From: Gammaproteobacteria bacterium
Lineage (GTDB): Bacteria; Pseudomonadota; Gammaproteobacteria; JAADHQ01
Direction of reading: 5' to 3'
NCBI GenBank assembly: GCA_011052215.1
Contig: DRJK01000083.1
Location: forward strand, 1 to 40,930
Length of the DNA stretch: 40,930 nucleotides
Shown here: one piece after another, positions 1 through 40,930 of the stretch
Position numbering within the stretch: the stretch's first letter is position 1
How the letters are laid out: every line of letters starts with the position of its first letter
Translations under genes and position numbers: made by a program
Notes under the pieces: generated by a model
Seen by the model: only the letters and a program-made list of their open reading frames with translations
The model's database searches: none
What the model was told of the DNA's origin: nothing

Positions 1-533
1 CCTCCCAGGGGCCTTTAATACTACTCGCTTTGCGGGCGGTATTGCATGAGGAAGGTAGCCCGTTCACGCCGTTGCAGGCATCTCGAATATGTCACGTGCC
101 ACTAAAACCCGTTATTTTAACAATATGTAACAATACGCTCTGAGTCCTTCGTCAACCCTTTTTCATAATAAATTGTATTTTAATTTACCGTAGACCTTTT
201 CTTCTTCAAAGCAAATAAATATGCAGATTCATCATATTGTAGAGAGCCGGGCTACTAAAACCGGAAAGATGGTGACATACTCATACAGATAATTATCATA
301 CTTTTTTTGTTGGGGGTGCTGAGTGTGGCAAGGCCTGAAGAATATAAAGAGGGCCCTGTGGAAGAGGCAAGAAATATTCACTGGACGGGATTATTTATAA
401 AAAGGCCGGCCTCCGTATTACAATCCATACCTGATTGCTGATGGTCATGGCATATGTGAGTATAAACTTGCTGGATACCCTGGATAGAAAAAATATTCAC
501 AGCCACCCGCATTAGAAATCATCATTATTTGAC
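1..533. other. Left-edge region without a confident gene
   Basis: No complete gene is recognised here. The + strand frame starting at base 3 stays open to a TGA at 141-143 and could be the C-terminal end of a gene cut by the window edge, but the peptide resembles nothing I know. A second + strand frame is open from 259 to a TGA at 439-441. It would encode a hydrophobic stretch followed by a charged tail, but it has no ATG; the first usual start codons are TTG at 307 and 310 and GTG at 325. The stretch just before 534 should hold the promoter of the kinase gene, though I could not pick out a clear -35/-10 pair. Confidence 0.4.
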
Positions 534-3182
534 GTGCTTTTTTCTATGTTCAGTTCAAAACAAAATACTGCAGATACCGGTTGGATGAAGAAGGGTGTAG
601 TCACCCTTTGCATCTTGGTGATATTGCTGGGTGTGTTGGGCATGGTTGGCTGGTACACCCACTCGACACTCCTGATCCAGTTGCAGGCGCATTTAACCCC
701 GATGCAATACAATACGGCCCTGGGTTTTAGTTTGTGTGGCATCGGATTACTGGCCCTGGTCTATCATCGGTCACGACTGGCCATGTTTTGTGGTGGCCTT
801 GTAACCATTTTCTCCCTGTTGACCCTCATGCAGTATCTCTTTGGTGCTGACTTCGGGATCGATCGATTCCTGTTTGAACCTGACATCACCACCAAGACTG
901 CCTTCCCCGGCCGCATGGCACCAAGTACGGCCCTGGCCCACCTCCTGAGCGGGTTATTTTTGCTGATCATGGCTGGAGGGTGTTGGCCGCGCATCTGCAT
1001 TCTGGTGGCCCGGGCGTTTGGTATCAGCGTTCTGGCCCTGGGGGTGGGACACCTGCTGGGCTATGCGATAGGGGGGGAGACGCCCTACGGCTGGTCTCAT
1101 TCCACTTACATGGCGGTCAATACATCGGCTGGATTCGTCCTGCTCGGGATCGGGCACCTGGCCTTTCTATGGCGTTTGTTGATAAAGCAGGAGTCGGGAA
1201 TAAAGGCCCATAACATGGCGCTGGAGAGCGGCATCGGACTGGCCGTCCTGGTTATCATCCTGTGGCAGTCACTGATTGCGCAGGAACGTCTGCAAGCCAT
1301 ACATTTCATAGAGAGTCAGGTCGACAACCTGGTTGTAAAGATCCAGAACAGCATGCGTCAACAAATTCTGGCGATAGGCCGCATGGCCCGGCGTTGGGAG
1401 AATCAAGGTGGTACACCACATGCCCTCTGGAGTGCAGACGCCATACATTATCTTCAACATAACAAAGGGCTGGAGGCTATCATGTGGGTCGATCCTTCAA
1501 CGCATGTGAGCTGGATTGAACCCATGTCGGGTAATGAGACTACCAGGAATCTATATCCTGCCCTTGAATCGCGCAGCACACGGGCACTGGAGACCGCCAG
1601 ATTGAAGCATGCAGTTGTAGCGACTCGCAACATCGAGTTGCACCCGGGCGGCAAGGCCATCATTGTCTATTATCCGCTTTATATTGACGGCCGTTTTGAT
1701 GGGTATATCGGCGGGGTGTTTCGCATCGCAAAACTGTTCAAATCCATCCTGAACAACCTGGCGGGCAAGGATTTTGCAATCGAGGTATTCGATGGCAACG
1801 AAGAAATTTATCGTCGCATCGATGCGGGTGTAGTGTATGAGCCAAACCTGATCCGTACACAATCAATCAGTATCATCAACCTCGACTGGAACCTGCGTCT
1901 TCTGCCCAGCCAAAAACTGCTGGTGGATCAGACATCGTTATTGCCACTGATTGAGCTGATTGTTGGTCTGCTGCTGGCCCTGCTGCTGGCCCTGGTGGTG
2001 GATCGGGCCCACGCGGCGCAGTATCGGGCCAGTGTCCTGGAATTGGAGGTCGCTGAGCGTAAACGTACGCAAGAGGCCCTGGCAACATCAGAATTGTGGC
2101 AACGGAGTATTTTCAATGCCATGGAGGAAGGGTTATTAGTCACCACACCCGAGTGGCTGATGGTCGACATAAACCCGGCCAGTCAAGCCATGCTGGGTTA
2201 CTCGCAAGCGGAAGTTGCAGGCCTGCCGATGGCGGTGATCCATGTGGACCATGACCATGTTGTGGAATTTGTAAGACGTATCAAGGTGGCCTTCGATAAA
2301 GGAGAAATTGCCCGTTTTGAATTCGAACTTAAACGCAAGAACGGTGAAATTTTTCCCACAGAGCATGCCGTTTCCCTGATCCGGGATAATGCCGGCACGG
2401 CCATGGGTATCGTCAGTACCTTGCGTGATGTCACCATACGTAAACAGACCGAGCAGGAATTGCACCACCATCGTGGGCATCTGGAAGATCTGATCGTAGC
2501 GCGGACCGGTGAGTTACATAAATCACGTGAGTCACTACGGGAATTGACTGCTCATCTACAATCGATCAGAGAGGATGAACGGGCCAGTATTGCACGGGAG
2601 GTCCATGATGAACTGGGCCAGGCATTGTTGGCGCTAAGCCTGGATATTCACTGGGTAGACAAGAATCTGTCGGCCCCGGATCTGATCTTGCGTGAAAAAA
2701 TAAAATCGATACTTGATCTGATTGACGCTACCGTTGAATCAGTACAACGAATTACCACACAGTTGCGTCCAGCATTACTGGATGACCTGGGGATGGAGGC
2801 GGCAATACCCTGGTACGCGGGAGAATTTCAGCAGCGTACCGGAATTAAATGTGATACAAAAGTGGTTCTGGACGGAGTCAGTATAGATAATGATAAAAAT
2901 ATTACTATATTCCGTATTCTCCAGGAAGCGCTGACCAATGTCGGGCGTCATTCCGGGGCAAGTCACGTAAATATTTTTTTGGAGGTCAAGGGTGGGCAGT
3001 TTCTCATGACCATCAGGGATGACGGGAAAGGCATCAGTAATGAGCAGTTACACAACAGGCAATCATTTGGATTACAGGGAATGCGAGAGCGTGCCATGGC
3101 CTTCGGCGGAGAAGTACTTATCAATAATAACGCCGGTGGTGGAACAGTGGTAATATTAACTATGCCATTAACCGGCTGTTAG
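534..3182 (+). CDS. Membrane sensor histidine kinase, CHASE-PAS-HisKA_3-HATPase (NarX/UhpB type)
   Basis: This 882-residue kinase should phosphorylate the regulator encoded 11 bases downstream. The N-terminal ~230 residues hold several hydrophobic segments that look like a multi-pass membrane sensory region. Residues ~250-460 resemble an extracytoplasmic CHASE ligand-binding domain, closed by a further membrane segment near 470-490. A PAS domain lies at ~530-640 and a HisKA_3 dimerisation domain follows. Its phospho-accepting histidine is H691, in a REVHDELGQAL motif. A HATPase_c domain ends the protein (DDGKGI and FGLQGMRERA motifs). Translation is drawn from GTG at 534; an ATG at 546 in the same frame is an alternative, and neither has a strong ribosome-binding site. 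The ligand is unknown. Confidence 0.9.
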   Translation: MLFSMFSSKQNTADTGWMKKGVVTLCILVILLGVLGMVGWYTHSTLLIQLQAHLTPMQYNTALGFSLCGIGLLALVYHRSRLAMFCGGLVTIFSLLTLMQYLFGADFGIDRFLFEPDITTKTAFPGRMAPSTALAHLLSGLFLLIMAGGCWPRICILVARAFGISVLALGVGHLLGYAIGGETPYGWSHSTYMAVNTSAGFVLLGIGHLAFLWRLLIKQESGIKAHNMALESGIGLAVLVIILWQSLIAQERLQAIHFIESQVDNLVVKIQNSMRQQILAIGRMARRWENQGGTPHALWSADAIHYLQHNKGLEAIMWVDPSTHVSWIEPMSGNETTRNLYPALESRSTRALETARLKHAVVATRNIELHPGGKAIIVYYPLYIDGRFDGYIGGVFRIAKLFKSILNNLAGKDFAIEVFDGNEEIYRRIDAGVVYEPNLIRTQSISIINLDWNLRLLPSQKLLVDQTSLLPLIELIVGLLLALLLALVVDRAHAAQYRASVLELEVAERKRTQEALATSELWQRSIFNAMEEGLLVTTPEWLMVDINPASQAMLGYSQAEVAGLPMAVIHVDHDHVVEFVRRIKVAFDKGEIARFEFELKRKNGEIFPTEHAVSLIRDNAGTAMGIVSTLRDVTIRKQTEQELHHHRGHLEDLIVARTGELHKSRESLRELTAHLQSIREDERASIAREVHDELGQALLALSLDIHWVDKNLSAPDLILREKIKSILDLIDATVESVQRITTQLRPALLDDLGMEAAIPWYAGEFQQRTGIKCDTKVVLDGVSIDNDKNITIFRILQEALTNVGRHSGASHVNIFLEVKGGQFLMTIRDDGKGISNEQLHNRQSFGLQGMRERAMAFGGEVLINNNAGGGTVVILTMPLTGC

Positions 3183-3193
3183 AGGATAAAGCA

Positions 3194-3826
3194 GTGATAA
3201 AAATATTGGTCGTCGATGATCATGCAATTGTTCGTGCCGGTCTGAAACAGCTACTTGCCGACACCGATGATATGCTTGTAGGTGGAGAGGCGGGTTCCGG
3301 AAACGAAGCGATAAAAAAGGTGCGTGAAGAAAGTTGGGATGTTGTGTTGCTGGATATGACCATGCCGGACAGGAGCGGTCTGGATGTTCTAAAGCAGATT
3401 AAAAAAGAGCAACCAGGTCTTCCGGTGCTTGTACTGAGTATGCACCCGGAAGAGCAGTATGCAATCCGGGTACTGAAAACAGGTGCATCAGGCTATCTGA
3501 ACAAACGTTGTGTACTGGATCAGCTGATAAGTGTAATACGTAAAGTAGCGAAGGGCGGGAGTTATATCAGTGAGTCCGTTGCAGAGAAACTTGCATTTGG
3601 CAGTCATCTTGATGCAGAGAAATCACCGCATGAATTATTAAGTGACCGGGAGTTTCAGGTATTTCATCTGCTGGCCTCGGGCATGACAGTTTCAGGTATT
3701 GCCGGGAAGCTTTCCCTGAGTGCGAAGACAATAAGCACCCATCGTAGCAATCTTTTAAAGAAAATGAATATGAGGAATAATGCCGATTTGATGCGTTATG
3801 CCGCAGAGAATGGTCTTGTAAGCTAG
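3194..3826 (+). CDS. NarL/FixJ-family response regulator (first copy)
   Basis: This 210-residue regulator has an N-terminal receiver domain with acidic pair D8-D9, phospho-acceptor D54, S82 and K104. A LuxR/GerE-type helix-turn-helix follows at ~145-205 (LSDREFQVFHLLASGMT, then SAKTISTHRSNLLKKM). It starts with GTG at 3194 behind AGAGGA, 11 bases after the kinase gene, so the two are almost certainly one operon and a cognate pair. It is clearly paralogous to the regulator at 6605-7234: the two share long identical or near-identical stretches in the receiver (DDHAIVR, WDVVLLD, SGLDV, QYAIR, IRKVA, GG.YI). The target promoters are not evident. Confidence 0.93.
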   Translation: MIKILVVDDHAIVRAGLKQLLADTDDMLVGGEAGSGNEAIKKVREESWDVVLLDMTMPDRSGLDVLKQIKKEQPGLPVLVLSMHPEEQYAIRVLKTGASGYLNKRCVLDQLISVIRKVAKGGSYISESVAEKLAFGSHLDAEKSPHELLSDREFQVFHLLASGMTVSGIAGKLSLSAKTISTHRSNLLKKMNMRNNADLMRYAAENGLVS

Positions 3827-3883
3827 TGCTTTATCAACCTGTAACACTGTTCCGTTAACTTTATGAAGCACATGATAATGTGA

Positions 3884-3999
3884 GGACATGAAACCGGCAA
3901 GCCTGATCAAGACCGTCTGCCGCACGGATGATGCGGCAGCCGAGCCGCAATGGAGGGCATATTTTGCGTGTCTTGATCCGGCTTGCCGGTTTCATGTCC
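3884..3999. repeat. Long nested inverted repeat
   Basis: The arms 3884-3913 and 3970-3999 are 30 bases each and complementary except at one position. The 56-base centre contains a perfect 8-base stem, CTGCCGCA (3917-3924) with TGCGGCAG (3932-3939), around a 7-base loop. There is no T-run after it, so it does not look like a simple terminator. The nearly perfect arms suggest a recent or selected structure, such as a non-autonomous repeat element or a structured RNA. No target-site duplication was seen at its borders. Confidence 0.75.
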
Positions 4000-4112
4000 G
4001 GATTGCGGGTTAGCCCGAAACGCACTTGCCGCTTACATTTTAACTGTATTCGTCATGGGTTAACGGGACAACAGTGAACCGGTATATATCAATACCACCC
4101 CATGTCTGCTTA

Positions 4113-4149
4113 ATTAAAATCAGGTGAACCACCGCCTGAGGCGGTGAGA
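4113..4149. repeat. REP-like palindrome, copy 1
   Basis: An ATTAAAA-containing left flank leads into AACCACCGCC-TGA-GGCGGTGAGA. The perfect stem is CACCGCC (4130-4136) with GGCGGTG (4140-4146). The same flank and palindrome recur in the same orientation at 7266-7302. A short palindrome with conserved flanks and an asymmetric GTGAG end is typical of REP sequences. Confidence 0.6.
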
Positions 4150-4185
4150 CACAAAGAGGCACTGCCGTTAAGGGGTGCAAAGAGA

Positions 4186-4274
4186 TAGCCGCAAATACTC
4201 GCAAATATTGATAATGATTATTTGCGTTCATACGTAGCTAAACAAGGTTTTAAGAAATATAGTATTTGCGGCTA
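4186..4274. repeat. Nested inverted repeat built on GCAAATA units
   Basis: The outer arms TAGCCGCAAATAC (4186-4198) and GTATTTGCGGCTA (4262-4274) are perfect 13-base complements. An inner pair, CGCAAATA (4200-4207) and TATTTGCG (4219-4226), is nested inside and shares the GCAAATA core. The element lies 36 bases after REP-like copy 1. It may be one compound repeat of a non-coding family; no copy was found elsewhere in the window. Confidence 0.6.
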
Positions 4275-4617
4275 ATAAGATTTAATGGTTCTTACTATTC
4301 GCTTTCATTTTCGGCCGAATGACGGGTTTGAATAGTATAAAAAATACCTGATGGCCCCTTCCAGAGTCCTTCATTGCAGCCGCCGCTTTGCAGGTGGTGT
4401 AGGATGTTATTCCCTTTTAATTCCGCATTCTTCTTAGTAAAAAATAGTGGTTTATCCTATGGTAGACACCTGTTTTATTAGGTGAAATAAATCCCAATAT
4501 TTTAATGCATTAATTTAATGGAAATTCAGATTACAGGATATGGGGTAGCAGAATGGGGCTAATGTCTTGCGTTCATTATGTGAATGGTAATAATCAATTC
4601 GGTAATGGACTGCCAGA

Positions 4618-5364
4618 ATGGCCATAATCTGTTGCCAGGAATTAATCAGTTCACTCACCAGGGCAGAGACCGTGGATGAGATCCACTTAACCTGCTCAGA
4701 GCTATGTGAACAGTTAGGGTTTGACCGGTTTCTTTATGGCTCGATGATCCCGACCACATTTAATAAGCCACACTTTATTTACATCAGTAATTACCCCGCC
4801 GAGTGGAGAGCCCGTTACGAATCCGAAAATTACATGGGCATTGATCCTGTCGTTACCCATTGTGCCTCGCATATAACGCCCGTTACCTGGGATTACATAA
4901 CGCAGATGGGTCAACAAGATGAAAACACCCGGCAGTTTATGTATGAGGCGAAGGGGTTTGGGCTGAACAGCGGCATCAGTATTCCTGTGCATACTCCGCA
5001 GGGTGAGTTTGCCATATTTAATCTGTCTTCAATTCAAAATAATAGCTATACAAATAAACATATACTTCAGGTGATGCCTCATGCCCAGCTTTTCACGGCA
5101 TACGTTCATGAGGCCGTGCGCAGGGTATTTGCGAACGATATTCTGCCATTGGGGCAGGTCAACCTTACCCGGCGTGAGAAAGAATGCCTGCTATGGGTTG
5201 CAGACGGAAAGACTGCGTGGGAGACCTCACAGATTCTGGGCGTGTCTGAACGTACGATTGTTTTTCATATGCAAAACTCGGCGGAAAAACTCAATGTTGT
5301 TAATCGGGCGCAGACTGTAGCCCGTGCAGTTTCACTCGGTCTCATTACCCCCCAGCTGGCATGA
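4618..5364 (+). CDS. LuxR-family acyl-homoserine-lactone receptor and transcriptional activator
   Basis: This is a 248-residue quorum-sensing regulator. The N-terminal autoinducer-binding domain carries the family's invariant ligand-pocket residues in correct spacing: W63, Y67, D76, P77, W91 and G119, matching TraR W57, Y61, D70, P71, W85 and G113 with a constant offset of six. The C-terminal GerE helix-turn-helix spans ~183-245 and has the conserved E187, L191 and G197. Intact pocket residues argue that it binds a real AHL rather than being a ligand-free solo. The synthase gene follows 171 bases downstream on the same strand, with a lux box between them. The start is the ATG at 4618. Confidence 0.95.
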   Translation: MAIICCQELISSLTRAETVDEIHLTCSELCEQLGFDRFLYGSMIPTTFNKPHFIYISNYPAEWRARYESENYMGIDPVVTHCASHITPVTWDYITQMGQQDENTRQFMYEAKGFGLNSGISIPVHTPQGEFAIFNLSSIQNNSYTNKHILQVMPHAQLFTAYVHEAVRRVFANDILPLGQVNLTRREKECLLWVADGKTAWETSQILGVSERTIVFHMQNSAEKLNVVNRAQTVARAVSLGLITPQLA

Positions 5365-5453
5365 TTGCAATGGTCTGCCATTCCCCGGGCAAGACAACTT
5401 ACAATTCCATCATCCAAAAACATTTAGCATGATAATCATTTAGTTATTGCATT

Positions 5454-5500
5454 ACCTGTCATTTCTTACAGTACTGTAGGAAAGTCACTTGTTGTTAACT
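5454..5500 (+). promoter_or_regulatory. Predicted lux box and promoter of the luxI operon
   Basis: ACCTGTCATTTCTTACAGTA (5454-5473) keeps the lux-box half-sites ACCTGT and TACAG with their normal spacing. A -10-like TTAACT lies at 5495-5500, which places the start near 5507 and centres the box at about -43, the classic class II activator position overlapping -35. A perfect palindrome, TACAGTACTGTA, spans 5467-5478. The predicted transcript has a ~30-base leader before the ATG at 5536. Confidence 0.65.
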
Positions 5501-5535
5501 TCCCCTGTCTTTCAAAGTCATGGGGAGCAGGAACA

Positions 5536-6162
5536 ATGAGTGAAATTCTGATTACAAACGCAAATGAACAGTCCACTGATACGGAAATGCTGAACGGAAT
5601 GTTTTGCTTGCGATACCGGGTATTCCATGAACGTCTGGGTTGGCAAGTGAATTGTGAAAATGGCATGGAGAAGGATGATTTTGATTGCCTTGACCCCACT
5701 TATCTGGTGGCACGAAATGAGGCGCGGGAGGTTGAGGGCTGTTGGCGCATTCTTCCGACAACAGGGGCTTATATGCTGAAGGATATCTTTCCCCAGTTAT
5801 TATGTGGCGAACAGGCCCCTGAAGACGAAAATATCCTGGAGCTCAGCCGGTTTGCAGTGGCACCGGTCAATGCCCGTGAAAATGTTCAGGCCGCAGTCAA
5901 TACCGTAACCCTGGAAATGATTCGCAGCGTTTTTGATTTTGCAGAACGCCATGGCATTAAACAATATGTCACCGTCACCAGTGTTGCCATGGAGCGGCTA
6001 ATGAAGCGGATAGGTATCCCGATGGACCGGTTTGGTAATAAAAAAGCCCAACGTGTTGGCAAGGTTTTATCCGTTGCGTGCAAGGTGGATATTAACGAAC
6101 AGTTTCGTCAAGCCGTGTATCCGGCTCGGCAGCCCGGCCGGCCACGCCAGACAGCAGCATGA
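5536..6162 (+). CDS. LuxI-family acyl-homoserine-lactone synthase
   Basis: This 208-residue enzyme makes an AHL signal from S-adenosylmethionine and an acyl-ACP. The family's conserved residues are visible at R26, F30, W36, D47, D50, R71, E102, S104 and R105 (motifs LRYRVF, LGWQV, EKDDFD, ELSRF). Length is normal for LuxI proteins. The start is the ATG at 5536 with a GGAGCAGGA-type ribosome-binding site. The stop codon overlaps the ATG of the next gene (ATGA at 6159-6162), so the signal synthase is translationally coupled to two downstream genes. Acyl-chain specificity cannot be read from sequence alone. With the predicted lux box upstream, positive autoinduction by the neighbouring LuxR protein is likely. 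Confidence 0.96.
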   Translation: MSEILITNANEQSTDTEMLNGMFCLRYRVFHERLGWQVNCENGMEKDDFDCLDPTYLVARNEAREVEGCWRILPTTGAYMLKDIFPQLLCGEQAPEDENILELSRFAVAPVNARENVQAAVNTVTLEMIRSVFDFAERHGIKQYVTVTSVAMERLMKRIGIPMDRFGNKKAQRVGKVLSVACKVDINEQFRQAVYPARQPGRPRQTAA

Positions 6163-6605
6163 AAATATTATTTACGGGGGCCGCACATCGGTTTGCAGAG
6201 CTTCGAAAGGCGCTGTGTCAAGGTGAAGATATTTTGATCAGTCATAACGAGAATGCCGGTAAAGTGCCAACGGAATCGCCTGGTGATATAGAGGAATTTG
6301 ACTGGGTCATATTGGATAACCGGGAAAACGATCTGGACAATTCTGATATAGCGGGGCTGATAAATTCTTCGGCCCCTCGATCGGGTGCCGGCGCGGGGGC
6401 TGTTTTTGATGACAGTTGGGCTTCGTCTCATCATTCCAGTCCTCAATGTGGCCTGGAGTGGACCGAGAAGGGGATGCTCCGATTGCGCTGCGGGTTTCAC
6501 AAGATACAGCAGGAATTACAGTCCGGGAAATCTCAAAATATCGCCAACAGTTCCAGGGGATCCGTTTTTGAATACAATGCACCATCAAAGAAGAATCGAT
6601 TCTGA
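6159..6605 (+). CDS. Small unknown protein in the luxI operon, possibly a degenerate receiver
   Basis: I do not recognise this 148-residue protein. It is translationally coupled at both ends: its ATG overlaps the luxI stop and its TGA overlaps the ATG of the response regulator. Its first ~60 residues follow the layout of the next gene's receiver: MKIL at the N terminus, then FDWVILDN where receivers have WDVVLLD. The acidic pair is replaced by GAA, and no conserved T/S or lysine can be placed. The C-terminal half is low in hydrophobic residues and rich in Ser, Gly, Asn and Gln. It has no signal peptide or membrane segment. Coupling argues strongly that it is translated; a role in AHL or phosphorelay control is inference. 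Confidence 0.7.
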   Translation: MKILFTGAAHRFAELRKALCQGEDILISHNENAGKVPTESPGDIEEFDWVILDNRENDLDNSDIAGLINSSAPRSGAGAGAVFDDSWASSHHSSPQCGLEWTEKGMLRLRCGFHKIQQELQSGKSQNIANSSRGSVFEYNAPSKKNRF

Positions 6606-7234
6606 TGAAAATATTAATTGTAGATGATCATGCAATTGTCAGGGAGGGTTTGAAGTATACGCTTAAGGGATGCACGGATTTTGACCTGATTGGCGAGGCG
6701 GAATCCGGAGTAGAAGCCATTAACAAGATGCGGAAGATAAAATGGGATGTGGTGCTGCTGGACATATCCATGCCGGGCAAGAGTGGGCTGGATGTGATGA
6801 AGCAAATGAAAAAAGAACAACCCGAGCTTCAAATACTGATCCTGAGTGTCTACCCGGAGGATCAGTATGCCATACGGATGCTCCGGGCGGGTGCGGCAGG
6901 TTACCTGTCCAAGGGATGCGATCCGGATGAATTGGTACAGGCAATCCGGAAGGTCGCAAATGGAGGCAAGTATATAAATAATGATGTTGCGGACAGTCTG
7001 CTATATACCCTGGATCCGGTAAGAAAGAAGGCATTGCATCAGGCCCTGAGCGATCGTGAATACCAGGTATTTCAGCTCATGGCTGAGGGCAAGCAGGTAT
7101 CCGAAATTGCCCATGAATTGTCGATAAGCGACAAGACGGCAAGTAACCATAGACAGAGCATCATGAAAAAGATGGATATGAAGAAAAACGCAGAAATCGT
7201 CCGCTATGCGATCAAATGTGGAATAGTCCGGTAA
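6605..7234 (+). CDS. NarL/FixJ-family response regulator (second copy, quorum-sensing operon)
   Basis: This 209-residue regulator is built like the one at 3194-3826: a receiver with D7-D8, phospho-acceptor D53 and K103, then a GerE helix-turn-helix at ~143-205 (LSDREYQVFQLMAEGK, then SDKTASNHRQSIMKKM). It is the third gene of the predicted luxI operon, so its level should rise with cell density. No kinase gene adjoins it. The closest candidate partner is the CHASE/PAS kinase at 534-3182, given the strong similarity of the two receivers. The pair looks like a duplication in which one copy came under quorum control. Confidence 0.93.
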   Translation: MKILIVDDHAIVREGLKYTLKGCTDFDLIGEAESGVEAINKMRKIKWDVVLLDISMPGKSGLDVMKQMKKEQPELQILILSVYPEDQYAIRMLRAGAAGYLSKGCDPDELVQAIRKVANGGKYINNDVADSLLYTLDPVRKKALHQALSDREYQVFQLMAEGKQVSEIAHELSISDKTASNHRQSIMKKMDMKKNAEIVRYAIKCGIVR

Positions 7235-7974
7235 TCAGGCCATCAGCAATAATTTGTGGTCACTGATTAAAACCGGATAAACCACCGCCCCGGGCGGTGA
7301 GATTCAGAAAAAACACATCACCCGACATGCAGGCACTGAAATCAGCCAGATACAGGTGCTATTCATGTGGCCAATGGCCAGTAAGGATATGTCCTACCAC
7401 CGCTTAGTTATTTCGACTAAACCATTTTAGTAAAAAAGCCTAATGGAAAACATTACTAATCCCTATCCAGTATCCGGCCTGCGGGACGAAACCTAGTGTG
7501 TAAGAAAACATAAGTCTGATTCGAATTATGACCGCATGACTGATGGGGTCATATGAATACGCGAACAACTGACATTATCAGAATCCGTATATCGATATTT
7601 TTGGTAGGCCATTAAGGAAGTGAACTGTGAAGGTAAACAGAAATACCGGTAAATATATTAATTTGCATTTCACTCGAATGAAAATCAGTGTCGATAGAAG
7701 GCAATCAGTAAAAGACAGGTTTGGCGCCTTATTGGAGCAATTGTTCAGTAACATTGTCTGGTTTGGGTAGGTTATTTGGTTATTAACGGGGAAAATTAAT
7801 ACAGTGGAAACCTGGAAGTTCAATGGCGGGAGAAAGCTAATAATAACAGATAACCCGCGGGCCATTATTTAATAACAATGGCAAGGTAGATGTACCCAAG
7901 GGAATGACAGCGAGCAGAAATGCAGACAGAAAATAACAAAGGCAGTATGAAATAAATAAAACAGGGATAAGGTG
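7235..7974. other. 740-base intergenic region
   Basis: The only clear element is REP-like copy 2 at 7266-7302. A 47-codon frame from GTG 7627 to TAG 7770 has a GGAAG ribosome-binding-like site but no recognisable product, and I do not annotate it as a gene. The rest is AT-rich and should contain the promoter of the chemotaxis cluster; I could not identify it. Confidence 0.5.
7266..7302. repeat. REP-like palindrome, copy 2
   Basis: AACCACCGCC-CCG-GGCGGTGAGA with stem CACCGCC (7283-7289) and GGCGGTG (7293-7299), preceded by the same ATTAAAA flank as copy 1 at 4113-4149. The two copies are direct repeats and differ mainly in the loop and part of the left flank. Copy 2 begins 31 bases after the stop of the second response regulator. 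Confidence 0.6.
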
Positions 7975-9162
7975 ATGACGAACTTCATGCAATACAAGCG
8001 ATACTGGGTTGTGCCAACATTACTGGGCCTGGCAGGGGCGGGCGCCGTCCTGTCTTTTACTCCATTAAGTGGCGTTACTGTCATCATGGCAAGCACCATA
8101 CTGATTACAGGCATGGTGTGTGCCATGTGGTTGTCCCGATCAGTAGCGTCATTGCACCGGCATGTGTCGTCATCCGGATCAGATACAGGAGCGGCTGAAC
8201 CGCATGGTACATTTGATGAGCTCTATATCTCTTCACTCCCTATCTGGAAAAGGCAGATCAGTACGGCCGGTGATCAGACAAAGGAGGCCATCAGCGATTT
8301 GGCGACCCGGTTTTCAAGCCTGGCTCTGGATCTGGAACAAGCTGTGGACGCTTCACGTGATTCCACAGAGAAAGTGCAAATCAGTGAAGGAAACGATGGC
8401 AGCATCGTCGATTTATTCACGGCAACCGAGCAGGATCTGGGTTCCGTTATCCAGGCACTGACCGGTGCCCAGCAAGCAAAACAAAATATGGTCAAGGAGA
8501 TTCGTGACTTCAGCAATTACATGGGTGAGCTGGTCACCATGGCCGAGGAAGTGGCCGTGATTGCACGTCAGACTAACCTGTTATCCCTGAATGCCGCCAT
8601 TGAGGCGGCACGGGCCGGGGAGCATGGCAGGGGGTTTGCCGTGGTGGCGGGTGAGGTTCGCGAGCTTTCGACGCTATCTGCAAACACCGGAAAAAGGATA
8701 TCCGAGATGGTGATTAATATCAATACGTCAATGTCTGCCGTGGTAGCGCTGACCGAGCAAACCTCACAGCAGGACAAGGAATCAGTGGCGAATTCGGAAA
8801 CCACCATACGCGATGTTATGTCGCGTTTCCAGGGTGTGACCTCGTCGCTGGTTGATTCATCATCCAGCATGCGTCAAACAGGGACGGTTATCCAGAACGA
8901 GATCTCGGACATGCTGGTGTCACTACAATTTCAGGATCGTGTCTCCCAGATCCTTGAGCATGTAACCGGACATATGTCGATGTTACACGATCGTATCCAG
9001 GCATACGCAGAGCAGGACGCCGGGCAGGAAGAGGCAGAGTTGTTCGATGTGAAATCCTGGCTGGAACAAATGGAGACCTCCTATACCACCGAGGAGCAAA
9101 GGTTGAATCACAACGGGGCCAATGGACAGTCAACGGCACAATCACAAGTTGCATTTTTTTAG
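7975..9162 (+). CDS. Methyl-accepting chemotaxis protein without a periplasmic domain
   Basis: This is a 395-residue transducer. Two hydrophobic segments (~9-27 and ~30-50) follow each other with almost no loop, so the protein is anchored but has no extracytoplasmic sensor. The cytoplasmic signalling hairpin tip is clear at ~200-225 ([20 protein letters not shown], then [16 protein letters not shown]). The C-terminal part (~315-345) contains the [13 protein letters not shown] motif common in this MCP subgroup. The ATG at 7975 is preferred over the GTG at 7972 because it is spaced properly from AGGGATAAGG. It is the first gene of the chemotaxis cluster, and a CheY gene follows 9 bases later. 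It probably senses an intracellular or membrane-state cue. Confidence 0.9.
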
Positions 9163-9171
9163 GAAAGAATT

Positions 9172-9540
9172 ATGAGTAAAACTATTCTAATTGTAGATGA
9201 TTCGGCTTCCATCCGGCAGGTTGTGGGTCTTGCACTCAAACGTGTGGGTTACGATGTAATTGAGGCCGGTGACGGGGTGGATGCACTGAGTAAACTTAAT
9301 GGTGTCAAGATTCATCTCATTATCAGTGATGTCAATATGCCGAATATGGATGGCATTACCTTCGTCAAGGAGGTCAAAAAACTGCCTAACTACAAGTTCA
9401 CACCCGTTTGCATGCTTACCACGGAATCGGAACATAGCAAGATGCAGGAGGGTAAGGTGGCCGGCGCCAAGGCGTGGGTGGTCAAACCTTTTCAGCCACC
9501 ACAATTGCTGGATGCCGTATCCAAACTGGTTTTACCCTGA
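9172..9540 (+). CDS. cheY: CheY-like single-domain response regulator
   Basis: This 122-residue stand-alone receiver has all phosphorylation-site residues: D9-D10, phospho-acceptor D53, T83 and K105 (in WVVKPF). It has no output domain, as expected for CheY, which carries phosphate from CheA to a motor or other target. The start is the ATG at 9172 with AGGAAAG upstream. It sits between the first MCP and a STAS protein, ahead of cheA. Whether the target is a flagellar motor, a type IV pilus or another process cannot be decided, because no motor gene is in the window. Confidence 0.92.
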   Translation: MSKTILIVDDSASIRQVVGLALKRVGYDVIEAGDGVDALSKLNGVKIHLIISDVNMPNMDGITFVKEVKKLPNYKFTPVCMLTTESEHSKMQEGKVAGAKAWVVKPFQPPQLLDAVSKLVLP

Positions 9541-9582
9541 CAGTGTTGCCGGTATACGGGAACAAACAAAGGAAATAACAAA

Positions 9583-9918
9583 ATGTCATTAAAAGCACGA
9601 ACAAGCAAGGGAAAGTGCAAGGCGAAAATAGAGGGGGACATGACCATCTATACGGCTGGCGAGATAAAAGACAAGTTGTTGCAAAAACTGGATGGTTGCG
9701 AGGCAATGGAACTGGACCTGTCGCAGGTTACGGAGTTGGACACGTCGGGTTTTCAGGTGCTGGCCTTGCTTAAACGTGAAGCAGAGCGACGGGAGAAAGA
9801 GCTGCAACTGAAAGGCCACGGACATATCGTGCAGGACGTGTTCGCACTGTTTCATGTTACTGACCAGCTTGTTGCAGCCTATGCGGAGCCTGAACAGACT
9901 TCACCCGGCCGGGTGTAA
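9583..9918 (+). CDS. STAS-domain protein (anti-sigma-factor antagonist-like)
   Basis: This 111-residue protein is a single STAS domain. The phosphorylatable loop is visible as ELDTSGFQVL (D53-T54-S55-G56), the position phosphorylated in SpoIIAA-type proteins. It lies 42 bases after cheY and 13 bases before the chosen cheA start, inside the chemotaxis operon. STAS proteins occur in several non-canonical chemosensory clusters. No anti-sigma kinase of the SpoIIAB type is nearby, so its partner is unknown; binding to a chemosensory protein is inference. Confidence 0.88.
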   Translation: MSLKARTSKGKCKAKIEGDMTIYTAGEIKDKLLQKLDGCEAMELDLSQVTELDTSGFQVLALLKREAERREKELQLKGHGHIVQDVFALFHVTDQLVAAYAEPEQTSPGRV

Positions 9919-9931
9919 AGGGGATATAGCG

Positions 9932-12136
9932 ATGGATGAGAGTGTACAGATATTTGAAACCGAGGCGCACGAGCTGCTGGATGACATGGAACAGTCACTG
10001 CTGGAGCTGGAGAACAATCCGGACGATCTCGATCATATCAATTCCGTGTTCCGTGCCGCCCACACTATCAAGGGTTCATCCGGGCTGTTTGGCTATGAAT
10101 GCGTGGTCACCTTCACCCATCTTGTCGAAAGCCTGCTGGATCGGGTCCGTGCCGGGGAACAGGAGATTGTCCCCGAGTTGTTGACGTTGTTGTTGAGTTG
10201 CTGCGATGTCATGGCGCAACTGGTAGATGCCGCCATCGCTGATCAGGATGGCGGGGATGACGAAGTACAACAAAAAACCCTTACCTTGTCTCAACAATTA
10301 AATACCTATCTGGGCATCACCCCGGCTGATACAGATCAGACAACGGTGACAACCGCCGAACCCGGGATGAAGAAGTTTGAACCCACCGATATCGTTCTGG
10401 GGGATAACTGGCATATTTCTATCCACTTCGGGCACGACGTGTTGCGAAATGGCATGGACCCGCTGTCATTTATCCGTTATCTGGGGACACTGGGCGACAT
10501 CGTTAACCTCGTCACACTGTGGGATGAAATGCCGGCTGTCGATGACATGGACACGGAAAGCTGCTATCTCGGCTTTGAAATAGAGATCACCGGCAATGTG
10601 GACAAGCAGGCAATCGAAGACGTGTTCCAGTTTGTCATGGATGACTGCCGTCTGTATATCCTGCCGCCGTTGAGCAATCTGTCGCTTTACGAAAACCTGA
10701 TCGAGCAACTGGTCAACGACGGGTCACTGCTTCTGGGTGATATTCTGGTACAAAGTGGTGCCGCCACACAGCGTGAAATCGATGAGGCCTTGCAACATCA
10801 GGAAGGTCAGCAAGCCATCGGTCAGTCCGAACCTTTAGGCAAAATATTGCGCCAGGAAGGGGTGGTACACCCGGAGGTTATCGAGGTCGCGGCAAAAAAA
10901 CAGCAGCAGGTACGGGAAAAACAGAATCTGGCCGGTAAATCCATTCGTGTCAGCGCAGACAAGCTGGAGCAGTTGATCGATCTGGTCGGAGAGCTGGTCA
11001 TTTCCAGTGCCAATACAAAATTACTGGGTAACCGTACCCGGGACACGGCACTGATTGAATCACTGGAGAACATGTCCCGCCTGGTGGAAGACATTCGTGA
11101 CACCGGGCTGGGTCTGCGCATGGTACCCATCGGTGAAACCTTTAATCGTTTCCGGCGTGTGGTGCGGGATTTGAGTCAGACAATGCACAAGGATATCGAA
11201 CTGGAGCTGAGTGGCGGCGACAAGGAACTGGACAAGACCGTGGTCGAAAAGATTGGCGACCCCCTCATGCATCTGGTGCGCAATTCCATCGATCACGGCA
11301 TCGAACCGGCCGAGCAGCGTTTGCAGCAGGGCAAACCCGGCAAGGGCAAATTACGACTCAATGCCTACCACGACTCCGGCACGATCGTTATCGAGGTGGA
11401 AGACGATGGCGGGGGTTTGTCACGCGAAAAAATACTTGCCAAGGCAGAACAGCAAGGCTTGATCAACCCCAGTCAGACACTGACCGACCAGGAGGTGTAC
11501 CGGCTGATTTTTGAACCGGGTTTTTCCACTGCCGAACAGGTCACCGATGTTTCAGGGCGGGGTGTCGGCATGGATGTGGTACGACGTAACATCGAGTCCT
11601 TGCGTGGCCAGGTGGATGTGGAAAGCTGGCCCGGCAAGGGCAGCCGTTTCAGCATTCGTCTGCCATTAACACTGGCAATCATCGACGGCTTTCTGGTCAA
11701 GGTGGGTGATTCCTCGTATGTCATTCCACTGGATATGGTGGAAGAGTGTGTCGAACTGTCTGGCATGGCCGGCGGCGAGCAGGCCAATGATTACATCAAT
11801 CTGCGTGGTGAGGTTTTGCCCTTTATTCGACTGGGTGAGCTGTTCCAGGAAACGCAAAACCAGGTCAAGCGCGAGAATATCGTCGTGACCCAGTTCGCCG
11901 GGCAAAAGGCCGGGCTGGTGGTGGATGAGTTATTGGGTGAATACCAGACGGTGATCAAACCCCTGAGCAGAATTTTTGCCCATCTGGATGGTGTCAGCGG
12001 GGCGACCATCCTGGGTAGTGGCGAAGTGGCCATGATTATCAATGTCCCGGAACTGGTACAGCAGGTTGCCATGAATGGCGGCTGGCGGGCAAGGGGCGGG
12101 GGCGGCCTGGAGATGCCGTCCATGCAGGCCCATTAA
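9932..12136 (+). CDS. cheA: Chemotaxis histidine kinase CheA
   Basis: This 734-residue kinase phosphorylates CheY and CheB in response to MCP signals. Domains in order: HPt with phospho-site H44 (AAHTIKGSSG); a CheY-binding-like middle region (~150-255, with LRNGMDPLSFIRYLG); a linker with an LGDILVQSGAATQREID-like segment; the dimerisation domain; a HATPase domain (HLVRNSIDHGIE, EDDGGGL, GRGVGMDVVRRN); and a C-terminal CheW-like domain. The frame is open upstream to 9854, but that would overlap the STAS gene. The ATG at 9932, behind AAAGGGGATATAGCG, begins with MDESVQIFETEAHELLDD as in homologues. Confidence 0.95.
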   Translation: MDESVQIFETEAHELLDDMEQSLLELENNPDDLDHINSVFRAAHTIKGSSGLFGYECVVTFTHLVESLLDRVRAGEQEIVPELLTLLLSCCDVMAQLVDAAIADQDGGDDEVQQKTLTLSQQLNTYLGITPADTDQTTVTTAEPGMKKFEPTDIVLGDNWHISIHFGHDVLRNGMDPLSFIRYLGTLGDIVNLVTLWDEMPAVDDMDTESCYLGFEIEITGNVDKQAIEDVFQFVMDDCRLYILPPLSNLSLYENLIEQLVNDGSLLLGDILVQSGAATQREIDEALQHQEGQQAIGQSEPLGKILRQEGVVHPEVIEVAAKKQQQVREKQNLAGKSIRVSADKLEQLIDLVGELVISSANTKLLGNRTRDTALIESLENMSRLVEDIRDTGLGLRMVPIGETFNRFRRVVRDLSQTMHKDIELELSGGDKELDKTVVEKIGDPLMHLVRNSIDHGIEPAEQRLQQGKPGKGKLRLNAYHDSGTIVIEVEDDGGGLSREKILAKAEQQGLINPSQTLTDQEVYRLIFEPGFSTAEQVTDVSGRGVGMDVVRRNIESLRGQVDVESWPGKGSRFSIRLPLTLAIIDGFLVKVGDSSYVIPLDMVEECVELSGMAGGEQANDYINLRGEVLPFIRLGELFQETQNQVKRENIVVTQFAGQKAGLVVDELLGEYQTVIKPLSRIFAHLDGVSGATILGSGEVAMIINVPELVQQVAMNGGWRARGGGGLEMPSMQAH

Positions 12137-12229
12137 ATATAGAGACACGAACGACATGACCTTGGGGTCTGCCGGCGTTAAACATTTATCGGAGGGCCGT
12201 AGAGGCCTGGAAAAAGGAGAAACAGCACC

Positions 12230-15200
12230 ATGAAAACGAACATGCCAGTCACCAACAACGAGGTTCAGTTGGCAGCCGGACAACTCATTGTTTCCAAGAC
12301 GGACCTGAAGGGTATTATCACTTATGTCAATTCGGATTTTGTGGATATCAGTGGTTTTTCCGAACAGGAACTGATCGGCAAGAATCACAATATGATCCGT
12401 CACCCGGACATGCCACCAGCGGCCTTTCAGGATCTGTGGGATACGGTCAGGGCCGGCAGGCCATGGATCGGCGTGGTCAAGAATCGTTGCAAGAATGGTG
12501 ATTTCTATTGGGTCAATGCCAATGTCACACCGATCTGGAAAGATGGTCGCGTGTCTGAATACATGTCGGTGCGCAGTCTGCCCAGTCGTGACCAGATCAC
12601 CGCAGCAGAGGCCCTGTACCAGCAGATCAATGCGGGCAAGGCCCCCAAGGCAGGCTTGTTGGCACGGCTTAATGTTTTTCGCAAACTCAAGATGGGCTAC
12701 AAACTGGGTTTGGCAGGGTCAGTATTTTTGCTGATGACAGCGATCGTGTCAGTGAATCTGGTGATGATAGAGGATAATGAAATTGATCTTGCCAGGCAGG
12801 AAATCAGCGGGGTGAAATACCTCGAACCGATGAGAAAAATCCTCCAGCACCTGCCCCGGCATCGGGGAATGCTTAACGCCTATCTCAATGGCAACAGCAG
12901 CCTTAAGTCTCAAATTCTCCAGATACGCCGTGAGGTCGATATGGACCTGCAGGCCATAACAGCCGCAGACGGAGAAGCGGGTGAATTACTGGACACCAGT
13001 GCGAAGTTGCAGGTTATCAAGGCAAAGTGGCAATCCCTGAAGGGCCAGGCCTTTGACCTGACGGCCAAGGAGAGTTTCAAGCGTCACACGGCGTTACTGG
13101 ATGAGATCATCAGTCTGGCCGCCCACGTGGGCGACAGCTCCAATCTGGTTCTGGATCCCGAGCTGGACACATATTACCTCATGGATCTGCTGGTAAACCG
13201 GATACCCGTTCTCACCGAGAAGATGGGGCAAATCCGCGGGCTGGGGGCCGGTATCATCAGTGCGGGCCGGTTTGTCAATGGGCAAGAGGAACGCCTGTCC
13301 GAGCTGCACGCGATTGCCCAGGTTACTTCGCAAGGGCTGGCCCATGCACTGGAGCGTGCCTTCAATACCAATCCCGACATCAAGGCACGTCTCGGCACAC
13401 AGGCACAGGCAGTGCGTCAGTCGCTGGACAGCTTCGCGTTACAGGCGGGTGTCCTTCTGAAGGGCCGTATCACCGGGCTGAAATCGAATGACTATTTCGA
13501 GGCGGGTACCCGGGCCATCGATAATACCTTTACCCTTTATGATGCCACAGCACCGCTGCTGACAGAGTTATTGCAGGCCCGGGTGGACCGGCTGTCCAAT
13601 GATCGTTTGTTACTTATATCACTGGTTGCAGCGGGTGTGCTGCTGGCCCTGATCACCGGTTTTGCCGTGGCACGCAATATCTTGCGCGCATTAAAACAGA
13701 CCATTGGCTATTTCGACGAGATCTCTGGCGGCAAGTATGACGGCGCCATCGAGATCGACCGTCATGACGAGATCGGCGATGTAATGCGTGCCCTGAAGTC
13801 CATGCAGATCAAGCTGGGTTTCGAGGTTAACGACGCCAGGCAACGTGCAAACAGTTCCCTGCGCATCAAGGTGGCGCTGGATAATGTCAACACCAACGTC
13901 ATGGTGGCGGACACCAACCTCAACATCATCTATATGAACCAGGCGGTGGTGCAAATGTTTCGTAATGCACAAGATGATATTCGCACGGAGTTACCCGACT
14001 TCGATGCCGATGATTTACAAGGCCGCTGCATTGATCAGTTCCACAAAAACCCCGCTCACCAGCGCGGCATGCTGGAGCGCCTGTCTGCTACCTATGAGGG
14101 CAATATCAGTATCGGTGGTCGCAGCCTGTCGGTGATTGCCAACCCGGTACTGGACGAGGATGGTGAACGACTGGGTGCCGTGGTGGAATGGAAGGACCGG
14201 ACCGAAGAGGTAGCGGTGGAAGGCGAGATCGCCGATATCGTTACTTCGGCAGGCATGGGTGATTTTTCCCAGCGTATCGATCTGGCTGGCAAGGAAGACT
14301 TTTTTGAACGCCTGGCCAAGGGTATTAATACGGTGATGGAGACCACCGAGGTCAGCCTCAATAATGTGGTACAGGTAATTCGCACACTTGCCCAGGGTGA
14401 TCTGACACAGACCATTGATGGTAATTACCATGGTATCTTCGCCGAACTGAAGGATGATGTTAACAGCACCATTTACAAATTATCCGAGGTCATTTCTGAT
14501 GTTAACAGTAATGCCAATGGTATCTCCAGCGCCTCGGAACAGGTCAGATCCACTGCGGACACATTGAGCCAGGGTGCAAGTGAGCAGGCCTCCAGTGTGG
14601 AAGAGACCTCGGCCTCGGTTGAGGAGATGAGTGCCTCCATCGACCAGAACAGTGAAAATGCCAAGGTCACCGACGGCATTGCCAATGAGGCAGCAAAATC
14701 GGCCAAGGAAGGCGGCCAGGCGGTGGCGGAGACCGTGGAAGCCATGAAGAGCATTGCCGAGAAAATCAGTGTTATCGAGGGCATTGCCTACCAGACCAAT
14801 ATGCTGGCCCTGAATGCAGCCATTGAGGCGGCACGTGCCGGCGAACATGGCAAGGGTTTTGCGGTGGTTGCGGCCGAGGTGCGCAAGCTGGCAGAACGCA
14901 GCCAGGTAGCGGCGCAGGAGATCGGTGACCGGGCCAGTAGCAGCGTCAAGATTGCCGAGAAGGCAGGTACGTTACTGGAAGAAATGGTGCCCAATATCAC
15001 CAAGACCGCCGATCTGGTACAGGAAATCACCGCATCCTCTGAAGAACAGTCGGCTGGTGCCGGGCAGATTACGATCGCCATGAACCAGCTTGACCAGGTT
15101 ACCCAGCAGAGCGCTGCGGGTTCCGAAGAACTGGCGGCCACGGCCACGCAGTTACAGAGCCAGGCCGAATATTTACAAGGGCTGATGGGTTTTTTCACCC

Positions 15201-15373
15201 TGGATGAAAAAAAGACCAGCGTGAAAGATAACCGCAAAACCGGAAGCAAGGGAACCGTGGTCACCGGGCGTGGTAACGACGATGCCCGCCCCTCCATATG
15301 CGACGTCGAGGCCAAATCTGAGCCTGCCGACACGGATGAAGCCGATTTCGAAAGCTTTGCGCAGGGAGGGTAG
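12230..15373 (+). CDS. PAS-containing methyl-accepting chemotaxis protein (Aer-like N terminus)
   Basis: This is a 1047-residue transducer. An Aer-type PAS domain at ~18-125 has the typical [19 protein letters not shown] and [18 protein letters not shown] features, suggesting a bound flavin and redox or energy sensing. A membrane segment at ~155-180, a long ~275-residue extracytoplasmic helical region and a second membrane segment at ~459-481 follow. Then come HAMP, a second PAS-like domain (~545-660), another HAMP-like stretch and the MCP signalling domain. Its tip is at ~850-880 ([18 protein letters not shown]). It starts with ATG 12230 behind AAAGGAGA. The 93 bases after cheA hold no gene. 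Confidence 0.92.
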
Positions 15374-15379
15374 GTGGTT

Positions 15380-15952
15380 ATGGCACAAGTCGCCGAGCAA
15401 GACTATAGCGAAGTGAGGGCCGATGCCGACCAGAACCAGTTTCTGACCTTCTCGCTGGGTGGTGAGGTATATGCCATCGAGATACTGAGCACCCGCGAGA
15501 TTATTGGCTATGGCAATCTGACAACCGTGCCGATGATGCCCGCCTTTATCCGTGGTGTCATTAATCTGCGCGGCAGTGTGGTACCGGTGGTGGATCTGGC
15601 GGCTCGTTTCGGCGATGAATCTGCAAAAATCACCAAGCGCAGCAGTATCATCATTATTGAGATTATGGATGGCGATACCACCCTTAATATCGGTGTGGTA
15701 GTCGATAGTGTAAACGAGGTGCTGGAGATTCTACCTGCCGATATTGAACCACCACCCAGCTTCGGCGCGAGGATACGTACCGACTTTATCAAGGGCATGG
15801 GCAAGGTAGATGGCAAATTTCTGGTATTACTGGATGTAGCCAATGTACTGTCTGTAGAGGAGTTATCTCTACTCGATGAGGCACAGCAAAAACCCCGGCT
15901 TGAGACATCGGTAGAGGATGGTTTGTCGATACCACCTACGGAAGGTAATTGA
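15380..15952 (+). CDS. cheW: CheW coupling protein
   Basis: This 190-residue adaptor links MCPs to CheA. The CheW fold is recognisable at ~20-165, for instance LTFSLGGEVYAIEILSTREI, MPAFIRGVINLRGSVVPVVD and GVVVDSVNEVLEI. It has a ~25-residue extension at the C terminus. The frame begins at GTG 15374, directly after the MCP stop, but the ATG at 15380 lies at a normal distance from GGGAGGG and is preferred. It overlaps nothing and is followed after a single base by the likely cheR start. Confidence 0.93.
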   Translation: MAQVAEQDYSEVRADADQNQFLTFSLGGEVYAIEILSTREIIGYGNLTTVPMMPAFIRGVINLRGSVVPVVDLAARFGDESAKITKRSSIIIIEIMDGDTTLNIGVVVDSVNEVLEILPADIEPPPSFGARIRTDFIKGMGKVDGKFLVLLDVANVLSVEELSLLDEAQQKPRLETSVEDGLSIPPTEGN

Positions 15953-15953
15953 G

Positions 15954-16832
15954 TTGGTTCGCTCCCTGCTAAAGCAGAACATGCCGTCTGCGGCTAAAGT
16001 GGTTGAGCCCGGTGACAAGGCCGGACTGGTCTTTACCATCTCCAATGACGAGTTTTTTCGCATACGCGACTACCTGCAAGATAAAATTGGTATTCAATTG
16101 AGTCTGGCCAAAAAGCAGATGGTGGTTTCAAGATTGGCCAAGCGACTCCTGCACTACAACCTGTCCTCCTACGGAGAGTACTTTCAAAAGTCAATCGACG
16201 GAACCCTGGCGAATGAGCTACAGACCATGCTGGATCTGCTGACGACCAACGAAACCTATTTGTTTCGTGAACCCGCTCATTTTGATTTCCTGCGAGACAG
16301 TATCCTCGGCAACTGGAAACGGGGACGCCAGTTCCGCGCCTGGAGTGCCGCCTGTTCCAGTGGTGAAGAGCCATACAGCCTGGCCATGGTTACAGCAGAC
16401 CGGCTGGGTGAGTCGCCGTGGGAAATAGTGGCTTCCGATGTCAGCAGCCGGATATTGACATCTGCACGTAAGGGACAATATTCAAGGGAACGAACCCAGT
16501 ATATTCCCAAGGACTATCTGGAAAAATACTGTCTCAGGGGGGTACGTGCCCAGCACGGAACCCTGCTGATAGACAAGCGGTTACGGCGACGGGTGCAGTT
16601 CATGCTTGTTAATCTGAATACGCCATTGCCTGATGCTACCGGACAGTTTGACGTTATCTTTCTGCGCAATGTGCTGATCTATTTCGATGCACAGACCCGG
16701 GCTGAAATAGTCAAACGCCTGTTGTCGCGGCTGAGGTCAGGCGGCCATTTTTTTGTCAGTCATACCGAGACCATAAGTGGTATTTCCAACCAGCTGGAGC
16801 AGGCGGCACCCAGTGTGTATCGGAAGAAATGA
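15954..16832 (+). CDS. cheR: CheR protein-glutamate methyltransferase
   Basis: This enzyme uses S-adenosylmethionine to methylate glutamates on MCPs during adaptation. It shows an N-terminal helical CheR_N domain and then the catalytic domain with LLTTNETYLFREPAHFDFL, AACSSGEEPYSLAM (SAM-binding loop) and FDVIFLRNVLIYF. The start is uncertain. TTG at 15954 has a well-placed GGAAGG and gives 292 residues, whereas the ATG at 15981 gives 283 residues but has a poor ribosome-binding site. An ATG at 15918 would overlap cheW. The gene is followed by a 152-base gap containing heptanucleotide repeats. Confidence 0.92.
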   Translation: MVRSLLKQNMPSAAKVVEPGDKAGLVFTISNDEFFRIRDYLQDKIGIQLSLAKKQMVVSRLAKRLLHYNLSSYGEYFQKSIDGTLANELQTMLDLLTTNETYLFREPAHFDFLRDSILGNWKRGRQFRAWSAACSSGEEPYSLAMVTADRLGESPWEIVASDVSSRILTSARKGQYSRERTQYIPKDYLEKYCLRGVRAQHGTLLIDKRLRRRVQFMLVNLNTPLPDATGQFDVIFLRNVLIYFDAQTRAEIVKRLLSRLRSGGHFFVSHTETISGISNQLEQAAPSVYRKK

Positions 16833-16835
16833 AAA

Positions 16836-16955
16836 GGGACTAGGGACGAGGGACGAGGTAAAAGGTAAAAGGTAAAAGGTACGAGGGATTGATGTTGTAA
16901 TCTTTTCCTAGTTCCTAGTTCCTAGTTCCTAGTTCCTAGTTCCTAGTCCCTAGTT
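16836..16955. repeat. Inverted pair of heptanucleotide repeat arrays
   Basis: Left array, 16836-16884: seven units, GGGACTA, GGGACGA twice, GGTAAAA three times, GGTACGA. Right array, 16907-16955: seven units of CCTAGTT, with one CCTAGTC variant. The arrays are roughly complementary and share a perfect 9-base pair, ACTAGGGAC (16839-16847) with GTCCCTAGT (16946-16954), so a hairpin can form. Both have an exact period of 7 and are 49 bases long. The element occupies most of the cheR-cheB gap and could cause slipped-strand length variation or act as a structure in the mRNA. Confidence 0.85.
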
Positions 16956-16984
16956 TATGAACAACAGTGAGTTGAGTTATAAAA

Positions 16985-18106
16985 ATGGTAAAAAATAAAA
17001 TCAAGGTCTTGTTGGTAGATGATTCTGCGGTGGTGCGGCAGGCACTGGCCAAGGTATTTAGTCTGGCGCCGGATATTGAGGTCATTGGCAGTGTCATTGA
17101 CCCGATTTTTGCCATGCAGCGCATGAAGAAGCAATGGCCGGATGTAATTGTGCTGGACGTGGAGATGCCGCGTATGGATGGCATTACCTTCCTGAAGAAG
17201 ATCATGGCGGAGCGCCCGACACCGGTGCTGATCTGTTCAACCCTGACCATGAAGGGTTCGGAGACCACCATGCAAGCCCTCTGTGCGGGGGCAGTGGATA
17301 TCATTAATAAACCGACCATCGGCGTAAAGGGATTCCTGCAGGAATCCGCAGAATTGCTCATCGATACAGTGCGGGGTGCGGCATGTGCCAACCTGAAAAC
17401 CATCAAAAAGAATGCCTGTCGTAAATTACAGGTGGAGCCCAAACTCACGGCAGATGCCATGCTGGCACCGGGGTCAACATCCATGGCCGAATCCACCGAC
17501 AAGGTGGTGGCCATCGGTACCTCCACCGGGGGTACCCAGGCACTGGAGCTGGTTCTGCCAAACCTGCCGAGAGTGGTGCCGGGCATTGTCGTTGTTCAAC
17601 ATATGCCGGAAAAATTTACCCGGTCATTTGCAGAACGGCTTAATTCCATTTCCCTGCTTGATATAAAAGAGGCCAGTGACAAGGATCGGGTGATACCTGG
17701 CCGCGCACTGATCGCCCCGGGGGGAAAACACATGTTGCTTGAACGTATCGGTGCCCGTTATTACGTCAGGATCAAGGATGGTCCACTGGTCAGCCGGCAC
17801 CGTCCTTCGGTGGATGTGTTGTTCCGTTCCGTGGCCAAGGCGGCCGGCAAAAATGCCCTTGGCATCATCATGACCGGCATGGGTGATGATGGCGCCAGGG
17901 GGCTGCGCGAAATGTTCGACGCCGGGGCACGTACCCTGGCACAGGATGAGGCCACCAGTGTGGTCTATGGCATGCCTAAAGAGGCAGTTAATCATGGCGG
18001 CGTACAGGAGGTTCTGGCCCTGCATGATATTCCCCAGTCTATTTTGCAGATTTTTTCACGTGCGATCGGCAATGAACATTTGTTGTCACGTGTCAAAGAA
18101 AGATAA
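16985..18106 (+). CDS. cheB: CheB protein-glutamate methylesterase
   Basis: This 373-residue enzyme removes methyl groups from MCPs and deamidates glutamines. The N-terminal receiver has D12-D13, phospho-acceptor D58 ([12 protein letters not shown]), T/S in CSTLT and K109. The C-terminal esterase has the catalytic triad S180 (GTSTGG), H206 (VVQHMP) and D301 (MTGMGDDGA). Together with cheR it gives a complete adaptation pair; no cheD or cheZ is in the window. The start is the ATG at 16985, with no strong ribosome-binding site. Confidence 0.95.
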
Positions 18107-18124
18107 CCAGAGAGGTGATTGCCG

Positions 18125-19792
18125 ATGGTACAACCAATTTTATGCGAAGATGTTGCCGATACCGATACCGATGCCAGGGCATTTGAACAACGCACACTGT
18201 TGCTGGTAGATGACGAAGAAAGTATATTGACCGTACTGGAACGGTTGTTTACCCGTGGCGGTTACACCGTGCTGACGGCAAACAGTGGCCAGGCTGGCCT
18301 GGCATTACTTGAGAGGCATCATATCGGCGTCATCATCTCTGATCAGCGTATGCCCGGTATGACCGGGGTGGAGTTTTTCAGCGAGGTCAAACAGCTTTAC
18401 CCCGATGTGATGCGCCTGATACTCAGCGGTTTCGCCGACCTCAAGGCAGTGACTGCGGCCATTAACGAAGGCGCCATCTACCGCTTCCTCACCAAACCCT
18501 GTGATGACGAGTTGTTACTGAGGAATATTGGAGATGCCTTCCGTCATTTCGAGGTCAAGCGCGAGAACGAACGCCTGCAACGGGAACTGCAATCCTCCCG
18601 GCAGGGGCTGGAGGACGCCTTCCAGGACACCGAGCGAATGATGCAGGCAAAAGCGGCATTTCTTGCCACCATGAGTTACGAACTTCGCTCGCCCCTGAAC
18701 GCAGTGATTGGTATGACGGAGTTAATGCGTGAAACCCGTCTCGATGAGAAACAACAGGAATTCATTGAAGCCATAGCGGGTTCGGGCAAGCATTTGTTGG
18801 CGTTCATCAATGATATTCTTGATTACTCCCGGGCCGAGGCCGGCAAGCTGACCCTGGAAAGTATCGATTTTGATCTGCGCGATGCAGTCGATGACACAAC
18901 ACAACTGTTTGCCATACAGGCCCGGAACAAAGGCCTGGAGCTTGTTACACATTTTGATTTAGAAGTGTCTCCCATCGTACGCGGCGATCCTACCCGACTG
19001 CGGCAGGTGTTGACTAATCTGGTCAGCAACGCCATCAAGTTTACCGAACAGGGAAAAGTGGTGTTGCGCGTATCGCAGTATGAAGATATAGACGATGTTA
19101 TCGGCCTGCGTTTTGAGGTCAGTGATACCGGTATCGGAATCACCCCGGCAGCACAGGAACAGATTTTTGACTGCTTCAGTCAAGGTGAAAGCACAACCAC
19201 CCATGTATACGGGAGTACTGGTCTGGGGCTCAGTATTTCCAGACAACTGGTAGAGGTCATGGACGGCGAGATCGGCCTGGATTCGGAGCCGGGTCAGGGT
19301 AGTCGTTTCTGGTTTACCATCCACCTCGCCAGGGTTGCCTCGCTACCGGGAATCCCCCCGGTCACATCGGGGTTCAGACGGGTGCTGGTGGTCGAGGATG
19401 GTGCAGTCGATCAGGCCGTTATCTGCGGTCTTTTGTCTACAATGGGTTTCAAGGCCAATGTGATGGCCAGCGGTAAACAGGCGCTGGAGGCCTTGTCCCG
19501 TCAGGACTACGATCTGGTACTGATGGATTGTCAGATGCCTGTCATGGACGGTTATGAGGTCAGTCGAAGGATACGTGGAAGTGAACCGGCGGGTACCCGG
19601 ATACCCATTATTGCCTTAACCGCCAACGCCCTGAGTGGTGACCGTGAACGCTGTCTGCGGGCGGGAATGGACGACTATGTGATCAAACCCGTTAACCTGC
19701 ATGTATTGCAAAATGTATTGAATCGCTGGTTACCAACGGAGGATGGCCTGGAGCCTTCGCTTGCGTTTGTAGATACTGGCGGGTCATCCTGA
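18125..19792 (+). CDS. REC-kinase-REC protein with a tyrosine in place of the phospho-accepting histidine
   Basis: The 555 residues are arranged as an N-terminal receiver (~22-140, RpfG/HupR-like, VIISDQRMPGMTG), a short coiled segment, a HisKA-like domain, a HATPase_c domain and a C-terminal receiver (~418-540, [12 protein letters not shown]). The H-box reads ATMSYELRSPLNAVIGM: codon TAC at 18677-18679 gives Y185 where histidine is invariant. The ATP-binding motifs look intact (QVLTNLVSNAIKFTEQG, DTGIGI, GLGLSI) and both receivers keep their aspartates. It follows cheB by 18 bases, so it is likely co-transcribed. It probably cannot phosphorylate itself at the normal site and may work as a scaffold, phosphatase or phosphate acceptor. 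ATG 18125 is chosen over the in-frame TTG at 18119. Confidence 0.88.
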   Translation: MVQPILCEDVADTDTDARAFEQRTLLLVDDEESILTVLERLFTRGGYTVLTANSGQAGLALLERHHIGVIISDQRMPGMTGVEFFSEVKQLYPDVMRLILSGFADLKAVTAAINEGAIYRFLTKPCDDELLLRNIGDAFRHFEVKRENERLQRELQSSRQGLEDAFQDTERMMQAKAAFLATMSYELRSPLNAVIGMTELMRETRLDEKQQEFIEAIAGSGKHLLAFINDILDYSRAEAGKLTLESIDFDLRDAVDDTTQLFAIQARNKGLELVTHFDLEVSPIVRGDPTRLRQVLTNLVSNAIKFTEQGKVVLRVSQYEDIDDVIGLRFEVSDTGIGITPAAQEQIFDCFSQGESTTTHVYGSTGLGLSISRQLVEVMDGEIGLDSEPGQGSRFWFTIHLARVASLPGIPPVTSGFRRVLVVEDGAVDQAVICGLLSTMGFKANVMASGKQALEALSRQDYDLVLMDCQMPVMDGYEVSRRIRGSEPAGTRIPIIALTANALSGDRERCLRAGMDDYVIKPVNLHVLQNVLNRWLPTEDGLEPSLAFVDTGGSS

Positions 19793-20112
19793 CATTATTT
19801 TCATGAACATCATGATGCCTGACTGCGATCTGCGAAGCACAGTTATAACCGAACAGTACATACACTGTGCCATGCCCTGCACCACCAGGCCCCTGAAAAA
19901 AACAGGGGTCGTCTGCGTATGGACAGATTAAAACAGATTTTCGAATTATTGCGGTATGGTTGTGCCGGCTTGCCGGCGTCAGTATCGGTCATCGAACCGG
20001 TATCAACAGAAATATTCCATGGCGCTGATCTCTTGCTTCGGCCTGGTGCCAGGTTCATGTATAGAGCCTGTCGACCTGTGCCGGATGCATTTTACGTGAA
20101 GGAGCCATAGAC
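19793..20112. other. 320-base gap with a hairpin and a 63-codon frame of doubtful value
   Basis: A hairpin CCCCTG (19890-19895) with CAGGGG (19903-19908) around seven A residues could act as a weak terminator, although no T-run follows. A frame at 19919-20110 encodes no recognisable product. CCGGCTTGCCGG at 19965-19976 is a palindrome also present in the long inverted repeat at 3978-3989. AAGGAG just before 20113 is the ribosome-binding site of the next gene. Confidence 0.5.
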
Positions 20113-23100
20113 GTGGGTATTCGCACCAAACTATTGTTGCCCTTCCTGATGGCATTTGCTGTCATGGCCGGCATAGCCTATTGGTACTGGCAACCTCAAT
20201 ATATACAACATGAGCTGGAAACATGGGACAAGCACCAGAACCAGATTCTCAACGCCATCAAACCCTACCTGGTCAGGGACATTCTGGCCGGTGACCTTGC
20301 CTCATTACATACTACCCTGAGCCAGGAGGTTGTATCGAACCGGCAGGATTGGCGGGCTTTGGTGATATTCAACGATAAAGGGCAACAGATATACCAACTC
20401 GGTGAACCGCCTGTTACAGACGAAACAAACCTGGTGCGCTTTCGTCATACCCTGGAGTGGCAGGGCGATACCGTTGGTACGCTGGTATTGACCGCTGACT
20501 TCGGGCATGAACTGGCTGAAGAGCAGGAAAATGTTTTCCGTCTGGCCATGGCAACACTGATGGTGCTGGGTGTATTCATTGTGCTGGCCACCTTCTGGCA
20601 GAACCTGTGGATACGAATTCCAATAAACCGGCTGCAACGTGCTGCGGCGAGCCTTGCCGAGGGCGATGCCAGCGTCCCGTTACCCCGGGCCGGTAATGAC
20701 GAGTTGGGTCATCTGACCCATACTTTCGGGAGCATGCGTGATCGTCTGCAAACGGCGCAGGATGAGGTGCAGACCAGTGAAAATCGTTATCGTGCCGTAT
20801 TTGAAGGTGTCGTCGATGGTATCATTACCATTGATCAGTACGGCAGGATTGAGACCTTCAATCTGGCAGCAGAAAAAATCTTTGGTTACCGTGCCGATGA
20901 GATTATCGGGCAGCCGTTCGTGTTATTGATGCCGGAACCCTATTGTGGTGAGTATAAGGACTATATGCGAGCCTATCTGGAGACAGGCAAGGCGCAAATT
21001 CTGGGCCAGACCCGGGAAGTGCAGGGGCGGCGCAAGGACAACAGCGTTTTACCCATGAGTCTGGCGGTTAGTGAAATTAAAATAAATAACAGCCATCTGT
21101 TCTGTGGTGTAGTGAGTGATATCACGGAACGCCACAAGGCAGAACATGATCTCAAACAATCCAATGAGCTGATGGCCTCACTGGTTGATAATCTGCAGGA
21201 GGGCATTCTGGTTGAGGATGACAACCGGCATATCCTGCAGGCTAATCAATTATTCTGTGACATGTTCAATATCGACACGTCACCATCGGCATTAACAGGA
21301 AGAGACAGCGCTGAATGTATTACAAGGGGTAAGAAACTGTTCGTTGATCCCGATCGTTTCTTCGAGAGTAATGAACGTTGCGTTGCCTGGAAAGAAGTGG
21401 TCATCGGTGAGGAGCTGGAGCTGGCTGACAGCAGGGTTTTCGAGCGTGACTACATCCCGGTCCTGTTTCGGACAGATGGTCAGAATGTTAATCAGGCGCA
21501 CCTGTGGACATACCGCGATATTACCGGGCGCAAACGAATTGAAATGGCAGTACAAAATCAGAGTGAACAACTGGAAACGGCCGCAGCCGAGGAAAGGGCA
21601 CTGAGCACACTATTGAGATTGGCCTTGCAACCATTGGAAATGGAGGCTTTGCTTGGCAAGGTATTGAACGAAATCCTGGATGCAGTCCCGTGGCTGAAAT
21701 CATTACACAAGGGGGCCATCTTTCTGACCGAGGATGAAGGCAGGGGAGAAAATCTGATACTGGCTACAGGGCAGGAACTGGGTGCTGAGTTATGCGGCTC
21801 GTGCACACAGGTACCTTTCGGGCATTGTCTGTGTGGACATGCCGCAGTCGAGCATACCATCCTGTTTTCCAGTGACGTGGACAACCAGATTGATATCCAC
21901 TCCGATGGCATGATACCTCATGGACAGTATAACGTGCCTCTTATGCAAGATGATACCGTGCTTGGTATGATCGTGCTTTACCTTCCACAAGGATACAAAC
22001 AATCAGAACAGGAAATTACTTTTCTTAACCGCTTGGCCGACGTCGTCAGCATGGGCATCAGTCGGTGTTATACCAATAGTGCACTGCTTCACGCCAAGGC
22101 GGAAGCAGAGGCGGCGGTGCACGCAAAAAGCGCATTTCTGGCCACCATGAGCCATGAGATACGCACACCGATGAACGGTGTGCTGGGGATGGCCCAGATA
22201 TTGGCCAACACCGAGCTTAGCGGTATACAGCACCAGTATCTGGATACGATTACCGAGTCGGGCAAGGCACTGCTGGTGGTGATCAATGATATTCTGGACT
22301 TCTCCAAGATCGAGGCAGGCAAGTTGACGCTGGATCCCGTTGCCTTCGACCTGGAGCGTGCTACCCACGAGGTCTGCCAGTTATTGGCGGGCGCGGCACG
22401 CGAGAAGGGTCTGGAACTGATTATGAGATATGATCCATCCTGTCCACGGCGACTCAATGGTGACGCCGGAAGGCTGCGCCAGATTTTGATGAACCTGGTG
22501 GGTAATGCCATCAAATTCACCGCTCAGGGACACGTGCTGATCAATATCCGCTGTCTGCAACAGGATGACAAGGAGGCAAAAATTCAGCTTGAGGTGCAAG
22601 ATACCGGCATCGGTATCAGCAAGGATATACAGTCCAGTCTGTTCAGCGCCTTCACTCAGGCCGACGGTTCCACTACCCGACGTTTTGGTGGTACGGGCCT
22701 GGGGCTGGCAATATCCAGACAACTGGTGGATCTGATGGGGGGGGAAATAGGCGTTGAAAGTTGCCCTGATGAAGGCTCCACTTTCCGGTTTACACTGGGG
22801 TTGCCACTTGCGGGCAAGGTGGAACCACTGGTGCGGGCGGAGCTCGAGGGTGTGCGGGTTCTGCTGGTGGACGATCACCCGGTCAACCGGAAGGTATTGT
22901 GTGAACAACTGAAACCGTTGGGAATGGAGGTGGAGGCATGTGCCGACGCCAAATCGGCAATGACGATACTGCACCAGGCCACTGATGCCGGTGTGCCGTT
23001 CGAACTGGCGGTGCTGGACTACCTCATGCCTGATCAGGACGGCGAACAACTGGCGCGATCCATCCGCTCCATACCCTGTTTTTCGGATTTGCCTTTGTTG

Positions 23101-24477
23101 ATGCTCACCTCCGGTGCCCAGCGTGGCGACACCCGACGCCTTAATGAAGCTGGTTTCAATGGTTACCTGATCAAACCTGTGCGCAGCGACATACTGGCGG
23201 AAACTCTTGCAGCCGTACTGGGTGCCACAAGACAGGGTGATATGACGCGTCTGATCACCGCCTATGATGTGGCCGCGTCAGATGAGCCGACAGGTGCCAG
23301 TGCAAAAGTCAGCTTTACCGGCAAGGTGCTGCTGGTAGAAGATGTGGAATTCAATCAGCTCGTGGCCACGACCATGCTGAGGCAGACGGGATTGGTTGTG
23401 GATCTGGCAGGTGACGGGGAAGAGGCACTGCTGATGTGGCGTGCAGGCGAATACGACCTGATCCTGATGGATTGCCAGATGCCGGTGATGGACGGTTACC
23501 AGGCCACCCGGGCAATTCGCCAGGAAGAGGAACAGCACCGTGGCCGCCATGTACCCATTGTGGCACTGACTGCAAACGCCCAGCAAAGTGACCGCGACAA
23601 ATGTCTGGCTGCCGGGATGGATGATTTTCTGGCCAAACCTTTTGAGCAGCATGCACTGATGGAAGTGCTCAGGGATAACCTGAAAAACACATCAACGCAG
23701 GGAGTTGGTAAAAAACAGCCGGCATCCGGAACAGCAAAGGCTTCAGCATCAGGGGATGAGGAGCATGATTGCCTCGACCAAACCAGATTCAATCAGCTGC
23801 TTGCATTGATGGGGGAGGATATCGAGCCGCTGATCATTTCGTATACTGAAAGTGCTGCGGGTAAACTCAATATCTTGAGGGCGGCAGCTGAAAGTGGACA
23901 GGCAGACACCCTCGAAAGTGAAAGTCACGCACTGTGTGGTATCAGTGGCAATGTGGGTGCAAGACACATGTTCGAGCTTGCTGGCGAGCTCGAACAACGG
24001 GCAAGGGAAAATCATATTGATGATGCACTGGACCGGGTGGACCGGCTTGATGCTTCTTATATACAGACGAAAGAGCGTATGTGGAACAGCATGCCTGCTG
24101 TGGCGACACAAACAATCAAAGGGGGTGCGGAATTGCAGAAGGAGGTCATCGACCCGGGCAGGTATGAAGATATGCGCACCACCCTGGGAGAGCAGGCATT
24201 CGCCCAGTTGATTCCGATATTCATGAGCAGTGTCGAGAATATGCTCGATGAGTTATTGCTGGCAAGTGAAGGCGGTGATAACACCGAAGTCTGCCGCCTG
24301 GCGCACAGCATCAAATCCGCCGGCGCCAATGTAGGCGCAATGCAATTGAGCGAGCTGGCATGTTCACTCGAGATCAAGGCAAATAAAAATGATCTGAACG
24401 AAGGGGCCGGGTACATCAACCGTTTGAAGGAGGCATATGATGAGGTACGCCAGGCCCTCGTTCTGAAATCAGCCTGA
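20113..24477 (+). CDS. Large hybrid sensor kinase: HAMP-PAS-PAS-GAF-HisKA-HATPase-REC-REC-HPt-HPt
   Basis: This 1454-residue phosphorelay kinase starts with GTG behind AAGGAG. A membrane segment (~7-26), a periplasmic region and a second segment (~140-165) precede HAMP. Two PAS domains (~220-340, ~350-470) and a GAF domain (~490-650) follow. The GAF carries a cysteine cluster, C561-X2-C564-X7-C572-X-C574. The H-box has H681 ([12 protein letters not shown]) and the ATPase motifs are intact ([14 protein letters not shown]). Two receivers follow at ~913-1040 ([11 protein letters not shown]) and ~1075-1195 ([11 protein letters not shown]). Two HPt modules end the protein, with H1272 ([13 protein letters not shown]) and H1398 ([13 protein letters not shown]). 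It could supply phosphate to the histidine-less protein upstream or to a separate regulator. Confidence 0.93.
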
Positions 24478-24538
24478 CCTGTCTATTTCATAATGGTCAA
24501 TTACTGCCGGAATAGATTTAAATCAGCATACATACGGG

Positions 24539-25798
24539 TTAACCCATCTGGTTTTCGATGAAATACCCCAGTCTCTCCTGAATGCCCAGGTATTCATATA
24601 TGCGTTCCGGGTAGTCACCGGGTCGTAATACATCAACGATGGAAAGTTCATCCTGATCTTTTAAATCCACGATCAAGGCCTGGTCCCTGGGGATATCCAC
24701 GTTATAAAGCAGCACTTCGGGTTGAAGCAGTGCACCGGGGTCAGCAGTAATAACCAGGCCGATACTTTCATCATTGAGTCTCACTACTGTACCAGGAGGA
24801 TAGACACCAAGCGTTTGTATAAACCGTTCAACCAGCTTGCGATCGAGTTTGTCCCTGTATTTGGAATACATCATCGCCATGGCAGTTTTTGGTGTAACCG
24901 CATTGCCCGGGTCAGGAGGATTACAGAGACTATCGTAAATATTGGTAACGGTAACGATACGGACGAGTTTCGAAAGTTTGGTTGCAGGCAGGCCATGAGG
25001 ATAACCCGAGCCATCAAGGAATTCATGATGAAGTTCGATAATCTCTAACGTCGCTTCAGGAAGATCACGCACACATTCGGCAAGCTTTCTCCCCAGCAGG
25101 GTATGGCGTTCAAGCACTTTTTCCTCAGCATGTGAGAGCGGGGCCTTTTTCATCGTGATCGAGCTGGAAATTTCGATCTTGCCCATATCATGTAGTAATG
25201 CACCCATGCCGAGATGCTGCAATTCATCTTTTGATAAACCTTCGGCGTTTCCCAGCATCAGGCTTAACATGGTTACATTGATGGCATGATTGCAGGCAGT
25301 GTGTGTGCCGCTGCCGAGGTTGACCAGATTGGTCACCAGATCAGGCTGGCCGTCAAAGGTGGATGCCAGATCCTCTACCACCTCATCCACATTGTGGATT
25401 GCATTGGCGGGTTGACTTTTCATCTCGCCAATAATGTTTTTTACCCTTTGCGCCTGTTGTTTGTATCGTTTTGCAACACGCTGGCGCTTGTCCCGGAAAT
25501 GGTTGGCTTGCTCAATGTGAGCATTTTTGTTCTGCCACAATTCGTCGAGCGCCATTTTCTGATCGGCCGGTGTTTCCCGGGGTGTTTCATCTACTGCCCC
25601 CACATCACTGCGTTCGGGAATAACAGTAATTTCAGTCATACCCAGTTTTCTGATCGCCCGCAGGTCCTTGTCGGACTTTATTTTGAAGCGGGAAAACATA
25701 AAGGGGTGCTCGTTCCAGGACAGCTCAAGGTCGACGTATAATCCCTTAACCAGGCTCTCGACCGGTACCCTGTCCCTGGTCTCTTCAGTTGTCATCAT
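24539..25798 (-). CDS. HD-GYP domain protein, probable cyclic di-GMP phosphodiesterase
   Basis: This 419-residue protein probably breaks down cyclic di-GMP. An N-terminal DUF3391-like region (~10-65), in which V14-E-S-L-V-K-G-L-Y-V-D is typical, precedes the HD-GYP domain (~160-345). Metal and catalytic residues are visible: H203-D204 (LLHDMGKIE), H257-H258 and the G265-Y266-P267 motif within HHEFLDGSGYPHG. Length and architecture match the common RpfG-unlinked HD-GYP family. It is transcribed toward the chemosensory cluster, convergent with the hybrid kinase gene. It starts with ATG ATG at 25798/25795 without a strong ribosome-binding site. Confidence 0.93.
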   Translation of the reverse strand: MMTTEETRDRVPVESLVKGLYVDLELSWNEHPFMFSRFKIKSDKDLRAIRKLGMTEITVIPERSDVGAVDETPRETPADQKMALDELWQNKNAHIEQANHFRDKRQRVAKRYKQQAQRVKNIIGEMKSQPANAIHNVDEVVEDLASTFDGQPDLVTNLVNLGSGTHTACNHAINVTMLSLMLGNAEGLSKDELQHLGMGALLHDMGKIEISSSITMKKAPLSHAEEKVLERHTLLGRKLAECVRDLPEATLEIIELHHEFLDGSGYPHGLPATKLSKLVRIVTVTNIYDSLCNPPDPGNAVTPKTAMAMMYSKYRDKLDRKLVERFIQTLGVYPPGTVVRLNDESIGLVITADPGALLQPEVLLYNVDIPRDQALIVDLKDQDELSIVDVLRPGDYPERIYEYLGIQERLGYFIENQMG

Positions 25799-26092
25799 AA
25801 ATTTTCACGTGTTGTTTAAATCAAATATCCTATCTTTATATAGCGTCCGGTTACCCGTCAGCTTGAGTGAACAGTTTCTTCAGATACAACAGGTTTATTG
25901 ATCAGCGTTAGTTTGAATCAAGCATCTTGTTGGTGCCTGGTAGTCGTTGGGGAAGGGGACGAGGCTGCCCCGTTTCTCATTGGCAACCCTCAAATAGATA
26001 TATTTTATAAGGTGATTACTATCGGCTTGATGAGTATCAATACCGTCATCTGATTTGTTTGCTAGGCTTAAAACAGATGCAGGAGATACGTT

Positions 26093-26287
26093 ATGGAAAT
26101 CATGACAATATTAATTATACTCGCCTTGATTGCAACAATTGTATCACTCGGCTGGGGTGTTGGCTCAATGGCCATGGGCAGTGATTTTGACCATAAACAC
26201 GATGTCCAGTTCATGAGTGCGCGCGTTGGTTTTCAGGCGATTGCCATTGTATTGCTATTGTTCGCTATTGTAGTTTCCTTGCAGTAG
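26093..26287 (+). CDS. HIG1-like twin-transmembrane small protein
   Basis: This 64-residue membrane protein has two hydrophobic helices (~5-25 and ~46-62) joined by a short polar loop. The loop contains FDHKHDVQFMSARVGFQ. The Q-x4-R-x3-Q pattern resembles the HIG1 motif of proteins associated with cytochrome oxidase. Similar twin-transmembrane peptides are common in gammaproteobacteria. AGGAGA precedes the ATG at 26093. It stands alone, and its function is not known here. Confidence 0.75.
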   Translation: MEIMTILIILALIATIVSLGWGVGSMAMGSDFDHKHDVQFMSARVGFQAIAIVLLLFAIVVSLQ

Positions 26288-26721
26288 AGACAGTCATACG
26301 ACAGGTAATTTTATTAATGCTCTTTTAAAGAGATGTCTGTGATTGTGCCTGATTATTGAGGGTTCTGTTTTTATTATCAACAGCAAACCATCTCTTTATC
26401 ATCCTGTAAATACGGCCCTTATAATCCCCGGCAGCTCAAATCCGCCCCTATCCATTATTATTTCAAAGACTTGCAGCTCCTTCAATACTCCCGGCATCGT
26501 CAGTGGGCACAATCTGCTTCATCCGGAATTGATCAAAGGTTCGATAACTGTTTATTGTCCAGCGATTCTGGTAGAATCGCGGCCAATTTTGTTCAACCCG
26601 TTTTGCGTTTCGCCAGCAGGGAGTATTTTGTCGGTTGGCTAATTAACCCTTTTTGTATCGTTCTCTTATGTCATGAGATACATGGGTTTGCAGGCTAGCA
26701 GGATATATTCAGGAACCTATA
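26288..26721. other. 434-base intergenic region before ybiT
   Basis: No gene is supported. A 99-codon frame at 26343-26642 has no recognisable product and an unnatural composition. TAGAAT at 26572-26577 resembles a -10 box for ybiT, but no acceptable -35 was found at the right distance. Confidence 0.45.
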
Positions 26722-28314
26722 TTGATTTCTACAGCAAATATCACCATGCAATTCGGGGCCCGGCCCTTGTTTGAAAATATCTCGGTCAAATTCGGCGAAG
26801 GTAACTGCTATGGTCTGATCGGCGCCAATGGATGTGGAAAATCAACATTCATGAAAATTCTGGGCGGGGATCTCGAGCCTGTCACCGGGACGGTCAGTAT
26901 TGACCCCAACGAACGGGTCGGCATGCTCAAACAGGACCAGTTCGCCTATGAAGATTGCACCGTAGTTGACACCGTTATTATGGGGCATGTCGAGTTGTGG
27001 GAGGTCAAGGCCGAACGTGACCGGATTTATTCATTACCGGAAATGAGTGAAGAGGATGGCATGAAGGTCGCAGAACTGGAGGTCGCCTTTGCCGAGATGG
27101 ACGGATACACGGCAGAATCACGTGCAGGCGAATTATTACTGGGTCTGGATATTCCGCTGGAACAACATAACGGCCCGATGAGTGCCGTTGCCCCCGGGTG
27201 GAAATTACGTGTGTTGCTGGCACAGGCCCTGTTCGCCGACCCGGATATCATGTTACTGGATGAACCCACCAATAACCTCGATATCAACTCCATTCGCTGG
27301 CTGGAAGATATTCTTAATCAACGAAATTGCACCATGATCATCATTTCGCATGACCGCCATTTCCTTAACAGCGTGTGCACCCACATGGCAGATCTGGACT
27401 ATGGTGAGTTACGCATGTATCCGGGTAACTATGATCAGTATATGGTCGCATCCACCCGGGCGCGCGAACGCCTGTTGACAGATAATGCCAGGAAGAAGGC
27501 GCAGATTGCCGAATTACAAACCTTTGTCAGCCGTTTTTCAGCCAATGCCTCAAAGGCCAGGCAGGCCACTTCGCGCGCAAAACAGATCGAGAAAATCCAG
27601 ATAGAAGACGTCAAGCCATCCAGTCGCCAGAACCCCTACATACGATTTGAACAGCAGAAAAAACTCTTTCGGCTGGCGCTGGAAGTAGAGAACCTGGGTA
27701 ATGGCTATGACAAGGGTTTATTATTCAGCGACATCAATATGATGGTTGAGGTAGGGGAACGCATTGCTGTAATAGGCCCGAATGGCATAGGCAAGACAAC
27801 CCTGTTACGCACGCTGGTTGGTGACATGCCAGCAAAGAGCGGCATGGTCAAGTGGTCAGAAAATGTCAATGTCGGTTATTATGCCCAGGATCATGCGGTT
27901 GATTTTAACAGCAGCACAAGCCTGTTTGACTGGATGTCACAGTGGGGCAAGGATGAAGATGATGAGCAGGTGATCAGGGGGACACTTGGACGTTTGTTAT
28001 TCTCGCAGGATGAGATCAATAAACAGGTCAATATTATTTCCGGTGGCGAGCAGGGGCGCATGTTGTTTGGAAAACTGATGCTGCAAAAGCCGAATATTCT
28101 GGTCATGGATGAGCCGACCAATCACCTGGATATGGAGTCGATCGAGTCACTGAACCTGGCGCTGGAAAATTATCCCGGTACGTTGATCTTTGTCAGTCAT
28201 GATCGTGAATTCGTGTCATCACTGGCAACGCGTATTATTGAAATGAAGGTAGATAGTGTGGTGAATTTCAGTGGTACATATGATGATTATTTGCATAGTC
28301 AGTCAATCGAATAA
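26722..28314 (+). CDS. ybiT: ABC-F family ATPase YbiT
   Basis: This 530-residue protein has the same length as Escherichia coli YbiT and very high similarity to it throughout. It has two ABC modules with Walker A at 34-42 (GANGCGKST) and ~352-360 (GPNGIGKTT). Both Walker B motifs are followed by DEPTN, and the inter-domain linker is typical of ABC-F ([20 protein letters not shown]). It has no membrane domain; ABC-F proteins act on the ribosome. The start is TTG at 26722 behind AGGA, giving [12 protein letters not shown], which matches the family N terminus. Confidence 0.96.
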
Positions 28315-28394
28315 AGACAGGAAACAGGTCTGATGCAGCTTCAGTTGTACAAATAGCAGCCTGCAAAGATATGATTGAGGGGTTGGACTGGAAT

Positions 28395-29057
28395 TTATTT
28401 CTTCATGCTATTGATCATTTGTTCATATACATATCCATAAATAATAAAATGTTCATTCTGTTCCAGTAGCTGGTACTCCAGGCCATGGTTTATTTTGCCT
28501 GAATCCCCGGTTTGTTTTATATTTCGAATAATGCACGGGATGGAAATATATTCCTCTTTTTCGCCAACCTTGAGTTTTGCCGACAGGGTAATAATGTCGC
28601 CGACTTCACCAAGCCGGATAGCTGATTCGAACATGGCGCCGTTGGTACTGACGTCAATGACACTAACGGGGTGAGTCACACGTTCTGCATTTTCAGCCGT
28701 TTCCAGTTCTGCCGAGGCAATCAGCCGGGTTGTCACGCGCTGTGCCTTGCGAACGGTGATGTGTTCCAGTTCCTTTGGATAAGCCAGGTGCAGGTAAGCG
28801 TAGGGCCTTAGATTGGAGCTGGTTATTTGTGTGTTAAATCCATAGACCTGGTTGCCTGTCATCATCCTGACAATGACCCTCTGGTCTTCACGCACCAGCA
28901 TAATGTTACCTTCGACTCGTGGTGTGGTTATCAGTACACTATGCCCTTCCAGATAGCCGATAACCTTGGAATAATGGCGACGCTTCTGTTCGTCTGCAAC
29001 AAATTGCAATTGCAGTGCATCACCAATGGTCAGTTTGAGTTTATCGTCTTCTTCCAT
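28395..29057 (-). CDS. PilZ-domain protein, YcgR-like
   Basis: This 220-residue protein has an N-terminal PilZN/YcgR_N-like beta domain and a C-terminal PilZ domain. The cyclic di-GMP-binding signatures are present: R103-K-A-Q-R107 (RxxxR) and D135-V-S137-T-N-G140 (DxSxxG). YcgR proteins slow flagella or otherwise convert cyclic di-GMP into behaviour. The HD-GYP enzyme at 24539-25798 is a plausible opponent. The frame is open from TTG at 29087, but the ATG at 29057 behind CGGGAC fits better. Confidence 0.88.
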   Translation of the reverse strand: MEEDDKLKLTIGDALQLQFVADEQKRRHYSKVIGYLEGHSVLITTPRVEGNIMLVREDQRVIVRMMTGNQVYGFNTQITSSNLRPYAYLHLAYPKELEHITVRKAQRVTTRLIASAELETAENAERVTHPVSVIDVSTNGAMFESAIRLGEVGDIITLSAKLKVGEKEEYISIPCIIRNIKQTGDSGKINHGLEYQLLEQNEHFIIYGYVYEQMINSMKK

Positions 29058-29140
29058 AATCGCTGTCCCGGGGTACTGTAATAACAAGCATAGAACGTTA
29101 GCTACTGTAATACAATGATTTTAATTGGGTTTAAAACAGT

Positions 29141-29409
29141 GTGGAATGTATGACCGGATTTTTTCGCCGACATAAAAAACTGAAGCTTGCGTCGGAAATA
29201 ACACTCATCATTGTTGTCTGGTTACTGATCAGGGTCTGTATCCAGCGCGATGTTGTTGGCGGAACTGCCCCCGCTTTCTCAGGGAAATTACTGGATGGGG
29301 TTGTGGTCAGGCTTGAGGAATTCCAGGGGCCTTCATCATACCACCCGCCCTGCGGACGGTATTTGAATATCACCTTGATAGAGTACTGGCATGTATGGCC
29401 ACTGGCAGG
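29141..29409 (+). pseudogene. Decayed thioredoxin-like (disulfide oxidoreductase) gene
   Basis: The first ~65 residues look like the start of a membrane-anchored protein disulfide oxidoreductase: a basic N terminus, one membrane helix (IIVVWLLIRVCIQRD), then GGTAPAFSGKLLDG and VRLEEFQG. In intact relatives this is followed within a few residues by FWATWCPxC. Here 18 unrelated residues intervene, and then YWHVWP (29384-29401) replaces the active-site segment with no cysteine. The frame stays open to 29515 but overlaps the opposite-strand gene at 29410-29865 and loses similarity. The intervening bases include an imperfect REP-like palindrome near 29340-29362. Starts are GTG 29141 or ATG 29150. 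I judge it a broken gene. Confidence 0.55.
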
Positions 29410-29865
29410 TCATTTCCGCCTTCTTTTTTTACGGCCTTCAAACTGGCTCAGGGTCTTGATGATATCGTTATACGGCAGATTATCCACACCATTATATGAT
29501 GCCCCGGCTTCCTGAATGAGTCCGAAGATATCCTCAACGCCCGCCGGAATTTCCATATCGGGTTTGAGTGCATGGTAGATCCCGATCATTCCCCCACACT
29601 GTACCCTGATTTCCTTTGCATGCGGGAGTTGCCCGCCGGATGGTGATGTTTTTAATACAAACGTGGCATTTTTCCGTATCAAGTCAAGGAGGTGATGGCA
29701 GGCCTCCTGTGCCGGTTGATCTGAACAGCCGACCCCCTCTCGATCAGCGATCATGATCTTGACGAGATTTTTGCATGAAAATCGATGTGTCAGAATGGCC
29801 TTCTCAAAACAGCAACGCAGGTTATTGACCGAATGGTAGATCTCTCTGTATTCAGATTCGTCCAT
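29410..29865 (-). CDS. Conserved-looking cysteine-containing protein of unknown function
   Basis: I cannot assign a function to this 151-residue soluble protein. It has cysteines at C18, C19, C31, C47 and C56 and a later one in VQCGGMIGI, spaced in a way that could bind a metal or form disulfides. There is no signal peptide or membrane segment. The C terminus is very basic (GRKKRRRK). Composition is normal for a real protein. It starts with ATG at 29865 and has a weak ribosome-binding site. It is convergent with the decayed thioredoxin-like gene and divergent from the secreted protein gene at 30014. Confidence 0.65.
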   Translation of the reverse strand: MDESEYREIYHSVNNLRCCFEKAILTHRFSCKNLVKIMIADREGVGCSDQPAQEACHHLLDLIRKNATFVLKTSPSGGQLPHAKEIRVQCGGMIGIYHALKPDMEIPAGVEDIFGLIQEAGASYNGVDNLPYNDIIKTLSQFEGRKKRRRK

Positions 29866-29906
29866 TAGAGACTAATAAAATTAACAGGTTGAAGGTATTT
29901 TTTTTC

Positions 29907-29945
29907 ATTCAGGTCAGGTTCAGCTTTACTTGTCTATTCTATAAG
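29907..29945 (+). promoter_or_regulatory. Direct-repeat operator and -10 box upstream of the secreted Tyr/Arg-rich protein
   Basis: ATTCAG-N5-GTTCAG occupies 29907-29923, an 11-base period typical of OmpR/PhoP-family binding sites. After exactly 16 bases comes TATAAG (29940-29945), a likely -10 box. The same arrangement occurs at 31880-31918. The regulator at 32857-33537 is the obvious candidate. Confidence 0.55.
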
Positions 29946-30013
29946 TGTAGATCAAGAAAAGTTTTCCTTCAGACGAGGGATTGTTGCGTGAAAATACCTG
30001 ATGGAGGTGATTC

Positions 30014-30421
30014 ATGAAATTATCCAGACAGATCAAATACACATTCCTTGCAGTTGCAGTGATGGGTTTTTCTGCCCCGGTTATGGCGAGTGGTGGCCAT
30101 CGTACAGACAGGCATAATACTGCATCCTATTACAATAGTGGTGGTCATCAGCGTGACAGATATGAACGCAGACATCAGCGGCGAGACCATGCAAGGCGTG
30201 ATTACAGACGACATAACACATACTACGGGAACCATCGATATTCAGGACATGGCCGGAATTATTACGGGAATCCATGGAGATTTAACAGGAATTTTGGCGG
30301 TCACGGCCGTTATAGAGGTTATGGCCACTATCGAAGCGGGTATTATTATCCGTTCTCGTCCTACAGCATGTACTATGATATCTCGCCTTATTATTCACTG
30401 AGTTTCAGATATTATGACTAG
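30014..30421 (+). CDS. Small secreted protein rich in Tyr, Arg, Gly and His
   Basis: This 135-residue protein has a clear signal peptide: a basic start, a hydrophobic core (YTFLAVAVMGFS) and a likely cut after VMA near residue 25. The mature part is low-complexity, dominated by Tyr, Arg, Gly, His, Asn and Ser, and is strongly basic until an acidic, tyrosine-rich end. No catalytic domain is seen. It may coat or bind envelope polymers or metals; this is inference. The ribosome-binding site GGAGGTGAT (30003-30011) is a full match to the 16S tail, so strong translation is expected. A direct-repeat operator lies 90 bases upstream. Confidence 0.8.
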   Translation: MKLSRQIKYTFLAVAVMGFSAPVMASGGHRTDRHNTASYYNSGGHQRDRYERRHQRRDHARRDYRRHNTYYGNHRYSGHGRNYYGNPWRFNRNFGGHGRYRGYGHYRSGYYYPFSSYSMYYDISPYYSLSFRYYD

Positions 30422-30500
30422 AAATGATCCATCCTCCTGCGGGATGAACGAATCATTCCGGTGAGAACAGGGTTGTTGGACAGTTGCGCGATGGCCGGAA

Positions 30501-30719
30501 TTAATCCTCACCAGTCGGTCTGGCTTCACGTTTGGTTGTTAACAGACGTTCGGCTTCCTGCTGATGTCTTGCATGCACGAGCCGCACTGTTTGCGTATCG
30601 TTTTCAGTCTGTTCCTTTCGACGTTCACGAACATTATCGCGGGCATCACGGTATTTTGCATATTCATCAAGCAGTTCCAGTTTTTTATCCGGGAAAATAT
30701 TGTAAATAAAATAGGGCAT
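30501..30719 (-). CDS. Small conserved hypothetical protein
   Basis: This 72-residue protein begins MPYFIYNIFPDKKLELLDEY, continues with a charged helix and ends EAERLLTTKREARPTGED. I recognise this layout (MPYFxYxxFP start, EAERLLxxKRExRPxGED end) from short uncharacterised proteins in proteobacteria, but no function is known to me. AGGAAA precedes the ATG at a good distance. It lies alone between two + strand genes. Confidence 0.75.
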   Translation of the reverse strand: MPYFIYNIFPDKKLELLDEYAKYRDARDNVRERRKEQTENDTQTVRLVHARHQQEAERLLTTKREARPTGED

Positions 30720-30882
30720 GGTGTTTCCTGTCGATGGTTGATTTACCTGCGGTCTATTATACGTAAGCCTGTTGTCAGGTAAAGCGCATGGTTATTCCGT
30801 TTTGCGCTGGATTACTTTTGCAGACATCGTTAGTATAAACATCCTGATCATACCTGGTACCAGCTTTACTGTGAGGAAATAA

Positions 30883-31188
30883 ATGAGCGAACCTGAATCT
30901 ACACGTGAGGAACTGATTTTAAAGGCGGTGAAAGTGGTGTTGACTCATGTTGTCAAGGATACGGCGACAACACCGGGTCTGAAGCACCCATTGCAGGACA
31001 ATACCCTGATCGGCATCCGTGATTGTCTGGGTCTGATTTCACAGCGTGAGCAGGAACTGGCAAAGGAGGCCGGTCGTGAGATGAAGTTGCGCCCTCACTT
31101 TACAGACGAGGTCAGAAAAAGCGAGGTTGTCGTTTCGATTGATACAATCGGAAATAAAACAGCCAGGGATTCGACAGACCAGCAGTAA
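30883..31188 (+). CDS. Conserved hypothetical protein
   Basis: This 101-residue soluble protein has the pattern EELILKAVKVVLTHVVKDTA, TTPGLKHPLQDNTLIGIRDC and LGLISQREQELA, which I associate with a widespread gammaproteobacterial family of unknown function. It has no signal peptide and a mostly helical composition. The start is ATG 30883 with GAGGAAA upstream. It is convergent with the Rsd-like gene; only 14 bases separate the ends. Confidence 0.75.
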   Translation: MSEPESTREELILKAVKVVLTHVVKDTATTPGLKHPLQDNTLIGIRDCLGLISQREQELAKEAGREMKLRPHFTDEVRKSEVVVSIDTIGNKTARDSTDQQ

Positions 31189-31202
31189 TTACCTTCCCGG
31201 AT

Positions 31203-31691
31203 TCAGGAATGCAGGGTCTGGGCGACACTCACTTCAGGGATACGGTTGGTTAGTTCTGCAATCAACTGGTCTTCCAGTTCGATCCTGACCGCCATGGTCT
31301 CTCCAAGTTTTGACAGATCACTTTCCAGATGGGACGAATCCAGGTTTTTATTAATGTTTTCATACGTATCATTGAAATTTGAAATAAATTCTGTTGATTT
31401 TAGTATGTTGGGATAGATGTTGTCGGCCAGTTCAATGATTTTCCTGCGTTTTTCCAGTTTTTCTTCGATGTAGCGGTACAGGTTCAGGTGTGCCTGCAAT
31501 GTGTAGTCAACCAGGGTTTCACAGAATTCCTGCAATATTTCACAGGTGGCGTCATCGAGTTCAATGAAGGGTTTTAAATCGGCCAGTTTGCCAAACAAGG
31601 CCAGCATGTCGTTCCGGGTGACGACAAGTTCTTCGATGAGGTTATGTGATTGCGAACGTTTTTCAACAATCGTTTCTAGTTGCTCGATCAA
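31203..31691 (-). CDS. Rsd/AlgQ-family anti-sigma-70 regulator
   Basis: This 162-residue helical protein resembles Rsd/AlgQ, which binds the main sigma factor and shifts RNA polymerase toward alternative sigma factors. Recognisable parts are SHNLIEELVVTRNDMLALFGKLADLKPF and LQEFCETLVDYTLQAHLNLYRYIEE, in the expected order. The translation start appears to be TTG at 31691, eight bases after GGGAGA. It is transcribed divergently from the glycine-zipper protein gene. Confidence 0.85.
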   Translation of the reverse strand: MIEQLETIVEKRSQSHNLIEELVVTRNDMLALFGKLADLKPFIELDDATCEILQEFCETLVDYTLQAHLNLYRYIEEKLEKRRKIIELADNIYPNILKSTEFISNFNDTYENINKNLDSSHLESDLSKLGETMAVRIELEDQLIAELTNRIPEVSVAQTLHS

Positions 31692-31879
31692 TATTTTATC
31701 TCCCTGAATGGCTGGAGATACCAGCTTCTAAAAAAAAGTCACCTTTGTCAATAACATTGGCCATTATAGTATTTTGAGTAAAACAGGCAGAATTGTTAAC
31801 CAGTAGACAGAATCGGCCATCAATCGGCTTTAATTATATGAAATTATATGCTAACTATATGATTTAAACAGATATTAAT

Positions 31880-31918
31880 GTTCAGCTTAGGTTCAGCCAG
31901 CAGAGTCTAAACTATACT
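31880..31918 (+). promoter_or_regulatory. Direct-repeat operator and -10 box upstream of the glycine-zipper protein
   Basis: GTTCAG-N5-GTTCAG at 31880-31896, an exact hexamer repeat with an 11-base period, is followed after 16 bases by TATACT (31913-31918). Layout and spacing equal those at 29907-29945. The site overlaps the -35 region, as expected for activation by an OmpR/PhoP-type regulator. Confidence 0.6.
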
Positions 31919-31955
31919 TACACTTATTGGGACAAGGTATCGGAAGGAGAACATC

Positions 31956-32525
31956 ATGAGTATGAATAAAATTATTATAGTATCCCTGGCAGGGTCGGTA
32001 TTTATATCCACTGCCGTTTTTGCAGGGCATCACGATAGAAATGATTATCGTTCAAAAAAAGTAAACCGCTATCAGGATTATGCCAAAGTAGTTTCGGTTG
32101 AACCCGTGTACAAGACTGTTCGTATCGATCGACCGGAAAGGGAGTGCTGGGACGAGGAACGTACGGTTGAACACCAGCATGGCGGCAGCAACAACAAGAC
32201 AGCCGGCGGTATCGTCGGTGGTATTCTTGGCGGGGTTGCCGGTCACCAGATGGGCAAGGGAAGAGGCAGGACTGCGGCAACCATCGTCGGTACGTTACTC
32301 GGTAACAAGATCGGACGGGATATGTCGGATAATAATCCTGGATATACTGAATCACATGCGAACAATCAAACCCGGTGTCGAACAGTTAACAATTTTCGTG
32401 AAGAAGAGCGTTTAACAGGATATCGTGTGAGTTATCGCTATCAAGGCCGTGAATATGATACCTTTATGAGTCGTCGTCCAGGCAAACGTGTGCGTGTGCG
32501 TGTCAATGTTGTTGTGGATGAATAA
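31956..32525 (+). CDS. Glycine-zipper 2TM-domain envelope protein
   Basis: This 189-residue protein has an N-terminal signal peptide (hydrophobic core IIIVSLAGSVFISTAVF, cut likely after AVFA). A glycine zipper lies at ~80-125 (GGIVGGILGGVAGHQMGKG, then TIVGTLLGNKIG), typical of 17-kDa-antigen/SlyB-like envelope proteins. There is no lipobox cysteine at the cleavage site, so it is probably not a lipoprotein. The C-terminal region (~140-188) has a cysteine partner for C46 or so and an arginine-rich end. It starts with ATG 31956 behind AAGGAG. The direct-repeat operator upstream suggests control by the nearby two-component system. Confidence 0.88.
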   Translation: MSMNKIIIVSLAGSVFISTAVFAGHHDRNDYRSKKVNRYQDYAKVVSVEPVYKTVRIDRPERECWDEERTVEHQHGGSNNKTAGGIVGGILGGVAGHQMGKGRGRTAATIVGTLLGNKIGRDMSDNNPGYTESHANNQTRCRTVNNFREEERLTGYRVSYRYQGREYDTFMSRRPGKRVRVRVNVVVDE

Positions 32526-32563
32526 AAATATTTTTTCGGGTAGCCCGGTTCGGATGTAATGAC

Positions 32564-32842
32564 ATGAGTTTACCGATAACAAGGTGGTTATCAAGGGTCG
32601 TGATTTGTTTGACTCTGGGTGTCCTGTCGGGTTTTGCGGCCGTCGAGTCAATTGCGGCAGTTCCACCAATACAGGTTGCTGCCCGATCGGAATCCATGAG
32701 CCTTGAGGCGGCCGTCGCCATGATCCAGGCACAGACCGGCGGGCGGATATTGAAGGCAGAGCGCAAAGGTTCCCGATATATTATCAAGGTTTTGATGCCT
32801 TCCGGTGTAGTCAAAACCTTTCGGGTCAGTGCTGGCCATTAA
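32564..32842 (+). CDS. Small exported PepSY-like protein
   Basis: This 92-residue protein has a signal peptide (hydrophobic core VVICLTLGVLSGFAA, cut near SIAA). The remainder resembles a single PepSY-type domain: MSLEAAVAMIQAQTGGRILKAERK, then YIIKVLMPSGVVKTFRV. Such small exported proteins often sit in front of PhoP/PhoQ-like pairs, as here. The regulator gene follows 14 bases downstream, so they are likely one operon. It may modulate the sensor in the periplasm; that is inference. Confidence 0.85.
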   Translation: MSLPITRWLSRVVICLTLGVLSGFAAVESIAAVPPIQVAARSESMSLEAAVAMIQAQTGGRILKAERKGSRYIIKVLMPSGVVKTFRVSAGH

Positions 32843-32856
32843 GGCAAGGAACATGA

Positions 32857-33537
32857 ATGCGTATACTGCTTGTTGAGGATGAGGATGTTCTAAGACAGCA
32901 ACTGGAGAAGACAATATCCGCTGCAGGTTTTGTTGTTGAGTCTGCGGCTGATGGCAAGAGCGGGCTATTTCAGGGGCGTGAGTATTCCTTTGATCTTGCC
33001 ATAGTGGATCTGGGATTGCCATTGTTGTCCGGCATCGAGGTTATCAGGCAGTGGCGAAATGCCGGCAGGGACTTTCCAATACTGATCCTGACGGCACGTG
33101 GTCTCTGGCAGGAAAAAGTGGAAGGGCTGGAGGCGGGCGCCGATGATTATATGGTCAAGCCCTTTAGTACGGAAGAATTACTGGCGCGCCTGCGTGCCTT
33201 GCTTCGCCGCTCGACGGGCTGGTCGCAGTCCCGGCTTAAATGTGGCCCGGTACATCTTGATCTGACCACACAATCAGTCGAAGTGGATGGCAAGCCGGTT
33301 GAAATGACGGCCTACGAGTACCGGATACTGGAATTCCTGATGCTGCATGCCGGCGAGGTCATCTCCAAAATGGATATGACGGAACACATCTATCATCAGG
33401 ATTTTGATCGTGACAGTAACGTTATCGAGGTTCTGGTGGGGCGCCTGCGAAAAAAGATCGACCCCGATAACAGTGTAAAGCCCATCGAGACACTGCGCGG
33501 GCGTGGCTACCGCTTTGCGCTATCAAGAAGTGACTGA
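32857..33537 (+). CDS. OmpR-family response regulator, PhoP-like
   Basis: This 226-residue regulator has a receiver with E7-D8, phospho-acceptor D51 (IVDLGLP), T79-type residue in LILTARG and lysine in YMVKPF. A winged-helix DNA-binding domain follows at ~125-222 (EYRILEFLMLHAGEVISK, SNVIEVLVGRLRKKI, TLRGRGYRFAL). It starts with ATG 32857 behind AAGGA; an overlapping ATG at 32853 is in another frame. The sensor gene begins six bases after the stop. The direct repeats at 29907 and 31880 have the spacing expected for this family. Confidence 0.93.
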   Translation: MRILLVEDEDVLRQQLEKTISAAGFVVESAADGKSGLFQGREYSFDLAIVDLGLPLLSGIEVIRQWRNAGRDFPILILTARGLWQEKVEGLEAGADDYMVKPFSTEELLARLRALLRRSTGWSQSRLKCGPVHLDLTTQSVEVDGKPVEMTAYEYRILEFLMLHAGEVISKMDMTEHIYHQDFDRDSNVIEVLVGRLRKKIDPDNSVKPIETLRGRGYRFALSRSD

Positions 33538-33543
33538 CAACCC

Positions 33544-34881
33544 ATGTCATTAAGCAGACGCCTATTGATTTCAGCAAGCGTTATACTCATTTTTTTTCTG
33601 GGGTTGACTGGCCTCGTGCTGGACAGGGCATTTTCGCATAGTGCCGAGGAGGCCGTGCGTGCACGCTTGCAGGGGCAGATCTTTTCGTTACTTGCATCGG
33701 CCGAGTTTCTTGATCTGGATGAGCAGCTACGGGTAGGTGAGCCGCTGCCAGACCCCCGGTTATCCTCACCCCAGTCCGGTCTTTACGCACGTATATACAC
33801 AAAGGGGCACAAGCTTGTCTGGCGCTCACCATCGTCTATGGGCAAACACCTGCCGCCGGTTCGGGACATCAAAGTTGCCCATTGGCATTTCAGGCGACAT
33901 GAACAACAGGGAGCAGAAAAAGTTTTCAGCCTTGAGTTTGCAGTGGCATGGGAAAACAGTGAGGGCAAGCAGTTCAAGTTTATCTTTCAGGCGCTGGAAA
34001 ATTTTTCTGTTTACCGTAAACAAGTCAGCAGTTTTCGCAACGAGTTATGGGGATGGCTGCTGGCTGTAGTGGTTGTCCTGCTGGTTGCGCAGGGAATAAT
34101 TTTACGATGGAGTCTGAAGCCCCTGCGTGAAGTTGCCTCTGACCTTGTGCGGGTCAAATCAGGTGAGGTTGAACGCCTGCATGAAGGTTATCCTGACGAG
34201 ATACAAGGCTTGACCGAGGGCATTAACACGTTTATTGATTCCGAACGAACCCAGCGTGATCGATACCGTCATACACTGGCCGACCTGGCGCATAGTCTCA
34301 AGACACCGCTGGCAGTACTCAGGGCCAGTGCCGGGGATGACAGCCCCGGTCTTGAGCAAATTGATCAGATGAAACGGATTATTGATTACCAGCTTCAGCG
34401 TGCGTCGGCTGCGGGCAGGACGACGATGGGTGCAACAACCCCGCTCATGCAAAGTGCCGAACGGATTATCAATTCATTACAGAAAGTACACGCCGGTTTG
34501 GGTATTGATTGCCAGGTTAAGGGTTCACCAAAACTGGTTTTTCCGGGTGAAGAGGGCGATTTGCTTGAACTGTTTGGTAATCTTCTCGAGAATGCATTTA
34601 AATGGGCAAGAAAATCAATCAGGGTCACTGCCCTGTATGAAACCGACGGCAGCAAAAAGGCCCTGCGGATTACGGTCGAGGACGATGGCAAGGGGATTGC
34701 CGATGATCAAAAGGAATCTGTCTTGCAGCGAGGCAGGCGAGCCGATGAAACAGTGGCCGGGCACGGTATCGGGTTGTCGGTGGTGCAGGAGATCATCACC
34801 TTGTATAGTGGCCAGATAACAATTGGTGACAGTATCGAACTGGGCGGCGCAAAAATTGTTATCATCATACCCGTGCTGTAA
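33544..34881 (+). CDS. Sensor histidine kinase, PhoQ-like
   Basis: This 445-residue kinase has two membrane helices (~7-27 and ~168-188) flanking a periplasmic domain of ~140 residues. A HAMP-like linker (LKPLREVASDLVRVKSGE) follows, then an H-box with phospho-acceptor H250 in DLAHSLKTPLAVL, which is very close to the PhoQ H-box. The ATPase domain shows LFGNLLENAFKWA, EDDGKGI and GHGIGLSVVQEI. The partner is the regulator upstream. The stimulus is unknown; PhoQ relatives respond to divalent cations, acid or cationic peptides. Confidence 0.92.
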   Translation: MSLSRRLLISASVILIFFLGLTGLVLDRAFSHSAEEAVRARLQGQIFSLLASAEFLDLDEQLRVGEPLPDPRLSSPQSGLYARIYTKGHKLVWRSPSSMGKHLPPVRDIKVAHWHFRRHEQQGAEKVFSLEFAVAWENSEGKQFKFIFQALENFSVYRKQVSSFRNELWGWLLAVVVVLLVAQGIILRWSLKPLREVASDLVRVKSGEVERLHEGYPDEIQGLTEGINTFIDSERTQRDRYRHTLADLAHSLKTPLAVLRASAGDDSPGLEQIDQMKRIIDYQLQRASAAGRTTMGATTPLMQSAERIINSLQKVHAGLGIDCQVKGSPKLVFPGEEGDLLELFGNLLENAFKWARKSIRVTALYETDGSKKALRITVEDDGKGIADDQKESVLQRGRRADETVAGHGIGLSVVQEIITLYSGQITIGDSIELGGAKIVIIIPVL

Positions 34882-34900
34882 TTTTTATTGAGAGTCCGGA

Positions 34901-35692
34901 ATGGAAAACATGGATAAATTGCTTGCAATCATGTCCAGCTTGCGGAATGAGCATGGCGGTTGCCCGTGGGACAAGGAACAGACCCTTGAATCCCTTGTTC
35001 CACATACACTGGAAGAAGCCTATGAGGTGGCCGATGCTATTGATAATGGCAGTCACGATGAACTTAAATGTGAACTGGGCGACCTGCTTTTCCAGATTGT
35101 TTTTTATGCCCGGATAGCCCGTGAACAGCAATGGTTTGATTTCAGTGATGTCGTCAATGCCATTTCTGAAAAACTGGTACGCCGGCATCCCCATGTCTTT
35201 GCCGACGATAACATCGAATCAGTGGAAGAGCAGACAGCGGCCTGGGAAGAACATAAAAAAAAGGAGAGGAGCCAGCAGGGTTTGAGCAAAGGCGCCTTGC
35301 CCGGTGAGCTTGACGGGGTGATCAATGCCTTGCCGGCATTGACCCGGTCGCAGAAGTTACAACGACGCGCGGCACGGGCCGGTTTTGACTGGGACAACGT
35401 TGACCCCGTCTATGCCAAATTATCGGAAGAGATCGAAGAAGTCAGGGAGGCTGTCGAGGCGGGGCAACAAAATCAAATTGAAGAGGAAATCGGCGATCTG
35501 CTGTTTGCATGTGTAAACCTTGCCCGTCATCTGGATGTGGATTCGGAAAATGCCTTGCGTAAGGGCAACCGGAAATTTGAACGGCGTTTCAGGGAGATGG
35601 AGAAGCGGCTTTCAGCAAGCGGGCAGGAGATGAACACGCTGTCTGTCAAGGAACTTGACCGGTTGTGGGGAGCGGTCAAGGTTGACGAGTAA
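34901..35692 (+). CDS. mazG: Nucleoside triphosphate pyrophosphohydrolase MazG
   Basis: This 263-residue enzyme hydrolyses nucleoside triphosphates to monophosphates and pyrophosphate and helps clean up the nucleotide pool. It has the same length as the E. coli protein and two MazG domains. Key stretches are GGCPWDKEQTLESLVPHTLEE, then EEAYEVADAI and ELGDLLFQIVF, and in the second half EEIEEVREAVEAG and EEIGDLLFACVNLARHL. The metal-binding EExxE and ExxD patterns are intact in both. It starts with ATG 34901. Confidence 0.96.
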   Translation: MENMDKLLAIMSSLRNEHGGCPWDKEQTLESLVPHTLEEAYEVADAIDNGSHDELKCELGDLLFQIVFYARIAREQQWFDFSDVVNAISEKLVRRHPHVFADDNIESVEEQTAAWEEHKKKERSQQGLSKGALPGELDGVINALPALTRSQKLQRRAARAGFDWDNVDPVYAKLSEEIEEVREAVEAGQQNQIEEEIGDLLFACVNLARHLDVDSENALRKGNRKFERRFREMEKRLSASGQEMNTLSVKELDRLWGAVKVDE

Positions 35693-35710
35693 CATGCCGG
35701 GCAGACACGT

Positions 35711-36124
35711 ATGATTCACCAGAAAAACAGTATCCGGTTTAACTGTACCGGCTGCGGGCAATGCTGTCTTGGTCACCCGGATGAGCACTTCATTGAGCTG
35801 ACCGATGAAGAAGCTGAAAAAATAAGGATATATCTTGGTATGGATAAAAGGGCCTTCAAAAGGTCTTATCTGGTAAGGGACAAATACATCGGTGCGGGGT
35901 TGAAAATAAACAGTCATGGACGGTGTGAGCTACTGGATGAGGATAACCGCTGTACGATCTATCCCGTGCGTCCCCGTCAGTGCATAACCTATCCATACTG
36001 GCCCGAGTTGCTGGAAAGCCGGGCAGTCTGGGATGCAGAAGCCGGACGTTGTGAAGGTATTAACCAGGGTGGCGTCATCGCAACGGATTATATTGAGAAA
36101 CAGTTGGCACTTTATAAGCCTTGA
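35711..36124 (+). CDS. YkgJ-family cysteine-cluster protein
   Basis: This 137-residue protein has the cysteine pattern FNCTGCGQCC near residues 12-21, then a later RCELLDEDNRCTIYPVRPRQC segment. This pattern is typical of the zinc- or iron-chelating YkgJ-type family, whose biochemical role is not settled. The gene follows mazG by 18 bases and may be co-transcribed. The start is ATG 35711. A short perfect palindrome, AACAGGCCTGTT (36138-36149), followed by a T-rich run after the gene, could serve as a terminator. Confidence 0.9.
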   Translation: MIHQKNSIRFNCTGCGQCCLGHPDEHFIELTDEEAEKIRIYLGMDKRAFKRSYLVRDKYIGAGLKINSHGRCELLDEDNRCTIYPVRPRQCITYPYWPELLESRAVWDAEAGRCEGINQGGVIATDYIEKQLALYKP

Positions 36125-36205
36125 ATATAAAAAGGTAAACAGGCCTGTTATTATTTTTTCTGCTTCACTCGATTTATTCTGATTAAAGTCTATTATTTAT
36201 ATTAA

Positions 36206-36306
36206 GGAGCCTGTTGGAGTCGGAAAATTCTGACAGTGAACAATTGATAGCAATTGGTTCAGCTTTGCTTTATTTAGCAAAAAATGATCTGCCACCGACA
36301 GGCTCC
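36206..36306. repeat. Inverted repeat enclosing a possible small ORF or structured RNA
   Basis: GGAGCCTGTTGG (36206-36217) pairs with CCGACAGGCTCC (36295-36306), 11 of 12 pairs being Watson-Crick and one G-T. Inside, CAATTG (36241-36246) and CAATTG (36251-36256) can form a small hairpin. The element could be a structured transcript in the leader of the DsrC/TusE-like gene or a small repeat element. Confidence 0.5.
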
Positions 36307-36315
36307 GGTATATAA
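36214..36315 (+). CDS. Possible 33-residue small protein upstream of the DsrC/TusE-like gene
   Basis: Reading from TTG at 36214 to TAA at 36313-36315 gives a 33-residue peptide of balanced, protein-like composition. It has an acidic, serine-rich start, a hydrophobic middle (LIAIGSALLYLA) and an end NDLPPTGSGI. AAGGAG lies four bases before the TTG, a little close. The frame coincides with the inverted repeat, so the open frame may be accidental. No homologue is known to me. Confidence 0.3.
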   Translation: MESENSDSEQLIAIGSALLYLAKNDLPPTGSGI

Positions 36316-36422
36316 ATTAATACCGGTTTAATTGCTGCGGGTTTTATTCCCCATTGTTCGCCGAAAACACCTGATTCTGGTGTGGCGGGTAACTTATTCA
36401 GTTCGGCTAAAAGGAGATGGAT

Positions 36423-36776
36423 ATGCCTGATATCATGAAATTCATCCTGAACGAATCATCAATCGAGTCAGATCCAAACGGTTATCTGTTGAGCCTTGAA
36501 GACTGGACTGAGGAGATAGCCAGTCAGCTGGCGAATGAAGAAGGTATTGAGCTGTCAGCTGCGCATTGGGAGATTATCAATTTTCTGCGTAACTATTATC
36601 TCGAGACCGGAACCTCCCCCAATGTCAGGTCACTGATAAAAATTATTACAAAAAAACTGGGTCCGGAAAAAGGGGCTCGCAAGTATTTATACGCCCTGTT
36701 TCCAAAGGGACCATCCCGTCAGGGCTGCAAAATAGCAGGCCTGCCCCGACCCAATGATTGTATCGATTTTTCCTGA
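36423..36776 (+). CDS. DsrC/TusE-family sulfur-carrier protein with two C-terminal cysteines
   Basis: This 117-residue protein is of the DsrC/TusE family, which carries sulfur as a persulfide or trisulfide in dissimilatory sulfur metabolism (DsrC) or tRNA thiolation (TusE). The fold is clear (SLEDWTEEIASQLANEEGIELS, HWEIINFLRNYYLETG, KLGPEKGARKYLYALFPKGP). The C-terminal arm has C102 and C113 in the CX10C spacing of true DsrC (RQGCKIAGLPRPNDC). Unusually, C113 is followed by four residues (IDFS) instead of one. An ATG at 36417 overlaps the ribosome-binding site, so the ATG at 36423 behind AAAAGGAG is chosen. It stands alone, with a strong terminator behind it. Confidence 0.9.
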   Translation: MPDIMKFILNESSIESDPNGYLLSLEDWTEEIASQLANEEGIELSAAHWEIINFLRNYYLETGTSPNVRSLIKIITKKLGPEKGARKYLYALFPKGPSRQGCKIAGLPRPNDCIDFS

Positions 36777-36790
36777 GTCACTCTGCTAGC

Positions 36791-36825
36791 ACCCCTATTT
36801 GCACCATATTAGTGCAAATAGGGGT
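36791..36825 (+). terminator. Rho-independent terminator behind the DsrC/TusE-like gene
   Basis: A perfect 14-base stem, ACCCCTATTTGCAC (36791-36804) with GTGCAAATAGGGGT (36812-36825), surrounds a 7-base loop and is followed by a T-rich run. Confidence 0.92.
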
Positions 36826-36903
36826 TTTTCTCTTTTTTTCCACTTCATCTGTTGATCAATAATGGTGCATCATGCAAACTATGGCCGATCCATTTTGGTG
36901 CAT
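36800..36903 (+). promoter_or_regulatory. NtrC-like sites upstream of amtB
   Basis: TGCACCATATTAGTGCA (36800-36816) matches the TGCAC-N7-GTGCA form of NtrC boxes and coincides with the loop end of the terminator hairpin. Two further half-sites, TGGTGCA, lie at 36863-36869 and 36896-36902. Their location 100-200 bases before amtB, a classic nitrogen-controlled gene, makes nitrogen regulation plausible. No good sigma-54 -24/-12 pair was found. Confidence 0.4.
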
Positions 36904-37002
36904 TTTTGAACAGAAAGCACCCGGATAACAATCGAAAAGTATAAAAACAAGTTAATGCAGTATTCAAATAAAACCGACAATTAAAATAGCAGAGTAAAAT
37001 TT

Positions 37003-38193
37003 ATGGAGACACTAAGAGCCGGAAATGATGTCTTGTTTGTCCTTCTGGGGGCAATTATGGTACTGGCAATGCATGCGGGTTTTGCCTTTCTCGAGGTCGG
37101 AACAGTACGCAAGAAAAACCAGGTCAACGCGCTGGTCAAGATTATTGCCGATTTTGCAACATCTACATTGGCCTACTTTTTCATTGGCTACGGTATTGCC
37201 TACGGGATCGATTTTTATGCAGAGGCCAGGGTACTGACCGATAAAAACGGTTATGATCTGGTCAAATTTTTCTTTTTACTGACCTTTGCAGCAGCCATAC
37301 CGGCGATTATTTCAGGCGGCATAGCCGAACGCGCACGTTTTTACCCGCAACTGGTTGCAACGGCCCTGCTGGTGGCACTGGTTTATCCATTATATGAAGG
37401 CATGGTATGGGGGAAGATCGATGGCATGCAGAAATGGCTGGAGGCCAGTTATGGTGCTGCGTTTCATGATTTTGCCGGTTCCGTCGTGGTACACGCCATG
37501 GGTGGCTGGATAGCGCTGACCGCCGTGTTGTTGCTCGGCGCCCGGCATGGTCGTTATGGAAAGGATGGTGAGATCTTTGCCCACCCGCCATCAAGTATCC
37601 CGTTTCTGGCACTTGGTGCATGGATACTGACCGTAGGCTGGTTCGGATTCAATGTTATGTCGGCCCAGTCTATAGAAGGGATAAGTGGACTGGTGGCCGT
37701 CAACTCCCTGATGGCCATGGTCGGTGGCATACTGGTGGCGCTGATCGTTGGCAAGAATGACCCGGGGTTTACACATAATGGACCGTTGGCCGGTCTGGTT
37801 GCCGTGTGTGCCGGTTCAGATGTGATGCACCCGTTGGGGGCATTGATTACCGGAGGTGTTGCAGGCGGCTTGTTTGTGTGGTCATTCACGCTGGTGCAGA
37901 ATAAATGGAAGATCGATGATGTACTGGGTGTATGGCCGTTGCATGGTCTTTGTGGTGTATGGGGCGGGCTTGCTGCCGGTATCTTTGGAGCAACTTCACT
38001 AGGGGGCATGGGCGGGGTTTCGTTTATGTCGCAATTGATTGGCACCCTGACCGGTGTCGGCATCGCCCTGGCAGGGGGTTATGCAGTCTATGGCACGCTC
38101 AAGGCAATAATGGGTATCCGTCTTAGTCAGGAAGAGGAATATGAGGGGGCAGACCTTGCCATACACAAGATCTCGGCAACGGCAGAGGATTGA
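37003..38193 (+). CDS. amtB: Ammonium transporter AmtB
   Basis: This 396-residue membrane channel carries ammonium into the cell. About eleven hydrophobic helices are visible. The twin histidines that line the pore are H164 (VVVHAMGG) and H314 (WPLHGLCGVWGG), and the conserved D156 (DFAGS) is present. The C-terminal tail (LSQEEEYEGADLAIHK) matches the region that contacts GlnK, but no glnK is in the window. There is no signal peptide extension, so the N terminus is shorter than in E. coli AmtB. It starts with ATG 37003 and has no strong ribosome-binding site. Confidence 0.95.
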   Translation: METLRAGNDVLFVLLGAIMVLAMHAGFAFLEVGTVRKKNQVNALVKIIADFATSTLAYFFIGYGIAYGIDFYAEARVLTDKNGYDLVKFFFLLTFAAAIPAIISGGIAERARFYPQLVATALLVALVYPLYEGMVWGKIDGMQKWLEASYGAAFHDFAGSVVVHAMGGWIALTAVLLLGARHGRYGKDGEIFAHPPSSIPFLALGAWILTVGWFGFNVMSAQSIEGISGLVAVNSLMAMVGGILVALIVGKNDPGFTHNGPLAGLVAVCAGSDVMHPLGALITGGVAGGLFVWSFTLVQNKWKIDDVLGVWPLHGLCGVWGGLAAGIFGATSLGGMGGVSFMSQLIGTLTGVGIALAGGYAVYGTLKAIMGIRLSQEEEYEGADLAIHKISATAED

Positions 38194-38198
38194 TTGGC

Positions 38199-38315
38199 TT
38201 AACTGAGCAGGCGCTGGACTTCACCATTGTAAGAGATCGGATCCTTGTCTATGGCTATGTCTTTGCGGATTTCATTTATATAATACGCACTTTTAGTACA
38301 CTTCCAGAGGGATTC
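38199..38315 (-). pseudogene. Fragment of a coding frame behind tRNA-Pro
   Basis: On the minus strand 38 codons encode a coherent, protein-like C terminus (a WKCTKSAYYINEIRKDIA stretch, then DPISYNGEVQRLLS) and end in TAA. The frame is closed by a TGA just upstream and has no ATG, GTG or TTG. It may be the end of a gene whose start was lost or shifted. I do not recognise the family. It begins 46 bases downstream of the tRNA 3' end. Confidence 0.35.
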
Positions 38316-38361
38316 TCACTTCTACAATAAGCGTAATAAATATATAACCTGTTGTTTTAAT

Positions 38362-38438
<77 letters not shown>

Positions 38439-38439
38439 A

Positions 38440-39441
38440 TTAATAATTTCGATCGACTGAAAAATCTGCCAGCGAGATCAATGCATCTATATAGGGTGAT
38501 GACGGAAAGATTGCCAGGGCATCTCTTGCCTTCTGTGCCTCATCGCCGGCTATTTTCGCAGTATAATCGATCGCACCCGTTGAGGTCACTGCCTCCATGA
38601 CCGTATCTATATCCTCGAGCCCACCTTCTTCGATGGCATGACGTACTGCCTGTGTCTGTGCTTTAGTGCCATGCGCGATGGCATAAATCAGCGGCAGTGT
38701 CGGCTTGCCTTCGGCCAGGTCATCACCAATGTTTTTGCCCAGTTCATCGGCAGTTGAGCTGTAGTCGAGTACATCATCAACCAGTTGAAATGTTGTACCC
38801 AGGTGCATACCATATCTTGCCATGGCCCTGATCTGTTCCTCCGGGGCCCTGGCCAGCAATGCACCCAGTTCGGCGCCTGCCTCAAACAACTTGGCTGTTT
38901 TGCAACGTATGACTTCCAGATAGCTGTCGATGGTGGTGTCGGCATTATGAACATTAAGCAATTGCATGACCTCGCCCTCGGCAATGGTATTGGTTGCATG
39001 GGCGAGGATCTCCATGACACGCATATTGTCAACCTTGACCATCATCTCAAAGGCACGTGAATAGACGAAGTCACCCACCAGCACACTGGCCTCATTGCCC
39101 CAGATGGCATTGGCGGTTTCCTTGCCCCGGCGCATCTTTGAGTCATCGACGACATCATCGTGCAGCAGGGTGGCGGTATGGATAAACTCGATAATTGCGG
39201 CGACATTGTAATGTTTGTCGCCATGGTAGTGACAGGCACGCGCGCTTAGCAGAACCATGGCCGGCCTGATCCTTTTACCACCACTGTTTATAAGGTAATT
39301 ACCCAGTTCGCTGACCAGTGCCACGTCTGAATACAGGGATTTGAGTATCAGTTCGTTGACGGCCTCCATATCCTCTTTTATGAGGTTGCGGATGGCATCG
39401 AGGCTCTCGACACCCTGTTTTTCCTGTGTTTTTGATTGCAT
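38440..39441 (-). CDS. ispB: Octaprenyl (polyprenyl) diphosphate synthase
   Basis: This 333-residue enzyme lengthens farnesyl diphosphate with isopentenyl units to make the quinone side chain. The two aspartate-rich motifs are present: LLHDDVVDDSKMRRG and FQLVDDVLDY. GGKRIRPAMVLLSARA and the IEFIHTATL helix match E. coli IspB closely, and length agrees. The frame is open upstream to 39522, but the ATG at 39441 (MQSKTQEKQG) gives the normal length. It is divergent from rplU, a very common arrangement in gammaproteobacteria. Chain length (octa- or other) cannot be told from sequence alone. Confidence 0.95.
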   Translation of the reverse strand: MQSKTQEKQGVESLDAIRNLIKEDMEAVNELILKSLYSDVALVSELGNYLINSGGKRIRPAMVLLSARACHYHGDKHYNVAAIIEFIHTATLLHDDVVDDSKMRRGKETANAIWGNEASVLVGDFVYSRAFEMMVKVDNMRVMEILAHATNTIAEGEVMQLLNVHNADTTIDSYLEVIRCKTAKLFEAGAELGALLARAPEEQIRAMARYGMHLGTTFQLVDDVLDYSSTADELGKNIGDDLAEGKPTLPLIYAIAHGTKAQTQAVRHAIEEGGLEDIDTVMEAVTSTGAIDYTAKIAGDEAQKARDALAIFPSSPYIDALISLADFSVDRNY

Positions 39442-39599
39442 CGTGGTAAAAAATAAGTATTGTCTAATATTTGGAATGCGTAGTTTACAGTTCCGGGGTG
39501 ATTCCTGCCAGATAATTGTCAAATAGATTGACTGAGTGGGTGCAAATGGCTAGAATTGCCAGCTCTTTCAGTTTCGGTCAGAAGTTCAGGGTGATCAAT

Positions 39600-39914
39600 A
39601 TGTATGCTGTAGTCAAAACAGGTGGTAAACAGTACCGCTTGAGTGAGGGTGATACCATCCGCGTCGAAACACTGGACGTGGAAGAAGGTTCCTCGATAGA
39701 ATTCGACAATATATTAATGGTTGCCGATGGTGAAAATGTCAAGGTGGGTACACCCTATGTCGATGGCAGCAAGGTTGTCGCCACTGTCAAGGGCCATGGC
39801 CGTCATAAAAAGATTGAAATCATCAAGTTCAATCGTCGCAAGAACTATGACAAGAGAACAGGGCATCGCCAGAATTATACCGAGCTGGAAGTGACCAGAA
39901 TCCAGGCAGGTTAA
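39600..39914 (+). CDS. rplU: 50S ribosomal protein L21
   Basis: This 104-residue ribosomal protein starts [18 protein letters not shown] and includes [20 protein letters not shown] and the [13 protein letters not shown] segment, all diagnostic. The frame extends upstream to 39516, but the ATG at 39600 gives the family's normal start. rpmA follows after 20 bases. Confidence 0.98.
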
Positions 39915-39934
39915 CCGATCAAGGGGCACGAGTA

Positions 39935-40198
39935 ATGGCACATAAGAAAGCCGGTGGTAGTACGCGTAATGGGCGCGATTCAGAATCCAAACGACTTGGC
40001 GTCAAACGTTATGGTGGCGAGTCGGTATTGGCGGGTAATATACTTGTCCGTCAGCGAGGCACACGTTTTCACCCTGGAAATAATGTAGGCTGTGGCAAGG
40101 ACCATACCCTGTTTGCCAAGGCAGATGGTAAGGTGATTTTTGAGGTAAAGGGCCCGAAAAGCAGAAAGTATATCAGTGTGGTTGCAGCAGAGGTCTGA
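39935..40198 (+). CDS. rpmA: 50S ribosomal protein L27
   Basis: This 87-residue ribosomal protein begins [19 protein letters not shown], the conserved N terminus that reaches toward the peptidyl-transferase centre. [10 protein letters not shown] and [14 protein letters not shown] are also diagnostic. It is co-transcribed with rplU and followed by a terminator. Confidence 0.98.
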
Positions 40199-40227
40199 TA
40201 CGTTAAAAGCCTGATGGTTTTTAAAAG

Positions 40228-40254
40228 ACCCTGCCTTGCCGGCGGGGTTTTTGT
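40228..40254 (+). terminator. Rho-independent terminator between rpmA and obg
   Basis: Stem ACCCTGCC (40228-40235) with GGCGGGGT (40241-40248), one T-G pair, loop TTGCC, then a T-rich run. Partial read-through to obg is common in this arrangement. Confidence 0.8.
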
Positions 40255-40268
40255 TTTACAGGACTTGA

Positions 40269-40930
<662 letters not shown>

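Follow-up and report, generated by a model that had tools for sequence, protein, structure and literature searches.

The window, that is, the whole stretch of 40,930 nucleotides that was analysed, belongs to a MAG of 183 contigs. Six genes occupy positions 534 to 7234 in the order HK1, RR1, luxR, luxI, ORFX and RR2, all on the plus strand, and the initial annotation had proposed this order with boundaries close to those found here. The genes and the two other features between them are as follows.

534..3182, plus strand: HK1, sensor kinase with a CHASE-PAS-HisKA_3-HATPase_c architecture (Pfam); the GTG start is uncertain
3194..3826, plus strand: RR1, NarL/FixJ-type response regulator, Response_reg and GerE (Pfam)
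3884..3999, plus strand: long inverted repeat between RR1 and luxR, with 30-nt arms (97%)
4618..5364, plus strand: LuxR-type AHL receptor, Autoind_bind and GerE (Pfam)
5454..5473, plus strand: lux box ACCTGTCATTTCTTACAGTA, in agreement with the boxes that precede luxI in ORFX relatives
5536..6162, plus strand: LuxI-type AHL synthase, Autoind_synth (Pfam), the sole LuxI in the genome
6159..6605, plus strand: ORFX, 148 aa, no Pfam family; divergent receiver domain with a C-terminal extension
6605..7234, plus strand: RR2, NarL/FixJ-type response regulator, Response_reg and GerE (Pfam), without a kinase of its own

HK1 and RR1 are separated by 11 nt. The luxI and ORFX genes overlap by 4 nt at the motif ATGA, and ORFX and RR2 overlap by 1 nt at TGATG, so the ATGA overlap that had been ascribed to both junctions applies only to the first. 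ORFX, which the initial annotation listed as a small ORF without recognising its importance, is the conserved and most unusual element of the locus.

Assignment of luxI and luxR to a LuxI/LuxR system is based on the synthase domain and its residues, the receptor domains, and the lux box before the operon. LuxI matches PF00765 (2e-41), is present in a single copy, and has the residues that are invariant in the LuxI alignment (R26, F30, W36, D47, D50, R71, E102 and R105), while LuxR matches PF03472 (Autoind_bind, 2.6e-38) and PF00196 (GerE, 3.3e-16). These domains, and a lux box at the usual distance, are shared with LuxI/LuxR systems of the TraI/AfeI-like synthase branch. The box, a perfect one, lies 63-82 nt before luxI, a position shared with relatives; the 20-bp dyad TTCTTACAGTACTGTAGGAA, initially mistaken for the lux box, overlaps the canonical box by half. 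With a consensus learned from luxI promoters, which would therefore miss divergent LuxR sites and did miss the box of G309 itself, the only lux box found in the genome at 0-1 mismatch was the one before luxI, and at 2 mismatches there were 7 sites, equal to the 7 in a reversed-pattern control. Exactly one site (≤1 mismatch), located at luxI, was found in the gammaproteobacterial ORFX genomes G083, G310, G203, G242, G372, G373 and G374, and likewise in G271 and G338, where a divergent or short ORF follows luxI; the reversed-pattern control gave 0 in all 15 genomes scanned. G140 and the Nitrotoga genome G371 each have a second site, and 12 and 8 matches were obtained in two genomes of the Nitrosospira type, both of which lack an output gene. 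One lux box per genome, as in most of the gammaproteobacteria tested, departs from the usual LuxI/LuxR arrangement, and in several of these bacteria LuxR seems to have no regulon beyond its own operon.

A promoter of its own for RR2 had been named at the outset as evidence that would speak against density-dependent production of this regulator, and the promoter scan listed no plus-strand promoter-like site inside luxI-ORFX. Since a canonical lux box also lies before luxI, the simplest interpretation is that RR2 is produced in a density-dependent manner, and the place of RR2 as the last gene of the luxI operon supports it. A weak promoter within ORFX might still serve RR2. Because luxI, ORFX and RR2 are tightly coupled behind the only clear lux box of the genome, RR2 is very probably the density-controlled output.

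The ORFX family has no match in Pfam or NCBIfam. A description of it was not found in the literature searched, though an earlier mention is possible, notably in surveys of nitrifiers. Homologues occur at 57 LuxI loci, including nearly all nitrifier LuxI loci sampled, and the ORFX start lies at -4 relative to the luxI end in 46 of 53 measured starts. All 8 full-length matches to the ORFX profile in 369 genomes of the class lie next to luxI or, in the case of G082, next to what remains of a luxI, and in G242 ORFX is fused to a LuxI domain, the one such case. Purifying selection is evident in the 11 pairs, out of 12, for which dN/dS was computable (0.04-0.43). A chance ORF was ruled out because dozens of genomes have a homologue in the same position behind luxI and dN/dS is below 1, and by these sequence comparisons ORFX is a new conserved family coupled to luxI. 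In G271 and G338, luxI is followed by candidate ORFX-like genes that the profile did not confirm, and the L131 ORF was left out of the ORFX set.

Residues from about 1 to 90 of ORFX form a divergent receiver domain, and the rest of the protein is a Cys-hairpin-helix-FEY extension. The N-terminal half belongs to the receiver (REC) superfamily by both profile homology and fold: all matches in a PDB profile search with ORFX were receivers (best 3e-6), hhalign gave a probability of 97, and the ORFX model (pLDDT 76) aligned with BaeR over 79 residues (VIA Z up to 9.0, rmsd 2.3). The metal-binding acidic pair after beta1, and with it a complete phosphorylation site, is absent from ORFX, as 28 of 36 sequences have G at position 7 and none has an acidic residue there; 26 of the 36 retain the beta3 acid (D/E). 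The C-terminal half alone has no relative among solved structures (best E 0.26). A Cys pair is conserved in ORFX. Pseudo-receivers such as CikA and TadZ/CpaE likewise combine a receiver fold with an incomplete phosphorylation site, but ORFX differs from them in having a C-terminal half of its own and in being tied to luxI. YfiR was among the weak Foldseek matches of the ORFX model. As a YfiR homologue ORFX was rejected, with an hhalign probability of 0.3% against YfiR/DUF4154 and no PF13689 match in Pfam.

The gene that follows ORFX differs between loci. It encodes a GGDEF/EAL protein in about 31 loci, the commonest type, and at individual loci a histidine kinase or a sigma-54 activator; 14 loci, nearly all of the Nitrosospira type, have no output gene after luxI-ORFX. 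The order luxI, small ORF and NarL-type regulator, which the initial annotation had suggested looking for elsewhere, was found at no other locus, the window being the only one seen. That singularity, together with the lack of luxI in genus mates, would suit a chance neighbourhood, with a LuxI/R pair that happens to lie next to a two-component system unconnected with it and with RR2 as a displaced copy that has no particular function. Such an accident seems very improbable given that ORFX and RR2 overlap by a nucleotide on the same strand and that the same slot holds a signalling gene in most relatives.

YfiR acts on the diguanylate cyclase YfiN as an inhibitor or adaptor, and ORFX could act in that way on the output protein encoded downstream. 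The roughly 31 loci in which ORFX directly precedes a c-di-GMP gene also fit an action on the output protein, and the weak Foldseek match to YfiR points in the same direction. Against this, ORFX stays with luxI in the 14 output-less loci, the type of output varies, and profile comparison with the YfiR family gives a probability below 1%, and we regard this role as unlikely. Since LuxI is the constant partner of ORFX, as indicated by the overlap, the one fusion and the retention of ORFX in output-less nitrifiers, ORFX most likely acts on LuxI or the switch rather than on the varying output protein.

The initial annotation placed HK1 and RR1 in the same circuit as luxI, and several observations speak against this. 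RR1, the presumed partner of HK1, is followed by a gene-free stretch of 791 nt that includes the inverted repeat at 3884..3999, which folds into a hairpin at -76 kcal/mol (z -9.6) and likely separates HK1-RR1 from the luxR side. No HK1-like HisKA_3 kinase was found at the other ORFX loci examined, and three genus mates lack both luxI and a close relative of RR1 or RR2. Occurrence of luxI, the small ORF and an output gene in related genomes without the kinase, which had been foreseen as evidence against the linkage, is thus largely what was found. HK1 and RR2 are not adjacent, as a cognate two-component pair would be, and the 3.4 kb between them contain the large hairpin as well as RR1, luxR, luxI and ORFX. 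Judged from this genomic context, HK1-RR1 is a unit apart from luxI-ORFX-RR2. The view that only one kinase is present holds for the HisKA_3 type at the locus, but a hybrid HisKA kinase, part of a chemosensory cluster, lies further along after the locus.

RR1 and RR2 are 56% identical and are indeed paralogues, as had been claimed. The description of the system as duplicated falls short, since an equally close paralogue, RR3 (54%; G000:C172:6868-7482), makes at least a trio; RR3 adjoins its own HisKA_3 kinase, HK3. Like UvrY/GacA/NarL-type regulators, RR1 and RR2 have a REC and GerE architecture, but RR2 differs from them in lying inside a luxI operon without a neighbouring kinase. Both keep the acidic pair DD, the phospho-Asp and the Lys, and RR2 also has the Thr/Ser and the GerE domain of a NarL/FixJ-type regulator. 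The alpha1 helices read RAGLKQLLAD in RR1 and REGLKYTLKG in RR2. Phosphotransfer from HK1 to RR2 is possible because members of the RR2 clade otherwise adjoin HisKA_3 kinases and RR2 has none of its own. HK1 might therefore phosphorylate both RR1 and RR2, with RR2 present only at high density, so that stimulus and density would both be needed. The likeness and shared residues of the two regulators, the missing kinase of RR2 and the lux box before its operon agree with such an AND gate. HK1-RR1, however, is a separate unit that is not conserved beside luxI, and RR3, which is paired with a kinase, resembles RR2 almost as closely as RR1 does, making HK3 an equal candidate to HK1. In addition, the tree places RR2 nearer to L207 and L213, from other genomes, than to RR1 (weak support, 0.71). 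The AND gate is a possibility that we consider less likely than not.

The anatomy, conservation, lux box, ORFX family and receiver homology described above are observations from which we infer a model for transcription, target restriction, ORFX action and phosphorylation. We consider it rather probable that positions 4618-7234 constitute a self-contained quorum-sensing relay, with ORFX most likely acting on LuxI or the switch. LuxR with AHL would bind the single lux box and turn on luxI-ORFX-RR2, which the box, the overlaps and the gene families suggest to be one translationally coupled operon, and AHL, ORFX and RR2 would rise together. ORFX would tune or gate AHL synthesis through LuxI or the switch. 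Relay of the density signal would fall to the final gene of the operon and not to a large LuxR regulon, the output being a NarL-type regulator in the window and a GGDEF/EAL protein in most relatives. RR2 retains all its phosphorylation residues and lacks a dedicated kinase, so a phosphodonor acting in trans should be required as well, the candidates being the nearby upstream HK1 and the HK3 that adjoins RR3. A more far-reaching and rather doubtful proposal would add ORFX to LuxI and LuxR as the third core part of a large branch of AHL quorum sensing. ORFX would then be a co-translated pseudo-receiver that binds LuxI, much as the two are joined in the G242 fusion, and sets AHL output by another signal (a phosphodonor, a ligand, or redox through the Cys pair). 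With LuxR limited to a single target, the operon's final gene would convey density to c-di-GMP or two-component signalling.

The usual view of a LuxI/LuxR system is of two genes that govern a regulon, whereas luxI is coupled here to a receiver-like ORFX and a signalling output gene in one operon. ORFX is a conserved, unannotated LuxI partner in many environmental proteobacteria, and its linkage to luxI in dozens of bacteria suggests that a common communication system has a third part that has escaped notice. If the model is correct, it would explain how a single binding site can suffice for quorum sensing to control a cell and would supply a missing component of nitrifier quorum sensing; cultured strains (Nitrosospira, Arhodomonas) would allow a direct test.

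RsaM/AbaM proteins (PF16245) resemble ORFX in being about 140-170 aa long, luxI-linked and proteobacterial, and regulation of AHL synthesis is the most likely role here too. RsaM is transcribed on its own, in most cases from a position upstream, in tandem with luxI and between it and luxR (PMC10710839), and has an antiparallel-sheet fold, in contrast to the receiver-like fold of ORFX, which lies downstream of luxI and overlaps it. ORFX was rejected as an RsaM since PF16245 was unlisted at E≤1 for any A4 member and the position differs. In Nitrospira, a single lux box serves both nspI and a GGDEF/EAL gene, which NspR1 activates from it (PMC8553950), so there too the luxI lux box controls a c-di-GMP enzyme gene; that gene is divergent from luxI, unlike the outputs at ORFX loci, and the comparison covers the lux box and the output gene. 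The afeI-orf3-afeR locus of Acidithiobacillus has a third, uncharacterised conserved gene (PMC3759942, PMC7984328), orf3, which was compared with ORFX by position and lies upstream of afeI, whereas ORFX is downstream of luxI.

All six genes lie on one strand in the order given by the initial annotation (domains from Pfam):

534-3182, +, sensor kinase HK1 (CHASE-PAS-HisKA_3-HATPase_c)
3194-3826, +, NarL/FixJ-type response regulator RR1 (Response_reg and GerE)
4618-5364, +, luxR (Autoind_bind and GerE)
5536-6162, +, luxI (Autoind_synth)
6159-6605, +, ORFX, a small ORF of 148 amino acids (no match in Pfam or NCBIfam)
6605-7234, +, NarL/FixJ-type response regulator RR2 (Response_reg and GerE)

Of the ATGA overlaps that had been described, the one at the luxI/ORFX junction is present, but ORFX and RR2 are joined by TGATG. 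The locus fits a LuxI/LuxR system in all features tested. The host genome, a MAG of 2.6 Mb in 183 contigs, has one LuxI copy, and LuxI is absent from three genomes of the same genus. The luxR-luxI-ORFX-RR2 unit has a 37-nt REP-like repeat on either side (4113-4149 and 7266-7302; 81% identity, core ACCACCGCC...GGCGGTGAGA), as though the two marked its bounds.

luxI is the constant partner of ORFX, as the gene directly following ORFX varies or is missing. The first LuxI relatives viewed had an ORF of similar size, starting at -4 relative to the stop codon of luxI and closing with an FEYxAPxK-like sequence. A LuxI scan of the genome contig collection gave 80 named loci, which together with earlier loci yielded 57 credible ORFX loci, the start being at -4 in 46 of 53 measured. 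ORFX occurs in Muproteobacteria, Thiogranum, Thiohalobacter, Arhodomonas, MAGs labelled Halorhodospira or Natronospiraceae, three Desulfuromonadales-labelled MAGs, and nearly all Nitrosospira, Nitrosovibrio, Nitrotoga and Gallionellaceae loci; it is absent at LuxI loci of Vibrio, Shewanella, Rheinheimera, Reinekea and Enterovibrio. Mapped on the LuxI tree, its presence requires 8 changes versus 24 with shuffled labels. Of the 12 pairs compared, 11 gave dN/dS values of 0.04-0.43 and one was not computable. All eight full-length matches of the ORFX profile among 369 genomes of the class lie at luxI (one at a luxI remnant), while the remaining matches lie mostly in the N-terminal half and resemble ordinary receivers. 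In G242 a second LuxI domain, with its catalytic residues, and ORFX form a single open frame (L054:8946-9977) followed by a sigma-54 activator gene. The remnant belongs to a decayed quorum-sensing locus in the one-contig genome G082 (L153:1384-1833), where luxR is truncated, a luxI stump of ~60 aa continues in frame into ORFX, and the downstream EAL gene still has an open reading frame. In three MAGs (L081, L085 and L086) a divergent second LuxR-type gene follows luxI on the same strand in ORFX's place.

Among 23 non-redundant genes downstream of ORFX, 19 encode EAL, 17 GGDEF and 7 receiver domains; catalytic motifs are absent from several EAL proteins (Thiogranum and relatives). Over all loci this position holds 31 c-di-GMP genes and one more that is probably a c-di-GMP gene with a frameshift; there are 8 unclear cases, and single cases of a kinase (L074), a sigma-54 activator (L054) and a NarL-type regulator (RR2). 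No same-strand gene follows ORFX in 14 loci, nearly all Nitrosospira-type.

Searched against solved structures, a profile of 36 ORFX members hit receiver domains over positions 1-92 (best 3e-6), and hhalign against receivers gave a probability of about 97; for the C-terminal half no relative turned up among the structures. In AlphaFold models (pLDDT 70 and 76) one half is beta-alpha and receiver-like, and after it come a beta-hairpin and a helix; by VIA-align the model matches BaeR, TadZ, CikA and others (Z up to 9, ~80 residues). At position 7, where the acidic pair would begin, no member has an acidic residue and Gly predominates; 26 of 36 retain the beta3 acid. Of 60 sequences, 51 have a Cys...G...Cys motif, and in most FEY stands at the end. 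RsaM was ruled out (no PF16245 match, different position and fold), as was YfiR by profile comparison. No description of ORFX was found in the open-licence literature. The target of ORFX would most likely be LuxI or the switch.

ORFX relatives have a lux-box motif of the type ACCTGTMANWTCTKACAGYW about 75-85 nt upstream of luxI. The window's box, ACCTGTCATTTCTTACAGTA (5454-5473), is the sole match in its whole genome at <=1 mismatch; with two mismatches allowed there are 7 sites, as with the reversed-pattern control. At one mismatch nine genomes (G083, G310, G203, G242, G271, G338, G372, G373 and G374) have one site each, upstream of luxI, G140 and G371 have two each, and G309, whose own box deviates from the consensus, has none. 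The control gave 0 in 15/15 genomes at one mismatch. The Nitrosospira-type genomes G369 and G370 (L098 and L105) have 12 and 8 hits at <=1 mismatch, a few being one palindromic site scored on both strands; these are a candidate nitrifier quorum regulon, and no luxR lies near luxI there. The difference in site number between genomes comes from 15 genomes without phylogenetic correction, and the consensus was trained on luxI promoters.

Most likely, LuxR-AHL would activate one operon, giving more signal together with ORFX and RR2, and RR2, if phosphorylated, would pass the density signal onward. An experimental parallel for a LuxR feeding a second signalling layer is Nitrospira NspR1, which in a reporter assay activates nspI and a GGDEF/EAL gene through a shared lux box (PMC8553950).

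The proposal that HK1 and RR1 share a circuit with luxR and luxI is not supported. HK1 and RR1 are spaced by 11 nt, and a gene-free stretch of 791 nt separates RR1 from luxR. It contains an inverted repeat (3884-3999; 30-nt arms, 97%, with a 56-nt spacer; folding at -76 kcal/mol, z -9.6) that lacks a T-run; it might block transcription or represent a mobile palindromic element. No HisKA_3 kinase resembling HK1 was found near luxI in other ORFX loci. On these grounds HK1-RR1 is most readily taken for a neighbour of the luxI unit. Related regulators occur at a distance in two other ORFX loci, and a kinase-regulator pair adjoins luxI on the opposite strand in two Enterovibrio loci without ORFX.

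RR1 and RR2 are paralogous, as had been claimed (56% identity). A third paralogue, RR3 (54%), adjoins a Cache-HisKA_3 kinase on contig C172; three same-genus genomes have no close relative of RR1 or RR2 (best 35%). RR2 clusters with regulators from two other genomes and not directly with RR1 (support 0.71), so recent tandem duplication is unsupported. Across the 369 genomes of the class its nearest relatives share 44-61% identity with it; of those whose surroundings were open to a check, nearly all adjoin a HisKA_3 kinase, whereas RR2 does not. RR2 retains the DD pair, phospho-Asp, Ser and Lys. On its 3' side lies a possible target:

7972-24477, +, chemosensory cluster (MCP, CheY, STAS, CheA, PAS-MCP, CheW, CheR, CheB and hybrid kinases)

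Past this cluster is a DUF3391-HD domain gene (24539-25798, minus strand), likely of the c-di-GMP phosphodiesterase type.
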